Source: an uncultured SAR86 cluster bacterium (GTDB taxonomy: Bacteria; Pseudomonadota; Gammaproteobacteria; Magnimaribacterales; D2472). Taken from it: a DNA stretch of 61,927 nt. Location: assembly GCA_902511575.1 (NCBI GenBank), contig CABXFU010000009.1, positions 1 through 61,927 on the forward strand, in the 5' to 3' direction. Numbering within the stretch: the first letter of the stretch is position 1; each line of letters begins with the position of its first letter. Under the pieces are notes generated by a model. That model was not told the DNA's origin. It did not search any database and saw nothing but the letters and a program-made list of their open reading frames with translations. Both the position numbers and the translations under genes were made by a program. This document shows positions 1 to 61,927 of the stretch, one piece after another.

Positions 1-2507
1 CTATTGCTGCTTTTGTAGCAACACCTAACATTTCTATCGCTCAAGATTCTGCGCTTGTTCTTGAGGAAGTTGTAGTTACAGCAACTAAAAAAGAAGAAAA
101 TGTTCAGGATATCGCGCAAACTGTAAATGCAGTTACTGGCGGCACACTGGATGATTATCAAATCAGAGATCTTAGTGAATTAGCTCAGGTTGTATCTGGT
201 GTTGAATTCACACAAATTGATCCTAGAAGATCTACCATTATCATGCGTGGTCAAAAGATGGACCCTGACGGTGGAAATGATCAACCGATTCAAGGGTACA
301 TTGATGAAGTTCCGCTCCGAGCCGGCGAAATGTTCCTTCAAATGTACGATACTGAGAGAGTTGAAATATTAAAAGGTGCTCAAGGCACCCTTCAAGGAGT
401 AGTGAGTTCAGGTGGTGCTGTCCAAATCTATACTCGATCTGCAAAAGTGGGCAGTGGCGAAAGAAATGGTTATGTGAAAACAACCTGGGCAGACAACATG
501 ACTTCAATAATAGAAGCTGCAAGTGACCTCCATTTCTCAGACACACTATCCATGAGGGTTGCTGGTGTCATGAATAACAATGATGGCAAACAAGTCAGAA
601 ATATTAGAACGAATGTGAATGAGTCTCACAGCTATGACTCAGGCAGAATGAGCCTATCATGGGAACCTACTGACAATCTTTCTGTAAGATTTAAGTATCA
701 AAATATGGAAGTTAATTCTATATACCCTCAACCAGTGGCCGGAAGCAATGGGACTTTTCCTTTTGACGCATTTGCATTTGTTGCAGGGGCCTCAAATCCA
801 TTCTTTCCTCCTGTAAATGTAAATTATGCAGGTGCTGCTGATGCATGGGTTTCAACTATTGGCACATTAGCTGGCGCTGCTGCTGCAGGCCAATTGGCAT
901 TTTTGCACAGACCAGACTACTCAGACATCCCAGCCGATGGCCTTAAACCTGAAGACGGTGTTGCTTTGCATTATCAAAATCCTAGACAAAACACTAGTGC
1001 TGAAATTCATAATTTAATGATTGATTATGATATGGGCAGCCACGCCTTGGCCATTAGGTATTCAGATTCTGAAAGTGACTCTATGGGGCTGATTGATAGA
1101 GACTATGCAGGAGCCTATACATATGGTTACCCACAAGAAGTTAGAACCAATACTGGAATAGAAACAATCGAGATGAGAATATCTAATCAAGATAATGATA
1201 AGCTCGAATACACTCTTGGATTTTTCTCTAGAGATTCTCAAACATATACTGATGCAGACTTAGACGTCTCAATGGATAATTATGAGGTTGCGCCGCATAT
1301 ATTCAAACCTCTTGTTGGATTTGAGTACAAAACGCCTAATCAAGCATGCCTTGCAGAAAGAGCAAGTCCTGGATTATTCGCTGCAAAGCCAAACGTCATA
1401 ACATGTATGGGTATTCCTTTAGATAACAAAACTGAAGCTTGGTTTGTAAACTTCAAATATAACTTATCTGAAAGAACATTTATTCAATTTGGTATTAGAG
1501 AACAAGAAATGACTGGATACAGAGCACAGAATCTTTATCTACCAGTTACCGCTCTTGTTACAGCAGCTACTGGTGGTGGAATGACAATTCCAAGAATCCC
1601 AGCAAATCTGCAGAATTCAGATAATGATTCAACTACTGGCGGATTTAAAATTGGACATTATTTAAACGATGATGTTTTGCTTTATGTTTCTTCAGAAAGT
1701 GGTTATAGAAGTCCTGGTGCTACTATTTCTCCAGTAGCAATTAATCCATCTCTAATTACTTTTGAAGAAGAGGAAAGTGATATGACTGAGATTGGTATGA
1801 AAGGTACTTTCATGGATGGTAGATTGAGATTAAATGCCGCTTACTATGATTATTCATTTGATGGCTATCAAACGAAGTGGGATAACATTTCAGCAAGAGT
1901 TTATAGCGCAGCAGGTCCGGGACTTGTTCAGCAAGTTCAAGGCGGCGTTTTCAATAATAACGATGCTTCAATTTCAGGTCTTGATCTTGAGTATGCGTAT
2001 GTTGTGAATGCTGATCTGACCTTAGGCGGAAGCTACACATCTACTGATAGTGAGTATGATGCAGGCTCAATAGGCTATGCCAATGACCCTTCATACACTG
2101 GTATGGCGGCAGCAACAAGAGATGTTAGTGGTCAACGTGTTAATGATGATGCTGAGTCATCTCTCACTTTCTATCTAGATCACACCGTGCCGGCATACTG
2201 GGGTGGTGAGAGATATACAAGATACAATGTTAGCTGGAGAGATGAACGCACAAGCGCTATCAATCCAGAGCTCAAGATTAAAGCTCTTTATCTTGCTAAT
2301 ATTATCGTTGGATGGAGATCTTCTGATGGTGAATGGGATGCAAGTTTCTTTGTGAAGAACATTACAGATGATGTTGATTTATCTCATATTCAAGCTTATT
2401 ACTCAGACTATCACTTACCTGGTGGTGGAAGCTTACCATCTAAGTTTTATGCGGCTAATACTAATATGGGAAGACAATTAGGAGCTCAGCTCGTATATAA
2501 CTTCTAA
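1..2507 (+). CDS. TonB-dependent outer-membrane receptor (5' end outside window)
   Basis: The reading frame is open from the first full codon (base 3), so the start lies upstream and 834 residues are visible. Visible residues 15-50 carry a TonB-box and plug start (LEEVVVTATKKEENVQD, then a conserved VSGV). The plug continues past the ATG at 243, which is an internal methionine and not a start. The rest alternates short polar strands typical of a 22-stranded barrel and ends in an aromatic residue (QLVYNF), the usual outer-membrane barrel C-terminus. Such receptors import large or scarce substrates using TonB energy. The substrate is not readable from the sequence, but the downstream oxidases suggest an organic compound. 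A strong terminator follows immediately. Confidence 0.95.
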   Translation, partial: IAAFVATPNISIAQDSALVLEEVVVTATKKEENVQDIAQTVNAVTGGTLDDYQIRDLSELAQVVSGVEFTQIDPRRSTIIMRGQKMDPDGGNDQPIQGYIDEVPLRAGEMFLQMYDTERVEILKGAQGTLQGVVSSGGAVQIYTRSAKVGSGERNGYVKTTWADNMTSIIEAASDLHFSDTLSMRVAGVMNNNDGKQVRNIRTNVNESHSYDSGRMSLSWEPTDNLSVRFKYQNMEVNSIYPQPVAGSNGTFPFDAFAFVAGASNPFFPPVNVNYAGAADAWVSTIGTLAGAAAAGQLAFLHRPDYSDIPADGLKPEDGVALHYQNPRQNTSAEIHNLMIDYDMGSHALAIRYSDSESDSMGLIDRDYAGAYTYGYPQEVRTNTGIETIEMRISNQDNDKLEYTLGFFSRDSQTYTDADLDVSMDNYEVAPHIFKPLVGFEYKTPNQACLAERASPGLFAAKPNVITCMGIPLDNKTEAWFVNFKYNLSERTFIQFGIREQEMTGYRAQNLYLPVTALVTAATGGGMTIPRIPANLQNSDNDSTTGGFKIGHYLNDDVLLYVSSESGYRSPGATISPVAINPSLITFEEEESDMTEIGMKGTFMDGRLRLNAAYYDYSFDGYQTKWDNISARVYSAAGPGLVQQVQGGVFNNNDASISGLDLEYAYVVNADLTLGGSYTSTDSEYDAGSIGYANDPSYTGMAAATRDVSGQRVNDDAESSLTFYLDHTVPAYWGGERYTRYNVSWRDERTSAINPELKIKALYLANIIVGWRSSDGEWDASFFVKNITDDVDLSHIQAYYSDYHLPGGGSLPSKFYAANTNMGRQLGAQLVYNF

Positions 2508-2531
2508 GCAGTTGGTCTAATATGACTTTTA

Positions 2532-2559
2532 AACGGCAACTTAGGTTGCCGTTTTTTTT
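2532..2559 (+). terminator. Rho-independent terminator of the TonB receptor gene
   Basis: There is a perfect 9-bp stem (AACGGCAAC / GTTGCCGTT) with loop TTAG, followed by a run of eight T. It begins 24 bases after the receptor stop. It also shows that the ATG at 2522 is not the start of the next gene, because that reading would translate the stem. Confidence 0.93.
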
Positions 2560-2572
2560 AGAAATAATTTCT

Positions 2573-4372
2573 ATGCAAAAAATATTTTTATTACTCGCAT
2601 TAACTTCAAATTTTTTATTTGCAAATCAAAGCCAAGTTTATGCGAATGAAGATAGAGAGCCTTGCAGTGTTTATGTTCCAAATAAAATGCCATTATTTGG
2701 TGATTTGCATGTTCACACCACTCTTTCACTTGACGCTAACACCCAAGGGACATTAAACACCCCAGATGATGCATATAGATATGCAAAAGGCCAACCACTG
2801 TATTTGCAGCCCTATAATGAGGATAAAACAAGCTCAAGAAGTTCAAAATTAAATCAAGGATTGGATTTTGCAGCTGTAACAGATCACGCAGAACTTCTTG
2901 GCGAGGTTAGATTGTGCTTGGATCCGCAAAGCGCAAAGTACAATGGCCTTCAATGCAGGGCTTATAGAGGCTTTCCAAAGCTGTCATATTTTTTTATGAA
3001 TGCAAAAGCCAGCATGCGCAAGCCTTTAGGGATGTGTGGCGATTCAAGAGATATATGCTTAGATGCGGCTGAGAAACCATGGCAGGAGATTATCCAGGCT
3101 GCAGAAGAGCATTATGACAGAACTGAGTCTTGTGCATTTACTACCTTTGTAGGTTATGAGTGGACTGGCGCAGCTTATTCTGGAAACAATTTACATAGAA
3201 ATATTATATTTGAGAGCTCCAATGTTCCTTATAAGCCAATAAGTTTTTATGAAGCACCCACCCGAGCCGAGTTATGGGAGCAGCTTGATCTAGAATGCTC
3301 TAAAGATTGTAATTATATGGTGATCCCCCATAACTCAAACCTTAGCAATGGATTTATGTTTGAAAAACCTAGTCAAAATGAAATTTATCTCCAGAATATC
3401 AAAGAGCCTTTGGTTGAAATTTTTCAACACAAGGGAAGTTCTGAGTGTGCAATTAATTCAAGCGATTCCTTATGCAGTTTTGAGCAATTACCCTACAAAG
3501 ATTTTAAATCAAAGTTTAGCAAGGATTTTTCTACCCCTCCAAAATCTAGCTTTGTTCGAGATGCATTGAATCAAGGGTTGCTTATTCAAGCACAAGAAAA
3601 TATTAATCCCTTCAAGTTTGGTTTTATTGGGAGCACTGACACTCACTTAGGCACACCTGGGTTAGTTGATGAAAATGTTTTTCCAGGACATGGTGGAGCT
3701 GGTAAATCCTTTCGAACCTCTATTCCAGAAGGCCTCCCAGATGATATTGAATTTAATCCGGGTGGTTTGGCAGTTGTCTGGGCTGAAGAAAATAGTCGAA
3801 CCTCTATTTTTAATGCACTTAAACGAAAAGAGGTTTATGGAACTTCAGGACCAAGATTCTTGGTGAGATTTTTTTTAGGAGAGAGCTTAGATGCCGATCT
3901 TTGCAGCCAACCAGAATCAATTTCACTTGCTTATAAAGAGGGTGTTCCTATGGGTGGCACCGTTCAAGCTGAGCTTACAACTAAAGCTCGACTATTTATT
4001 TCTGCATCAACAGATTCATCATTAAAAGATCAATACATTGAAAAACTACAGGTAGTGAAAGGTACAATTGTTGATGGTGAAGTTATCACCTCAGTTTATG
4101 ATGTTATGACTCATGAACCAACTGATCTTGATTTAAATTCTTGCAAAGTTATTGGTACTGGAGTTCGTTCAATGTGCACTGTATGGGATGATCCTAGTTT
4201 TAATCATGGCGATGAAGCGTATTACTATGTAAGAGTTGTTGCAAATAAATCCTGTCGTTGGTCACATGATCTGTGTTTAAAAAATTCTGATTACTGTGAA
4301 GAAAGTAATTCAAATATCCCAAAGTTTATTCAAGAAAGGGCTTGGACATCCCCTATATGGCTTGAAAAATAG
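2573..4372 (+). CDS. Secreted DUF3604 family protein
   Basis: This 599-residue protein opens with a Sec signal peptide (MQKIFLLLALTSNFLFA). I chose the ATG at 2573 because the longer frame from 2522 runs through the upstream terminator. Near the mature N-terminus it has LFGDLHVHTTLS, the metal-binding PHP-like signature of DUF3604 (PF12228), then DFAAVTDHAELLG and, further on, STDTHLGTPG, which are further His/Asp metal-ligand motifs. The family's reaction is unknown, and a metal-dependent hydrolase or phosphoesterase fold is the usual inference. There are many cysteines, consistent with a periplasmic or surface location. It sits just after a TonB receptor, so a role in processing the imported substrate is possible but unproven. 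Confidence 0.9.
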   Translation: MQKIFLLLALTSNFLFANQSQVYANEDREPCSVYVPNKMPLFGDLHVHTTLSLDANTQGTLNTPDDAYRYAKGQPLYLQPYNEDKTSSRSSKLNQGLDFAAVTDHAELLGEVRLCLDPQSAKYNGLQCRAYRGFPKLSYFFMNAKASMRKPLGMCGDSRDICLDAAEKPWQEIIQAAEEHYDRTESCAFTTFVGYEWTGAAYSGNNLHRNIIFESSNVPYKPISFYEAPTRAELWEQLDLECSKDCNYMVIPHNSNLSNGFMFEKPSQNEIYLQNIKEPLVEIFQHKGSSECAINSSDSLCSFEQLPYKDFKSKFSKDFSTPPKSSFVRDALNQGLLIQAQENINPFKFGFIGSTDTHLGTPGLVDENVFPGHGGAGKSFRTSIPEGLPDDIEFNPGGLAVVWAEENSRTSIFNALKRKEVYGTSGPRFLVRFFLGESLDADLCSQPESISLAYKEGVPMGGTVQAELTTKARLFISASTDSSLKDQYIEKLQVVKGTIVDGEVITSVYDVMTHEPTDLDLNSCKVIGTGVRSMCTVWDDPSFNHGDEAYYYVRVVANKSCRWSHDLCLKNSDYCEESNSNIPKFIQERAWTSPIWLEK

Positions 4373-4415
4373 TTATATATTTGACATAAGCCAAAGATTT
4401 ATGTTCCATTAAGAT

Positions 4416-4628
4416 ATGAATAAATTAGCGCTTCAATTGTTTCTAGTCTTAGCCTTTATTCCTATAGCTATATTGATCAGCTCCATCATTATTACTTTGG
4501 CTCCATTATATTGTTGGGGTCTGGCAATTAATGCGTATCGTTTTGGTAATACTAAAGAGTTATATTTTTGGTTAGCAATGGGTGTGGTTGCTTTTTTCTT
4601 AGCATTATTTGTTCTGGGGGTCTTATAA
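4416..4628 (+). CDS. Small membrane protein, function unknown
   Basis: This 70-residue protein is almost entirely hydrophobic, with two likely transmembrane helices (about residues 8-35 and 48-69) joined by a short loop containing AYRFGNTKE. It lies 4 bp before the next small membrane protein gene, so the two are probably co-transcribed. I do not recognise the family. An overlapping minus-strand frame is a shadow. Confidence 0.6.
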   Translation: MNKLALQLFLVLAFIPIAILISSIIITLAPLYCWGLAINAYRFGNTKELYFWLAMGVVAFFLALFVLGVL

Positions 4629-4632
4629 ATAA

Positions 4633-5019
4633 ATGTTAAAAGCATGCATTCTTTTCTCAGCAGCTTGTTTATTTGCCATTGGTTTTTATGTAATGTTTAA
4701 ACCGGATCTTAGTGATCTGGGCTTGATCCCAGTTGTTGCTACCAACCCTGAAACTGCATCTGAGTTTAGATCTTTATTTGCAGGCTCATTTATAGCCTAT
4801 GGATATCTCTTGGTTCGCTTTTCATTCTCCTTTAACTCCATCTCTATTGCACAAATGATTGCATATATTATGGGATTTATTGCTCTTGGTAGAGTTGTGA
4901 GTTTCTTTTATGAAGGCTTAAATTCATTTGGTTTATTTGTATTTTTTGGCGAAGTATTTTTAGTGATAGTCCTGATATTGGCTCATCGTAAAAGAAAAAA
5001 TGAAATCCCATATTTTTAG
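4633..5019 (+). CDS. DUF4345-like four-helix membrane protein
   Basis: The protein has 128 residues and four hydrophobic segments. The ETASEFRSLFAGSFIAYG stretch matches the way DUF4345 proteins carry an E-x-R-x-L/Y-G-G motif between helices 1 and 2. Its C-terminal tail (HRKRKNEIPYF) is nearly repeated in the unlinked membrane protein at 11556-11957 (HNKRKNEIL), suggesting paralogy. The function of DUF4345 proteins is unknown. It is preceded by another small membrane protein gene and followed by a tRNA. Confidence 0.7.
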   Translation: MLKACILFSAACLFAIGFYVMFKPDLSDLGLIPVVATNPETASEFRSLFAGSFIAYGYLLVRFSFSFNSISIAQMIAYIMGFIALGRVVSFFYEGLNSFGLFVFFGEVFLVIVLILAHRKRKNEIPYF

Positions 5020-5084
5020 TTTTTATTGTTTATATAAAACTTCTTAACATTTACTAATTCTGTAATATAATTCTTTCTCTTTCT

Positions 5085-5169
5085 GGGGATGTGGTGGAAC
5101 TGGTAGACACGCTTGGCTTAGAACCAAGTGCCGAAAGGCGTGGGGGTTCGACTCCCTCCATCCCTACCA
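5085..5169 (+). tRNA. tRNA-Leu (anticodon UAG, reads CUN)
   Basis: The 85-nt gene folds as a class II tRNA. The acceptor GGGGATG pairs with CATCCCT (one G-U pair at the end). The anticodon stem CTTGG/CCAAG holds loop CTTAGAA with anticodon TAG. A long variable arm (TGCCGAAAGGCG) is present, the T arm is GGGGG-TTCGACT-CCCTC, and the CCA end is encoded. The D arm contains the leucine-type TGGTAGACAC. Confidence 0.95.
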
Positions 5170-5222
5170 ACTATTTTTATAGCTTTTGAGTATAATCAAG
5201 TCTAATTAGTGCCTCCTAAATT

Positions 5223-6347
5223 ATGAAAGACTCAAATCATCTCTTAAATGATCAACAAGCCATAGAAAGGATTTTTGATCATATTGATAACAATACAACT
5301 GATCTTGGTGATGAGACTTGGAAGGAGCCAGTTGAAAATTATTTTTCTCAAGAAAGATTTAATCAAGAAATTCAATTACTCAGAAGATTGCCGGTACCTT
5401 TTTGCCCTTCTGCAGTTCTTCCTGAAAAAGGCAGCTATGTTGCAAGGCAGGCATCTGGAACACCATTATTAACAGTCAGAGGTTCCGATGGTGAGGTAAG
5501 ATCTTTTATCAATGCCTGTAGGCACAGAGGCATGCAAGTTGCGCAAGGTATGGGGTGCTCTAATAAAGCTTTTGTTTGCCCATATCATGCATGGTCTTAT
5601 AGTTTAGATGGCAAATTAAAAAACATTCCTGGTGAAGAGGCCTTTCCTGACTATAACAAAAGTCATAATGGGCTTGTGCAAGTTGATGCAGTTGAAAAAG
5701 GTGGGATTGTTTATGTTCAGCAAGAGGGCTCAATAGGTCAGGATTTTATTAATAATGCCTTAGATTACTTTCAACCTAGGCAAGAGATGTTTGATCATGG
5801 AGAAGTGAATGATCAAACCAATTGGAAACTGTTAACTGAAACTCTACTTGAGGGTTATCATATTAAGTCATTGCATAAAAAGACTTTTTTTCCATATGGC
5901 TTGGATAATATTAATTTGGTAGAAACTTTTGGTCCTAATTCTAGAGTTATCTTTCCCTTTAGGCGCATAGAAAAATTAAGAACATTAAAACCTGAGGATA
6001 GAAAAATAGATGGAACAGTGACTAAGGTCTATCATCTTTTTCCAAATGCCAGCATTTCAATGCTGTCTAAACATTCAAATCTCACTGTAATGGAGCCGAT
6101 TGCACCCAATGAAGTTAAAACAATCACATATTCAATGGTTAATCTCAATACCTCGGGCAAGATAATCTCTCATGAAGATGCTAAGAAAGATTTAAAGTTC
6201 GTCAATGAGCAGGGTCAAAGCGAGGATAGAGAAGCCGCCCGAGCAATCTTTGAAACAGTTACAGCAAAAGCAAATTCACATCTAACATTTGGATATTTTG
6301 AGAAGGCAATAGTTAATTTTCATCAACATTTAACTAAAATGTTATAG
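5223..6347 (+). CDS. Rieske [2Fe-2S] ring-hydroxylating oxygenase, alpha-type subunit
   Basis: This 374-residue protein has a Rieske cluster site, C99-x-H101 and C119-x2-H122 (CRHRG and CPYHAW), followed by the mononuclear iron site H213/H218 in LLEGYHIKSLH. That order is diagnostic of aromatic-ring or demethylating Rieske non-heme iron oxygenases. The length is somewhat short compared with typical alpha subunits (about 420-450). No beta subunit, ferredoxin or reductase gene is adjacent, so electron partners must be encoded elsewhere. The genes downstream (PQQ dehydrogenase, GMC oxidase) point to an oxidative catabolic pathway. The substrate is unknown. Confidence 0.92.
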   Translation: MKDSNHLLNDQQAIERIFDHIDNNTTDLGDETWKEPVENYFSQERFNQEIQLLRRLPVPFCPSAVLPEKGSYVARQASGTPLLTVRGSDGEVRSFINACRHRGMQVAQGMGCSNKAFVCPYHAWSYSLDGKLKNIPGEEAFPDYNKSHNGLVQVDAVEKGGIVYVQQEGSIGQDFINNALDYFQPRQEMFDHGEVNDQTNWKLLTETLLEGYHIKSLHKKTFFPYGLDNINLVETFGPNSRVIFPFRRIEKLRTLKPEDRKIDGTVTKVYHLFPNASISMLSKHSNLTVMEPIAPNEVKTITYSMVNLNTSGKIISHEDAKKDLKFVNEQGQSEDREAARAIFETVTAKANSHLTFGYFEKAIVNFHQHLTKML

Positions 6348-6429
6348 GTCTTATTATAAGTTTTTTACTAAGACCACATTCAAAATTGTGATTAATGTAA
6401 CTTTCCTAAAGCTTTGTTATATTAGCTGT

Positions 6430-8508
6430 ATGAAAAATTTACTCCTACCAATTACTTCAGTTTTATTTCTCTTTTCTTGCGCAGAGAATGATCCATACAC
6501 TTCGAGACTTCTAAATGCAGACTCAGAAAATGAATCATGGCTACTTCATGGAAGAACTTATGATGAATCAAGGTTTAGCCCACTAAAAGATATTAATGAT
6601 TCAAATGTTAATCAGCTTGGATTGTCATGGTCATTTGAAACAGGAACTAACCGAGGTCATGAAACTACTCCGATTGTGGTTGATGGCATGATGTTTATTA
6701 CTGCACCATGGAGTGTAGTTTTTGCCTTAGATGCAAAGACTGGCAAACAAATTTGGTCATTTGATCCTGAGGCTGATAAGGCTTGGGCAAGAAATGCTTG
6801 TTGCGATGTTGTAAATAGAGGTGTTGCTGTTTGGGATGATCAAGTTGTTTTTGCGACCATTGATGGCCGTTTAATTTCTCTTAATAAAGAATCTGGAGCT
6901 GTTAATTGGGACGTTTTAACAATCGACAAATCAAAGCCATATACAATTACTGGCGCACCAAGGATTATAGATGGAAAAATAATAATCGGTAATGGCGGAG
7001 GAGAGTTTGGGGTAAGAGGCTATATTTCTGCCTATGACACTAAAGATGGCTCCATGTTATGGAGATTTTTCACTGTTCCTGGAAACCCCGATGAGCCTTT
7101 TGAATCAGAGGCGCTAGCAAAAGCAGCCGACACATGGTCTGGAGGTAAATGGTGGGAAATCGGCGGTGGAGGAACTGTATGGGACTCCATGGCATATGAT
7201 CCTGAATTAAATCTTTTGTATATAGGAACAGGGAATGGTTCTCCATGGAATAGGTATGTGCGAAGTCCAGGTGGCGGTGATAATTTATATCTTTCATCCA
7301 TTGTTGCTATTAATCCTGACAATGGTAAGTATGTTTGGCATTACCAAACTACCCCTGGAGATACTTGGGACTATACAGCCACGCAGCATATGATCCTTGC
7401 TGATATGGAAATTAATGGACAGCAAAGAAAAGTGATTATGCAGGCTCCAAAAAATGGTTTTTTCTATGTAATAGATAGAACATCAGGTGAATTTATTTCA
7501 GCAAATAATTTCGTACCGACAAACTGGGCGTCTCATGTAGATCCAGAAACTGGAAGACCTGTAGAAATCAAGGAAACTAATCATGAATTACAACCAGCAC
7601 TTACTACACCTGGCCCCTTAGGTGGTCACAACTGGCACCCAATGTCCTATAGCCCAAAAACTGGTTTGGTGTATATTCCAGCCCAAGAGACAATATTTAT
7701 CTATTCAACAGATAATGAATTTAAATATAATCCAAATACATGGAATCTAGGAAATCAAATAGAAATGAGTTATCTTCCAAAAGACCCAGATGAATTAGCT
7801 ATGGTTGATGCTGCAACAGTCGGCTATCTTCTTGCTTGGGATCCAAAAGAGCAAAAAGAAGTTTGGCGAGCTCAATATAAAAGACCATGGAGTGGAGGCG
7901 TTCTTTCTACTGATGGAAATTTAGTTTTTCAAGGTACATCAGATGGCAGGTTTGTAGCATATGCAGCAGATTCTGGCGACTTGCTGTGGAGTGTTGATAC
8001 CGGGCAAGGAATTGTAGCTCCTCCAATAACTTATAAGATTGAAGGCAGGCAATATATAGCAGTTCAAGTTGGTTATGGTGGGGCTTACGCTTTGACTGGC
8101 GGGCTTGAATCGCCCAATGAAAACCCATCTCGAGACGGCAGAATGATGATTTTTGAAATTGGCGGAACTCAACTTGACGTGCCAGTTGCAACAATAGCCC
8201 AATTAAATCCTACCATTTTTGAATTAAATTCAGATGCCTTGGAGGTTGCTCGAGGGGAATATGAGTACCATGAGCATTGCCAATTTTGCCATGGAGCAGG
8301 TGTTATTGGTGGAGGAGTATTGCCTGACTTAAGAATGCTAGATGCTCAGAGCCATGCTTCATTTCTAGGAAGTGTCTTGGGCGGCATTCATGGAAGTGGC
8401 ATGGCTTCGTTTAAAGATGTGCTAAATGTAGAACAAACTCAGCAAATTCACGAATACATCAAACATCAAACTGTTTTAACTGGCCTAGCAACTGTTGCAG
8501 AGCAATAA
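6430..8508 (+). CDS. PQQ-dependent quinohemoprotein alcohol dehydrogenase lipoprotein
   Basis: This 692-residue protein starts at the ATG at 6430, which gives a lipoprotein signal (MKNLLLPITSVLFLFSC). The frame could extend to 6388, but that extension lacks signal character. The adjacent cysteines C124-C125 (NACCDVVNRG) form the vicinal disulfide of PQQ dehydrogenases. A WDYT segment near residue 314 holds the catalytic Asp region, and several PQQ beta-propeller W-motifs (DAKTGKQIW, DSGDLLW) are visible. The C-terminus has a c-type heme site C617-QF-C620-H621. It would oxidise an alcohol in the periplasm and pass electrons to the respiratory chain. A GMC oxidoreductase follows by 27 bp, so they may be one unit. 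Confidence 0.95.
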   Translation: MKNLLLPITSVLFLFSCAENDPYTSRLLNADSENESWLLHGRTYDESRFSPLKDINDSNVNQLGLSWSFETGTNRGHETTPIVVDGMMFITAPWSVVFALDAKTGKQIWSFDPEADKAWARNACCDVVNRGVAVWDDQVVFATIDGRLISLNKESGAVNWDVLTIDKSKPYTITGAPRIIDGKIIIGNGGGEFGVRGYISAYDTKDGSMLWRFFTVPGNPDEPFESEALAKAADTWSGGKWWEIGGGGTVWDSMAYDPELNLLYIGTGNGSPWNRYVRSPGGGDNLYLSSIVAINPDNGKYVWHYQTTPGDTWDYTATQHMILADMEINGQQRKVIMQAPKNGFFYVIDRTSGEFISANNFVPTNWASHVDPETGRPVEIKETNHELQPALTTPGPLGGHNWHPMSYSPKTGLVYIPAQETIFIYSTDNEFKYNPNTWNLGNQIEMSYLPKDPDELAMVDAATVGYLLAWDPKEQKEVWRAQYKRPWSGGVLSTDGNLVFQGTSDGRFVAYAADSGDLLWSVDTGQGIVAPPITYKIEGRQYIAVQVGYGGAYALTGGLESPNENPSRDGRMMIFEIGGTQLDVPVATIAQLNPTIFELNSDALEVARGEYEYHEHCQFCHGAGVIGGGVLPDLRMLDAQSHASFLGSVLGGIHGSGMASFKDVLNVEQTQQIHEYIKHQTVLTGLATVAEQ

Positions 8509-8535
8509 AAATATTATCAGATACAAGGTGGATAG

Positions 8536-10221
8536 ATGAAAGATTTTGACTTTATTATTTTAGGTGCTGGCTCAGCCGGCTGTGTTTTGGCTAACAGGCT
8601 TAGCAAAAATCCAAATACATCAGTTTGCTTGATTGAGGCTGGTTCAAGGGACAGTGATCCAAGATTACATGTGCCTATTGGTTTTGCATTTGGGATGACA
8701 CAAAGCAAGTATAGTTGGTCCTTTGACACGGTTCCGCAAAAAGAATTTGAAAAAGTTACAGTAACTGAACCAGAATCATTGGTGGTAGATTCTGCCGGCG
8801 GTACTCATAAAATGGCAAGTGAAAGTCAAGAACATAGAAAGGGCTTTCAACCAAGAGGAAAAACCTTAGGTGGTTCAAGCTCAATTAATGCAATGTTATA
8901 TGTGAGAGGCCATCGGTGGGATTATGATCACTGGTGTGAACTTGGCAATCAGGGATGGTCCTATGATGAAGTATTGCCGTATTTTAAAAAAGCAGAGCAC
9001 AATGAAATTCACAATAATGAATTTCATGGTCAAAATGGCCCATTAAACGTTTGTGACATTGCTCATCAGCCTGAATCATGCAAATCCTTTGTTGAAGCTG
9101 GATCAAAGTTATTTAACTTCAATGACGATTTTAATGGAGCTGAGCAAGAAGGCTTCGGATATTATCAAACAACTCAAATTAATGGAAAAAGGTGTAGCGC
9201 AGCCAAAGCCTATCTTGTACCAGCTCTAGAGAGAGATAATCTTACTGTTTTAACAGATACCCAAGTAAATAAAATTCTGATTGATGGAAGTCATGCAAAA
9301 GGTGTTGAATGCATTGGCAGTGACAACAATTCCTTCACAATACATGCATCAAAAGAAGTAATTCTTTCTTCAGGAGCATTTGGATCTCCTCAAATACTTT
9401 TACGATCAGGAGTAGGGCCAGCCAATGAAATTGTTAGACATGGTATTAATCATCTTGTAGATCTTCCTGGAGTTGGAAAAAATCTTCAAGATCACATTGA
9501 TTACATTACAGTTCATAAGTACAGCTCAATGAAATTGATAGGTTTTAGTCTAAAAAATATACTTTTTAAATATCCTTACGAGATTTTAAAATACCTATTT
9601 ACGAAAACCGGTCTTTTTACCTCTACCATTGCCGAGGCTGGCGCTTTTATTAAGACAAAAGATGAATTAGATATACCAAATATTCAATTTCATTATGCAC
9701 CTGCAATGATTGTTGATCATGGCCGAACTCTTCTCTGGGGCACAGGCATGAGTTGTCATTCATGCTTATTAAGACCTAAGTCTCTTGGTGAGGTCACTCT
9801 TGCATCTGCAGATCCCTTTGCAGATCCTTTAATCGATCCAAAATTTTTGAGTCATCCTGATGATATGAAAGATATGATTGACGGTTATAAAGTTATGATG
9901 AGAGTCCTAGGCAGCGAACCATTTAGCAAGTACATCACTGAACACACTCAACGACCCATAGATATTAATAATAATGCTGATATTGAACAAGCAATGCGGG
10001 AAGGGGCTGATACTGTGTATCACCCTGTAGGTACTTGCAAAATGGGTGACGATGATATGTCTGTTGTTGATAGCAGGCTAAAAGTGCATAAAGTGAATGG
10101 TTTGAGGGTTGTCGATGCATCAATTATGCCAACAATTGTTGGCGGTAATACTAATGCTCCCACCATTATGATTGGAGAAAAAGCATCTGATATGATTCTT
10201 GAGGATTGGAACATCCATTAA
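8536..10221 (+). CDS. GMC family FAD-dependent alcohol/choline dehydrogenase
   Basis: The protein has 561 residues. The N-terminal FAD-binding GAGSAGCVLANRLS, the GMC signature RGKTLGGSSSINAMLYVRG and the C-terminal HPVGTCKMG with the following VDASIMPTIVGGNTNAPTIM place it with BetA/AlkJ-like dehydrogenases. The catalytic His is in YHPVGTCKMG. Between FDTVPQ and RGKTLGG there are about 20 more residues than usual (from about residue 70 to 110), a polar insertion near the FAD lid. An AGGTGG ribosome site precedes the ATG. It likely oxidises an alcohol or polyol in the cytoplasm or at the membrane, and the substrate is unknown. Confidence 0.93.
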   Translation: MKDFDFIILGAGSAGCVLANRLSKNPNTSVCLIEAGSRDSDPRLHVPIGFAFGMTQSKYSWSFDTVPQKEFEKVTVTEPESLVVDSAGGTHKMASESQEHRKGFQPRGKTLGGSSSINAMLYVRGHRWDYDHWCELGNQGWSYDEVLPYFKKAEHNEIHNNEFHGQNGPLNVCDIAHQPESCKSFVEAGSKLFNFNDDFNGAEQEGFGYYQTTQINGKRCSAAKAYLVPALERDNLTVLTDTQVNKILIDGSHAKGVECIGSDNNSFTIHASKEVILSSGAFGSPQILLRSGVGPANEIVRHGINHLVDLPGVGKNLQDHIDYITVHKYSSMKLIGFSLKNILFKYPYEILKYLFTKTGLFTSTIAEAGAFIKTKDELDIPNIQFHYAPAMIVDHGRTLLWGTGMSCHSCLLRPKSLGEVTLASADPFADPLIDPKFLSHPDDMKDMIDGYKVMMRVLGSEPFSKYITEHTQRPIDINNNADIEQAMREGADTVYHPVGTCKMGDDDMSVVDSRLKVHKVNGLRVVDASIMPTIVGGNTNAPTIMIGEKASDMILEDWNIH

Positions 10222-10285
10222 TCTGTTTTAAGCATCTCAAAAGCTCTCAATACCACTGATTATCCTGGATGGTCTATAATGATTC

Positions 10286-11059
10286 ATGGATAATAAATAT
10301 GACATAGCCAAAGACTGGCTCCCTAGATACACAGGAATGCCTGTAGATGACTTTGGTGATTACATCCTTCTGACTAATTTCCAAGACTATGTAGAGCAGT
10401 TTGCCGATAGATTTCAATGTAATATTCAAGGAGAAAATAGACCTATGTCTTCAAGCACAAATGATGCTGGTCTCAGTATTATTAATTTTGGGATAGGTTC
10501 ACCCAATGCTGCAACGATTATGGATTTATTGGTTGCACGAAAACCAAAAGGAGTATTGTTTCTTGGAAAATGTGGAGGATTAAAAGATTCATCTGAAATT
10601 GGTAACCTGATTCTGCCAATAGCTGCTATAAGAGGAGATGGAACATCTAATGATTATTTTCCCCCTGAGGTGCCTGCCTTGCCTTCATTTAAACTGCATA
10701 AATTTGTCTCTGACAAAATATTAGATGCTGGAACAGACTATCGAACAGGAGTCATATATACCACCAATAGAAGGGTATGGGAGCATGACAAAACTTTCTT
10801 AAAAAAACTTAAAAAAACAACTGCCATTGGTATTGATATGGAAGTTGCCACGATTTTTATTGTTGGTCATTACAATGAAATCCCCCGAGGAGCCTTGCTA
10901 TTAGTTTCGGATGTTCCTGTCACACCGGATGGGGTAAAGACTGAAAAATCAGATCAAGCTGTTACATCAAAATGGGCAAAGCAACATCTAGAGATAGGTA
11001 TTCACGCCATGACAGATTTAAAAAATAGCAGAGATAAGATTAAACATTTTCGTTATTGA
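10286..11059 (+). CDS. amn: AMP nucleosidase, short form (PNP/UDP phosphorylase superfamily)
   Basis: The 257 residues cover the nucleoside-phosphorylase-like catalytic domain: GIGSPNAATIMDLL, LFLGKCGGL (phosphate/ribose site region), IDMEVATIF (the Met-Glu ribose-binding pair) and SDVPVTPDGVKTEKSD (catalytic Asp region). This is the domain found at the C-terminus of E. coli Amn, which is about 484 residues long, so the regulatory N-terminal domain is absent. It would cleave AMP to adenine and ribose 5-phosphate. The stop is directly adjacent to the stop of the convergent thioredoxin-like gene. Confidence 0.82.
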   Translation: MDNKYDIAKDWLPRYTGMPVDDFGDYILLTNFQDYVEQFADRFQCNIQGENRPMSSSTNDAGLSIINFGIGSPNAATIMDLLVARKPKGVLFLGKCGGLKDSSEIGNLILPIAAIRGDGTSNDYFPPEVPALPSFKLHKFVSDKILDAGTDYRTGVIYTTNRRVWEHDKTFLKKLKKTTAIGIDMEVATIFIVGHYNEIPRGALLLVSDVPVTPDGVKTEKSDQAVTSKWAKQHLEIGIHAMTDLKNSRDKIKHFRY

Positions 11060-11500
11060 TTAAATTTCAATAACAAATTCTTGAAAGTAATCAAAGATAT
11101 CTTGGATTGATAGTTCTCTCGTCTTTCGCAAGGTTTCATTCACATGTAGATTTATATTTTGACCCATTTTATTCATGATAAATACTCTTGGAATTCCATC
11201 TTGAATATTTCCATCAAACATTTTAAATAAATCGGTATTTATTTCATAATCGCCGACATCAATATTTATAACATTTGTATTTCTTTCAAGAAAACTTTTT
11301 ACAGTAGGCAGGCGCATGACTCCTTCTAACAATCTTGCATCAGGACACCAATTAGCCCCAAAAATTACAATGGGTTGTTTGTTTTGATCGATTGTTTTTT
11401 TTATAAATTCTTTTAACTCTTCCTGAGTAACTAAAGCCCCTGAATACGGCTCTGGGTATGGTGAGCTAGGATAATCATTTGAATCGAGAATTATGTTCAT
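11060..11500 (-). CDS. Thioredoxin-fold protein with single active-site cysteine
   Basis: This 146-residue protein has a thioredoxin fold signature: VIFGANWCPDAR where CxxC would be, and GIPRVFIM for the cis-proline loop. The second active-site cysteine is replaced by alanine (WCPDA), so it cannot form the usual intramolecular disulfide and may work in monothiol or mixed-disulfide chemistry. No signal peptide is seen, so it is likely cytoplasmic. It is convergent with the amn-like gene with no gap. Confidence 0.75.
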   Translation of the reverse strand: MNIILDSNDYPSSPYPEPYSGALVTQEELKEFIKKTIDQNKQPIVIFGANWCPDARLLEGVMRLPTVKSFLERNTNVINIDVGDYEINTDLFKMFDGNIQDGIPRVFIMNKMGQNINLHVNETLRKTRELSIQDIFDYFQEFVIEI

Positions 11501-11555
11501 GTCTTTTTAAACTTTGTGAATATTTAATATTTCAATCATTTAAGTGTATTCTAGT

Positions 11556-11957
11556 ATGTTGATGGAAAGGTTGGTTAAATATTCATTGATATTGGTTGGT
11601 TTGTATACCGCAATGCGAACACTTATTGCTTTATTTTTTTACGATCAGTTACCAATTGCCTTTCTTGCAACTGAGTTTAATCAAGATCAAATGGATGAAT
11701 ACAGAGCCAGAGTCTTGCTCCCAGCCTTTTTTCTAACATTAAATTATTTTATTTTTAGATATTTTTCCGGCAAAAATCCAACTTCACCTCTTTGGCCAAT
11801 ATACGTGATCAGCGTTTCACTCTTAATTACTCACATTATTGGCTTTATAACATTTATGCCTTTGACCAAAGATCCTATTATAATGTTCTTAATCAGTTTG
11901 TTTATTTGTTTTGTTGCTAGAGCAGGTCACAACAAAAGAAAGAACGAAATTTTATAG
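11556..11957 (+). CDS. Four-helix membrane protein, paralogue-like of 4633-5019
   Basis: This protein of about 133 residues has four predicted transmembrane segments. Possible starts are GTG 11544, ATG 11556 and ATG 11562. I favour an ATG. The tail HNKRKNEIL closely matches the tail of the protein at 4633-5019, and the size and topology agree. It lies 8 bp before a clear DUF4345 gene, so the two are likely co-expressed. No function is known. Confidence 0.65.
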   Translation: MLMERLVKYSLILVGLYTAMRTLIALFFYDQLPIAFLATEFNQDQMDEYRARVLLPAFFLTLNYFIFRYFSGKNPTSPLWPIYVISVSLLITHIIGFITFMPLTKDPIIMFLISLFICFVARAGHNKRKNEIL

Positions 11958-11965
11958 GAAATACA

Positions 11966-12427
11966 ATGATTTGGATTATTAGGCTCTTTCTAATGGCATA
12001 TGCAGTTTTATATTTTGGTATAGGTGCTTGGGCGATTATTGATCCAGTTAAAGATGCCCTTGAATTAAGTTACGAAATTCCCTCATTTATGGATGCTGTT
12101 GGCCTAAAGGTTTCAGGAGTGATAGGTTACTCAGAGGTGGCGGGCTTGTATGGTGGTATCAATATGATTATTGGCCTGTTATGTTTGCTGGGCCTTTTTA
12201 GCAGAGGCATAGCAACATATGTATTGTCACTTCTTGCATTTTTAACTTTCAGTATTGCTCTTGGCAGATATCTTTTTGCATTAATTCCAAGCACACCTAC
12301 TTTTTACAATACTTTTTTTGTTTTTGAAGTAGTAACTTTTGTCTTGTCGTTATCTTTTTTCTTGTATATGAAATTTTTATATAACCCTAGAAAGAGTGGC
12401 AATGTAGAGAATGTAGCTACTGACTAG
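11966..12427 (+). CDS. DUF4345 domain membrane protein
   Basis: This 153-residue protein has four hydrophobic segments and the motif SEVAGLYGGINMIIGL, typical of DUF4345 (E-x-x-G-x-Y-G-G). A GGAAATACA sequence precedes the ATG. Its last 51 bases overlap the 3' end of the convergent exchanger gene. The role is unknown. Confidence 0.78.
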   Translation: MIWIIRLFLMAYAVLYFGIGAWAIIDPVKDALELSYEIPSFMDAVGLKVSGVIGYSEVAGLYGGINMIIGLLCLLGLFSRGIATYVLSLLAFLTFSIALGRYLFALIPSTPTFYNTFFVFEVVTFVLSLSFFLYMKFLYNPRKSGNVENVATD

Positions 12428-13318
12428 AATTATCCCTGCAGACATATATATATTTCTATTAAATTTTAATTTGGTTAATGAAACAGCCAATAAAATAAAA
12501 ACCAAACTCAGGATTGCAAGGATGCTGAAATCTCTTTCCATGACAATTGGGCTGAGTTGCACAGATCCAAAAAATCCAATAATTGGAATCACAAATACTA
12601 AATTGAGAACATTGGACCCAATAATATTACCAACTACCATTTGATGCCTTCCTTTTTTGAGCGCTGCAACCGTGGCTGCTAACTCGGGCAAGCTTGTGCC
12701 TAAAGCAATGATAGTAAGACCTATAATTAGTTCTGATATGCCCAACAATAAAGCAGTGCTCTCAGCATAGATAATTGAGATATTGGCCCCTGCTATCAAA
12801 CCAACAAGACCAACCATTGATAAAAATAAGCTTTTTGTAAATTCAGATACTTCTGAGCTTTCATCATCTGGCACACCATCTGTTTTTAGCAAAACATACA
12901 TAAATAACATAAACAAACCCATAAAACCCATGCTTTCACTAAAAGAGATCGTTCCATCTGCCAAAGTTAATCCAAGCAATAAAACAGTTAAACCAAAAGG
13001 TAATAAATTCCATAAATGAGTTTTAGAAGTCACATTAAAGTAGAGACAAGAGACACCAAAAATTAGAGCGATGTTTGAAATGTTTGAGCCAATAGCTGTT
13101 CCAAGGGCAATATCTTCATTCCCATTTAAGACAGCAGATATCCCAACAAAAACTTCGGGTGCAGAGGTTCCAGCTGCAATGAGCGTAAGTCCAATTACAA
13201 GATCACCAACACCTAAATGTTTTGCTATGACAGATGCATGATCAACAAATTTATTTGCTCCCCAAACAAGAATTGTGATCCCCGCAAGCAGCAAAATAAT
13301 ATTTAAAGTTAACTCCAT
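12377..13318 (-). CDS. Sodium/calcium exchanger family protein (CaCA, YrbG-like)
   Basis: This 313-residue protein has about ten hydrophobic segments and two inverted alpha repeats: AAGTSAPEVFVGISA near residue 50 and ALGTSLPELAATVAA near residue 207. Each is followed by the paired GxxxGSN motif (ALGTAIGSNISN and VVGNIIGSNVLN). These carry the acidic and Asn residues that bind the cation. It should exchange Ca2+ for Na+ or H+ at the inner membrane. The gene ends 51 bases inside the convergent DUF4345 gene. Confidence 0.93.
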   Translation of the reverse strand: MELTLNIILLLAGITILVWGANKFVDHASVIAKHLGVGDLVIGLTLIAAGTSAPEVFVGISAVLNGNEDIALGTAIGSNISNIALIFGVSCLYFNVTSKTHLWNLLPFGLTVLLLGLTLADGTISFSESMGFMGLFMLFMYVLLKTDGVPDDESSEVSEFTKSLFLSMVGLVGLIAGANISIIYAESTALLLGISELIIGLTIIALGTSLPELAATVAALKKGRHQMVVGNIIGSNVLNLVFVIPIIGFFGSVQLSPIVMERDFSILAILSLVFILLAVSLTKLKFNRNIYMSAGIILVSSYILYIATLSRVI

Positions 13319-13401
13319 GACAGTATTCTAAATGCAATGCTATTGAATTCATAATGATTTCAAGACAACATAAGCATTTATTAAATTAAGTAAGGATAAG
13401 T

Positions 13402-14205
13402 ATGAAAATCGCAGAACTTTTTAATGTTTCAGGAAAAGTAGCAATTGTCACCGGTGGCTCAAGAGGAATAGGTGAGATGATCGCTGCAGGCTTTTTGGCT
13501 AATGGAGTTAAGGTATATATTACAGCCAGGAAAGAGGCTGCATTAATCGAAAAAGCCAAAGAATTATCTGATATGTATGGAGGCGAGTGTATTCCTGTGC
13601 CCTGTGATTTGAGCACCATGGATGGGATGAGCAACTTTGTTGATTTTATTCAATCAAAAGAGGAGCAAATTGATTTCCTTATTAATAATGCAGGCGCTTC
13701 ATGGGGAGAGCCTTATGCAGAGTATGCAGAAAAAGGTTGGGACAAAGTGATGGATTTAAATGTTAAAAGTATCTTTTACTTAACCCAGAAACTCACTCCT
13801 ATGTTAGCTAAGCAGGCTTCCATTGAAGATCCTGCTAGAGTAATAAACATTGGATCAATTGATGGTTTGAATGTACCTGCTTTGGAGAGTTATGCCTATG
13901 GGACTTCAAAAGCTGCCGTTCATCACTTAACTAGAGTTCAAGCTAGAAGATTGGTTGGAGAAAATATTCTTGTGAATGCAATTGCACCTGGTCCCTACGA
14001 ATCTATGATGCTTGGAGCTGCAGTTAACCATGATTATTCATTGATAGAATCTAGAAATCCAAGAAAAAGAATTGGCTCGCCGGAAGATATGGCAGGTCTA
14101 GTGCTTTTTTTATGTTCAAGAGCTGGCGCATATACTGTTGGTGCAATCATTCCTTCAGATGGTGGATTGGTTGGCACAGCAGGGCATGATCTCAGCCAGT
14201 CATGA
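13402..14205 (+). CDS. Short-chain dehydrogenase/reductase (SDR)
   Basis: This 267-residue protein is a classical SDR. The nucleotide-binding motif is TGGSRGIG (about residues 17-24), the structural motif is NNAGAS, and the catalytic Ser and Tyr-x3-Lys are in GSIDG...YAYGTSKAAV. The C-terminal half has NAIAPGPYESMM. It probably uses NADP(H) on a carbonyl or alcohol, and resembles RhlG-type 3-oxoacyl reductases. A GGATAAG site precedes the ATG. The stop overlaps the next start by 4 bp (ATGA), implying translational coupling with the methyltransferase. Confidence 0.92.
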   Translation: MKIAELFNVSGKVAIVTGGSRGIGEMIAAGFLANGVKVYITARKEAALIEKAKELSDMYGGECIPVPCDLSTMDGMSNFVDFIQSKEEQIDFLINNAGASWGEPYAEYAEKGWDKVMDLNVKSIFYLTQKLTPMLAKQASIEDPARVINIGSIDGLNVPALESYAYGTSKAAVHHLTRVQARRLVGENILVNAIAPGPYESMMLGAAVNHDYSLIESRNPRKRIGSPEDMAGLVLFLCSRAGAYTVGAIIPSDGGLVGTAGHDLSQS

Positions 14206-14819
14206 GCTTTTACGAAAAATATTTTTTACCAAAGTTATTGGATTGTTGTTGTGGCATGGAGGGCTTTCAAAAAAAGAGAGCCCAGATCATTCCTAGAGTC
14301 CATGGAAAAGTTTTGGAAATTGGCATTGGATCAGGTTTAAATTTTGAGTTTTATGATTTTAATAAGGTAACCGAGGTTATTGGTATTGATCCAGCTGTTA
14401 GCTCCGTAGCAATTGCAAAATCTAGAGCTTCAAATTTTCACTCAAAAATTTCTTTTATAGAGTCAAGCGCTGAGTCAATTGATTTAGAATCTTCAACTTT
14501 TGATAGTGTGGTAATTGGCTATAGTCTTTGCACGATTCCCGAGCCCATGAAGGCTCTTGCAGAAGCTCACAGACTTCTTAAACCAGGTGGTTCATTATTT
14601 TTTATGGAGCATGGTTTGGCGCCTGAACCTAATGTTCAAAAATGGCAACATCGAATTACACCCGTGTGGAAAAAAATAGCAGGTGGCTGTAATCTGGATA
14701 GAAATATTGAAGAGCTTATTCTTGCTGGAGGCTTCAAATTTAAGGATTTAAAAAAGAAATATATTAGAGGGCCGAAGGTAGCCTCTTTTTTATATTACGG
14801 TGAAGCTCCTAAGACTTAA
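14202..14819 (+). CDS. Class I SAM-dependent methyltransferase
   Basis: This 205-residue protein has motif I VLEIGIGSGLNFEFYD (SAM-binding glycines), an IGIDPA acidic motif and a later LLKPGGSLFFMEHG segment, as in UbiE/Mettl7-like methyltransferases. It overlaps the SDR gene by 4 bp and the convergent LysR gene by 11 bp. The acceptor is unknown. Coupling with an SDR suggests both act on the same small molecule or lipid. Confidence 0.88.
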   Translation: MSFYEKYFLPKLLDCCCGMEGFQKKRAQIIPRVHGKVLEIGIGSGLNFEFYDFNKVTEVIGIDPAVSSVAIAKSRASNFHSKISFIESSAESIDLESSTFDSVVIGYSLCTIPEPMKALAEAHRLLKPGGSLFFMEHGLAPEPNVQKWQHRITPVWKKIAGGCNLDRNIEELILAGGFKFKDLKKKYIRGPKVASFLYYGEAPKT

Positions 14820-15720
14820 GCGAGCTAACTTCCTCAAAGGATTCGATGATAAGGTTTCTCATCCAAATATGAGAACCATCATTGTTATCACTAGTATGCC
14901 AAATTAAGTATTGTTCAAGCGCTGGAACATTGAAAGGTAGTTCTAGGTAACTTAGCCCATGTTTTTTAGCAAAAGTTTCTGAGCAAAGTAAACACAAGTC
15001 AGTAGATCTTACTATTTCTGGCGTCACTTGATAATGTTGAGATCTGAGAGCAATTTCAGGTTGTAACTGCATTTTTTGCATTTCCATTTCTACAACAGAA
15101 GCGCCTCTTTTTCGATTTGAGATATTGATATATTTTAATTTAAGCAATTCTTCAAGTGTAATCGTTGTTGCTTTGGATATAGGATGATTGGCGCGATGAG
15201 CTACCACAAATTGGTCAGAAAATACCTTCATTGAATTGGTATCTTTTGAGTTAGGAATAAAAGGGTCTACAGCGAAGCTAAGCTCATTTGTTGCCAGAGC
15301 ATGAGGTACTTGGTCTCTCGCAGAGTAATAACACTCCAGCTTAATGTTGGGAGCTTGTTTTTCCATTTTGCCCATAAGGATTGCTAGGATTCGACCCTCA
15401 TTGATGTCACCGAGGGATATTCTAAAAGTTTTTTGGCTGGTTGCTGGGTTGAACTCATCAGGCTCATTCACACTTTTTTGCATGAGTTGCAGGGCATTTT
15501 GAATATCTTTGATAATATTTTCTGTTTTTTGAGTCGGCACCATACCGCTTCCAGTCCTTACGAAGAGTTCATCGTCAAATTTTTCTCTTAATCTAGATAG
15601 AGCATTGGAGACAGCGGGTTGTGTTATGCCGACGACTTCGGCTGCTTTTGTGAGACTGCCTTCGGTGTAAATAGAGTTCAAAATGACAAATAGATTTAAA
15701 TCAAAAGAACTTATTTTCAT
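14809..15720 (-). CDS. LysR family transcriptional regulator
   Basis: The 303 residues comprise an N-terminal winged helix (SLTKAAEVVGITQPAVSNAL is the DNA-reading part) and a C-terminal effector-binding domain. It is divergent from the acyl-CoA dehydrogenase gene with 137 bp between starts, the normal layout for LysR control of the neighbour and of itself. The inducer is unknown, and an acyl-CoA or carboxylic acid would fit the neighbour. Confidence 0.92.
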   Translation of the reverse strand: MKISSFDLNLFVILNSIYTEGSLTKAAEVVGITQPAVSNALSRLREKFDDELFVRTGSGMVPTQKTENIIKDIQNALQLMQKSVNEPDEFNPATSQKTFRISLGDINEGRILAILMGKMEKQAPNIKLECYYSARDQVPHALATNELSFAVDPFIPNSKDTNSMKVFSDQFVVAHRANHPISKATTITLEELLKLKYINISNRKRGASVVEMEMQKMQLQPEIALRSQHYQVTPEIVRSTDLCLLCSETFAKKHGLSYLELPFNVPALEQYLIWHTSDNNDGSHIWMRNLIIESFEEVSSLKS

Positions 15721-15857
15721 TTTTGTCTGATCCTATAGCTTTGCATCTTGCTTGCAGTTATTATGGTTGTTTGCAAATTGATTAGTAATAATAAAGTTAT
15801 TTTATAACATTCACAATACTTATATTATAAATAACATCCATTAATAAGAGGAAAATA
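15721..15857. promoter_or_regulatory. Divergent LysR / acyl-CoA dehydrogenase control region
   Basis: This is a 137-bp AT-rich gap between divergent starts. It includes GAGGAAAATAATG as the ribosome site of the dehydrogenase and TATTATAAATAAC-type promoter-like sequence. A LysR site is expected here by analogy, but I could not single out one convincing T-N11-A element. Confidence 0.5.
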
Positions 15858-17072
15858 ATGAGAGATTTAAGACCAGAGGTCCAAGCATTTTTAGATAGGG
15901 TTCAAACATTTATAGATGTTGAAATTAGACCCAACGAATCTACCTATGCTCAACAAGTTGAAGAGGGTGGCAGATGGTGTGTGCCTCCAATCATGGAAGA
16001 AATGAAAGCTAAGGCAAAAGCTGAAGGCCTGTGGAATTTTTTCTTGCCTGGCTATGAGGGAGAGTTTGGAACTGGATTAAGTAATTTTGAGTACTCACAT
16101 TTGGCAGAAAAAATGGGTGCAGTTGGAATAGCTTCAGAGGTTTTCAATTGTTCTGCTCCTGATACTGGCAATATGGAAGTTCTGGAAAGATATGGTTCTG
16201 AGGAACAAAAAGAAACTTGGTTAAAACCACTTTTAGCCGGAGAAATTAGATCTGCATTTGGCATGACAGAGCCTGGTGTTGCTTCCTCGGATGCTACGAA
16301 TATGGCTGCCACCGCAGTTCTTGACGGTGATGAGTATGTCATTAATGGTGAAAAATGGTGGACCTCTGGTGCTGGTGATCCTCGGTGTAAAATTATTGTG
16401 TTTATGTGTGTGACCGATCAAGATCCAGACTCTCCTCGGCATAAAAGGCATTCTCAAATTCTTGTTCCCATGGATTCAGAGGGCATTGAGGTCAGAAAAA
16501 TGATGGAGGTCTTTGGTTGGGATGATGCTCCACATGGACACGCTCATCTCAAATTTACAAATGTAAGAGTTCCTAAAAGTAATATGATTCTTGGTGAGGG
16601 CAGAGGTTTTGAAATTGCTCAGGGTCGTCTTGGACCAGGTAGAATTCATCATTGCATGAGAGCTGTTGGCTTGGGTGAAAGAGCCTTACAAATGATGTGT
16701 GAAAGATCACAAAGCAGAGTTGCCTTCGGTAAGCCTCTATCTCAACTAGGCGGTAACATGGATATCATTGCCAATTCAAGAATTGAATTAAACATGGCTA
16801 GACTTCTAACTTTGCAAGCAGCACACATGATGGACACTGTTGGCAATAAAGTTGCTGCCAGTGAGATCGCGCAAATTAAAGTGATTGTTCCTAATTTAGT
16901 TTGCGATGTAATTGATCGAGCCATACAGATGCATGGTGGCGCCGGAGTGTCTCAAGTTTTCCCGCTGGCAAGAATGTATGCTGGGATGAGAACATTAAGA
17001 CTGGCTGATGGGCCAGATGAAGTCCATAGAAGAGCAGTTGCAAGGCATGAGCTGGGTAAATACCCGACTTAA
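15858..17072 (+). CDS. Acyl-CoA dehydrogenase (ACAD10/11-like)
   Basis: This 404-residue protein has the FAD/substrate motif [24 protein letters not shown] in the middle domain, [10 protein letters not shown] and the C-terminal [12 protein letters not shown], whose Glu is the likely catalytic base. Length and motifs fit the ACAD family acting on branched or long acyl-CoAs. It is probably regulated by the divergent LysR gene. The sbcB gene starts 2 bp after the stop, although it is functionally unrelated. Confidence 0.93.
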
Positions 17073-17074
17073 GA

Positions 17075-18484
17075 GTGCAGCCATCAAATAACTTAATATT
17101 TTACGATACTGAGACAACTGGCTTAATAAAAGATTTTGCACAAATACTCCAGTGTGGATCTATTCAAGCAAATCGCAATTTAGAGATTCAAGATGAGCAG
17201 AATCTAGGTTGCGCTCCTCTGCCTTGGGCAATACCTCACCCCATGGCAATGGTTACTAATAAGAAAACTCATTTGTTTAATTCCAATGTGTCGCATTATG
17301 AGATGATGCGAGATCTTAATCGTCAATGGCGTCAGTGGACCATTGATGAGCCAGCAGTTTTCATTACCTTCAATGGTATGGCTTACGACGAGGAATTAGT
17401 GAGGCGACAATTTTATTGGAATCTATTCGAATCATACTTAACAAACACCAATGGAAATAGCCGTTTAGATCTTTTGCTGATGATGAATAACGTTGCTGCT
17501 TTTTCTCCAGATTTACTAAGCATTCCTTTGTACGATGGAGGCCCAGCAATTAGCTTGAAGCAAGCAGATTTGGCAGAGGCAAATGGTATTGAAATTGGCG
17601 ATGCCCATGATGCAATTGCTGATTGCAAATTAATGATTGCTTTACTTGAAATCATTAATAAGAAAAAACCAGAACTACTAGACTTCTTCCTTGCCATCTC
17701 TTCCAAAGCAGGCGTTCAAGAAGCTGTTCAAAAACCAGGTTTTTTAGGACTAGGAGAAGTATTTAGACGAGAGGTATTTAGATATCCAGTGGTACCTTGT
17801 GGTAGTAAAACGCCTAATGAGCTAATGTTTTTTGATCTTAGTTTTGATCCACAGGAGATTTTTGATCTTGATACACAAGAAATCTACTCCATGGTTCAAA
17901 AACCTGGGAAATCAGGCCCTTTTAAAAAATATGGCATTAATAAAACCATACCTATATGTCCAAGCTCAATGATTGATGATAAAAATGCTTTTGATATGGA
18001 TTTTGCAGTACTGGAAGATCGAGCTCAGCAAATAAGAGAAAATATAGATTTTCAATCACTGGTCAGTCAAGCCATGGCAGACAAAATTAATAATTGGAAT
18101 AATGAATATGATCATATCGAGCAAATGATTTATGCTGGCGGCTTTCCGTCAAAAGAAGACAAAGATCTTATGGCAGACTTTCATCGCATAGATTCAGCAG
18201 AGGAGAGGATAAAAATTTCTCGAAACATTACCGATGAGCGTCATAGGTTGTTTGCAGAAAGGTTGATCTGTCAGTTTTATCCACAAGCAGCTCCAGAAGA
18301 TATGATGAGCCGATATCAATCACTCATCACTCAACGTCTTAATGAAGAAGGTCCTTGGGGCTCTATGAGTAAAGTGATGATTGAGCTCGATAAACTTTTG
18401 GATAAAGATAATTCTTCAGAGACTCAGGTAATCCTTGAGGAGACCAAAGAGTTTTTAACCCAAAGATCGATCTCAATAGACTAA
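17075..18484 (+). CDS. sbcB: Exodeoxyribonuclease I
   Basis: This 469-residue protein is close in length to E. coli ExoI (475). ExoI motif FYDTETTG near residue 9, ExoII region TFNGMAYDEELVRRQFYWN and ExoIII motif HDAIADCKL give the DEDDh catalytic set. The SH3-like and C-terminal helical domains follow (RLICQFYPQ region). It degrades single-stranded DNA 3' to 5' in recombination and mismatch repair. It starts with GTG 2 bp after the acyl-CoA dehydrogenase stop. The gene is characteristic of Gammaproteobacteria. Confidence 0.93.
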   Translation: MQPSNNLIFYDTETTGLIKDFAQILQCGSIQANRNLEIQDEQNLGCAPLPWAIPHPMAMVTNKKTHLFNSNVSHYEMMRDLNRQWRQWTIDEPAVFITFNGMAYDEELVRRQFYWNLFESYLTNTNGNSRLDLLLMMNNVAAFSPDLLSIPLYDGGPAISLKQADLAEANGIEIGDAHDAIADCKLMIALLEIINKKKPELLDFFLAISSKAGVQEAVQKPGFLGLGEVFRREVFRYPVVPCGSKTPNELMFFDLSFDPQEIFDLDTQEIYSMVQKPGKSGPFKKYGINKTIPICPSSMIDDKNAFDMDFAVLEDRAQQIRENIDFQSLVSQAMADKINNWNNEYDHIEQMIYAGGFPSKEDKDLMADFHRIDSAEERIKISRNITDERHRLFAERLICQFYPQAAPEDMMSRYQSLITQRLNEEGPWGSMSKVMIELDKLLDKDNSSETQVILEETKEFLTQRSISID

Positions 18485-18599
18485 CTTCTCAGTTATTTGA
18501 ATTTAGAGCTAGGCTCTAGATTTGTTGATTGTAGAAATGACATTTTATCATTTATATGTATACTTATAGGTTCGTTTGTAATTATTAAAGTATTAAGAA

Positions 18600-18869
18600 A
18601 TGCAAGTAAGTGAAATAGAGAGCCAAATCAGCCTTAGATCTGCGCAAACGTGCAAGATTGGAAAATTATTTAAAGAGCGAAGACAATTGCTATCTTTATC
18701 GGAAACTGAAGTTGCCTCTGAAATATTTGTAAATGTAAATTACATCAAGGGTATAGAGCATGGAGATTATTCAATTTTTCCAGCAAGAGTTTTTGCTCTT
18801 CAGTACTTCAAAAAATATGCTAATTTCCTAAACTTAAAATTAGATTTTTTTGATATATATAATTCTTAA
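18600..18869 (+). CDS. Small helix-turn-helix protein (RodZ N-terminal-like)
   Basis: This 89-residue protein consists of one HTH_25/XRE-type domain: GKLFKERRQLLSLSETEVAS, then NVNYIKGIEHGDYSIFPA and LQYFKKYANFL. This is the pattern of the cytoplasmic domain of RodZ, but the transmembrane and periplasmic parts are absent. It could be a free DNA-binding regulator or a truncated RodZ relative. It lies alone before tRNA-Val. Confidence 0.72.
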   Translation: MQVSEIESQISLRSAQTCKIGKLFKERRQLLSLSETEVASEIFVNVNYIKGIEHGDYSIFPARVFALQYFKKYANFLNLKLDFFDIYNS

Positions 18870-18947
18870 TAAGATACGCACTACTTTTTTCTAAACCATT
18901 TGAGTCTTATTTTATTATTTGTCTAGCTGTATAATATCTGAGATTTT

Positions 18948-19026
18948 AGACCCGTAGCTCAGTTTTGGTTAGAGCGTCGCATTGACATTGCGAAGGTCGA
19001 TGGTTCGAGTCCATTCGGGTCTACCA
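18948..19026 (+). tRNA. tRNA-Val (anticodon GAC)
   Basis: In this 79-nt cloverleaf, the acceptor AGACCCG pairs with CGGGTCT, the anticodon stem TCGCA/TGCGA encloses TTGACAT (anticodon GAC), and the T arm is GATGG-TTCGAGT-CCATT. The CCA is encoded. The D-loop AGTTTTGGTTA is 11 nt, two T longer than the common AGTTGGTTA form, but the stem GCTC/GAGC is intact. Confidence 0.93.
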
Positions 19027-19087
19027 ACTTTTAAAGTTTAATTTGATGTAACTTTATCATCGGCTTAAATTATACTAGATGTAGCTA

Positions 19088-19816
19088 ATGAAAAATTCAG
19101 AAACATATTTTCATAATTTTGAATCAATTGATAAAACTAAAAAATCCATTCTCTTTATTGCAGGGGCTGGTATGGATCATCGATTGGTTAGAGCCATCCG
19201 ATTATCTGACTCAGAATACAACAAGCCTTTAATCATTGATCTCCCTGGTCATGGTGAGTCAAAGGGATCCGCAAGTAACAGCATTGAATATTATGGTCAG
19301 TTTTTAATAAATGCCATAGAAGCTTATGATCTCAAAGATTTATCTCTGTGTGGACATAGCATGGGTGGATTAATTGCTTTGGATATGGTGCTTAACCATA
19401 ACTTTGAAGCCAAAGAGCTTATTTTAGTGAATAGCATCTACCCTACAAGAGTTGCTGATGCTCTGCTTGCGAAAGCCAAGATGGGGAATGGGGGTGCTGC
19501 AAATTTTATTATTAAGTATGGGTTATACAGAAGACTTCTTGGCATGAGGAATGCTTTTTCTGAGGCAGACGATTTAGTGATGCTAGATGATTTAGATGCT
19601 TGCAATAACTATGAGCTTGATTTAAATGATATTAAAAATGCAGAAATTCCAATTTCAATAATCCTTGGCAGTAAAGATAGACTCGTTGATTTAAAAGCGG
19701 TAGAAAATTTTACCGATATTGTGCCAAGCCAAACTTATACGATGGATGAGGTGGGGCATTTCTCATTTTTTGAAGATCCTGTGGAATTAAGTAGATTAAT
19801 TTCTACGATTGTTTAA
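19088..19816 (+). CDS. Alpha/beta hydrolase
   Basis: This 242-residue protein has the nucleophile elbow GHSMGG (LCGHSMGGLIALDM), the acid in GSKDRLVD and the catalytic His in DEVGHFSFFEDP. LPGHGES marks the oxyanion region. There is no signal peptide, so it is likely a cytoplasmic esterase or lactonase. The stop is 4 bp from the stop of the convergent permease gene. Confidence 0.9.
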   Translation: MKNSETYFHNFESIDKTKKSILFIAGAGMDHRLVRAIRLSDSEYNKPLIIDLPGHGESKGSASNSIEYYGQFLINAIEAYDLKDLSLCGHSMGGLIALDMVLNHNFEAKELILVNSIYPTRVADALLAKAKMGNGGAANFIIKYGLYRRLLGMRNAFSEADDLVMLDDLDACNNYELDLNDIKNAEIPISIILGSKDRLVDLKAVENFTDIVPSQTYTMDEVGHFSFFEDPVELSRLISTIV

Positions 19817-19820
19817 GCAT

Positions 19821-21587
19821 TTAAGTCCAAACAAATAAAATCATTGGAATTGAGATAGCCACGATCACACATTCAAGTGGAAGACCGAGTCGCCAATAAT
19901 CTCCAAATTTATAATTTCCTGGGGCCATTACCAAGGTATTGCATTGGTGCCCAATAGGAGAAAGAAACGCACAGCTAGCTCCAACTGCAACTGCCATAAG
20001 GAAGGGCTCAACGGGTTGACCAACTTGAATGGCAAGATTTGCTGCAATAGGCGCCATAATTACAGCAGTAGCTGCATTATTTACAATATCTGAAACAAAC
20101 ATTGTAATGACAAGCACCATTAAGATTAACCAAGGCAAAGCCATACCTTGTGTGCTAGAAGATATAAAGTTTGCAATGTTTAAAGAAATCCCAGATGTCT
20201 CTAGCGCTTGCCCCACTGGAATCATCGCGGCAAGCATGACCACAACTGGCCATTCAATATTCCTATATAGATTTCCATTTAGAACTTTGATAGAAATAAA
20301 TGCTATGACGCATAATAAAAATGCAACCACGATGTCTATTACATTAAATGCAGTGAGACCAATTGCTAGACCAAAAAAGATCAAGCTTTTTAATAATCTA
20401 CTTCTGCTTGGGATGGTTTGAAGATCTCTTTCCATCAGTGGCATCAAGCCTAAGTGTTTTATTCTTTCCTTTACCCCTTCATCATCAATGGTCCTTACCC
20501 CAAGGAGCAAAACATCTCCAATCTTAAATGCTTCTCTTGCAAGCCTGGTTCTAAATTTTGCACCTTGCCTCCATAACCCAAGCAATGCAAGATCATCTGA
20601 GGCAAGTCTTTTCAAGAACTCATGTTTCCTACCAACAAGTCTGGAGCCTGCAGTGACCATAACCTCAATCTCCGCTAAATCTGATTCTTTGACTGTGACT
20701 AGGTCATCTGCAATTTCAAACCCTAAGGCTTCTTGAATAGAAGATATATCATCTGGAGAGGTCTTGATGACCAGGATTTGTCCAGGTTGAATTTTTTTAC
20801 TCATCGAAACTCTTGAAACACCCCCAGTTTCATTGACTACGCCTAAGACTTCAGTTTCTGGACCTGACATCTTTTTAATTTCTGAGAGCCTCATTCCAAT
20901 TGCTTTGCTATCTTCTTTAACCGTTACTTCAAAAAGATAGTTTTTTAAATCGATCAATCTAGTTGCATCATTTGCATTCTCTCGAACTTTTACAAATCTA
21001 AACCCTATAAAAGCAATAAACAAAACTCCCAAGATGCTTACTGCAAGACCAACAAATGAGTAGTCAAAGAAGTTAAAGGCAACACCAGTATATTCCTGTC
21101 TGTATTGGGCAATGATAATGTTTGGAGGCGTTCCGATTACCGTGTTCATCCCGCCAAGAATGCTTGCAAATGCTAGTGGCATAAGGAATTTTGAGGGATT
21201 CCATTCCATTTTTTGACACAATGATAATGTTATAGGCAGTAATAAAGCCATGGCCCCAATATTATTCATAAATGAAGATAGAAAGGCTGCAACAACCATG
21301 ATCATGATCATGTATTGATTTTCTGTAAGAGTTAGACGAGAGATTAAGTTTCCAGCTAAGCTGACCATTCCTGCTTCTTGCAAACCTCTGCTGATCAACA
21401 AAACAAGCGCCACAGTTATGACAGCAGGATGTCCAAAGCCTGAAAAGGCGCTTTCTGCAGGCACCACCCCAAATAAAACTAGTGAAGCTAAGCAAACTAG
21501 AGTGACCCCGTCATAACGCCATTTACCCCAAATGAGAAGGCCCATCAGAACAGCCAAAGTGGTTGCAAGAATAGTTTGATCAGACAT
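19821..21587 (-). CDS. SLC13/DASS-type permease with two RCK_C (TrkA-C) domains
   Basis: This 588-residue protein has membrane segments at both ends separated by a soluble region (about residues 210-380) with two TrkA-C-like domains (LVTVKESDLAEIEVMVTAGS, then a matching partner). NNIGAMALLLPI and NNAATAVIMAPI are the paired SNT/NNxA substrate motifs of DASS transporters. Such proteins move anions (sulfate, dicarboxylates) with Na+. The substrate is not determinable here. It is divergent from the K+ channel gene with a 124-bp gap in which I see no clear feature. Confidence 0.88.
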   Translation of the reverse strand: MSDQTILATTLAVLMGLLIWGKWRYDGVTLVCLASLVLFGVVPAESAFSGFGHPAVITVALVLLISRGLQEAGMVSLAGNLISRLTLTENQYMIMIMVVAAFLSSFMNNIGAMALLLPITLSLCQKMEWNPSKFLMPLAFASILGGMNTVIGTPPNIIIAQYRQEYTGVAFNFFDYSFVGLAVSILGVLFIAFIGFRFVKVRENANDATRLIDLKNYLFEVTVKEDSKAIGMRLSEIKKMSGPETEVLGVVNETGGVSRVSMSKKIQPGQILVIKTSPDDISSIQEALGFEIADDLVTVKESDLAEIEVMVTAGSRLVGRKHEFLKRLASDDLALLGLWRQGAKFRTRLAREAFKIGDVLLLGVRTIDDEGVKERIKHLGLMPLMERDLQTIPSRSRLLKSLIFFGLAIGLTAFNVIDIVVAFLLCVIAFISIKVLNGNLYRNIEWPVVVMLAAMIPVGQALETSGISLNIANFISSSTQGMALPWLILMVLVITMFVSDIVNNAATAVIMAPIAANLAIQVGQPVEPFLMAVAVGASCAFLSPIGHQCNTLVMAPGNYKFGDYWRLGLPLECVIVAISIPMILFVWT

Positions 21588-21711
21588 GCTTATTGTTTAC
21601 CTTTAAATTGATTTCTTCAAAAGACCATCCTACCAAATAAATGCTTTATTTAATGATTAATATTATGGAGTTAAGTTTTTTCATATTAAAGACTCAAGTT
21701 ATAATCATTCG

Positions 21712-22740
21712 ATGAAAAAAATATTAGATACTTTAAATAAGTTTTTTGGCGCAGTGATTGCTATCAATATCTTGCATCAAATAGTTTCTAGTGCAGGCTA
21801 TCTTGTTCTTGATCAACCAATATTAAAAACGCTCTATTTTATTTCGATAAGTATATTTGGGATTGAGTTGATCTTAAGGATCTTCGTTGAACGCAAACTA
21901 TCTTTTTTACTTTCAATTGATGGGTTGGTCCTCATCAATCAAGTATTTTTTTCGATCTATGATTTAAGAATCCTTCGATTATTTAGACTCTTCGATATTT
22001 TTAGTCAATCAAGATTTTTATTGCCAACAAACACTTTGATTCAAACAATTATTAAACAACGTAACGCCTTGCTTGGATCACAGATCATGGTGATCTCTAT
22101 TTTATTGGTTGTTTCAACATTTATATATTTCCTAGAATCATCCGTGCAACCAGAGGTTTTTGGCAGCATTCCATCTACCATGTGGTGGGGCATAGCAACT
22201 TTAACTACGGTTGGCTATGGGGATGTTGTGCCTATGACAGATCTTGGCAAGTTATTAGCCAGTTTTACTATGCTAGTTGGAATAGGAATGTTTGCTCTTC
22301 CCGCCGCTATTCTTGCCTCTGCATACTATGAAGAGATTCAAAAAAAGAACTTCTTGGTAAGCTTTGAAGCCATTGCTTCTGTTCCATTGTTTCAAGAACT
22401 TCCTATTGGGGCAGTAGGTAAAATCAATGAAAAACTTCAGGTAGTGTTAATCAGTGAGCATGAGACTATTTTTTCTAAAGGGCAGGAGGCTGATTCCATG
22501 TTTATCATTGAATATGGCAAAGTGAAAGTTGAAATTGATCAGCCTGTCTACTTGGTTGCCGGTGACTATTTTGGAGAAATGGGTTTGCTTGGCAATGCGC
22601 CTCGTAATGCAACCATCACAGCAGCCGACGATACTAAGTTGCTTGAGTTAACAAAGGCGGACTTAGCAGAACTCTCTGAGGAGCATCCCGGACTGTTTAA
22701 AGAATTAGAGCTAAGCGTCTCTAACAGGACCTCTGATTAG
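21712..22740 (+). CDS. Cyclic-nucleotide-gated potassium channel (MloK1-like)
   Basis: This 342-residue protein has about six transmembrane segments, a weak S4 (LRILRLFRLF), the K+ selectivity filter TTVGYGDVVP and a C-terminal cyclic-nucleotide-binding domain (about residues 225-335). The binding cassette FGEMGLLGNAPRNAT keeps the Glu and Arg that hold the cyclic nucleotide phosphate. It should open K+ flux when cAMP or cGMP binds. The minus-strand operon that converges on it encodes an adenylate cyclase, so its ligand may be made by its neighbour. It overlaps the MscS gene tail-to-tail by 4 bp. Confidence 0.92.
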   Translation: MKKILDTLNKFFGAVIAINILHQIVSSAGYLVLDQPILKTLYFISISIFGIELILRIFVERKLSFLLSIDGLVLINQVFFSIYDLRILRLFRLFDIFSQSRFLLPTNTLIQTIIKQRNALLGSQIMVISILLVVSTFIYFLESSVQPEVFGSIPSTMWWGIATLTTVGYGDVVPMTDLGKLLASFTMLVGIGMFALPAAILASAYYEEIQKKNFLVSFEAIASVPLFQELPIGAVGKINEKLQVVLISEHETIFSKGQEADSMFIIEYGKVKVEIDQPVYLVAGDYFGEMGLLGNAPRNATITAADDTKLLELTKADLAELSEEHPGLFKELELSVSNRTSD

Positions 22741-23903
22741 TCGTCACCCTTGTCAGGTGCAGCTTGATGAGAAATATCTTTTGCTTGCAAACCTTCCGTA
22801 GAGTAATCTGCAATATTTAACGGATCTGTATTTTCTACATAAACAGAAGTTGAAGGATAGGCAAACTCAGAACCATTGTTTCGAACAATTTTGATAATTT
22901 CAAAAATGAGGTTTTGCTTGATTTTAGAAAAATCAGTTAACCCGACTGGTTCTGTATAACACAGCACCCTCACATCAATGGAGCTTGATGCTAATTCTTC
23001 TGTTCTAGCAAAGGATTCTTGATCAGGGTTATTTATAAATTCTTCAGACGTGGTAATAAAGTTTGTAATTTCCTCACAAATTTTTGCTAATTGTTCTTGG
23101 GTGGTAGAGTAAATTAAATTTAAAGACCAGCTAATTCTTCTATATTTCATGTTGCCGTGATTGATCACTTTTACATCTGAAAGATCTTTGTTTGGAACCA
23201 GCATCGGGGCTGTATCAAACATTCTGACAAGCGTTGATCTAAAACCTATGTCTTCAACCATGCCATGCAAGGAGCCAGGTACCTCAATCCGATCACCTGG
23301 TTGAAATCTATTTTCCCCAATAATCAATAAACCAGAAATAAGATTTTTAAATAAATCCTGGGCACCAAGAGCAACAGCTACAGAAAATAAACCGAGACCA
23401 GCAACCAATGGGCCTATCTGAATACCAAAGATATCTAAAATAATGCCAAGCCCAATGATCCAAATAATTATTCTGGCTGCTCTCTCAAGCCACATTGTCA
23501 TAGATTTTGTTAATACTGCGCTTGAGGTAAATGCTTGAAAAATTGGAGCAATGCTATTGGCAAGAGCGCTAAAAATTGTAAAAGCAATCATTGCTTTTAC
23601 AAGATTTGTTGCAAATGTATCTGCCATACCAGATAGAGGAAGGTAAACAGTTATGAAGTAAAGAGCTACCGTCATTGGAATATATCCAAGAGGTTTTTTT
23701 AGCGATTCAAGCAAGACATCATCTATTTCAGAGTCTGTATTGGCAGTTAGCTTTTCTAGCCATTTAAGAACTCTACCAACAAAAAAAGCTCTGCTAATAG
23801 CTCCAGCTATGAAAATGAGCATGGAGACTATGATCTCAGTTATACCAATTCCTAGGAAACCTTCTTCCCAGACATTTGCAAAAATTTCTACGAATCCTTC
23901 CAT
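22737..23903 (-). CDS. MscS family mechanosensitive channel
   Basis: This 388-residue protein has several N-terminal membrane helices, the pore-lining helix and beta domain start (SVAVALGAQDLFKNLISGLL, then GDRIEVPG) typical of MscS, and a mixed C-terminal domain. It releases ions or solutes on membrane tension. It is the last gene of a tight minus-strand operon, 2 bp after the DUF481-like gene. Confidence 0.92.
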   Translation of the reverse strand: MEGFVEIFANVWEEGFLGIGITEIIVSMLIFIAGAISRAFFVGRVLKWLEKLTANTDSEIDDVLLESLKKPLGYIPMTVALYFITVYLPLSGMADTFATNLVKAMIAFTIFSALANSIAPIFQAFTSSAVLTKSMTMWLERAARIIIWIIGLGIILDIFGIQIGPLVAGLGLFSVAVALGAQDLFKNLISGLLIIGENRFQPGDRIEVPGSLHGMVEDIGFRSTLVRMFDTAPMLVPNKDLSDVKVINHGNMKYRRISWSLNLIYSTTQEQLAKICEEITNFITTSEEFINNPDQESFARTEELASSSIDVRVLCYTEPVGLTDFSKIKQNLIFEIIKIVRNNGSEFAYPSTSVYVENTDPLNIADYSTEGLQAKDISHQAAPDKGDD

Positions 23904-23905
23904 AA

Positions 23906-24664
23906 TTAATTTAAGTTATATGAAAACATGGTTGATATAGATTCATCTGTTTTTTCAGCCAACATAGGTGGATCTGAGTCGTGAAAAGACGAGTACTGCA
24001 TCGTTATCTTAAAATTTTGATTTACTTTAAAATCTATGGCTAAAATCATACTTGCTTTGTAGTCATTTTCAAAATCATCAATGCTTGGTTGAAAATATAT
24101 CGTTGGCTTGAAATCAATATTTTCTGCAATCTCAAAAGAATTATGAAGATAGAAGCCCAGTCTTTCTGTTGTTTTAGATTGGCCGCCAAGGTCGGTTTCA
24201 TCTTCGCTTAGCAAACCAGCACCCAACCGAGCTGATTTTGAAAGCTCATATCTTAGACCGCCCCCAATAACAGACCTTTTTTTATAGTTTCTAAAGGGAT
24301 TTTCACTGTACTGTCCAAAAATTTCCCAGTTTATTTCTGCTTCGCCAACCCAGATGTATCTTCCATGCATAAAGGTTGATTCATCCATGAGCTTATCATT
24401 GGACTTTCTTTCGCTTTGTTGAAGAATCAAAAAAGACTCTACATTGGTTGAATTATTATCAAATCTTAATTGTGCAGAATAAAAATCTCTATCTCTATTC
24501 CCTCGAGATGCATTCAAATTAGCACTAATACTGGTAAAAAAACCAACTTCGCCTTCGCGTCGCAAGTCTTCGATATTTACGATCGCTTGACCAAAAGCAC
24601 TGAAAGAGCTTAAGCACATCATTAACGTTAGAAAATATTTTTTTCTATTTATTTGTAGCAACAT
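23906..24664 (-). CDS. DUF481-like outer-membrane beta-barrel protein
   Basis: I start it at ATG 24664, giving 252 residues and a signal peptide (MLLQINRKKYFLTLMMCL then SAFGQA). The frame could begin at 24712, but that adds a non-signal extension. The mature protein is a series of amphipathic beta strands with GFFTSISANLNASRGNRD, matching the YncA/DUF481 pattern. It ends MFSYNLN. It overlaps the cyclase gene by 20 bp and precedes MscS by 2 bp, so all are translated together. The function is unknown. Confidence 0.75.
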   Translation of the reverse strand: MLLQINRKKYFLTLMMCLSSFSAFGQAIVNIEDLRREGEVGFFTSISANLNASRGNRDRDFYSAQLRFDNNSTNVESFLILQQSERKSNDKLMDESTFMHGRYIWVGEAEINWEIFGQYSENPFRNYKKRSVIGGGLRYELSKSARLGAGLLSEDETDLGGQSKTTERLGFYLHNSFEIAENIDFKPTIYFQPSIDDFENDYKASMILAIDFKVNQNFKITMQYSSFHDSDPPMLAEKTDESISTMFSYNLN

Positions 24665-26828
24665 AAACTCCGCCCCAATCAGCAGATGGTGGGTTTGTAA
24701 CATATTTTTCAATTCTTGCCTTCATGTGTCTGTAGTATAGTTCAAGCTCATTTGAAGCGGACATTAATTCGTCAATTAATAAGTTTGCTGCATTCCAGTT
24801 TTGAGCCCTATATTCAGCCAAGAATGATACATGATTATCTATAAATTCTTCTGGAAACTTCATGCCAGATTTAAAACAGGTATAGATTGTTTCTGCAGTA
24901 GACTTTCCCTTGACTGCAATTTTATCAATTTCAATCATAGTAAAATCAGAATCATTCATGTAAGTATTTTCACCAATAATCATATGTAGGCCATAATTAG
25001 ATGATTGACTTTCCAGCCTTGATGCTAAGTTTACAGCATCACCAAGAACGGTATAATCGAAGCGTTTATCCGAGCCCATGTTACCGACAATACAATTTCC
25101 TGAATTAATACCGATGCCTATTTCTAGCTTAAAGTCTATACTTCCCTCAGTGTTAAGATTAAATTCATCTAAAGCTTCATTCATTGAGTGGGCTGCTTGT
25201 ATAGCTAATTGACGATGATCGGCTTGATCGGTGGGCGCATTCCAAAACGCCATAATGCAATCACCCATGTATTTATCGATGGTTCCGCCATGTTCCAAAA
25301 TTGCATTTGATAACACAGTAAGCAACTCATTAATCAGCTGCGTTAAACCCTCTGGGTCATCTTTATATTGCTCAGAGATTTTAGTGAAGCCTCTAATATC
25401 AGAGAATAAGAAAGTCATCTCTTTTCTTTCTCCACCTAGAACCAATGATTCGCTGGATTCGGCCAATCGATTAACCATTTCTGGAGAAAGATATTGCGCA
25501 AATGCTCCTCTAACTCTGCTGCGTTCAAGCTCAGTAAATAGAAAGTTAAAAAAAGTAACTGCCACATAAACACTCAATGAAATTATCAATGGAGATATTG
25601 GATCAACCAAAAAGAGTTTAGATTTAAAAAAATAATAACTTGACCCCATGATGCCACCGGACCCTACAAGGAATATGCTTAATCCTCCGATGGGTCCTAA
25701 AGCCTGAATGCCCAGAGTAATTAATACTGCCAACAAAAGCCCAGCAATAAATTCAGCTCCGAAAAGCCAGTCAGGTCTCTGTAAAAATTCATTGGCAAAA
25801 ATTTGCTGAATAAGCTGAGCGATAATTGTTACACCTGGAACATTTTTTTCTGTCGGTGTAGACCTAAGATCGAGCAAGCCAGCAGCAGATGTGCCAACAA
25901 GTGCAACCTTGCCTTCAAAAAAATCTGGTGAAATCACACCCGAGATTACATCAGCCGCAGAGACAGTAGAAATATTTCTGGAAGGAGCGAAGTACACCCA
26001 TGCATTTCCTTCTGGGGTCGTTGGTATTGAGAGGGGCCCCAATTTAATGTTGTTAATACCCGTTTGAGCCCCATAAGCTTCCTCACTCGAGGCATTAGAG
26101 GATTTAATTTGAAATGTTGAGGCTCCAACTGCCACTCTTGTCATTTCTAGGGCAAGACTTGGAACCAATTGATCATCAACTCTTTCGAAGGTAGGTAATT
26201 GGCGAACAATTGCATCATTGTTACCAATACTCATCGAGCCAACTCCTGCAGCAGAGCTTTCAAGCTGCTTAATATTATGTTGTATGCCCGAATAGTTTGT
26301 TATGAATTGCTTTGGATCATCGCCTTGAGTGACTAAACCAAATTTCGCCTTAGAGGGTTTGATATTATTTTTGTTATTCAAAGCCTGACCCAAGACCACG
26401 GTTCCGTGATCTGTAATAGCTTGTGCAAACAATTCATCATTACTTGGAAGTGCCGAAAGCTCTTTTTTTAGTGATTCATTAAGAGGATAGCTGGAAATAA
26501 AATTCTGAGGGTTTGTCCTATCTGGTTCTGCAAAGACGATATCAAATCCTAGTGCAGCTGCAGCATAAGCTTTATTTGTAAGTCTCGCCAATTGATTTCT
26601 AGACCAGGGCCATTGCCCAATCTCTGCAAGAGAGCGGTCATCAATATCAATAATTACGACAGGATCCTCAGCATAAATCTCCCTTGGTAACAGTCTCTGG
26701 AGAGTATCGAAAGAATAATTTTGTAAATTACTAAAAATTTGTAATGGGTTTAAAATTGGTAAAAAGCTAACCAAAATTGCAAAAATTAAAAGGCCGTATC
26801 GAGAGAATTGCTTTAAATTTTTTTTCAC
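24645..26828 (-). CDS. CHASE2-domain class III adenylate cyclase
   Basis: In this 727-residue protein, an N-terminal TM helix, an extracytoplasmic CHASE2 sensor (VIIDIDDRSLAEIGQWPWSR, with GFDIVFAEPD) and further TM helices near residues 345-430 precede a cyclase domain. The metal Asp is in FLFSDIRGF (about residue 475) and the second in KYMGD (about 520). The Lys in IDKYMGD favours ATP over GTP, and LGDAVNLASRLE carries the Asn/Arg transition-state pair. It would make cAMP in response to a periplasmic signal. It follows TetR by 13 bp and overlaps the outer-membrane protein gene. CHASE2 cyclases are commonly found beside FecR-domain proteins, as here. Confidence 0.93.
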   Translation of the reverse strand: MKKNLKQFSRYGLLIFAILVSFLPILNPLQIFSNLQNYSFDTLQRLLPREIYAEDPVVIIDIDDRSLAEIGQWPWSRNQLARLTNKAYAAAALGFDIVFAEPDRTNPQNFISSYPLNESLKKELSALPSNDELFAQAITDHGTVVLGQALNNKNNIKPSKAKFGLVTQGDDPKQFITNYSGIQHNIKQLESSAAGVGSMSIGNNDAIVRQLPTFERVDDQLVPSLALEMTRVAVGASTFQIKSSNASSEEAYGAQTGINNIKLGPLSIPTTPEGNAWVYFAPSRNISTVSAADVISGVISPDFFEGKVALVGTSAAGLLDLRSTPTEKNVPGVTIIAQLIQQIFANEFLQRPDWLFGAEFIAGLLLAVLITLGIQALGPIGGLSIFLVGSGGIMGSSYYFFKSKLFLVDPISPLIISLSVYVAVTFFNFLFTELERSRVRGAFAQYLSPEMVNRLAESSESLVLGGERKEMTFLFSDIRGFTKISEQYKDDPEGLTQLINELLTVLSNAILEHGGTIDKYMGDCIMAFWNAPTDQADHRQLAIQAAHSMNEALDEFNLNTEGSIDFKLEIGIGINSGNCIVGNMGSDKRFDYTVLGDAVNLASRLESQSSNYGLHMIIGENTYMNDSDFTMIEIDKIAVKGKSTAETIYTCFKSGMKFPEEFIDNHVSFLAEYRAQNWNAANLLIDELMSASNELELYYRHMKARIEKYVTNPPSADWGGVYVATNK

Positions 26829-26841
26829 AGTAATTTATTGC

Positions 26842-27447
26842 TTACTTAATGTAATCCGCAACTTTTTTTATATATTTTTTTTGAGTTTTCTGCGAAAGAT
26901 TCATTAAGTTCACCGAATTCATCAGATCAGTGTAGACATGGATTGATTTTCTGCCTTTTAGTTTTTCACGCAGAGCATTTTGATAAGTCCAAAATATATA
27001 CGTTTGAGCCATTTTGAAGTGCCTTAGGTTATCCTTGTTCAATTCCGGCTCTTCTTCTTGAAAAATCGCATCTTGTAGCCATTGACTGGTCATGGGTTGA
27101 GTTAAAACCCATGCATCATTAATGCTTGCAGGATTATCTATCAGCCAGTTAGCCATGTAGTCGCTTTCAAATAAATCAATGGCAATATACCAACTATAGT
27201 AAACCTTAAAAAGGTTTGATTTCTCTGTTTTCATTTGATTGTCAACTACTTCAGCCGCACTAAGAACTACTTGCACGATTGCAGAGGCATTAATCTCATC
27301 TAAATTATTAAAGTATCTATAAAAGGACCCGTAAGCTGTTTTTGCCTCTTTTGCAATGCTTGACACAGATATTTTTTGACCAACATTAGTCAGATTTATA
27401 ACTGCTTCAATAAGCTTGGCTTTTGTTTGCTCAGATTTTTTCATCAA
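26842..27447 (-). CDS. TetR family transcriptional regulator
   Basis: The 201 residues comprise an N-terminal HTH (SVSSIAKEAKTAYGSFYRYF, residues about 25-45) and a C-terminal helical ligand domain. It is divergent from the Slam-like gene. A palindrome 49 bp upstream of its start is a candidate operator, and a second copy stands before the second giant gene. The gene heads the minus-strand operon with the cyclase. The ligand is unknown. Confidence 0.9.
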   Translation of the reverse strand: MMKKSEQTKAKLIEAVINLTNVGQKISVSSIAKEAKTAYGSFYRYFNNLDEINASAIVQVVLSAAEVVDNQMKTEKSNLFKVYYSWYIAIDLFESDYMANWLIDNPASINDAWVLTQPMTSQWLQDAIFQEEEPELNKDNLRHFKMAQTYIFWTYQNALREKLKGRKSIHVYTDLMNSVNLMNLSQKTQKKYIKKVADYIK

Positions 27448-27495
27448 TCAATTATAACCTCTGACTCACATTAGAGCCTTTAATATTCTAATTAA

Positions 27496-27510
27496 ATGAT
27501 AAATTGTCAT
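27496..27510. promoter_or_regulatory. Palindromic operator candidate, copy 1, upstream of Slam-like gene
   Basis: The sequence ATGATAAATTGTCAT has 7-base arms with 6 of 7 matched around one central base. It belongs to a stretch of about 33 bp (27494-27526) repeated with about four changes at 35377-35408. Promoter-like elements overlap it: a -35-like ATGATA inside the palindrome and a -10-like TAAATA at 27520. A bound TetR protein would block this promoter. Confidence 0.65.
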
Positions 27511-27547
27511 TTTTATGGTTAAATATGCGCCAAATAGGGGATATATA

Positions 27548-27573
27548 TAGGAGTTCCTAAATATATTCTCCTA
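27548..27573 (+). promoter_or_regulatory. Leader hairpin before the Slam-like gene
   Basis: TAGGAG and CTCCTA form a 6-bp stem with a 14-nt loop, ending 7 bases before the ATG at 27581. The only Shine-Dalgarno-like sequence (AGGAG) is inside this stem and too far from the ATG to serve normally. This may limit or regulate translation. Confidence 0.4.
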
Positions 27574-27580
27574 AAAAACC

Positions 27581-28906
27581 ATGAAACCAAGAGCTTTTTT
27601 TCTCATGATATGCATTTTTATGTGGATGCATTCCTTCGCTCAAAATGTAGAGCCTACCATATCCGATCCTAAAGAACTGTCTGCTGCTCTACAACAAAAA
27701 GAAGAGGTATTTAAGCAACTTTTTAAAGACCCAACAAATTTATCATTGCTATTTAAATACGCTAATTTATCAATCATGGTTGGAGATTTAGAGGCAGCCA
27801 TTGGAGTCTTTGAGCAAATGCTAATTTATGACTCAGAGTTGCCAAGAATTAGATTGGAGTTGGGAGTTTTGTATTTTCGTCTAGGCGCATTTGCCTTGGC
27901 TAATAACTATCTAAAAAGTGTAAAAGAATTTAACCCTCCGCCAGAAGTTGAAGCTAGAGTTGATCAATTTTTAGAGGCCATTGTCTCCGCTGAAGAGCCT
28001 TTTCAGTGGCAGCAAACCCTTAGTATTGGCTTTAAGCGGACCACCAATGGAAACTCAGGTATCAATGCAGATTTTATTGAAATTGGTGATTTTTTGTTGG
28101 ACGTTGATCCGGAAAGTCAAAGGCAAAGCGATCGATCTTCTTTATACAATTATTCATTAAGTATTGACCAAGATTTGAATCATCCAAGAGGAGATAACAT
28201 TCAATACTTTTTTAGTTATGGTGCTGATCGATTAGACACATTCAAGCAATTTGATGTGCAAAGCAATGTGTTTTCTGTTAGAAGAAATTTTAATTTAGAC
28301 GAAAATTTCTTTTCTTTTTTTAATCTTGAGGATCCGGTGTTTGCACCTAATATCAATCTTCTTAGGGTCGTTCTCAATCGGCAGGAAATTTTGAGAAGTG
28401 GGCGTATATCTCTAGATTATAGCGGTCAACTAGACAATGGCTCATCTATGCTGTTTACATACTATAGAGAAGAGAAAATTTTTAGGTCAGGAAGACAAAA
28501 AAATGGCCGCATCAATGGAGTTAGTTTTGGTCAAAGCTATGTTTGGGCTGGCTCACAAGCTCTTTATGGTTACAGGGTTATTTTAGAAAACTATCGTGCG
28601 AGTGCAGGCTATGAGTTTTATGAAAATTATGGACTTGAATTAAGTTATTCTCAGCCTTTGGGAGAGAACTGGCAGTTTTCATCTAAATATAGCTACCAAG
28701 ATAAATCTCATGATGATGAATATCCACTTTTTGGTGCAAGACATGATCAAGCAGAAAGTTGGAGGTTTAACATGCTTAGACCTATGGGCGCATGCTGGTC
28801 TATGAACTTGGGATTAGTATTAAATGACTCCAGGAGCACTATTAGTATTTATAAACGCAGAGCCAATAATTTTTCTGCGCAAATTAACTATCAATGCTTA
28901 AAATAA
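27581..28906 (+). CDS. Slam-like (DUF560) TPR and outer-membrane barrel translocator
   Basis: This 441-residue protein has a signal peptide (MKPRAFFLMICIFMWMHSFA), a TPR-like helical region at about residues 50-135 (LSIMVGDLEAAIGVFEQML, IRLELGVLYFRLGAFALA, NPPPEVEARVDQFLEAI), then about 290 residues of alternating beta strands. That order and the PPPEVEARV helix fit surface lipoprotein assembly modulators (Slam, type XI secretion), which move TbpB-like proteins across the outer membrane. The giant gene starts 2 bp later and ends in a TbpB-like barrel, as expected for a Slam substrate. An alternative is a generic TPR/porin protein. Confidence 0.72.
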   Translation: MKPRAFFLMICIFMWMHSFAQNVEPTISDPKELSAALQQKEEVFKQLFKDPTNLSLLFKYANLSIMVGDLEAAIGVFEQMLIYDSELPRIRLELGVLYFRLGAFALANNYLKSVKEFNPPPEVEARVDQFLEAIVSAEEPFQWQQTLSIGFKRTTNGNSGINADFIEIGDFLLDVDPESQRQSDRSSLYNYSLSIDQDLNHPRGDNIQYFFSYGADRLDTFKQFDVQSNVFSVRRNFNLDENFFSFFNLEDPVFAPNINLLRVVLNRQEILRSGRISLDYSGQLDNGSSMLFTYYREEKIFRSGRQKNGRINGVSFGQSYVWAGSQALYGYRVILENYRASAGYEFYENYGLELSYSQPLGENWQFSSKYSYQDKSHDDEYPLFGARHDQAESWRFNMLRPMGACWSMNLGLVLNDSRSTISIYKRRANNFSAQINYQCLK

Positions 28907-28907
28907 T

Positions 28908-31900
28908 ATGAAGCTCGCACGTAAATTCTTATCAATACTTCTACTTACAGGAACTTTTTCCAATGTTGGATTAGCACAAGAGCAAATAGGTGTTGCGTCT
29001 GCGGTCAATAAAAACACTACCGACTTAACCCTTGAGCAAGAGCGCAAGCTCATCGATGCAGGTTATGAAATCATACAAAATCACACCATTGAAACCGATG
29101 GCATTGGCAGAGCGCAAATGTTATTGCTTGATGGCACAGCATTTTCAGTGGGGCCTAATTCCAGCGTCGTTCTTGATAAATTTATTTACAACCCCGAGAC
29201 TGCTGAGGGTTCTCTTGAGGTTACAGCTAGAGGGTTGCTCAGGATCGTTGGCGGTAAAGTTACCAAAAAGCAGCCTGCTTTAATTCGAACCAATTCAGCC
29301 ACTGTCGGAATCAGGGGTGGCATCGGAATTGTGCAGACCAATGGATCCCAAACCAATGCCACGTTCCTTTACGGCACCGAAATGACTGTTACGCCTAATT
29401 GTGTTGATTTAGATTCTTTTGGTGACCAATGTTCTCCAGATTACGCCACCACCGTGACTGAGCCAGGATTTTCAGTTTCGGTTGAAAGTGAAGATTCTGA
29501 GCCTAGCGAACCGGTCGAAGTTACTGAAGAAAGCATAGATGCACTGCAGGAAGAATTAGAAGCGCCAGAAGAAGCTCCAGAAGAGGAGCCCGCTGCTGAG
29601 GAAACTCCGGCTGAGGAGAATCAAGAGGAAGAATCTACCGCAGAAGAAACTCCGGCTGAGGAGACTCAAGCAGACGAGGGAACTGCAAGTGAAGAGACAA
29701 CAACTGAAGAGACTCCTGCCGAAGATGTTGCTCCCGAGTCCACTGAGCCTGAAACTGAAGCACCTGCAGAGATTGAAACTGAAGTTATAAGTGATGATGC
29801 CGGCGATTCTACCGACATAGAAGTCGATGAAGGCTTATTAGATTCATCTGGAGTTTCAGATGTATCTTCAGATGTTGCTCCAGAAGAATTGGGAACAGCA
29901 GAAGAATTTGAGGTAGCTATTGAGCTTGAAACAGTTGAGGCAGATGATGCAAATGAAGATTCAACTGAAAATGTGGCCGAAGAGGTAACTGAAACCACGC
30001 AAGAAACCACTGTGGAAGTTGCTCCTATTTTTGTTGTAGAAACTGAGGATGTGGTTGCAAGCTTTGATGAAAATACTACCGAAATAAGCTTAGCTCAGTT
30101 TGCTATTGTTAACCCAGGTGAACAGAATTATACGGTGACCATTGAGGGTGAGGGCAGCGAAGCTTTTACCTATAATCAAGAAACCAACTCTTTAGAGGTG
30201 ATCCAAGAGCTTGATCATGAATCACAAGCAAGCGTTGAGTTGACCGTTACATTTACCAGTGATAATGGCGATATTCAGGAGGTCGCTTTCGCACTGGATG
30301 TAACCGATGTGGATGAAGCGGTGGTGCTTGCAGTTGAGCCTGTTAATACTATTAGTGAGGCGGCCATCAGCAGTGAGCTTATTGCTAATCAAGTTAATGT
30401 GTCTGAAACAGTTCCAGCTGGAACAGTGGTAGCTACTTTCAGTGCAACTGATCCTGAAGGTAATGCTCTCTCATATTCCCTAAGTGGAAGTGGCAGTGAT
30501 CTGATGACAGTCTCTGAAACCGGTGAGGTAACTCTCACGGGTGATTTAGATTTTGAAGCTAATTCATCGTTAGTTGTAATGCTAGAAATTTCTGATGGAA
30601 CCAATACTACTATTGAAGAAATCACCATCAATGTCATCAATGATGATGAGCCAGCTACTATTGCAGCCACTTTAAGCGCTGCTTCATTTGCAGAAACCTC
30701 TGCTGTGGGAGCTGCCATCGCTTCCATTAATGCCACCGATCCTGAGGGCAGTGCGGTGACTTATACACTGAGCGGAACTGGGAGCGATAACTTTAGCATT
30801 GATGCCAGCGGTAACATTACCCTTGCCAGCGGTTTAGATTATGAAACAGCAACCTCATATGAATTAACCGTGGTTGTCGATGATGGCACCTATGCTTCAA
30901 CTGAAGTTATTACCGTGAGCGTTGCCGATGTCAATGAGGCACCATCTTTGAGTGCAACTGTTGCCTTCAATGCCTTCCAAGAAAATACAGCAACCGGTAC
31001 TACCATTGCCACTAGTTCTGTTAGCGACCCTGAAGCTGGAGCCATTACTTACACTTTATCAGGTACAGGCAGTGAAAATTTCACTGTCAGTTCTGATGGA
31101 ACCGTAACTTTAGCTAGTGGATTGGATTATGAGACTGCCACTGCATACGCAATTACTTTAACAGCTTCGGATGGAGCTAATTCCGTTTCTGAAACGCTCA
31201 CCATTAATGTTGGCGATATCAATGAGGCTCCAAGTCTGACTAATTCATTGGCTGCATCTTCCTTTGCCGAGAATGTTGCAACCGGAACTACAATTGCCAC
31301 GAGCTCAGCAAGTGACCCAGAAGCTGGAACGATTACTTACTCCATCTCTGGTACCGGCAGTGAGAACTTTGCCATTGACGCAAATGGTAATGTGACCCTA
31401 GCTTCAAGTTTAGACTATGAAACCACTACCTCATATTCACTCACCATCACCGCCAGCGATGGCACTAATTCAACCCAGCAAACGCTTTCAATTTCTGTTA
31501 CTGACATCATTGAATTTGGACTAGCGCTCAGCAGTAATTCAGTATCAATTAATGAAGATATGAGCAGCGGCAGTCAAGTAGCCACCTCAACACTTACTCA
31601 AGAAGGAACTGAGACAGTGACTTACACACTCTCTGGAACCGACAGTGATAAATTTGCGATTTCTAGCAGCGGAGTTATTACCACAAATACAATCCTTGAT
31701 CATGAAACCACAACCTCTTATTCACTTACAGTGACTGTGAGTGATGGAACCAATACCGATACTGAAACTCTAACCATTGCCATCAATGATATTGATTTAA
31801 CTGTTACGAATACTTTAGCTGCTTCAGGTCAAGCAGAGAATATTTCAACAGGAACGTCCATTATGACTGCCTCAGCTTCAGGGGCTGAAGGCACCGTGAG

Positions 31901-34900
31901 TTACTCAATTACGGATAGCGATAATAAATTTTCGATTAATAGCTCAACGGGTGAGGTAACACTTGCTAATGCGCTCGATTATGAAACTAAAACTTCTCAT
32001 ACTTTCACCGTAACCGCCACTGATGGAGTGACCACAGTAACTGAAGAATTCACTCTTAATGTAACGGATATGATCATCAGTACTCTAGCTGTAAGCCTAG
32101 CAAACAGTGGGGCGGCATTGGCGGAATCTTCGAGTTCTGGAACTTCAGTAGGAAGTTCGAGCATTAGTAACCCAGACAGTGAAACGGTTACCTATACTTT
32201 GAGTGGCACCGGCAGCAGTAATTTTGCCGTCGACAGCTCGGGCAATGTCACCACCAATGCAACCTTGGATTTTGAAACCGCAAAAAGCTATGCATTAACT
32301 TTAACTGCCACCGCAGGAGGCAACACCACCACCGATGCCTTTACGGTTAATGTGGGTAACGTTGAAGAGCTTCGTTCAGGCGTTTTACGTTACTCAGCAG
32401 CCTATAACTCGGCTTCAAGAAGTGGCTTTAGCGCCACGGCCACGCGTGGACCTTCTGGTTCAAGTTTGCCGGCTTATACTCTTGAGCAAGTTGGAACAAC
32501 GAATACAACTCTTATTACCAACGTAGATGACACCACAAACAACTATGTACCAGTAGAAATCAATTCTGGAACTGCGCTCAATTGGCGCTATTATTTCCCC
32601 ATTGATACTGCAGGCAATGGACAGTATGCCTTTGCACCCAACAGTGCTTCGGTGGATGGAAAATACTATAGTCCTCTAGGTACTGCTGTTACCACCACCA
32701 TCAGCAACTCAGAATTTATCACTGCAGGAAGATCCAACGGCGGTGAATTTTGGTTCATGACCACCGATAAGGCGGCCGCAAATATTAATTATACTTCTGC
32801 ATTATTGATAGGTTTGAACGTTCGATGGAACTATCAGACTTATCATAGCTCTTGGACGACTGCCAACAATGCTCTTACGAGTCCATTTACACTTGATCTT
32901 GTTAGCGGTACTAATGCCTTGGATTACACGTTTTCAGATGTGCAAGATTATCAGGTGTTAGTTCATGGAATTGGTGTTTGTTGCGCTGATGGCAATTACG
33001 GATATGATAATTTTGATTCTACCGAGCAGGCAGTAGCTCGTCAGTTTCTTCAACAAAGTAACAGAGTCCTTGTTTTAGTTGGTGAAAATAATAATTGGGC
33101 AAAACAGAATGATGAGATTGTTACCTTTTTAGAGTCAATCATGGATGGAAGTGATTTCAGCCATACTTATAATAATGGAACTATGAATGCATTTAATTTT
33201 ACTTACGAAGGTTTTAATTTTGCCCAAAATACTGCGTTAAGTTCCGCTCCATCGACTTTGAATTGCGATTCAAATTTTAACACTTACTGTTATGGAAGCT
33301 GGGCTTTTTTCCCAGCCTCAATGACCGATTCCGAGTATCTATCAGATGTCTTTGTTTGGCTTGATGTTAATCAACCCGGAGCAACTACGGTTGATAATCA
33401 AATCTTGCAGTACGCCCAAGGATTAGGAGGGTCTACAGCAACCTCATCAACTTACTATCTTTACGAAGATCAGGTCACCATTGCTGGAGAAATTCAGACA
33501 GACGCTAACTTTGCTGGTATCAACTCATCAAAAAAAGTTTACGCATTTGCGGTTAATCCGCGTGAAAACTTTGCTCCCACTGGTACCACCAATGATTATT
33601 TTTATCCTAACTTTATTAATCGCTCTGCATGGTCCTATGGGGATGTTGGATTAGATTACTGTGCATCCCAGGAGAATAATAATTCAACGTCGTGTCAAAC
33701 TTACGACAATAATTATGATTTCCACTATCAGAGCCTTTATTCAGGTTATATAATGTCTGATCGATTTGATAATTCTTACCAACGCATACCAGAGGGGATG
33801 TCTCTTTGGTGGCAAGTTCTCAATCCAAGTGGCGTAGGTGTTGGGTTATGGGCGCAAATTTCTATCAAAGATTCATACAACGGTGCTACTCAGTCGACCA
33901 CAAGGGATGATCAGCAAAGTCTACTCAACGTAGTAATTTCTAATATTGACTACCGTAAGAACGACACCACCCGATACTCAGCAGGGGATACTGGTCATGG
34001 CATGGATGGTTATCATTATTGGTCTTATCAAGGGGCTACCAATGCAGACCAAAATGGTTTGGGACTTGTCTATGGTACTTCTCCCATCGAATGCGCCACT
34101 TCCCATGACAGTGGATGTTTCTTTGGTTATTCAACTTCCTATCCTAAAGGACTCATGCTGACCTCCTCTGACCCATACAAATCTGGCAGCATGACTTTAG
34201 GGGTTAATTACGACAGCAACAATGATTCTTTTTCAACTGGCTCATTCAATCAAGCAATAACTTTTCAGTTCATCAGTGACAGTGGCAATATAGAACAAAA
34301 ACAAACTCTTAGTGAGTTTAGGCATTCGGATTTTTATTCCTCGACTGCCACGGCTTACAGCGGATTTTTCAGCGGCATTTTAGAGTTTGATATTAGTGGG
34401 ACTGGAAACCAACAATTGGCGCCCATCCGCTCTAGCAGCACGCTTGCAACCTTTACGTTTGATGCCACCAACGATGATGTGCAAGTGGTGGCTCCGATGA
34501 CCATTAGTGCCGCACCCCCAAGTAACTACACCACCACCAATTGGACTACAGTTGATACAGGTTCCATCACATTAAAATTTGGTGATGCCACCAACGATGA
34601 AGCAAAATCAGCTTACATTTCAAGTGAAGTCTTTGGCGCTGAGATTCAAGACGATGGATCGCAGATTGACGGTTCTTCGGGGGGTTCTAATAACCTTGCT
34701 GGTGTCATGGTTTCTTATAACACTTTGGATAATGAAGACTCCGATCTATTCCACGTAAACGGTAATGATTCGATGCCAGATACCGCTTATTCGACTTGGG
34801 GCTTTTGGGCCATGAGTGCGGCTGACGTCTCACCTAATTCTGGCACGCAAAACGCCTCGGTGCATTTAGGGACTTGGGTGGGCGGTGAAGTGGTTGCCCA

Positions 34901-35354
34901 AAATGAAATTCCAACTTCAGGCACGGCTTCGATGAGTGGGGCAGCAGTGATGAAAGTAGCCTCTCGTTACAATACGACCGGCCACCAATACGACGTCATT
35001 AAATACACCACCACCGCCGATGTGGCCGCAACTTTTAACTGGGGCGCAAGTGGCTATTCTGGGACTTTAGCTTTTACCAACTTTGATGATAAAAACCCGA
35101 TTGTTGCCAATGCAGGATTTGCTTCCTTCTCAGTGGCGATTACCGGCACCGATCATACCTACACGGGTAATTCAACTGATAGCCTTGATAATTCTTGGTT
35201 GGGTGGTGCCTCTGTGGCTGGAGCTTTATACGGGGATTCATCGCCCGATGAGAGTGGCGGCAGAGTGAATGTGAGCTTGTATAAATCTGGGTCCACTTGG
35301 ACGCAAGGCGCCAATGATTTTTATTTTGCTGAAGGGATCTATCTAGTCGATTAA
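28908..35354 (+). CDS. Giant FecR-cadherin surface protein, copy 1
   Basis: This 2148-residue protein has a signal peptide (residues 1-23, no lipobox), a FecR domain at about 40-150 (IETDGIGRAQMLLLDGTAFS...VGIRGGIGIV), an acidic Glu/Ala/Pro/Thr linker at about 200-370, and eight cadherin-like repeats at about 375-1150. DPEG/DYET/DVNEAP Ca2+ ligand motifs are clear in repeats 2-5 and degraded in 6-8. A head follows: a conserved part, a variable insert (about 1296-1513) and a C-terminal beta-rich region. Its last 250 residues (SMSGAAVM, GYSGTLAFTNFDDKNP, SVAGALYGDSSPDESGGRVNV) resemble TbpB barrels. It is translated 2 bp after the Slam-like gene. No membrane anchor or type I signal is seen. The function is unknown, and adhesion or ligand capture is inferred. 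Confidence 0.85.
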   Translation: MKLARKFLSILLLTGTFSNVGLAQEQIGVASAVNKNTTDLTLEQERKLIDAGYEIIQNHTIETDGIGRAQMLLLDGTAFSVGPNSSVVLDKFIYNPETAEGSLEVTARGLLRIVGGKVTKKQPALIRTNSATVGIRGGIGIVQTNGSQTNATFLYGTEMTVTPNCVDLDSFGDQCSPDYATTVTEPGFSVSVESEDSEPSEPVEVTEESIDALQEELEAPEEAPEEEPAAEETPAEENQEEESTAEETPAEETQADEGTASEETTTEETPAEDVAPESTEPETEAPAEIETEVISDDAGDSTDIEVDEGLLDSSGVSDVSSDVAPEELGTAEEFEVAIELETVEADDANEDSTENVAEEVTETTQETTVEVAPIFVVETEDVVASFDENTTEISLAQFAIVNPGEQNYTVTIEGEGSEAFTYNQETNSLEVIQELDHESQASVELTVTFTSDNGDIQEVAFALDVTDVDEAVVLAVEPVNTISEAAISSELIANQVNVSETVPAGTVVATFSATDPEGNALSYSLSGSGSDLMTVSETGEVTLTGDLDFEANSSLVVMLEISDGTNTTIEEITINVINDDEPATIAATLSAASFAETSAVGAAIASINATDPEGSAVTYTLSGTGSDNFSIDASGNITLASGLDYETATSYELTVVVDDGTYASTEVITVSVADVNEAPSLSATVAFNAFQENTATGTTIATSSVSDPEAGAITYTLSGTGSENFTVSSDGTVTLASGLDYETATAYAITLTASDGANSVSETLTINVGDINEAPSLTNSLAASSFAENVATGTTIATSSASDPEAGTITYSISGTGSENFAIDANGNVTLASSLDYETTTSYSLTITASDGTNSTQQTLSISVTDIIEFGLALSSNSVSINEDMSSGSQVATSTLTQEGTETVTYTLSGTDSDKFAISSSGVITTNTILDHETTTSYSLTVTVSDGTNTDTETLTIAINDIDLTVTNTLAASGQAENISTGTSIMTASASGAEGTVSYSITDSDNKFSINSSTGEVTLANALDYETKTSHTFTVTATDGVTTVTEEFTLNVTDMIISTLAVSLANSGAALAESSSSGTSVGSSSISNPDSETVTYTLSGTGSSNFAVDSSGNVTTNATLDFETAKSYALTLTATAGGNTTTDAFTVNVGNVEELRSGVLRYSAAYNSASRSGFSATATRGPSGSSLPAYTLEQVGTTNTTLITNVDDTTNNYVPVEINSGTALNWRYYFPIDTAGNGQYAFAPNSASVDGKYYSPLGTAVTTTISNSEFITAGRSNGGEFWFMTTDKAAANINYTSALLIGLNVRWNYQTYHSSWTTANNALTSPFTLDLVSGTNALDYTFSDVQDYQVLVHGIGVCCADGNYGYDNFDSTEQAVARQFLQQSNRVLVLVGENNNWAKQNDEIVTFLESIMDGSDFSHTYNNGTMNAFNFTYEGFNFAQNTALSSAPSTLNCDSNFNTYCYGSWAFFPASMTDSEYLSDVFVWLDVNQPGATTVDNQILQYAQGLGGSTATSSTYYLYEDQVTIAGEIQTDANFAGINSSKKVYAFAVNPRENFAPTGTTNDYFYPNFINRSAWSYGDVGLDYCASQENNNSTSCQTYDNNYDFHYQSLYSGYIMSDRFDNSYQRIPEGMSLWWQVLNPSGVGVGLWAQISIKDSYNGATQSTTRDDQQSLLNVVISNIDYRKNDTTRYSAGDTGHGMDGYHYWSYQGATNADQNGLGLVYGTSPIECATSHDSGCFFGYSTSYPKGLMLTSSDPYKSGSMTLGVNYDSNNDSFSTGSFNQAITFQFISDSGNIEQKQTLSEFRHSDFYSSTATAYSGFFSGILEFDISGTGNQQLAPIRSSSTLATFTFDATNDDVQVVAPMTISAAPPSNYTTTNWTTVDTGSITLKFGDATNDEAKSAYISSEVFGAEIQDDGSQIDGSSGGSNNLAGVMVSYNTLDNEDSDLFHVNGNDSMPDTAYSTWGFWAMSAADVSPNSGTQNASVHLGTWVGGEVVAQNEIPTSGTASMSGAAVMKVASRYNTTGHQYDVIKYTTTADVAATFNWGASGYSGTLAFTNFDDKNPIVANAGFASFSVAITGTDHTYTGNSTDSLDNSWLGGASVAGALYGDSSPDESGGRVNVSLYKSGSTWTQGANDFYFAEGIYLVD
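28983..32366 (+). repeat. Homogenised 3.4-kb direct repeat, copy 1 (FecR, linker and stalk)
   Basis: Matches 35547-38930 at a constant offset of 6564. About ten synonymous differences occur in the first 330 bp. From about 29310 to 32364 I saw none by eye. The match breaks at codons for VEE-L, the end of cadherin repeat 8, after which the copies diverge at most synonymous sites. Confidence 0.9.
32796..33447 (+). other. Variable insert of giant protein copy 1
   Basis: About 217 residues with no obvious sequence match to the insert at the same place in copy 2, although the flanks are about 80% identical. The strand pattern (SALLIGLNVRW, YQVLVHGIG, RVLVLVGENN with helices between) suggests a small alpha/beta, GATase-like fold. 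A vicinal cysteine pair (VCCADG) is present. Confidence 0.7.
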
Positions 35355-35378
35355 TTAAGGTTTGGAGAATACATATAA

Positions 35379-35393
35379 ATGACAATTTGTCAT
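35379..35393. promoter_or_regulatory. Palindromic operator candidate, copy 2, with promoter of second giant gene
   Basis: ATGACAATTTGTCAT has perfect 7-base arms around one T. It lies 25 bp after the copy 1 stop and repeats the element at 27496. ATGACA (35379-35384) as -35, a 17-bp spacer and TAAAAT (35402-35407) as -10 make a good sigma70-like promoter overlapping the palindrome, so the second giant gene probably has its own TetR-repressible promoter. Confidence 0.68.
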
Positions 35394-35474
35394 TTTTATG
35401 TTAAAATACTTTAATTCTTGATTTATTACTTTCACCATTTATTGCCTCTTAACTTATTAAGGAGATTAATCTAG

Positions 35475-38400
35475 TTGGCTATATTTAATATTCGTATTAT
35501 TCTTGCTTTTTTGTGCCTATTTCCCAGTCTGCTGCTTGGACAAGAACAAATTGGTGTTGCGTCTGCGGTCAATAAAAACACCACCGATTTAACCCTCGAG
35601 CAAGAGCGCAAGCTCATCGATGCAGGTTATGAAATCATACAAAATCACACCATTGAAACCGATGGCATTGGCAGAGCGCAAATGTTATTGCTTGATGGCA
35701 CAGCATTTTCAGTGGGGCCTAATTCCAGCGTCGTTCTTGATAAATTTATTTACAACCCCGAGACGGCTGAGGGCTCTCTTGAGGTTACAGCCAGAGGCTT
35801 GCTCAGGATCGTTGGCGGTAAAGTTACCAAAAAGCAGCCTGCTTTAATTCGAACCAATTCAGCCACGGTCGGAATCAGGGGTGGCATCGGAATTGTGCAG
35901 ACCAATGGATCCCAAACCAATGCCACGTTCCTTTACGGCACCGAAATGACTGTTACGCCTAATTGTGTTGATTTAGATTCTTTTGGTGACCAATGTTCTC
36001 CAGATTACGCCACCACCGTGACTGAGCCAGGATTTTCAGTTTCGGTTGAAAGTGAAGATTCTGAGCCTAGCGAACCGGTCGAAGTTACTGAAGAAAGCAT
36101 AGATGCACTGCAGGAAGAATTAGAAGCGCCAGAAGAAGCTCCAGAAGAGGAGCCCGCTGCTGAGGAAACTCCGGCTGAGGAGAATCAAGAGGAAGAATCT
36201 ACCGCAGAAGAAACTCCGGCTGAGGAGACTCAAGCAGACGAGGGAACTGCAAGTGAAGAGACAACAACTGAAGAGACTCCTGCCGAAGATGTTGCTCCCG
36301 AGTCCACTGAGCCTGAAACTGAAGCACCTGCAGAGATTGAAACTGAAGTTATAAGTGATGATGCCGGCGATTCTACCGACATAGAAGTCGATGAAGGCTT
36401 ATTAGATTCATCTGGAGTTTCAGATGTATCTTCAGATGTTGCTCCAGAAGAATTGGGAACAGCAGAAGAATTTGAGGTAGCTATTGAGCTTGAAACAGTT
36501 GAGGCAGATGATGCAAATGAAGATTCAACTGAAAATGTGGCCGAAGAGGTAACTGAAACCACGCAAGAAACCACTGTGGAAGTTGCTCCTATTTTTGTTG
36601 TAGAAACTGAGGATGTGGTTGCAAGCTTTGATGAAAATACTACCGAAATAAGCTTAGCTCAGTTTGCTATTGTTAACCCAGGTGAACAGAATTATACGGT
36701 GACCATTGAGGGTGAGGGCAGCGAAGCTTTTACCTATAATCAAGAAACCAACTCTTTAGAGGTGATCCAAGAGCTTGATCATGAATCACAAGCAAGCGTT
36801 GAGTTGACCGTTACATTTACCAGTGATAATGGCGATATTCAGGAGGTCGCTTTCGCACTGGATGTAACCGATGTGGATGAAGCGGTGGTGCTTGCAGTTG
36901 AGCCTGTTAATACTATTAGTGAGGCGGCCATCAGCAGTGAGCTTATTGCTAATCAAGTTAATGTGTCTGAAACAGTTCCAGCTGGAACAGTGGTAGCTAC
37001 TTTCAGTGCAACTGATCCTGAAGGTAATGCTCTCTCATATTCCCTAAGTGGAAGTGGCAGTGATCTGATGACAGTCTCTGAAACCGGTGAGGTAACTCTC
37101 ACGGGTGATTTAGATTTTGAAGCTAATTCATCGTTAGTTGTAATGCTAGAAATTTCTGATGGAACCAATACTACTATTGAAGAAATCACCATCAATGTCA
37201 TCAATGATGATGAGCCAGCTACTATTGCAGCCACTTTAAGCGCTGCTTCATTTGCAGAAACCTCTGCTGTGGGAGCTGCCATCGCTTCCATTAATGCCAC
37301 CGATCCTGAGGGCAGTGCGGTGACTTATACACTGAGCGGAACTGGGAGCGATAACTTTAGCATTGATGCCAGCGGTAACATTACCCTTGCCAGCGGTTTA
37401 GATTATGAAACAGCAACCTCATATGAATTAACCGTGGTTGTCGATGATGGCACCTATGCTTCAACTGAAGTTATTACCGTGAGCGTTGCCGATGTCAATG
37501 AGGCACCATCTTTGAGTGCAACTGTTGCCTTCAATGCCTTCCAAGAAAATACAGCAACCGGTACTACCATTGCCACTAGTTCTGTTAGCGACCCTGAAGC
37601 TGGAGCCATTACTTACACTTTATCAGGTACAGGCAGTGAAAATTTCACTGTCAGTTCTGATGGAACCGTAACTTTAGCTAGTGGATTGGATTATGAGACT
37701 GCCACTGCATACGCAATTACTTTAACAGCTTCGGATGGAGCTAATTCCGTTTCTGAAACGCTCACCATTAATGTTGGCGATATCAATGAGGCTCCAAGTC
37801 TGACTAATTCATTGGCTGCATCTTCCTTTGCCGAGAATGTTGCAACCGGAACTACAATTGCCACGAGCTCAGCAAGTGACCCAGAAGCTGGAACGATTAC
37901 TTACTCCATCTCTGGTACCGGCAGTGAGAACTTTGCCATTGACGCAAATGGTAATGTGACCCTAGCTTCAAGTTTAGACTATGAAACCACTACCTCATAT
38001 TCACTCACCATCACCGCCAGCGATGGCACTAATTCAACCCAGCAAACGCTTTCAATTTCTGTTACTGACATCATTGAATTTGGACTAGCGCTCAGCAGTA
38101 ATTCAGTATCAATTAATGAAGATATGAGCAGCGGCAGTCAAGTAGCCACCTCAACACTTACTCAAGAAGGAACTGAGACAGTGACTTACACACTCTCTGG
38201 AACCGACAGTGATAAATTTGCGATTTCTAGCAGCGGAGTTATTACCACAAATACAATCCTTGATCATGAAACCACAACCTCTTATTCACTTACAGTGACT
38301 GTGAGTGATGGAACCAATACCGATACTGAAACTCTAACCATTGCCATCAATGATATTGATTTAACTGTTACGAATACTTTAGCTGCTTCAGGTCAAGCAG

Positions 38401-41400
38401 AGAATATTTCAACAGGAACGTCCATTATGACTGCCTCAGCTTCAGGGGCTGAAGGCACCGTGAGTTACTCAATTACGGATAGCGATAATAAATTTTCGAT
38501 TAATAGCTCAACGGGTGAGGTAACACTTGCTAATGCGCTCGATTATGAAACTAAAACTTCTCATACTTTCACCGTAACCGCCACTGATGGAGTGACCACA
38601 GTAACTGAAGAATTCACTCTTAATGTAACGGATATGATCATCAGTACTCTAGCTGTAAGCCTAGCAAACAGTGGGGCGGCATTGGCGGAATCTTCGAGTT
38701 CTGGAACTTCAGTAGGAAGTTCGAGCATTAGTAACCCAGACAGTGAAACGGTTACCTATACTTTGAGTGGCACCGGCAGCAGTAATTTTGCCGTCGACAG
38801 CTCGGGCAATGTCACCACCAATGCAACCTTGGATTTTGAAACCGCAAAAAGCTATGCATTAACTTTAACTGCCACCGCAGGAGGCAACACCACCACCGAT
38901 GCCTTTACGGTTAATGTGGGTAACGTTGAAGAACTTGAATCAGCAGTGCTGCGTTATTCTGCTGACTATAACTCAGCCTCAAGAAGTGGCTTTAGCGCCA
39001 CGGCCACGCGTGGACCTTCTGGATCAAGCCTCGCTGCCTACACTTTAGAGCAAGTCGGTACCACCAATTCAACTGCCATTACTTCAGTGGATGATACGTC
39101 TAATAACTATGTTCCGGTGGAAATCAATTCTGGAACTGCATTGAATTGGCGTTATTATTTTCCTATTGATACTAGTGGTAGTGGCGAATTTGCTTTTGCG
39201 CCAAATTCTTCTGCACTCGATGGCAAGTATTACAGTCCTCTAGGCACGGCAGTCACTACCACCATAGCCAATGCTGACTTCCTGACTGCAGGACGACTAG
39301 AAGGTGCTGAATATTGGTTCATGACCACTGATAAGGCAGCAGCTAATATTTCTTATACTGCATCAAGCGGAGCAACGAATGTTCTGTTCTTATGGTCTTT
39401 TGTATCAAATAGCTATGATAACGGTTCTTCTTCTGCAGCCAATAGATGGAGGGATGTTGTTACTGATGCGGGCGGGACTTTCACAGTACTTCAAAATCCT
39501 GGAGTCAGTAGTACATGGCCAAGCGATCTTTCTCCTTACAATATCATTTTAGATTTTCGTTTGCCTTACAACGTCGGCCATAATGCCAATGCCTCGGCTT
39601 TAGCAAGCTATGTTCAAAATGGCGGTTACTTATTTAAAATATGGACGGAGAACGGTTGTTGTGGAAGCGCAACAGTAATGGCAGAAACAAATTCTATTTT
39701 ATCTGCACTTGGCTACGGCTCATCTTCTCTAGCCAGCACTCAAAGCAATACCAAAAATTTTAGCATTCCAACAGATCTAACCAATAATTCCAATATCGAT
39801 TTTAGCCCTCTAGTGGGTGATCAAATACAAGTTGGTGGAGGCGAAGGAATAATGAGCACTCCATCAGGATGTTATGATCTTGGATCTGGAGCTTTCATCT
39901 GGTGTGATCCTTCAGGCAATGATTCATCCTACACTGGAGTCTTTGGTGGTTTCGGAGGCGTGGATTCAGTTGTAAATCATGGAAATGGTTATCAAGCCCA
40001 AAACAGATCTTGGTTTGATTGGCTGATAGGTTTAAATGCACCAAGTGGCTCAACCTCAACCTACAACCTTTACGAAGATCAGGTCACCTTAGCCGGAGAA
40101 GTTTATAAGGATGCAAACTTTGTATCCTTTACCAATGGAAATAAAAGAGTCATTGCCATGGCAGTCATCCCGCTTGAAAACTTTACAGCTTCTGGAACCA
40201 CGAATGATTATTTCTATCCTAATTTTATTCCAACTAATGTATGGTCTTATGGCGATGTTGGTCTGAATTATTGTGCAGGTACAGGTAATTCCTCTTCTGC
40301 TTGCGCGGCATCTTACCAACTAAACTATGACTTTGCGAGAATGGCTCTTAATGAAGCTAATATTATTTATACCAATAGAATGCCTCATACCAGCACCAGT
40401 TATCTGCCTGAAGGTACATCCATGTGGTGGCAGGTACTAAATCCAAGCGGAGTAGGGACCGGTCTTTGGGCGCAAATTTCTTTGAAAGATTCCTATGACG
40501 GTGCCTCAGGCAGTACCACTCGAGATGATCAACAGAGTCTTTTGAATGTGGTGATATCTAATGTGGATTATCGAAAAAATGATACAACAAGATACTCAGC
40601 AGGAGATACTGGCTTGGGCATGGATGGTTATCATTATTGGTCCTATCAAGGTGCGACCAATGCAGATAATGATGGTTTGGGTATTAACTATGGTACTTCT
40701 TCAATTGAGTGTGCAACCTCTAATGATAGCGGCTGCTTTTGGGGTGATAGCTCCAATCAACCTGGCGGCGCCATGATCACATCTTCTGATCCTTACAAGT
40801 CAGGCAGTATGACTTTGGGGGTTAACTATAACTCTAATAACGATACCTTCAGCACCGGCTCCTTTAATGTTTCTGCTGTGGTGCAAGACGTGAGAACTTC
40901 TGGCGTTGGTTCCGGAGCTTATCATAATCTGAGTGACTTTAGATCTTCAGATTTTTACTCCTCAAGTGCTACGGGCTACAGCGGATTTTTCAGTGGCATT
41001 TTAGAATTTGATGTCAGTGGCACAGGCAACTCTCAGCTGTCTTCGATTCGCTCAAGCAGCACGCTTGCAACCTTTGCGTTTGATACCACCAACGATGATG
41101 TGCAAGTGGTGGCTCCGATGACCATCAGTGCTGCTCCATCAAATAACTATTCGTCTAATTGGAGCACTGTGGATACCGGCTCTATGACCTTGAAGTTTGG
41201 TGATGCCACCAACGATGAGGCGAAATCAGCTTACATTTCAAGTGAAGTCTTTGCAGCTGAGATTCAAGACGATGGCGCGCAAATTGATGGCACTTCGGGG
41301 GGTTCAAATAATCTAGCTGGAGTGATGGTTTCATACAATACATTAGATAGAGAGGATACTGATTTATTCCACACAGGCGGCAACGATTCGATGCCAGATA

Positions 41401-41972
41401 CCGCTTATTCAACTTGGGGCTTTTGGGCCATGAGCGCGGTTGATGTTTCGCCTAATTCTGGAACCCAAAATGCTTCGGTGCATTTGGGGACCTGGGTTGG
41501 CGGAGAAGTGGTTGATCAAAGCGAAATTCCAACCTCAGGCTCAGCTTCGATGAGTGGGGCAGCGGTCATGAATGTGGCTTATCGTTACAACCAAACGGGC
41601 ACTAATTATGATGTGCATAAATACACAACGACTGCCGATGTCGCAGCCACCTTTAATTGGGGATCCAGTGGTTATTCTGGAACTCTAGCCTTCACCAATT
41701 TTGATGATAAAAATCCTATTGTTGATAATGCAGGCTTTGCTTCCTTCTCGGTTGCCATTACCGGCACCGATAATACCTACACGGGTAATTCGACCGACAG
41801 CTTAGCTAATTCTTGGTTGGGTGGTGCGTCTGTGGCTGGAGCGTTATATGGAGACTCATCGCCCGATGAGAGTGGTGGTAGAGTGAATGTGAACTTGTAT
41901 AAATCAGGCGATACCGGTACAGCTGGAGCCAATGATTTTTATTTTGCTGAAGGGATTTATTTGGTTGATTGA
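35475..41972 (+). CDS. Giant FecR-cadherin surface protein, copy 2
   Basis: This 2165-residue protein starts at TTG 35475, the only start before the signal peptide (MAIFNIRIILAFLCLFPS), with AAGGAG 10 bases upstream. Residues 25-1152 are the same as copy 1 residues 26-1153 as far as I can see (FecR, acidic linker, eight cadherin-like repeats). The signal peptide is unrelated to that of copy 1. The head is homologous but diverged, with a different insert at about 1295-1525. The C-terminal TbpB-like barrel is retained and ends FYFAEGIYLVD as in copy 1. It has its own promoter and palindrome. It is probably exported by the same Slam-like translocator (inference). Confidence 0.85.
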   Translation: MAIFNIRIILAFLCLFPSLLLGQEQIGVASAVNKNTTDLTLEQERKLIDAGYEIIQNHTIETDGIGRAQMLLLDGTAFSVGPNSSVVLDKFIYNPETAEGSLEVTARGLLRIVGGKVTKKQPALIRTNSATVGIRGGIGIVQTNGSQTNATFLYGTEMTVTPNCVDLDSFGDQCSPDYATTVTEPGFSVSVESEDSEPSEPVEVTEESIDALQEELEAPEEAPEEEPAAEETPAEENQEEESTAEETPAEETQADEGTASEETTTEETPAEDVAPESTEPETEAPAEIETEVISDDAGDSTDIEVDEGLLDSSGVSDVSSDVAPEELGTAEEFEVAIELETVEADDANEDSTENVAEEVTETTQETTVEVAPIFVVETEDVVASFDENTTEISLAQFAIVNPGEQNYTVTIEGEGSEAFTYNQETNSLEVIQELDHESQASVELTVTFTSDNGDIQEVAFALDVTDVDEAVVLAVEPVNTISEAAISSELIANQVNVSETVPAGTVVATFSATDPEGNALSYSLSGSGSDLMTVSETGEVTLTGDLDFEANSSLVVMLEISDGTNTTIEEITINVINDDEPATIAATLSAASFAETSAVGAAIASINATDPEGSAVTYTLSGTGSDNFSIDASGNITLASGLDYETATSYELTVVVDDGTYASTEVITVSVADVNEAPSLSATVAFNAFQENTATGTTIATSSVSDPEAGAITYTLSGTGSENFTVSSDGTVTLASGLDYETATAYAITLTASDGANSVSETLTINVGDINEAPSLTNSLAASSFAENVATGTTIATSSASDPEAGTITYSISGTGSENFAIDANGNVTLASSLDYETTTSYSLTITASDGTNSTQQTLSISVTDIIEFGLALSSNSVSINEDMSSGSQVATSTLTQEGTETVTYTLSGTDSDKFAISSSGVITTNTILDHETTTSYSLTVTVSDGTNTDTETLTIAINDIDLTVTNTLAASGQAENISTGTSIMTASASGAEGTVSYSITDSDNKFSINSSTGEVTLANALDYETKTSHTFTVTATDGVTTVTEEFTLNVTDMIISTLAVSLANSGAALAESSSSGTSVGSSSISNPDSETVTYTLSGTGSSNFAVDSSGNVTTNATLDFETAKSYALTLTATAGGNTTTDAFTVNVGNVEELESAVLRYSADYNSASRSGFSATATRGPSGSSLAAYTLEQVGTTNSTAITSVDDTSNNYVPVEINSGTALNWRYYFPIDTSGSGEFAFAPNSSALDGKYYSPLGTAVTTTIANADFLTAGRLEGAEYWFMTTDKAAANISYTASSGATNVLFLWSFVSNSYDNGSSSAANRWRDVVTDAGGTFTVLQNPGVSSTWPSDLSPYNIILDFRLPYNVGHNANASALASYVQNGGYLFKIWTENGCCGSATVMAETNSILSALGYGSSSLASTQSNTKNFSIPTDLTNNSNIDFSPLVGDQIQVGGGEGIMSTPSGCYDLGSGAFIWCDPSGNDSSYTGVFGGFGGVDSVVNHGNGYQAQNRSWFDWLIGLNAPSGSTSTYNLYEDQVTLAGEVYKDANFVSFTNGNKRVIAMAVIPLENFTASGTTNDYFYPNFIPTNVWSYGDVGLNYCAGTGNSSSACAASYQLNYDFARMALNEANIIYTNRMPHTSTSYLPEGTSMWWQVLNPSGVGTGLWAQISLKDSYDGASGSTTRDDQQSLLNVVISNVDYRKNDTTRYSAGDTGLGMDGYHYWSYQGATNADNDGLGINYGTSSIECATSNDSGCFWGDSSNQPGGAMITSSDPYKSGSMTLGVNYNSNNDTFSTGSFNVSAVVQDVRTSGVGSGAYHNLSDFRSSDFYSSSATGYSGFFSGILEFDVSGTGNSQLSSIRSSSTLATFAFDTTNDDVQVVAPMTISAAPSNNYSSNWSTVDTGSMTLKFGDATNDEAKSAYISSEVFAAEIQDDGAQIDGTSGGSNNLAGVMVSYNTLDREDTDLFHTGGNDSMPDTAYSTWGFWAMSAVDVSPNSGTQNASVHLGTWVGGEVVDQSEIPTSGSASMSGAAVMNVAYRYNQTGTNYDVHKYTTTADVAATFNWGSSGYSGTLAFTNFDDKNPIVDNAGFASFSVAITGTDNTYTGNSTDSLANSWLGGASVAGALYGDSSPDESGGRVNVNLYKSGDTGTAGANDFYFAEGIYLVD
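35547..38930 (+). repeat. Homogenised 3.4-kb direct repeat, copy 2
   Basis: Partner of 28983-32366. The abrupt end at a domain boundary and the sparse synonymous changes only near the 5' end look like a gene-conversion tract. A misassembly should be excluded. Confidence 0.9.
39360..40050 (+). other. Variable insert of giant protein copy 2
   Basis: About 230 residues unlike the copy 1 insert in sequence. It has NVLFLWSFV, YNIILDFRLPYN, ALASYVQNGGYLFKIW and NSILSALG, an alternating strand/helix pattern of the ThuA/GATase-like type, plus a Cys-Cys pair (NGCCGS). A shared fold with the copy 1 insert is my inference. Confidence 0.7.
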
Positions 41973-42020
41973 TTGAAATGGTTGTAAATAAAAAACTTAT
42001 CTTTATGATTAGGAGCTGAT

Positions 42021-42758
42021 ATGAATACATTTGTAGATTTTTTTCTAAAAGTTAGAAACAGTAAAGCCTTTAGCGGTATTGTTATTGCTGTAATTGTGGC
42101 CTCTGCGATCTATGCAGGTGTTAGCTCTTATGACATATCCCCTGAGTACACGGTTTACTTAGACCTATTTGACTATGCCATTACCTTGTTTTTCTTAATT
42201 GAGATTATTATTCGAATGATCTCTGAACGCTCTTTGGTTAAATTCTTTAGCGATGGTTGGAACATTTTTGATTTCTTAATTGTGACCATATCCTTGGTTC
42301 CGATTAACAATGTTGAAAGTGTTTTTGTGGCTAGATTGCTGAGAATTATTCGTGTGCTAAGAATCATCACCGTTGTTCCAGCTTTCCGTCATATTATCGA
42401 CTCATTAATCAAAACCATTCCAAGAGTCGGTTTTATAGCCTTACTTATGTTCATCTTTATGTATGTATGGGGCGCTATAGGTACCATGTTCTTTGGTAAG
42501 GTGGATCCAGCCAATTGGGGCAACATTGGCTTGGCTTTAATTACTTTAGTGCAAGTTGCGACTTATGATGATTGGGCAAACATTATGGCGCAAGTCATAG
42601 ATGTTTATCCGTATGCTTGGATTTTCTTTGTGTCTTTTATCATCATCAATGCCGTAATTTTACTTAATATGGTTATTGGTGTGATCGTCGATGTCATGAC
42701 TGGTGGAACTGGGATTGATGATCTGGTCAATCCAGAGAACAAGGACTCTACTGACTAG
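42021..42758 (+). CDS. Voltage-gated cation channel (NaChBac/NavAb-like single domain)
   Basis: This 245-residue protein has six transmembrane segments. S4 carries regularly spaced arginines (RLLRIIRVLRII) and the pore has QVATYDDWANIM at the place of the NavAb filter TLESWSM. The two acidic residues (DD) resemble the engineered Ca2+-selective CavAb filter (TLDDWSD), so Ca2+ passage is possible. GGAG precedes the ATG and the gene begins 48 bp after giant copy 2, possibly in the same transcript. It overlaps the convergent dehydratase gene by 11 bp. Confidence 0.92.
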   Translation: MNTFVDFFLKVRNSKAFSGIVIAVIVASAIYAGVSSYDISPEYTVYLDLFDYAITLFFLIEIIIRMISERSLVKFFSDGWNIFDFLIVTISLVPINNVESVFVARLLRIIRVLRIITVVPAFRHIIDSLIKTIPRVGFIALLMFIFMYVWGAIGTMFFGKVDPANWGNIGLALITLVQVATYDDWANIMAQVIDVYPYAWIFFVSFIIINAVILLNMVIGVIVDVMTGGTGIDDLVNPENKDSTD

Positions 42759-43734
42759 CTTTAGCTAAACACTCAGCAAAGGTTTGTTGGTCGACATTGC
42801 CTCCAGATAGCATCACTAGGGTTCTAGAGCCTCTAAACTTTTCTTTGTTTTCTAACAAGCATGCTAAGGCCACGGCCCCACTAGGCTCAAGTTTTAAATT
42901 TAAGCGATTAAAAGCAAAGCGCATAGCATCACAGACCGCTTGATCCGATGCTGATAAACCTTTAACACCAAAATGAGTATTGATGGCAAAGGGTATTGCT
43001 CCAGGAGTGGGTGTTAGTAAGCCATCACATAATCCACCTCGGTTGATGTCCATTGCAACTCTCTCATTTTTTTCGAAGGACAATTGATGATCATTCCATT
43101 CTTCAGGCTCAGCAGTGAAGACATTGCATTCAGGGTTGATGTGTTTAATAGAAATACATGAGCCTGCAGTCAGACCGCCACCACCTGCGCAGATAATAGC
43201 GTTATCTAGTTTAGGGTTCTTAGCATCATGAATCACCTCATAAGCCGCTGTACCTTGACCATAAATTGTTTCTAGAGCGTCATAAGGATTAATAATGACC
43301 AGATTTTCTTCTTTGGCTATCTCTCTACTCATCTCTTCTCTGCTTTCAGAGCGTCGATCGTAGTGAATCACTTTAGCGCCTAAAGCTTTTGCATTGGCAA
43401 TTTTTCTCTCAGGCGCATCTGTTGGCATCACCACTGTTGCTGGAGTATTAAAAACTTTGGCTGCATGGGCAACGCCTTGCGCATGATTGCCTGACGAGTA
43501 AGCTATCACACCTCGTTTCAATTCATCTTTTGAGAGTCTTGAGATAGCAGAAAGTGCACCTCTAACTTTAAAAGAGCCTGTGATTTGCAAAGACTCGGGT
43601 TTAAATAGAAATCTACCATCCAATTCTTCATTTAGATTAGGGCAAGTAACAAGTTGCGTATGATGTATATGGGGTGAAATGAGGTGATAGGTTTTAACAA
43701 CCTCATCAAACCAAAGATTGGGCTCAAGTTTCAT
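42748..43734 (-). CDS. Threonine/serine dehydratase (PLP fold type II)
   Basis: This 328-residue protein has the PLP lysine in GSFKVRGA, SSGNHAQG for the cofactor phosphate and substrate carboxylate, and the glycine loop CAGGGGLTAG. There is no ACT domain, so it is the catabolic type (TdcB or serine-racemase-like) rather than feedback-regulated IlvA. It deaminates threonine or serine to a 2-oxo acid. It follows the TIGR02206 gene by 5 bp on the same strand. Confidence 0.92.
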   Translation of the reverse strand: MKLEPNLWFDEVVKTYHLISPHIHHTQLVTCPNLNEELDGRFLFKPESLQITGSFKVRGALSAISRLSKDELKRGVIAYSSGNHAQGVAHAAKVFNTPATVVMPTDAPERKIANAKALGAKVIHYDRRSESREEMSREIAKEENLVIINPYDALETIYGQGTAAYEVIHDAKNPKLDNAIICAGGGGLTAGSCISIKHINPECNVFTAEPEEWNDHQLSFEKNERVAMDINRGGLCDGLLTPTPGAIPFAINTHFGVKGLSASDQAVCDAMRFAFNRLNLKLEPSGAVALACLLENKEKFRGSRTLVMLSGGNVDQQTFAECLAKASQ

Positions 43735-43739
43735 GTTGC

Positions 43740-44447
43740 TTATTTTCGATTAAATTTATCTTTAATTTGAAGTGGCAAATACGCAATATAAAACAGAATG
43801 ACTGCCAATGGAATTGTTCCAACCAAATGCAGTGGAGGATCTGGGAAATAATCCATCAAAGTACCTTCAACAGGTCGATCAGCTAGATACCAATAGTTTG
43901 CAGGAGGCCCAATTATAAGATTGGCAATGTAGACAAAAATTAATAGTGCCAGAGTGACACCAATCACTTTAGGGATATCACTTAGGATGGGTCTTTCCTT
44001 GTTAACCATTAGGACATAAAAAACAGCTAATATAATTAAGCTATGACCCCAAAAAAATGGTGAGTATTCTCCATGAGGAAATCCGTAAATAAGATCTGGT
44101 GTTGCCAAAGCCATGGTAGCTCCGCAGATACCCCAAAAATAGGCACAATGAAAAAGAATCTTCGGAGCATTTTGTTTTAAGAGGTACACAATCATGGCCA
44201 GCATTGAAAAGTCGCACATGTGCATTGGAAACTCACCTTTCCAGGGGAGATCAAAAAGCAACACATCATAAATGGGCTGCGTCACCATATGTAAAATCAT
44301 GATACCGGCAAGAATTTTTCCACCTTGTATTTGTGTAGCTAGGTTTTTATTTGCATAGTATTTGGGATAGGCATAAATCACAGCAGCACATATCAAGAGA
44401 GTAACAAGATGTTGTGTGCCAAATACTTCAAATGCTGGATAATTCAT
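43740..44447 (-). CDS. TIGR02206 (YwaF-like) integral membrane protein
   Basis: This 235-residue protein has about seven hydrophobic segments. FGTQHLVTLL near the N-terminus and FPMHMCDFSMLAM in the middle are the conserved His-containing motifs of the YwaF/TMEM164 family. The molecular function is unknown. The 126-bp gap to the next gene shows no clear feature. Confidence 0.85.
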   Translation of the reverse strand: MNYPAFEVFGTQHLVTLLICAAVIYAYPKYYANKNLATQIQGGKILAGIMILHMVTQPIYDVLLFDLPWKGEFPMHMCDFSMLAMIVYLLKQNAPKILFHCAYFWGICGATMALATPDLIYGFPHGEYSPFFWGHSLIILAVFYVLMVNKERPILSDIPKVIGVTLALLIFVYIANLIIGPPANYWYLADRPVEGTLMDYFPDPPLHLVGTIPLAVILFYIAYLPLQIKDKFNRK

Positions 44448-44573
44448 TTTGAATAAAATATTTTTGTCCCTATATTAGCTCAGACTTTCTGAAAAAAACA
44501 TCTTTCAAGAAGGGCTTGTGAGCATTTTCAACAAAGGTAATGTTGCTTGGTATTCCAAGATAGAAGGATTTTA

Positions 44574-45206
44574 TTAGTCGTAGTTGTATTTTACGCTGCA
44601 GCCGTATGCGGTGGTCGAGTTAATAGCCAATGGTTGATTGGCAGCTAATTCACTCATCTGGGAGCTGACATAACTTATAGCTTCTTCAAAAGAAGCATTA
44701 AAAAACTGCATGCCACGGCCCATATCGTCAATGGCACCTTTGTATCTGAGCATGCCGCTTGCATCAATCATATACATGTGTGGTGTGGTTTTAGCTCCAT
44801 AGAGCATACCAACTTCACCTGATTCATCGAGCAATACATGGGAGGGACTTGCGCCTCTGGCGTCAGTCAATGCATTGGCTTTATCTGGGCTCACATGACC
44901 TTGATCACCAGGAGTTGAAGAAATAATGCTTAGCCAAATAATCCCTGCATCACGTGCCATCTTTTGGACAGCCTGCATATTGTTTTCATTGTAATGTCTT
45001 GCCACATATGGGCACTCGTGATTGGTCCACTCCAATATGACGGGGCTGCCCATTAAATCAGATAACTGGATGGTTCTGCCATAACTATTAACAGCTACAA
45101 AATTTGGTGCCGCAACATCAATGGATGGATTTTCTAGTTTAATTTCTGCAGCATAAGATGCAGTTGCAATAAAGAATGTAGTAAAAAAAGTTAAAAAGAT
45201 TTTCAT
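44574..45206 (-). CDS. Periplasmic redoxin (AhpC/TSA-type thioredoxin fold)
   Basis: This 210-residue protein has a signal peptide (MKIFLTFFTTFFIATASYAA), the motif EWTNHECPYVARHY with a single peroxidatic-like Cys, and KTTPHMYMID as the cis-Pro loop. It overlaps the DsbD-like gene by 4 bp (ATGA), so it is probably the redox partner or client of that reductase in the periplasm. A peroxidase or disulfide role is inferred. Confidence 0.9.
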   Translation of the reverse strand: MKIFLTFFTTFFIATASYAAEIKLENPSIDVAAPNFVAVNSYGRTIQLSDLMGSPVILEWTNHECPYVARHYNENNMQAVQKMARDAGIIWLSIISSTPGDQGHVSPDKANALTDARGASPSHVLLDESGEVGMLYGAKTTPHMYMIDASGMLRYKGAIDDMGRGMQFFNASFEEAISYVSSQMSELAANQPLAINSTTAYGCSVKYNYD

Positions 45207-47143
45207 TGCATTGATTTTATAAGCAGGTCTTCGGTTAGCACCGCTGGTAAAATTTTTGATCTAGGCATGCCAGGTTTCCAAAAAATATACAAAGGAATTC
45301 CAGAGCGTTCATATCTGGCCAATCCAGTAGCTATCTCCTCATTGCGATTGGTCCAATCAGCTTTGACGTAAGTGATGTTTTGGTCTTTCAAATATTCTTT
45401 CACTTTGTCTCTGGCAAATGCAGTTTTTTCATTGGTTTGGCAGGTAATGCACCATGCTGCAGTAAAGTTAATCAAATAAGCTTGATCTTGAGCTTGCAAG
45501 TCTGATTCTATGGCTAAGCTCCACTGCTCAGCAGAGGAATCTGTAACCAATCCATTGGTGTTTTCAGGCAGGCTATTGAAAATCTGGACAGCTGCTAAAA
45601 AAGTTGCAAGCATTCCAATCCATTTCCATCGACCTTTGAATGTTGCAATCATCCAAATCGCCATTCCAAGTATTAACCCAAGCAGCAGCAATAAAATTAG
45701 AGCATCGCCTGAGGTTTGCACCATGAAGACCCACATGAGCCAAAGAGCTGTGGCTATCATGGGAAAAGCAAAGAATTGTTTGAGTGTTTCCATCCAAGCT
45801 CCCGGCTGAGGAAGGGCACTAATCCATTCAGGTTTTAAAGCTAACAATAAATATGGTCCTGCAAAACCTAAACCGAGTGCAAGAAAGATTGGCAGTGTTG
45901 CGAAGGAGGGCTGTAAGAGGGCATAGCCAATTGCAGCACCCATAAATGGAGCGGTACAAGGAGATGCAACCACCACGGCCAAAACGCCAGTGAAAAAAGA
46001 ACCCGAATAGTCATTTCTTGATTGCACAGAGGATCCTAAGGTGGTTAAGCCTGCAGCAAAATTAATATTCGTTAACAGGATGAGACCAATGCCCAGCATG
46101 ATGAGCGTTAAGATTCCGACCACAACAGGAGATTGCAGTTGATAGCCCCATCCAATCATAGATCCAGTAGACCTGATAATGATTAAGGCTGTAGCAATCG
46201 ATAAAAATGTGGACATGACTCCACCAACAAATGACAGAGCATGATTTCTTATTTTGCTGTTGTCATCGCCTCCCATGGAGACAAAACTTAAAACTTTAAG
46301 AGAAATAACAGGAAATACACAGGGCATTAAATTTAAAATCAAGCCGCCAATCAAAGCAAATAATATGGCTTGCCACAAAGACATACCAGAAGCAGATTCT
46401 AGCTCTTCTTCAATTTGAAATCCTTCGCCATTGATGCTCAAAATACCAGAAATGAAAGCTGCCTCATCGTTTAAAACAGGAAGAGTTATTTCATAGGAAT
46501 TATTGCCCAAGTTCACCAATTCCTGAGTGGGTGTATAAGCAAATAAATTATCTTGTCTTGGAAAAAGATATGCACTGCTTATTGTTTGAGAGGATTTAAA
46601 TGTTGTTTTTAAATTACCATCTTCAACAATACTTTGAGTCTGAATAAACTCTGTTGGCAGATTTTGAATCGCTTCATCCAGCAGAATATTTGGTGTTGCG
46701 GATGATAAATCAAGAGTTAAAGAAGCTTTTTCAGGGATGCAAATATCTGCACAAATCAAAAAATCAAAATCAACACTAATCGAAGAAAGATCAGCATCAA
46801 TGGCACGAAACACTTTGAATGGGAAAACAACATCTCCCTCATAGCCGAATGTCATTAGGGGTGGGTAGGGAATGGTTACTGGGGTTGGCCATTCAACATT
46901 CTCGATAATAACACCTTGAGCAACATTCCATTTTGCTTCAAACGGGCTTCCAGAATCACCTGGATTTTCCCAGTAAGTATGCCAACCTTCTTGCATCTCC
47001 AGTCGAACACCAACATAAAAAGATTCTTGTTGGGAATCTTGTATATTTGTGATTAAGCTCGCTTTAGCATGCCCAGTTTCCACAGGGTTAGAGGAACCCA
47101 GAATGGAAAGAAAGAGGCTGCAAGCCAAGAAGATTTGTTTCAT
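45203..47143 (-). CDS. DsbD/ScsB-like membrane thiol:disulfide reductase
   Basis: I start it at ATG 47143 (MKQIFLACSLFLSILGS, a signal peptide), giving 646 residues. The alternative start at 47185 lies inside the terminator of hsp20. An N-terminal periplasmic domain with CADICIPE is followed by an eight-helix membrane domain with the paired cysteines (PCVFPVISLK and SPCTAPFMG) and a C-terminal thioredoxin domain with AAWCITC. It carries electrons from cytoplasmic thioredoxin to the periplasm. It is translationally coupled to the redoxin gene. Confidence 0.93.
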   Translation of the reverse strand: MKQIFLACSLFLSILGSSNPVETGHAKASLITNIQDSQQESFYVGVRLEMQEGWHTYWENPGDSGSPFEAKWNVAQGVIIENVEWPTPVTIPYPPLMTFGYEGDVVFPFKVFRAIDADLSSISVDFDFLICADICIPEKASLTLDLSSATPNILLDEAIQNLPTEFIQTQSIVEDGNLKTTFKSSQTISSAYLFPRQDNLFAYTPTQELVNLGNNSYEITLPVLNDEAAFISGILSINGEGFQIEEELESASGMSLWQAILFALIGGLILNLMPCVFPVISLKVLSFVSMGGDDNSKIRNHALSFVGGVMSTFLSIATALIIIRSTGSMIGWGYQLQSPVVVGILTLIMLGIGLILLTNINFAAGLTTLGSSVQSRNDYSGSFFTGVLAVVVASPCTAPFMGAAIGYALLQPSFATLPIFLALGLGFAGPYLLLALKPEWISALPQPGAWMETLKQFFAFPMIATALWLMWVFMVQTSGDALILLLLLGLILGMAIWMIATFKGRWKWIGMLATFLAAVQIFNSLPENTNGLVTDSSAEQWSLAIESDLQAQDQAYLINFTAAWCITCQTNEKTAFARDKVKEYLKDQNITYVKADWTNRNEEIATGLARYERSGIPLYIFWKPGMPRSKILPAVLTEDLLIKSMQ

Positions 47144-47167
47144 GCCTTTTATGTTAAACCATTGTAA

Positions 47168-47195
47168 TAAAAAAGGGGGGAGCACAAGCTCCCCC
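47168..47195 (-). terminator. Rho-independent terminator of hsp20
   Basis: Read on the minus strand: GGGGGAGC, loop TTGT, GCTCCCCC, then CC and a run of T. This is a perfect 8-bp GC-rich stem 18 bp after the hsp20 stop. Confidence 0.93.
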
Positions 47196-47212
47196 GATCC
47201 AATTTGATTGAC

Positions 47213-47665
47213 TTACTTACTGCCTAGAATTTTAGGAGTTTTGATATCAATCGAACGAGGTTTTTGAGCATCCGGAATTATTTTTTCCAAAGCCAGAGTT
47301 AACATTCCATTAACTAAATCAGCACCATGAACCTCAACATTTTCAGCTAAAGTAAACTGCTGTTTAAAGGCTCTTTGAGCTATGCCTTGATAGACAACCT
47401 CATTCGAGTCATTTAAGAGCTCTGCTTTAGGCCCTTTATGCTCTATCGTTAATACACCTTCTGCCAATTCAATGTTGAGGTCTTCTCGCGATAGACCAGC
47501 AACAGCAACATCAATAAAGATTCTGTTTTCATCTCTTCGAATGTTGTATGGCGGATAGCTTGAAGATCTTTCTGTGGTTTCAGAGAATCTCTGCAATCTA
47601 TCAAACAGGTTTTCAAAACCTAACACACGAGTGGTTAGGAACGGATCGGTAAAATTAAGTACCAT
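47213..47665 (-). CDS. ibpA: Small heat-shock protein Hsp20
   Basis: This 150-residue protein is a classic alpha-crystallin-domain protein: YPPYNIRRDENRIFIDVAVAG, LSREDLNIELAEGVLTIEHKG, RAFKQQFTLAENVEV, NGMLTLALEKIIP. It binds unfolding proteins as an oligomer. A consensus AAGGAGGA precedes the ATG, inside a possible thermometer hairpin, and a sigma32-like promoter lies further upstream. It has its own terminator, so it is a single-gene unit. Confidence 0.95.
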   Translation of the reverse strand: MVLNFTDPFLTTRVLGFENLFDRLQRFSETTERSSSYPPYNIRRDENRIFIDVAVAGLSREDLNIELAEGVLTIEHKGPKAELLNDSNEVVYQGIAQRAFKQQFTLAENVEVHGADLVNGMLTLALEKIIPDAQKPRSIDIKTPKILGSK

Positions 47666-47672
47666 AATATAG

Positions 47673-47695
47673 TCCTCCTTAGTAGCGACTAAAAG
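47673..47695 (-). promoter_or_regulatory. FourU-like RNA thermometer hairpin over the hsp20 ribosome site
   Basis: On the minus strand CTTTTAGT, loop CGCT, ACTAAGGAG: TTTTAGT pairs with ACTAAGG, so four U face AAGG of the Shine-Dalgarno through two A-U and two G-U pairs. Melting on heating would free the site. This is a structural prediction by eye. Confidence 0.55.
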
Positions 47696-47696
47696 T

Positions 47697-47749
47697 GCAT
47701 ACCCAAATGGCTTATGCGGTTAATAAACGTAGACCCAAATGGCATCTAC
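47697..47749 (-). promoter_or_regulatory. Twin 21-nt hairpins with identical loops in the hsp20 leader
   Basis: Two elements (47729-47749 and 47697-47717), 32 nt centre to centre, have different 5-bp stems (GTAGA/TCTAC and GCATA/TATGC on the minus strand) around the same GCCATTTGGG core. Different but complementary stems around a constant loop indicate that the fold and the loop matter. They lie downstream of the predicted promoter, so they would be in the mRNA leader. Confidence 0.6.
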
Positions 47750-47756
47750 AATACTT

Positions 47757-47784
47757 ATTTAAGTGCTTTTATAAAAAATTCAAG
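47757..47784 (-). promoter_or_regulatory. Sigma32-like heat-shock promoter of hsp20
   Basis: Minus strand CTTGAA (47779-47784), a 13-bp spacer and CACTTAAAT (47757-47765). The -35 matches the CTTGAA heat-shock core well and the -10 only weakly (consensus CCCCATNT). Confidence 0.5.
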
Positions 47785-47799
47785 GAAAAGAAGAAAAAA

Positions 47800-48360
47800 T
47801 TATTCCTTCCAGTGGGTCACAAATTTGTTTACATCAAGTTGAGGTATCTTTTTGTTGGTTCCTGTGGGGGTGCCAACATATAAATAACCAATTACTTCAT
47901 GATCAGAAGTTAAATTTAAGTATTCAGCGATTTTCTTGTTGAAGGCAAATTTACCCGTCCGCCAAATTCCAGCATAGTTTTTTGCATGCAGTGCCAGCAA
48001 GATATTTTCTGCTGCTGTTGCTGTCGATAGCATTTGCTCTACTTTAGGAACTTTGGGATGTTCGCTGATTTGAGTGGCCAAGATGATAATCATGGGTGCT
48101 CTAAATGGCGCAGCTTGATACTTTTCCATTTGCAAGGGTGTAACATCCTTCAATTCATTTACAGCAAACTCTGTAAAAATTTTAGATAATTTATCTAAAC
48201 CTGCACCCGTCACTTCAATAAAACGCGAGGGTCGCAACCAAGCATGATCAGGAGCTCGCAGCGCTGCTTGATAAATTTCATGCATCTCATCTTTTGAAGG
48301 AATGGGTGTGGTTAATTCACGAGGTGAATTTCGTGTTAAAAGATTGGTTATTGCATCCAT
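47800..48360 (-). CDS. Nitroreductase family protein (YdjA-like)
   Basis: This 186-residue protein has the N-terminal RNSPRELTTPIP (FMN phosphate site), AALRAPDHAWLRPSRF, the central TATAAENILLALHAKNYAGIWRTG and the C-terminal GYLYVGTPTG of YdjA-type FMN nitroreductases. It probably reduces nitro- or quinone compounds with NAD(P)H. The hsp20 promoter lies after its stop, so it is a separate unit. Confidence 0.9.
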   Translation of the reverse strand: MDAITNLLTRNSPRELTTPIPSKDEMHEIYQAALRAPDHAWLRPSRFIEVTGAGLDKLSKIFTEFAVNELKDVTPLQMEKYQAAPFRAPMIIILATQISEHPKVPKVEQMLSTATAAENILLALHAKNYAGIWRTGKFAFNKKIAEYLNLTSDHEVIGYLYVGTPTGTNKKIPQLDVNKFVTHWKE

Positions 48361-48469
48361 TCTTCTATTCTAATAGATGCAAAATTTTTTTATAAGAAAT
48401 ACTCCAATCTTTTGTGCTATCAGATTACACTTAACCTAGTAAACAATATTTATCTAAACTAATTTATTT

Positions 48470-48853
48470 ATGGAAATAACACTTTTATACACTTCATTGA
48501 TTACAATTCTTGCTATTTTTCTTGCTTTTAGAGTTGGGGTCACAAGAGGTAAAACTAATACGTTACTTGGAGAGGGTGATTCCTCTGAATTGCTTCAATC
48601 TATTAGATCGCACGGCAATTTAATCGAACATGCTCCTTTGGCATTAATGCTTTTATTGTTGCTTGAAATGCAAGGTATTGCAGACTGGAAACTGCACTTG
48701 CTTGGATCTTCTTTTTTTCTTTTTAGAATTTTACATGCCTACGGACTTTCAATTTCCAGAGAAAGCACTCCTTATCGTGTTGTCGGAGCATTGGGCTCAT
48801 GGGTGTTAATGCTAGGAATGAGTGCATATGGCTTGTACGTTTATCTTGCCTAA
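48470..48853 (+). CDS. MAPEG family membrane protein (YecN-like)
   Basis: This 127-residue protein has four hydrophobic segments and the family motif SIRSHGNLIEHAPLALMLLL (residues about 43-62), plus FRILHAYGLS. MAPEG proteins act in glutathione and eicosanoid metabolism. The bacterial YecN type has no firm function. Confidence 0.88.
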   Translation: MEITLLYTSLITILAIFLAFRVGVTRGKTNTLLGEGDSSELLQSIRSHGNLIEHAPLALMLLLLLEMQGIADWKLHLLGSSFFLFRILHAYGLSISRESTPYRVVGALGSWVLMLGMSAYGLYVYLA

Positions 48854-48893
48854 AGCTCATGAACTTTTTACATAAATTAAAGTCAAAATTAAT

Positions 48894-49319
48894 ATGATAG
48901 ATTTTAAAAAATATTTACTCGTCTTTAGCTTAATTATTGCTATGCCTAATCTTTTAGCAGAAACAGCTGATGATCCTGCGGCTGATCTCATGGGTACAGT
49001 TTGGCAACTGGTTAAAAATGGTTCTCAAAGCTCCTCCTTTGGCAGTGGGCAAGTTGTATATTTTTTATCCAGCGATGCATATCACACCCATAGAAGTAGA
49101 AAATTTCAAACCTGGGATACTTTTTCCATGGTAGACGGAAGAAACCTAGTGCGTTTGAAAAAAAATGAGAGCATTGAGATTGTTGCATCAAAATTCAATG
49201 ATTCGATATATGAGGTCAAACTTCTTGATGGTTTCTATAAGGGTAAAACTTATTATTTGATTGCAGATGAGCTTGAGAAAAATTTTAAACAGGAGATTAA
49301 AGATAATGACAGCATCTAA
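48894..49319 (+). CDS. Secreted hypothetical protein
   Basis: This 141-residue protein has a signal peptide (MIDFKKYLLVFSLIIAMPNLLA). The mature part has MGTVWQLVKNGSQSSSF and predominantly beta-strand character, perhaps a small periplasmic barrel or lipocalin-like fold. I do not recognise the family. Its 3' end overlaps the lipoprotein gene start at 49306. Confidence 0.65.
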   Translation: MIDFKKYLLVFSLIIAMPNLLAETADDPAADLMGTVWQLVKNGSQSSSFGSGQVVYFLSSDAYHTHRSRKFQTWDTFSMVDGRNLVRLKKNESIEIVASKFNDSIYEVKLLDGFYKGKTYYLIADELEKNFKQEIKDNDSI

Positions 49320-49770
49320 AAATATTATTAGCATCGTTTTTGCCATGTTCATGGTGAGTTGTTCCTACAGTTCATTGCGACCTGAGGTGGTTGATCGTTC
49401 TGATGCACAAAGAATGCAGACGGTTATTTTTGCAACGGTTGTTTCAATCGATCGAGTGATATTATCAGGCGATGGCGATACTGGTGCTGTGGCAGGAGCA
49501 ATCATTGGTGGCGTTGCAGGCGCTTCAGTAACTGATTCTGAGACTGAATCTGATATAGCTGGAGTCTTGGGTGCCTTGGTTGGCTCTGCGGTGGGTTCAA
49601 AAATGGGAGATGCGGCAACCAGGAAGCCTGCTATCGAGTTATTATTGGATTTGGATTCAGGCAAAACAGTTTCCATTATCCAAGAAGAAGGAGATTATAG
49701 TTTTGCTGTTGGTCAACGAGTGAAGATTATAAAAAACAAAGGCAAGTCTAGAGTCATGCCTTTGCAATGA
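49306..49770 (+). CDS. slyB: SlyB-like glycine-zipper outer-membrane lipoprotein
   Basis: I start it at ATG 49306 (154 residues). The longer frame uses a TTG at 49261 inside the previous gene and breaks the signal. A lipobox MVSCS is followed by the SlyB pattern: RMQTVIFATVVSIDRV, a glycine-zipper hairpin (GAVAGAIIGGVAGASV, GVLGALVGSAVGSKMGD) and a C-terminal GDYSFAVGQRVKII barrel strand. It stabilises the outer membrane in known systems. It overlaps recX by 4 bp. Confidence 0.85.
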   Translation: MTASKNIISIVFAMFMVSCSYSSLRPEVVDRSDAQRMQTVIFATVVSIDRVILSGDGDTGAVAGAIIGGVAGASVTDSETESDIAGVLGALVGSAVGSKMGDAATRKPAIELLLDLDSGKTVSIIQEEGDYSFAVGQRVKIIKNKGKSRVMPLQ

Positions 49771-50207
49771 CTTCGGAAGCTTTCACACTTATATACAACA
49801 AAGCCCTGGATTTAGTTTCTAGGCGAGAGCATTCTCGTCATGAGCTTATGCAAAAGCTCAACAAACGTTTCCCCGAAACACTGCCCATTATCGAAGAAGC
49901 GCTGGATAAACTTGTACTAAATAACATTCTTAATGATGAGCGTTTTGCTGAAATGTATCTTAATTCGAGGGCCAGAAAAGGTTTTGGGCCAAAAAAAATA
50001 GAGATGGAATTGTATTCTAAAAAAGTTGACTCAATTTTCATTGGCAATGCCATTGAGGCTTATGAAAGTTGGATAGAAAATGCTGAAAATGAGCTACAAA
50101 AGAAATTTAAAGGCATCCAACCAGCTGACTACAAGTCGAAGATGAAGCAAAAACAATTTCTTTTTAATCGGGGATTTAGCGCCCAAATTATTGAGCGGAT
50201 TTTATAA
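49767..50207 (+). CDS. recX: Regulatory protein RecX
   Basis: This 146-residue protein has three-helix repeats typical of RecX: ALDLVSRREHSRHELMQKL, LNDERFAEMYLNSRARKGFGPKKIEMEL, KQKQFLFNRGFSAQIIERIL. It controls RecA filaments. It is not beside recA here but is coupled by 4 bp to the slyB-like gene and followed by dnaX after 24 bp. Confidence 0.9.
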   Translation: MTSEAFTLIYNKALDLVSRREHSRHELMQKLNKRFPETLPIIEEALDKLVLNNILNDERFAEMYLNSRARKGFGPKKIEMELYSKKVDSIFIGNAIEAYESWIENAENELQKKFKGIQPADYKSKMKQKQFLFNRGFSAQIIERIL

Positions 50208-50231
50208 AATCACATGGTATGATTTACTCCT

Positions 50232-51869
50232 ATGTCCTACCAGGTTTTAGCCAGAAAATATCGACCCTCAACCTTCTCTGAAGTTGTTGGACAAGAGCAC
50301 ATTTTAAAAGCCTTAGAAAACAGTATTAAGCACAATAAACTCCATCAAGCCTATATGTTTAGCGGCACCCGAGGGGTAGGCAAAACAACAATTGCCAGAG
50401 TTTTTGCCAAATGTCTTAATTGCCAAAAAGGTGATATGCCGCAAGCCGAGCCATGCAATGAATGCGCGGCTTGTTTGGAAATAAAAGCCGGTCGACATAT
50501 AGAGTTTTTAGAAGTTGATGCTGCATCAAGAACTGGTGTGGATGATATGCGAGAACTACTTGAGTCTGTTCAATATAAACCGGCAAATGCTCGTTACAAA
50601 ATCTATCTCATTGATGAAGTACACATGCTATCTAAAAGCAGTTTTAATGCTTTATTAAAAACCTTGGAAGAGCCACCACCTCATGTAATGTTTTTGATGG
50701 CCACTACGGAGGTCGAGAAAGTTCCCAAAACTGTTTTATCTCGTTGTCTGCAATTGAATCTTAAGATCATTCCAGAAAATCAAATTCGAGATCATGCTCA
50801 GTCTTTACTAGATCTAGAGGGAATTAAATATGATGATGAATCTTTGGCTTTAATCGCGAGTTCTGCCCAGGGATCTATCCGTGATGGACTAACGCTTTTA
50901 GATCAAGCCATTGCTCACGGTAATGGAGTGCTTGAGTCAGATCAAGTGAAAGCATTATTAGGAACCATCGATCAATCTTATATTATTGAACTCGTGAATC
51001 ATGTGGCTGCTTCAGATGGAGATGGAGCCTATTTAGCTTTGAATAAAATCACCGAGCTGAATGTCGAGTATGAGCAAGTCTTAAAAATTATTATTTCAGT
51101 TTTTCATAAAATCTCATTGCACCAACAGCTTCAAGATAGTGAAGATTCAGGCATTCAACAATTAGCTGATAGTATTGATCCTCAGATTGTTCAATTGCAT
51201 TATGAGATTGCTTTAAATGCTTTAAGCAAATTCCATGTGCACCCACATCCAAAGCAGGCTCTTGAATTATGCATTTTGCGTATGCTTGCCTTTCAGCCTA
51301 TTTCAGAGGGGGTAGCTCCAAAAATAGAAAAAAAAAATTCTAAATTAGTAACGAAACAGCCCATAACTCCAAAAAAAAATGTAGTTGAAGTTGAGATTCC
51401 AAAAGCTGAATCCAAATCTAAAAAAGTCTCAGTTGATGAGGGGTCTGCAAAGGAATCAATGACTGAGGAGCCAAGCATTCCATCGCCGCTTGATATGCAA
51501 AGTTGGAATTCAATATTCAATTCATTAAATCTATCCATGTTTGTGAGTCAGGTTTTTTCAGAGTTTGAGTTTGTGAGTTTTACTGATCATGTTTTAACTT
51601 TAAAAAAATCAGATGAGCTCATTAATCCAACTGAAGGATTGAAAACAGAATTCTTAGAAGCTATTTCAGCCCAATTAGGTCAAAAGATTTCGCTAATCAT
51701 AGAAAGTGGAGAGGTAATGGCATCTCCTGCAGCTGTTGAGGTTGAGAGGGTGCAAAACCAGCTCAATCAAGACAAAGATGCTTTGCTAGAGAATGCAGCT
51801 GTAAAAGACATTCTTGATTCATTTGGTGGAAAAATTATTGATGAATCAATCAAGAAGGTAAGCCCATGA
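50232..51869 (+). CDS. dnaX: DNA polymerase III subunits gamma/tau
   Basis: This 545-residue protein has Walker A GTRGVGKTT, four zinc-binding cysteines (CLNC, CNECAAC), Walker B LIDEVH, the SRC arginine-finger motif and a C-terminal tau tail. It is shorter than E. coli tau (643). Two poly-A tracts follow domain III. Slippage at either gives a stop at once and so a gamma-like product of about 370-390 residues. It overlaps recR by 4 bp. The usual ybaB gene between them is missing. Confidence 0.95.
   Translation: MSYQVLARKYRPSTFSEVVGQEHILKALENSIKHNKLHQAYMFSGTRGVGKTTIARVFAKCLNCQKGDMPQAEPCNECAACLEIKAGRHIEFLEVDAASRTGVDDMRELLESVQYKPANARYKIYLIDEVHMLSKSSFNALLKTLEEPPPHVMFLMATTEVEKVPKTVLSRCLQLNLKIIPENQIRDHAQSLLDLEGIKYDDESLALIASSAQGSIRDGLTLLDQAIAHGNGVLESDQVKALLGTIDQSYIIELVNHVAASDGDGAYLALNKITELNVEYEQVLKIIISVFHKISLHQQLQDSEDSGIQQLADSIDPQIVQLHYEIALNALSKFHVHPHPKQALELCILRMLAFQPISEGVAPKIEKKNSKLVTKQPITPKKNVVEVEIPKAESKSKKVSVDEGSAKESMTEEPSIPSPLDMQSWNSIFNSLNLSMFVSQVFSEFEFVSFTDHVLTLKKSDELINPTEGLKTEFLEAISAQLGQKISLIIESGEVMASPAAVEVERVQNQLNQDKDALLENAAVKDILDSFGGKIIDESIKKVSP
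51328..51379 (+). promoter_or_regulatory. Paired poly-A slip sites in dnaX
   Basis: There is an A10 run at 51328-51337 (reads GAA AAA AAA AAT) and an A9 run at 51371-51379 (CCA AAA AAA AAT). With one extra A the first gives TTC TAA and the second TGT AGT TGA. With one A fewer they give ATT CTA AAT TAG and ATG TAG. All four outcomes stop within a few codons, just after domain III. Confidence 0.6.
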
Positions 51870-52453
51870 GCAGAGATTTGCTATATGAGCTAATAGAAGC
51901 CTTAACTATTTTGCCTGGGGTTGGCAAGAAGTCTGCTCAACGCATGGCATTATTCTTACTCGATAAAAATAAAGATGGAGCTTTGCATTTAGCTCAAACT
52001 CTAGAGGAGTGCTTGGATTCTATTCAACGCTGTGAGGTATGTAGACAATTGACATCAGAACCTGTCTGTAGAATTTGCAGTGATGAATCGCGAGATGCAT
52101 ACAGCCTTTGTGTTGTGGAGAGTCCTTCGGATGTCTTGGCTATAGAGTCAACAGGTGGCTTCAAGGGTAGATACTTTGTTTTAATGGGACGCCTCTCACC
52201 AATTGACGGAGTTTCACCTGATGATCTTGGCATCCCGGATTTATTGCGTCATATTCAAGGCGCAAAGATCGAGGAAGTGATTCTTGCAACAAGTTCAACC
52301 GTTGAGGGTGATGCAACAGCATCCTTTATTAATGATCATCTTGAGAGCGTTAAAGTTTCAAGAATTTCCTATGGCATTCCTATTGGAGGAGAGTTAGAGT
52401 ATGTCGACGGCAACACTATTGCGCGAGCTATCCAAGGGAGGATTGTAATTTAA
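51866..52453 (+). CDS. recR: Recombination protein RecR
   Basis: This 195-residue protein has the N-terminal [17 protein letters not shown] (HhH), a C4 zinc finger ([16 protein letters not shown]), a Toprim domain ([16 protein letters not shown]) and [13 protein letters not shown] at the C-terminus. It works with RecO and RecF in loading RecA. It overlaps dnaX by 4 bp and dcd by 1 bp, indicating one operon. Confidence 0.95.
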
Positions 52454-53022
52454 TGTCTATCAAACCAGATGTGTGGATAAAACGAATGGCTGAATCTGAA
52501 GGGATGATTGAGCCTTTTTCTGAAAATCAGGTGCGAGTTGATGATAAGGGTGAAAAACTTATCTCATATGGAGTCTCTAGCTTTGGCTATGATGTTCGCT
52601 GCGCAAACGAGTTTAAAGTTTTCACCAACATCCACTCAGCAACCGTTGATCCAAAAGTTTTTGATGATAATAGTTTTGTTGATATAAGTGCAGATGTCTG
52701 CATCATTCCACCCAATTCTTTTGCTCTTGCCAGAACAGTTGAGTATTTTCGTATTCCTAGAAACGTATTAACTATCTGCTTGGGCAAATCAACATATGCG
52801 AGATGTGGAATCATCGTTAATGTAACGCCCCTCGAGCCGGAGTGGGAGGGGCATGTAACTCTAGAATTTTCAAACACCACAAATTTACCAGCAAAAATAT
52901 ATGCAGGTGAGGGTGTTGCTCAAATGATTTTTTTTGAATCAGATGAAGACTGTGAAGTTAGTTATAAGGACAGGGGTGGAAAATATCAGGGACAAACAGG
53001 GGTCACGCTTCCAAAAACCTAA
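52453..53022 (+). CDS. dcd: dCTP deaminase
   Basis: This 189-residue protein is close to E. coli Dcd (193). [28 protein letters not shown] (active-site Glu) and [11 protein letters not shown] are the trimer's conserved motifs. It makes dUTP for thymidylate synthesis. It overlaps recR by 1 bp and the convergent DUF3108 gene by 4 bp. Confidence 0.95.
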
Positions 53023-53699
53023 TACAGTTTTTTAAGTTCAAGCATTGTATCCCCATCTTGATCCTCATCCTCAACTTTTATAATTAAGTAATCAAGATCT
53101 GGGGCTAGAAAGTAGCGCGTGGTTCTATCATCCTGCAGCCTAATTCTTTCTACAATGATGCAAGGATAGATAGTGCCATCCACCTCAAAACTTCCATTGT
53201 CGACAACCTTGTAGTTGTTTGCTTCAATTGCTCCTGTTTTTAAATCTGGTAGCAGCAATGAGAATTCTTGAAGACCTGCGATAACATTTTTTCTAATTTG
53301 TATTTGGACATTCAATGGATCAAATACGTTTTCGTTTTCTGGTAATGCTTGGCTCCAATCATACTTCCCTTTAGAACTTAAAGTTCCTGAAGCCTGATCA
53401 AAATTTAAAGTTCTTTTGTCTGAAATCAGAGTCCACTTAACGTCCACATAATATTTAGTGGAGGCCATGAGATTATTACTTTCAGTAAAATCTGAAATAA
53501 TTTTGATTCTGCCAAGTGGAAATTTAGCATTGAACTGAATGCTTCTTTTTCCATCTTCTTCATGAGTAATAAGCTCTCTTATTCCCTGCATGGAGACTTG
53601 TGAATTAGTGAAAACATATTCTCCTCTGTAGTCAGGAATTTCTTGTGCTGTTAGATCGGCTGAAATTAAAACAAATAATATTCCAAAATATTTATACAT
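53019..53699 (-). CDS. Periplasmic DUF3108 domain protein
   Basis: I start it at ATG 53699 ([18 protein letters not shown], a signal peptide, 226 residues). The alternative 53744 has no signal. Beta-rich repeats such as [15 protein letters not shown] and [21 protein letters not shown] fit DUF3108, a predicted outer-membrane-associated or periplasmic protein. It overlaps purN by 8 bp. In other Gammaproteobacteria DUF3108 proteins also lie next to purN. Confidence 0.85.
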
Positions 53700-54339
53700 T
53701 AAAAAACTCCATATGATTTGGTCCAAAATTACTTTCAGCTGCAAATTTCACTTGATCACCTTGCAGAGAGATGTATCCCTTCGCGATATCTGCAATGACC
53801 TTTGGGTAGATGGCGTGTTCAATTTTATGAATTCGATTAATTAACTTTGCCTCAGATTGAGCAGGATCTATCTTTAAAGCACCTTGCGTAATAATAGGCC
53901 CACTGTCAAGCTCATTGCTAACATAATGCACTGATATGCCGTGCATTAAATCTCCATTTTCGATTGCCTGTTGATGAGTATTTAGTCCAGGATAATCAGG
54001 CAATAAGGAAGGATGAATGTTGATTAATTTTCCACTCAGAGCCTTAGTAAAATCATTTGTTAGAATTCTCATAAACCCAGCCAGCACAACCAAATCAGGT
54101 TCAATGGGAAGAATCTGCTCTAATAAAGCTAGATCAAATTCTTCTCTCGAGTTGAAATCTTGATGTTCAATCACTTTACTCATCAAATGAAATTTTTGAG
54201 CTCGCTCTAATCCTTTCACGTTAGGCTGATTAGAAATGACTAACTCTATCGAAGCAGGTATATTTCCAATTTGACAGGCTTTGGCGATGGCTTCTAAATT
54301 TGAGCCACCCCCTGAAATCAGAACAACTATTTTTTTCAT
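53692..54339 (-). CDS. purN: Phosphoribosylglycinamide formyltransferase
   Basis: This 215-residue protein has ISGGGSNLEAI for phosphoribosyl binding, the catalytic NIHPSLLPDYPGLNTHQQAI (catalytic His in HPS) and VSNELDSGPII with the catalytic Asp. It uses 10-formyl-tetrahydrofolate in purine step 3. It overlaps purM by 4 bp. Confidence 0.95.
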   Translation of the reverse strand: MKKIVVLISGGGSNLEAIAKACQIGNIPASIELVISNQPNVKGLERAQKFHLMSKVIEHQDFNSREEFDLALLEQILPIEPDLVVLAGFMRILTNDFTKALSGKLINIHPSLLPDYPGLNTHQQAIENGDLMHGISVHYVSNELDSGPIITQGALKIDPAQSEAKLINRIHKIEHAIYPKVIADIAKGYISLQGDQVKFAAESNFGPNHMEFFNV

Positions 54340-55361
54340 GATTGATAGTATTGAATTTGCTCTTTAAGATTCCCTTTGATTATGGAACCAATTTCAAAGG
54401 TGCGTAGTTTATGGCTCGACAAGATTTTTTTTGCTTTGGATATTTCTGATTTGTCTAAAATACAAACCATCCCAATTCCGCAATTAAATATTCTGAGCAT
54501 ATCTGCTTCTGATATTTTTCCTTTTTCCTGGAGCCACTGAAAAGCTTTAGGAAATTTCCACGAAGATAAATTTACATTTGCAATTAATCCGCTTTTAAGA
54601 ATTCGAGGAATATTTTCTGTCAAACCGCCTCCAGTTATATGTGCCATACCTTTGACATGAGTTTTTTTAATTAGTTCTAAGACCGGAGCAGGATACAAAT
54701 GTGTTGGTTTGAGCAAGGTTTGCATGATTGAATTTGGAGCTTTATGTTTTTTTAGAATAGAGCGTATTAAAGAGTAACCATTGGAGTGAGGACCGCTTGA
54801 CTCCACTCCCAACAATATGTGCCCAGGTCTTATCCCTTTACCATCAATCAGATCAGCTTTTTCCACGACGCCAACAGAAAATCCAGCCAAATCAAAATTA
54901 TTTTTTGCATAATGGCCAGGCATTTCAGCTGTTTCGCCACCAAGCAGGGCACAGTTACTTTTCTTACATGCATTCGCTATGCCTTTAACAATTTTTGCGG
55001 TGGATTTTGGCTCAAGCGTTGAGGCAGCAAAGTAATCTAGAAAAAACAATGGCTCAGCGCCGCACGTAACCATATCATTTACACACATAGCAACTAAGTC
55101 CTGTCCAGTTAGATGGGTTTTATTGTGAGCCTGGCTAAGTGCAACTTTCGTTCCAACCCCATCAGTGCAGCCGACCAAAACAGGATTTTTGTATTTAGAC
55201 CCAAGCTGAAAAAGACCAGCAAAACCTCCAATCCCACCTAAAACTCTTTGATCATGAGTTGCATTGACACTTGCTTTAATTGAGTCAACCAGCTCATTAC
55301 CTTTTTCAATATTTACTCCCGCCTTGGCATAAGGATCTGTAGGTTTTGTTTTACTAGTCAT
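54336..55361 (-). CDS. purM: Phosphoribosylformylglycinamidine cyclo-ligase (AIR synthetase)
   Basis: This 341-residue protein is typical of PurM in length. It has DPYAKAGVNIEKGNELV, GGIGGFAGLF, GCTDGVGTK, the ATP-binding LLGGETAEMPGHY and AHITGGGLTENIPR. It catalyses purine step 5 and is coupled with purN. Its start is only 14 bp from the divergent DUF2066 start. Confidence 0.96.
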   Translation of the reverse strand: MTSKTKPTDPYAKAGVNIEKGNELVDSIKASVNATHDQRVLGGIGGFAGLFQLGSKYKNPVLVGCTDGVGTKVALSQAHNKTHLTGQDLVAMCVNDMVTCGAEPLFFLDYFAASTLEPKSTAKIVKGIANACKKSNCALLGGETAEMPGHYAKNNFDLAGFSVGVVEKADLIDGKGIRPGHILLGVESSGPHSNGYSLIRSILKKHKAPNSIMQTLLKPTHLYPAPVLELIKKTHVKGMAHITGGGLTENIPRILKSGLIANVNLSSWKFPKAFQWLQEKGKISEADMLRIFNCGIGMVCILDKSEISKAKKILSSHKLRTFEIGSIIKGNLKEQIQYYQS

Positions 55362-55375
55362 TTACAATAAAAAAT

Positions 55376-56395
55376 ATGATTCAAAAAATTAAAATCTTAA
55401 TTCTGCTGAATGTTCTTATGGCTAACATTGCTTTTACCAAAGAGTTACCAGCATTGTTTGAAGTTAAGATTCCTGAGGATCAGTATACCAATACTAACGA
55501 CGGATTAAATAAAGCATTTAATCGATTGATACAAAAACTGTCAGGCTCTAGAAGTAAAAAATTTCTTTGGAGAATTGGTGATGCTCAACTGAATAAAATC
55601 GAATTTGTTTCCTCCTATTCAACTGAGCTCATTGGAGAGCAGGAATTTTTATCTGTTAGATTTAATGGCGAATCACTAATCCCTGAGCTGCGCAAAATTG
55701 GCACGCCTTTAATAGGTTTTAATCGTCCAGTGATCTTAATCTTGTTTAAAATTGATACTGGTGAGTCAGCGCCTGTTTATCTGAGCAGTAGCTCATCAAG
55801 TGATCAGTTAGCTGCAGAAATAAAGCAAACATTGAAAAATATTGCTCTTGAGAGAGGAGTCTATCTAGAGTTACCTGAATTTGATTTGGAAGATCAAAAT
55901 TTACTTAATCAAGCTAATATACTTTTTTCGCCATCAAATTATATTGAGGAGAAATTTTATAATGATGCTTTTTTAGCTATTGAGCTTGTAAGAATTGGTA
56001 TCAATCAATGGTCTATTAATGGAGATCTCAAATCCATCTCTCCTTTGCAAGAGAAGCAAGTAATAGAATTTTTTAAAAATGCTGTCCATGAGTTTTTAGA
56101 TGATTTGCTTGAAGTTAAATCGCTTGAGCCTGGTGCTTCAGGAGAAAGGGTGATGGTCTCAATTCAGGGTTTAAAAAATTTTGAAGATTTTCAATCAGTT
56201 GAATCTGAGTTAGATAAAATTTTTGCAATTAAATCTAGATCTTTTCATGCTTTTGAACGAACAAAAATTGACTATATGACTCAATTATTCCAAACAACAG
56301 ACTCCTTGATGAAGGAGCTTAGAGGCAGCACTAAATTTTTAATTAAAGAATATAATGCAGATACCAACCAATTAAAACTAGAGTATTTAAACTAG
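55376..56395 (+). CDS. DUF2066 domain protein
   Basis: This 339-residue protein has a signal-like N-terminus (LILLNVLMANIAFT), then LFEVKIPEDQYTNTNDGLNK and FNRLIQKLSGSRSK, the DUF2066 start. It normally sits between purM and hda, as here. The function is unknown. It is followed by a phosphatidyltransferase gene after 2 bp. Confidence 0.87.
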   Translation: MIQKIKILILLNVLMANIAFTKELPALFEVKIPEDQYTNTNDGLNKAFNRLIQKLSGSRSKKFLWRIGDAQLNKIEFVSSYSTELIGEQEFLSVRFNGESLIPELRKIGTPLIGFNRPVILILFKIDTGESAPVYLSSSSSSDQLAAEIKQTLKNIALERGVYLELPEFDLEDQNLLNQANILFSPSNYIEEKFYNDAFLAIELVRIGINQWSINGDLKSISPLQEKQVIEFFKNAVHEFLDDLLEVKSLEPGASGERVMVSIQGLKNFEDFQSVESELDKIFAIKSRSFHAFERTKIDYMTQLFQTTDSLMKELRGSTKFLIKEYNADTNQLKLEYLN

Positions 56396-56397
56396 CA

Positions 56398-56949
56398 ATG
56401 AGTAAATATTTTATTTTCATACCAAATTTGCTTTCGATTATCAGAATTTATTTGATGTATCCCTTGCTTACATTTATTGCTGAAGAAAATTATCTCTTTG
56501 CTCTATATATATTTGCTATCGCTGCAGCAACAGACGGCCTTGACGGTTATTTGGCAAGAGTCATGAACTGGCAAACAGATCTTGGCAAGATCCTCGATCC
56601 GATAGCTGACAAAGTATTATTGATTGGAACTATTTTAATTTTGTGGATGAATTCATATATTCCTATTTTTGTGCTTATAGTTTTTGTAATGAGAGATTTT
56701 ATTATTATTATGGGAGCTGCATTCCATATGACGGTATATGAAACCGCTGCACCAAACCCAAATATATTTGGAAAAATTACAACCTTTTTACATATTGGTT
56801 ATCTGGCTGCTGTTTTTATTGATATTATCTTTGATCTTAATCTGACTAACTTTCTGATAGATTTTTTGGTTGCCTTGGTAACTTTAATAAGTTTGTTTCT
56901 ATATGGTTTGAATTGGTTTAAATTAACAGCCAAGTTGCATCGTGAATAA
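56398..56949 (+). CDS. CDP-alcohol phosphatidyltransferase family protein
   Basis: This 183-residue protein has the family signature DGLDGYLARVMN...GKILDPIADK (D-G-x2-A-R ... G-x3-D-x3-D) and about five hydrophobic helices. The length equals PgsA (182), so it may make phosphatidylglycerol-phosphate, but the acceptor cannot be fixed from sequence alone. It overlaps hda by 8 bp. Confidence 0.92.
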   Translation: MSKYFIFIPNLLSIIRIYLMYPLLTFIAEENYLFALYIFAIAAATDGLDGYLARVMNWQTDLGKILDPIADKVLLIGTILILWMNSYIPIFVLIVFVMRDFIIIMGAAFHMTVYETAAPNPNIFGKITTFLHIGYLAAVFIDIIFDLNLTNFLIDFLVALVTLISLFLYGLNWFKLTAKLHRE

Positions 56950-57646
56950 ACCAACTCAGCTTATTTTCCCATTTCACATCGATCAAAAAGCATCTTTTGA
57001 GAGCTTTTTTTGTTCGTCAGATAATTTAAATCTCCTGACAAGGCTTGCTGATATAGCGCTCAGTAAAAATGCCCATGAATTAATTATTCATGGCGAGGAG
57101 GGGTCTGGAAAATCATTTTTAATGCAAGCTATTTGCAATGAGCTAAGTTCTTCAGGAAAGCAGTTTGCTTTTATACCTATGAATAAAGCTCTCAATATGG
57201 GAGTAGAAATATTTCAAAATTTAGCTTCTTTAGATGCAGTATGCATTGATGACTTGCAACTTATACTTGCAAATGAGAATTGGGAAACAGCTTTATTTAA
57301 TTTGATCAATGAGTGCCAACAATCTAACTGCAGTATGATACTTTCTTTCGGCGGCAGTCAACCTTTAGAAGAAAATACTCAACTTCCCGACTTATTATCA
57401 AGAATTAAGCGCATGGAATTCATCACCCTTCATGCTGTCAAAGATGAATCCTTCAATCAAGCAATTAATTTTGTAGCTGAGCAATTAGATATCAGCATAG
57501 ATACAGCCGAGCTAGAGTTTCTCTTAAAACATCAAACTCGAAGATTTTCACTCCTTGTTGAAAATATTATTACTCTTGATAAGCAAGCAGCCTCACTAAA
57601 AAGAAAGATTACCATTCCCCTAATCAAAGAAACGCTGAATATTTAA
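56942..57646 (+). CDS. hda: DnaA regulatory inactivator Hda
   Basis: This 234-residue protein starts with GTG at 56942. The N-terminal QLIFPF is the beta-clamp-binding motif of Hda. The AAA+ core has GEEGSGKSFLMQAI (Walker A) and VCIDDLQLI (Walker B), and LLSRIKRMEF (sensor and arginine) follows. There is no DnaA-type DNA-binding domain IV. It turns DnaA-ATP into DnaA-ADP after replication starts. Confidence 0.93.
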   Translation: MNKPTQLIFPFHIDQKASFESFFCSSDNLNLLTRLADIALSKNAHELIIHGEEGSGKSFLMQAICNELSSSGKQFAFIPMNKALNMGVEIFQNLASLDAVCIDDLQLILANENWETALFNLINECQQSNCSMILSFGGSQPLEENTQLPDLLSRIKRMEFITLHAVKDESFNQAINFVAEQLDISIDTAELEFLLKHQTRRFSLLVENIITLDKQAASLKRKITIPLIKETLNI

Positions 57647-57659
57647 TTTATTTTAAATA

Positions 57660-58757
57660 TTAAAGAGAGGTTGGCACTATCAGCACCTTTCCATTTCTTC
57701 CGCCTTCCCAAGAACGAGTAACAGCTTGTTTGATTTGATCAACTGAAAAGCGCGAATCAATATTGGCTTTTAACGTGCCGTTAGCAATAAGAGGAATAAC
57801 TTGCCCAAAGGCAGCTTGCTTCTCTTCCATCGTTGCTATTTGATACCATTTATAAAGCCAAAAGCCACGTACTCGGGTGTCATTAAAAATAACCTTTCCA
57901 GTATTCAAAGCTCCAGGCTTACCTGATAGACCTCCGTAAGTAACAAGCGTGCCTCCATAGCCTAAGCTATCTGCTAAACGACCAAAGGTATCACCACCTA
58001 CTGGATCTAGCGCCAACATAATTGGTGCATTATCTGTTGCTTCAGCGATTTTCGCAGCAAGATCTGGTCCATCAATTAAAACGACATCTGCTCCCTTAGA
58101 CATTAAATCATCAGCTAAGCCATCCCGGCGAACGACATTCACTGTCTTGATGCCTCTTTGTTTTGCAAGCTGAATCACATAACCGCCAACAGCTGAGTTA
58201 GCTGCGCTTTGTACAATCCACTGACCTTCTTGAATATCTCCATAGGAGGTAAGCATGAGCAATGCTGTTAATGGATTTACAGCTGACATTGAAAGTTGTT
58301 CAATTATCTCAGCACTAATAGGCCCAAGGCTAGGCAATGGTAAAAATCCTGCAGCTGGAGCTACTATTTCTTCCGCCCAAGTGCTACCACTGGCAAGAAG
58401 AACTAACTGGTCGACCGATAAGTTTTTTACTTCCGGAGATACTTCAGTAACTCGTCCCACACCTTCGCTGCCTGGTCTGGCAGGCAAAACAGGATCAACG
58501 CCGTAATTACCACTAATCTGGTATAGATCAGAAGGGTTGATTGGTGCAGCCAATACTTTGACTCGAACTTCACCACTGCTTAAGACATGGGTAGCTTCTG
58601 TTTTTACTTCGAGCACATCGGCAGGATTACCAATTTGGCTATAGCTGATATATTTTGTTTGTGAGCTATGCTTAGAGCTAGCATCAAGACCTACCACAGT
58701 AAAAAAGCTATAGGCTAGAAAAAGTGTCAACATTTTAATATTAGAGATTTTTGTCAT
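57660..58757 (-). CDS. Zinc-free MDR (quinone oxidoreductase/enoyl reductase-like), apparently exported
   Basis: This 365-residue protein has an N-terminal hydrophobic stretch (MLTLFLAYSFFTVVGLDAS) that looks like a signal or anchor. The MDR enzyme follows: PINPSDLYQISGNYG, GSEGVGRVTEV, VQSAANSAVGGYVIQLAKQRG (NADP-binding), GFWLYKW. This matches trans-2-enoyl-CoA reductase or Qor relatives, which are usually cytoplasmic. An AAGGATT site lies upstream. Export of such an NADPH enzyme is unusual. Confidence 0.85.
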   Translation of the reverse strand: MTKISNIKMLTLFLAYSFFTVVGLDASSKHSSQTKYISYSQIGNPADVLEVKTEATHVLSSGEVRVKVLAAPINPSDLYQISGNYGVDPVLPARPGSEGVGRVTEVSPEVKNLSVDQLVLLASGSTWAEEIVAPAAGFLPLPSLGPISAEIIEQLSMSAVNPLTALLMLTSYGDIQEGQWIVQSAANSAVGGYVIQLAKQRGIKTVNVVRRDGLADDLMSKGADVVLIDGPDLAAKIAEATDNAPIMLALDPVGGDTFGRLADSLGYGGTLVTYGGLSGKPGALNTGKVIFNDTRVRGFWLYKWYQIATMEEKQAAFGQVIPLIANGTLKANIDSRFSVDQIKQAVTRSWEGGRNGKVLIVPTSL

Positions 58758-58854
58758 GATTTTAATCCTTTGCTTATGGTTAGATTGAAAAACGTAATGA
58801 AGCTAAGCGAACAAGCATTACGATCGCTTGAATAAATTTTGGACATTCAAATTA

Positions 58855-60171
58855 TTATTGAACATTATTTTCAAATATTATGGAATCGTTATCAGAGTTA
58901 TCGCGCTCGAACCAGCGCCCAAGATAGATCCCTACTAGTGACCACAAGGCAGCTATTCCGGCGCCAACGCCAGCTACTGCAGCTAAACCCAAACCTAAAC
59001 CCTGCGTAAGCCCTGTGAACAACCAAGCCATAAGCATATCGCTTCCTCGATAAGCAACAATATCAATCACCGGTTTTGCTTTGAAGCGAGTTTCTCGATC
59101 AACAAGCGTAAAAAGCATCTCTCGAGCAGGTCGAGTCATCCCATAGTTACCAGCACGGCGGATAATTTGTAGAATCATCACCACGCCTAAAAGAGGGGAG
59201 ATAGCTAGTATTAACAAACCAACACATACCATTACTGGAACCATTGCAATGGTTACCGGCATACCAAATTTACCGACAATTCGACCTGTAGCAAATAGCC
59301 CAATGGAAATTGATAAAATATTGACCGCAAGATCCATTTGCGCCCAAATCGCAGAGCGCTCAGGGCGACTTAAATCACTCAGTAGATTTTTTAGCTCAAA
59401 ATAAATAAAGGAACTAATACCCGTGTATAGAAAAATAAACAAAGCAATTAACATTAAATATGGATTTGAAAAAAGCATCTTGAAACCCGCAATTGGATTC
59501 CCACCAATCGGATGACTGGTAGGAGTTAGATCTAATTTTTCATTATTTAAGTCTGTGGCTTTTGATTGTAGATAAAAGATAATTGGTATTGGGATCAATA
59601 ACATCATGCTAGCGATTAACATTAAGTTGTCGATGCCAATAGATACTGAAAAAAATGCTGTTATAGAGGGACCAATAAGACCGCCGACACTAGCGCCAAC
59701 AGCAATAATGCCGAAAAGTCTACCTGACTGTTCCTTACTGAACAGCTCTGACATGAAGCTCCAAAAAATAGAAATATTAAAAAGACTAAATACACTTACC
59801 CAAACATAAAATGCTTTATCGATTAAGGTTCGATCGTCAGATATGGATCCTAAGAGATAAAACATAACGAATGACCCGGCAAAGATACTGTACATGGTTG
59901 GTACCAGCAATCGAAAACGAAACTTCGAAACTGCCATGCCATATAGGGCTACAATTCCAGTGCTGATAAAAAAGTTAAGCGTCCATAACCAGCTTACTTC
60001 AGCATCAGTCCAGTCACTGGCCATAGCATCGCGAACTGGCCGCAAAATATAGTAGGCAGTCATCAACACAACCACAAATAGGAATGAAAAAATTACAGCC
60101 TTGACCTCTCTTTGTTTAATCATCGAGACCGTGTTAAAAAAATTTGCTATTGGATTGTTGTTCTCAGCCAT
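58855..60171 (-). CDS. ATP/ADP translocase-like (TLC/MFS-type) transporter
   Basis: This 438-residue protein has about 12 transmembrane helices. AYYILRPVRDAMASDW near residue 40 is the signature of the nucleotide translocase (TLC) branch also seen in free-living bacteria. GRLFGIIAVGASVGGLIGP is a further family motif. Whether it carries nucleotides or another solute is not clear. The gap to sppA is 181 bp. Confidence 0.8.
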   Translation of the reverse strand: MAENNNPIANFFNTVSMIKQREVKAVIFSFLFVVVLMTAYYILRPVRDAMASDWTDAEVSWLWTLNFFISTGIVALYGMAVSKFRFRLLVPTMYSIFAGSFVMFYLLGSISDDRTLIDKAFYVWVSVFSLFNISIFWSFMSELFSKEQSGRLFGIIAVGASVGGLIGPSITAFFSVSIGIDNLMLIASMMLLIPIPIIFYLQSKATDLNNEKLDLTPTSHPIGGNPIAGFKMLFSNPYLMLIALFIFLYTGISSFIYFELKNLLSDLSRPERSAIWAQMDLAVNILSISIGLFATGRIVGKFGMPVTIAMVPVMVCVGLLILAISPLLGVVMILQIIRRAGNYGMTRPAREMLFTLVDRETRFKAKPVIDIVAYRGSDMLMAWLFTGLTQGLGLGLAAVAGVGAGIAALWSLVGIYLGRWFERDNSDNDSIIFENNVQ

Positions 60172-60352
60172 CTCACTTATTTGTTATGAAGACAAAGACT
60201 ATACAACTTAGAGCTTAATGTAAGTCAAGCAAAAAATATTTTTAAGGAGAGGGTATATGGCGGACCTAGCTATTGTTTTAGATTAGTTTCAATAATCTAA
60301 TTCCGCACAATACCTGACTTAAAATAGAAGATCTTGATTCTTATTCATTGAA
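60172..60352. other. Intergenic region with micro-ORF and hairpin
   Basis: It holds a strong plus-strand ribosome-site-like AAGGAG (60244-60249) followed by ATG at 60257 and a nine-codon frame (MADLAIVLD) ending at 60286. A perfect 8-bp inverted repeat TTAGATTA/TAATCTAA with a 7-nt loop begins in the last codons. There is no T-run, and no gene follows on the plus strand. The meaning is uncertain. Confidence 0.35.
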
Positions 60353-61927
60353 TCAGTCAAGGTCTATTAGGCAGTTCTTACATGTTAATAATGCTTTTGG
60401 TTCTTGAATGTCTGTTAATGTCTCATAAAGATCCGCCAGACCATTCAGAGCCGATAAAACTTTTGGTTCTCCTAGAGACACTTCAAAATTTTCAAGCAAT
60501 TCTTTTAGAATGAGTTCTTCAGGAGAAAGCTCTTGCCCATAATACTCAACTTGATAATCCTCTAATTCTGCCATGTTGGCAGCGTATGTAATTGCATCAT
60601 CAATGCCCCCAATCTCATCTATCAAGCCTATCTCTTTAGCGCTTGTTGCAATCCAGACTCTGCCGCCTGCAATCGCTTTAATATCTTCGTAAGATTTAGA
60701 TCTTGATTCAGCAACAAAGCTAACAAATCGATCATATGCATCGGCACCCCAGCCCGCAAATATTTTATCAAGGTCATCATCGATTGCTTGTGTTGGGTCC
60801 CAGCCACCATGCTTGGAAGTAACCACACCATCAAAATTAACTCCAATATAATCCATAGCATTTTCTAATGTTGGGAGGGCAATTGCCACACCTATAGATC
60901 CTGTAATCGTTGTCGGTTCAGCAAAAATATAATCAGCTGGAGTTGATATATATACCCCGCCTGATGCAGCGTAGTCACCCATAGATACGATCACATCGAT
61001 GCCTTTTTCTTTGGCAGCAAAGAGCTCATCTCGCATCATTTCACTGGCAATAATAGAGCCACCTGGGCTGTTGACCCTGAATACAATGGCTTTAGTATTT
61101 TCATCCTCATGCGCAGATCTGATTTGTTTTACAACTCCATTTGCACCTGCCACACCTTGAGTGATTTCTCCCTCCATGATTGCGCCTTCTGCTGTGATAA
61201 CTGCAATATGATTGTCGCTTTTTGAAAACTCATCATCTATTTGTTTTGCATATTCGTTATAGGAAATAGTTTTATAGGTTTCGGTTTCTGCATCCTCATC
61301 TAAACCAAATTCTTCAATCATATATTGACGAAACTCTGGAAATGATTTGGTCCCATCAATAATATTGTTTGCTTCAGCATAGGCAATATTCCCAATGGCA
61401 GCCTCACCAAAAAATCCAACGTAGCCATTTGCAAAAGATTGGATATCGTCAGATTCAATCCCACGTCCTTCGGCCATAAGAGATTTCATTTCATCCCATA
61501 TAGGAAAGAGCAGGGCCTCTCTCTGCATTCTGTCATTATCAGACATGCTCGATCTCCAACTTGTTTCAGTTGCCGATTTGAAATCTCCCTGTGAGTAATT
61601 ATGTATATTAATTTTAAGATTATCGAAAAGATCTTTATTATAGTTTCGCATTCCACCAAGACCTCTTACACTTATACTTCCGACTGGATGCACCCATACT
61701 TCAGATGCCTGAGAAGCCATGAGATAAGAGGTTGTAGAAAGACGATCATTCATAGCAATCACTCTTTTACCAGACTCACGAAGTGCTTTTAATTCTTTAG
61801 CAATATTGATAGCAGTAGTAGGGCCTGCAAAGCCTGTTGCTGAGAAATCAATAAACACAGCAGGAATATCTTCATCTTCAGCTGCCGATCTTATTAATTC
61901 TATAAGATCTCTTGTTTGAATCTGATC
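60353..61927 (-). CDS. sppA: Signal peptide peptidase SppA, long form (5' end outside window)
   Basis: The frame is open to the window edge. The GTG at 61858 is internal, because the 23 codons before it continue the SppA domain (RDLIELIRSAAEDEDIP). 524 residues are visible. The Lys general base is in DFKSATE and the Ser nucleophile in GDYAASGGVY, the same Lys/Ser pair as E. coli 67-kDa SppA. It degrades cleaved signal peptides in the inner membrane. Confidence 0.93.
   Translation of the reverse strand, partial: DQIQTRDLIELIRSAAEDEDIPAVFIDFSATGFAGPTTAINIAKELKALRESGKRVIAMNDRLSTTSYLMASQASEVWVHPVGSISVRGLGGMRNYNKDLFDNLKINIHNYSQGDFKSATETSWRSSMSDNDRMQREALLFPIWDEMKSLMAEGRGIESDDIQSFANGYVGFFGEAAIGNIAYAEANNIIDGTKSFPEFRQYMIEEFGLDEDAETETYKTISYNEYAKQIDDEFSKSDNHIAVITAEGAIMEGEITQGVAGANGVVKQIRSAHEDENTKAIVFRVNSPGGSIIASEMMRDELFAAKEKGIDVIVSMGDYAASGGVYISTPADYIFAEPTTITGSIGVAIALPTLENAMDYIGVNFDGVVTSKHGGWDPTQAIDDDLDKIFAGWGADAYDRFVSFVAESRSKSYEDIKAIAGGRVWIATSAKEIGLIDEIGGIDDAITYAANMAELEDYQVEYYGQELSPEELILKELLENFEVSLGEPKVLSALNGLADLYETLTDIQEPKALLTCKNCLIDLD

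Follow-up and report, generated by a model that had tools for sequence, protein, structure and literature searches.

Identical stalk tract and variable head inserts in tandem genes for putative giant surface proteins of a SAR86 bacterium

How can two neighbouring genes be identical in DNA over about 3 kb and yet encode strongly diverged heads? The question is raised by a 61,927-nucleotide stretch of DNA (contig CABXFU010000009.1 of assembly GCA_902511575.1; the whole stretch is called the window here) from an uncultured SAR86 cluster bacterium, whose genome is assembled into 25 contigs and is 83% complete.

The tandem genes and their identical tract

The pair and its shared parts are laid out as follows:

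28908-35354, + strand: gene A, a giant protein of 2148 aa (open reading frame, Pfam and profile matches)
35475-41972, + strand: gene B, a 2165-aa paralogue of A with a TTG start and another signal peptide and insert
28977-29303, + strand: 5' edge of the region in which A and B are similar, A copy; 10 silent differences from B
29304-32368, + strand: exact tract, A copy; FecR from codon 133, linker and all cadherin repeats
35868-38932, + strand: exact tract, B copy

Gene A encodes a signal peptide, a FecR domain, an acidic linker, eight cadherin stretches, a head bearing a type 1 insert and a C-terminal barrel-like domain, and Pfam recovers FecR and the eight cadherin stretches in each of the two proteins. 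The two tracts form an exact DNA match of 3,065 bp at an offset of 6564, and aligning the copies site by site gives no difference in codons 133-1153 over 738.7 synonymous and 2324.3 nonsynonymous sites. An earlier reading of this DNA, made from its letters only, had FecR, linker and eight repeats shared without any DNA difference; this stands for the 3,065 bp, but the FecR part is not identical throughout, since codons 24-132 hold 10 synonymous and no nonsynonymous differences. The remaining boundaries are as that sequence-only reading described them. The signal peptides, 5' of codon 24, are dissimilar (the promoters differ as well), divergence sets in abruptly 3' of 32368, with a dS of 1.57 in the N-terminal and 1.46 in the C-terminal part of the head, and the tract stops, as judged by eye, where the last of the eight Pfam cadherin stretches ends.

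Strong purifying selection on the stalk protein is one conceivable source of such identity, as the head cores are indeed strongly constrained (dN 0.17 against dS 1.46 between the C-terminal head parts of A and B). The same stalk region nevertheless varies freely between species, and the lack of any difference at 738.7 silent sites lies beyond the reach of selection at the protein level, leaving this explanation ruled out for practical purposes. Zero silent differences between diverged flanks are instead explained by recent recombination of the tandem genes, whether conversion or unequal exchange. Among the other resolved pairs no recent homogenisation was found; as the four other tandem pairs lack it, the preferred reading of the 3-kb identity is a single recent recombination within the stalk (the longest identical run in nine other within-genome pairs is 149 bp). 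The likely donor is A: of the 10 silent sites of the 5' edge, A agrees with its close relative G018 at 9 and B at none. The event would probably have run from A to B, by either of these two routes. Recombination between identical stalks would then be likely to set the head of B behind the 5' end of A, adjoining the Slam-like gene upstream. That very combination of ends exists in G018, the single gene of which joins an A-like signal peptide and 5' end to a B head.

The identity is known from the assembled contig, and a short-read assembler might have merged similar but non-identical stalks and used one consensus twice. An assembly graph can resolve a simple tandem loop even where no read spans it. 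The region is also hard to assemble, as seen from the excess of contig ends within these genes in relatives (30 where 6.8 are expected, from rounded contig counts). Lone silent differences nevertheless survive at the 5' edge, such as that at 29303, flanked by identical runs of 68 and 3,065 bases; divergence begins abruptly at 32369; and in G049 and G050 stalk copies that are 83-87% alike stayed separate. Merging might mask a slight difference, but not divergence of the level seen in the heads, and an assembly effect is accordingly judged unlikely. Whether the contig ends prove that relatives have identical stalks was also considered, and the idea was rejected: in a comparison of ends from G121, G047 and G051, same-end exact stretches reach at most 16 bases, the closest overlap being 74 bp at 97% between two G051 contigs.

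A more serious contender holds that a segment carrying the head of A along with the promoter and 5' end of B entered a G018-like single gene through the stalk, by insertion or unequal exchange, and thereby duplicated the stalk. This would account for the single G018 gene with its A-like 5' end and B head, and for the finding of one giant gene between the Slam-like gene and the channel in 8 of 8 genus relatives with a complete locus. A near-identical counterpart of the promoter and TTG-started signal peptide of B is, moreover, present in another genome; in AG-313-A10 the gene behind the Slam-like gene bears both. The heads of B and G018 are 97-100% identical in DNA by segment, insert included, with uninterrupted matches of 694 and 544 bp, but the distal stalk of G018 is only 69% identical to that of B and differs from the tract with a dS of 1.62 (codons 771-1153), so that the direct parent was not G018 itself. 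This route is given a substantial chance, somewhat short of even.

Stalk, head and insert among relatives

The sequence-only reading had proposed a variation system, with heads that diversify on a stalk kept uniform by conversion. The recent recombination of A and B agrees with it, as does the pattern within this genome, and in G049 and G050 the paralogous FecR-stalk parts (83-87% identical in DNA) are as alike as the orthologous ones (82-88%), with heads at 58-67% when the insert is left out. The constant stalk did not survive comparison with relatives. Between species, stalks differ as much as heads or more, at mean amino-acid distances of 27-41% for stalks and 13-25% for head cores, and in G018 a head like that of B is joined to a distal stalk unlike that of B. 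Copy number, likewise proposed for comparison, is one in the complete genus loci and two in the four other tandem loci, where recent homogenisation is lacking. The matches listed in the window's genome, at its 83% completeness, are A, B and part of a third head, with no silent donor cassette among them, and no RVT_1 reverse transcriptase was found in the same incomplete genome. A standing system of this kind is considered decidedly improbable. A diversity-generating retroelement was rejected as well, on this lack of RVT_1 in an incomplete genome and on the presence of changes of every type in the four pairs listed.

The variable unit of the head is an insert of about 230-260 aa, which falls into about seven types among 21 inserts:

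32772-33458, + strand: head insert of A, 229 aa, type 1
39336-40067, + strand: head insert of B, 244 aa, type 2

These two inserts, previously called unrelated, are 22% identical. An untrimmed profile comparison gave direct homology a probability score of 90.7, which fell to 0.31, not above that of shuffles, once 14 conserved edge residues were trimmed from each side; direct homology is therefore rejected, but an indirect chain remains from type 1 through type 6 to the group of B (scores of 79 and 96), and the inserts may thus be linked through a third type.

Among 12 locus-1 genes, distances in FecR (Mantel r 0.93), the stalk segment stalk1 (0.60) and the head segment C1 (0.61) follow those of the species marker CHASE2, while insert distances are decoupled from it (r 0.14, p 0.14). 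Between A and G045_C12, which belongs to another genus, the insert has a dS of only 0.04 against 3.16 in the C-terminal part of the head, and the insert is taken as transferred between genera on this comparison of sequences. In another family, the tandem pair of G114 carries inserts of the A-like and B-like types, at 57% and 83% amino-acid identity. The insert dN/dS exceeds 1 in 3 of 9 pairs, none of them significant singly, and positive selection, suggested by these three pairs (pooled p 0.005, pairs chosen post hoc), was rejected since the signal is absent over all nine. The insert appears to evolve fast, as a recognition surface would. The predicted structure of the head has a pLDDT of 32.3 and is unusable.

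The Slam-like neighbour and the overall reading

The genes and elements around the pair, with the C-terminal domains of A and B, are:

24645-26828, - strand: CHASE2-guanylate/adenylate cyclase, a conserved neighbour
26842-27447, - strand: TetR-type regulator, divergent from the Slam-like gene (Pfam match below cut-off)
27495-27511, no strand: palindrome of 17 bp in the intergenic space of regulator and Slam-like gene
27581-28906, + strand: putative Slam-like outer-membrane protein (P0003), with TPR and about 14 long strands predicted to form a barrel
34908-35264, + strand: C-terminal stretch of A; weak TbpB_B_D match (E 0.076, below cut-off) and slam_lipo (E 0.0016) in the same domain
35378-35394, no strand: the same 17-bp palindrome upstream of B
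41400-41969, + strand: C-terminal domain of B, the counterpart of that of A by alignment
42021-42758, + strand: Ion_trans-family ion channel, a conserved downstream neighbour

The Slam-like gene stops one base before A, and SAR86 accounts for 13 of the 14 named loci that have such a gene. TPR occurs in all 14 partner homologues and SlipAM in 6 of them (best E 0.0017), with none in P0003 at E 1. The partner model, of low confidence (pLDDT 61.8), has 14 long strands, and the fold matches listed for it are porins, CymA and OmpG among them, and other barrels, none being Slam. Among 13 C-termini, TbpB_B_D is found in 3 (best E 9.2e-5) and NF041636 slam_lipo in 11 (best 2.2e-5); gene A scores below both cut-offs (14 of 26 bits and 18.7 of 80 bits, respectively), and a PDB search with this domain returned no sequence match up to E 10. 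A Slam-like gene is present at 24 of 35 retrieved loci with a FecR match and missing at 11, partly owing to contig ends; none was found in the retrieved stretch of the f2 tandem loci. The upstream protein thus looks like Slam (type XI) and the C-terminus like that of Slam cargo, both matches being weak but in agreement. The adjacent protein would probably carry A and B over the outer membrane, and their C-terminal barrel-like domain would target them for secretion.

The reading considered reasonably probable places A and B, as a tandem pair, in a SAR86 family of mosaic giant surface proteins, probably exported by Slam, with an exchangeable recognition-like insert and one recent event in the stalk. 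Each protein would combine a FecR base that is inherited vertically, a cadherin stalk that changes fast, and a head with a conserved frame and an insert swapped between species and genera by homologous recombination. If true, these are large surface receptors with a small variable domain that moves among genera, the frame and the stalk evolving separately; they would offer a testable handle on how phage, grazers, particles or partners select SAR86 cell surfaces, and would add giant proteins of the cadherin type to the range of Slam export. A bolder version appears improbable as a whole. It posits a polymorphic receptor for recognition that is exported by Slam and mounted on a stalk, with insert alleles common to genera and families that diversify under selection (phage, grazers, partner choice) and with signalling through the conserved CHASE2 cyclase and cyclic-nucleotide-gated and voltage-gated channels; the identical stalks of tandem copies would let the Slam-linked site swap its head. 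A literature search pairing SAR86 with CHASE2 found nothing.

Comparison with known systems

The cargo of type XI systems (Slam/TXISS), such as TbpB, hemophilin and HrpC, is encoded beside a partner with TPR and a β-barrel, and is described as having variable N-terminal parts and a C-terminal barrel; one unlipidated cargo is on record (PMC8406197, PMC12282271). The words SAR86, FecR and cadherin are absent from the main text of PMC12282271. Genes A and B would resemble cargo so described in the adjoining partner, with its TPR and predicted barrel, and in the putative C-terminal barrel-like domain, but differ in exceeding 2,000 aa, in their FecR and cadherin repeats and in the weakness of the family matches.

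CdiA likewise combines a long stalk with modular tip exchange, and A and B share with it a long stalk and an exchangeable end region, but contain no Pfam toxin domain at E 0.1 and have an export partner of another kind. Paralogous surface-protein sequences with identical segments recombine in the BabA/BabB conversion of Helicobacter and in MgpB/C of Mycoplasma genitalium, as appears to be the case here. Those systems have shared ends around a variable middle, or partial donor copies, whereas A and B have in common a single 3-kb tract of 5' and stalk sequence, with no partial donor copies among the matches listed. TraA of myxobacteria is a polymorphic receptor of the cell surface that has repeats and a variable domain open to exchange. 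It is built of other domains but offers a likeness in overall design, as A and B would also be polymorphic surface proteins in which a repeat region accompanies an exchangeable variable domain, here with a putative role in recognition.

Two tandem genes and their identical tract

The two giant surface-protein genes, A and B, each encode a FecR domain followed by eight cadherin stretches recognized by Pfam:
28908-35354, gene A, 2148 aa, open frame in tandem with B
35475-41972, gene B, 2165 aa, open frame in tandem with A

The genes are identical over 3,065 bp (29304-32368 in A, at an offset of 6564), and codons 133-1153 hold no difference in 738.7 synonymous sites, which bears out the sequence-only reading of a stalk lacking DNA differences even at silent positions. 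The FecR portion, which that reading had treated as shared throughout, is identical only from codon 133, with 10 synonymous and no nonsynonymous differences at the 5' edge (codons 24-132). Outside the tract the divergence described earlier is present, with dS values of 1.57 and 1.46 in the N- and C-parts of the head and dissimilar signal peptides. Neither chance nor selection at the protein level can produce this pattern of identity.

At the 10 silent sites of the 5' edge, the close relative G018 matches A at 9 and B at none, which suggests that the identical tract continues the history of A and that A was the likely donor. G018 carries a single gene with an A-like signal peptide and the head of B, and its distal stalk is unlike the tract (dS 1.62 over codons 771-1153). 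A gene of AG-313-A10 has a promoter and TTG-started signal peptide nearly those of B. At this locus (L074/L089), the match to the Slam-like gene (the gene directly upstream of A in the window; 27581-28906, + strand) ends 282 bp before the next giant gene. Inspected by eye, this gap begins with ~120 bp unlike B and closes with ~160 bp of B-like promoter and signal peptide, and the Slam-like frame is seemingly extended; the gap is possibly the scar of a lost first gene.

Recent homogenization is found in one of the five resolved tandem pairs, a count that follows from the low identity of the four tandem pairs of the SAR86 family f2 (64-81% over alignable FecR and stalk segments) and from short exact runs elsewhere (at most 149 bp in nine other within-genome pairs), and that may be biased because identical pairs are those that short reads tend to leave unresolved. 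In two further genomes, G049 and G050, the FecR-stalk parts are 83-87% alike between paralogues and 82-88% between orthologues, with paralogous heads 58-67% alike when the insert is left aside; here the process seen in A and B has left an older trace. Copies with clearly different stalks coexist in G045 and likewise in G051. Contig ends fall inside these giant genes 30 times against 6.8 expected (from rounded contig counts and our own tally of ends), an enrichment that is no proof of identical copies in other genomes. Two contigs of G121 (L100 and L101, 3' ends) stop at the same FecR place, near the start of the identical tract of the window.

Stalk, head frame and insert between species

The claim that the stalk stays constant while heads diversify fails between species. 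Among twelve locus-1 genes, with this genome represented by B and A omitted, mean amino-acid distances reach 40.5 and 27.2 in stalk1 and stalk2 against 25.3, 19.2 and 12.7 in head C1, N and C2, and the stalk is therefore more changeable than the head frame. The insert, a variable segment inside the head, stands at 68.3. Mantel Spearman correlations with the CHASE2 protein, used as species marker, are 0.93 for FecR, 0.92 for the Slam-like protein, 0.85 for both channel and linker, 0.81 for stalk2, 0.77, 0.72 and 0.61 for head C2, N and C1, and 0.60 for stalk1; the insert, at 0.14 (p 0.14), is thus decoupled from descent. About seven insert types occur among 21 inserts with both anchors (38 gene pieces examined), as grouped by us at identities of at least 39% within and at most 35% between types.

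Compared by sequence, inserts evidently travel separately from their frames. Those of G033 and G031 are 94% identical in DNA, with adjoining head parts at 76% and 66%; A and G045_C12, of another genus, differ by a dS of 0.04 in the insert and 3.16 in the head C-part; and the tandem pair of G114, from another family, bears one B-type insert (83% aa) and one A-type insert (57% aa). Head sequence is also shared without a mismatch over 694 and 544 bp between B and G018 and over 440 bp between B and G019, the stalk1 of which has a DNA identity of 55%. For 8 of nine chosen pairs, nonsynonymous changes make up a larger share in the insert than they do in the head C-part (Fisher p ≤0.013; G033-G031 not significant). 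Insert dN/dS exceeds 1 in three of the nine, singly not significant (p 0.07-0.09), and a nonsynonymous excess in the insert is absent over all nine.

Probable export and a candidate operator

The Slam-like gene product comprises 441 aa with TPR (Pfam). SlipAM is recognized in 6 out of 14 homologues, the lowest E being 0.0017, and the window's own protein has no SlipAM match at E 1. A low-confidence model (pLDDT 61.8) forms a barrel of 14 long strands, and porins top its fold matches, led by CymA and including OmpG. The barrels of CymA and OmpG have 14 strands each. Within their C-terminal 190 aa, 3 of 13 giant proteins are hit by TbpB_B_D (lowest E 9.2e-5) and 11 of 13 by NCBIfam slam_lipo (lowest E 2.2e-5), with the C-terminus of A below both cut-offs (14 against 26 bits and 18.7 against 80 bits). 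With a weak match for each partner, and the two genes adjoining, the likeliest interpretation is Slam (type XI) export of the giant proteins. By eye, no lipobox cysteine precedes the conserved QEQIG start in A or B; cysteines do occur in this region in some relatives, such as G049_C1. An unlipidated Slam cargo is described in PMC8406197. At the f2 tandem loci, the fetched stretch yielded no Slam-like gene.

A 17-bp palindrome, AATGACAAwTTGTCATT, occurs at three places in the window (6 matches over both strands, 0.78 expected):
27495-27511, upstream of the Slam-like gene
35378-35394, upstream of B
18536-18552, weaker copy, at a small HTH_25 gene (18600-18866)

Among 23 relative loci scanned, 22 carry the palindrome (3 mismatches at most) ahead of either the Slam-like gene or the giant gene; L068 duplicates L033 in this set, G018:C35 has no match, and a few extra matches fall elsewhere. 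As a candidate operator, the palindrome would be bound by the product of the TetR-type gene divergent from the Slam-like gene.

Neighbourhood and distribution

The genome of the window (1.39 Mb, 25 contigs, 83% complete) holds, at contig ends, a third giant-protein head, ~50% identical (G000:C1:38-1102; L049), and a second Slam-like gene, 67% identical (G000:C19:1-567; L090), and pieces like these are also present in G018. When named genomes were scanned with the Slam-like protein, 14 loci came up, 13 titled SAR86 (two of which, L068 and L076, share one genome) and one titled Gammaproteobacteria bacterium TMED104. The window genome's own records may be omitted from this set, and its assignment to SAR86 therefore rests on kinship. 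The FecR part is found in 18 of 107 family genomes (E 1e-20) and the C-terminal 190 aa in 48 of 203 order genomes (E 1e-6).

Gene order in relatives runs CNG channel, MscS, DUF481, CHASE2 cyclase, TetR, Slam-like gene, giant gene, ion channel and PALP. Among related, not independent, fetched loci, CHASE2 is present in 22 of 24 having both Slam-like gene and FecR (the exceptions being the second G018 locus and G140, where the contig stops inside the Slam-like gene), and the ion channel in 15 of the 17 that also have the head on the same contig. The CHASE2 cyclase, cNMP-gated channel, MscS and Ion_trans channel (21712-28906 and 42021-42758 in the window) keep their place beside the giant gene across two families of SAR86, with MscS seen in f1 only. 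The cyclase and channel neighbours may form a surface-sensing module with the giant gene. Sinorhizobium offers a loose parallel to this neighbouring cyclase: there a cAMP-dependent regulator targets a FecR-domain gene (PMC5498481).
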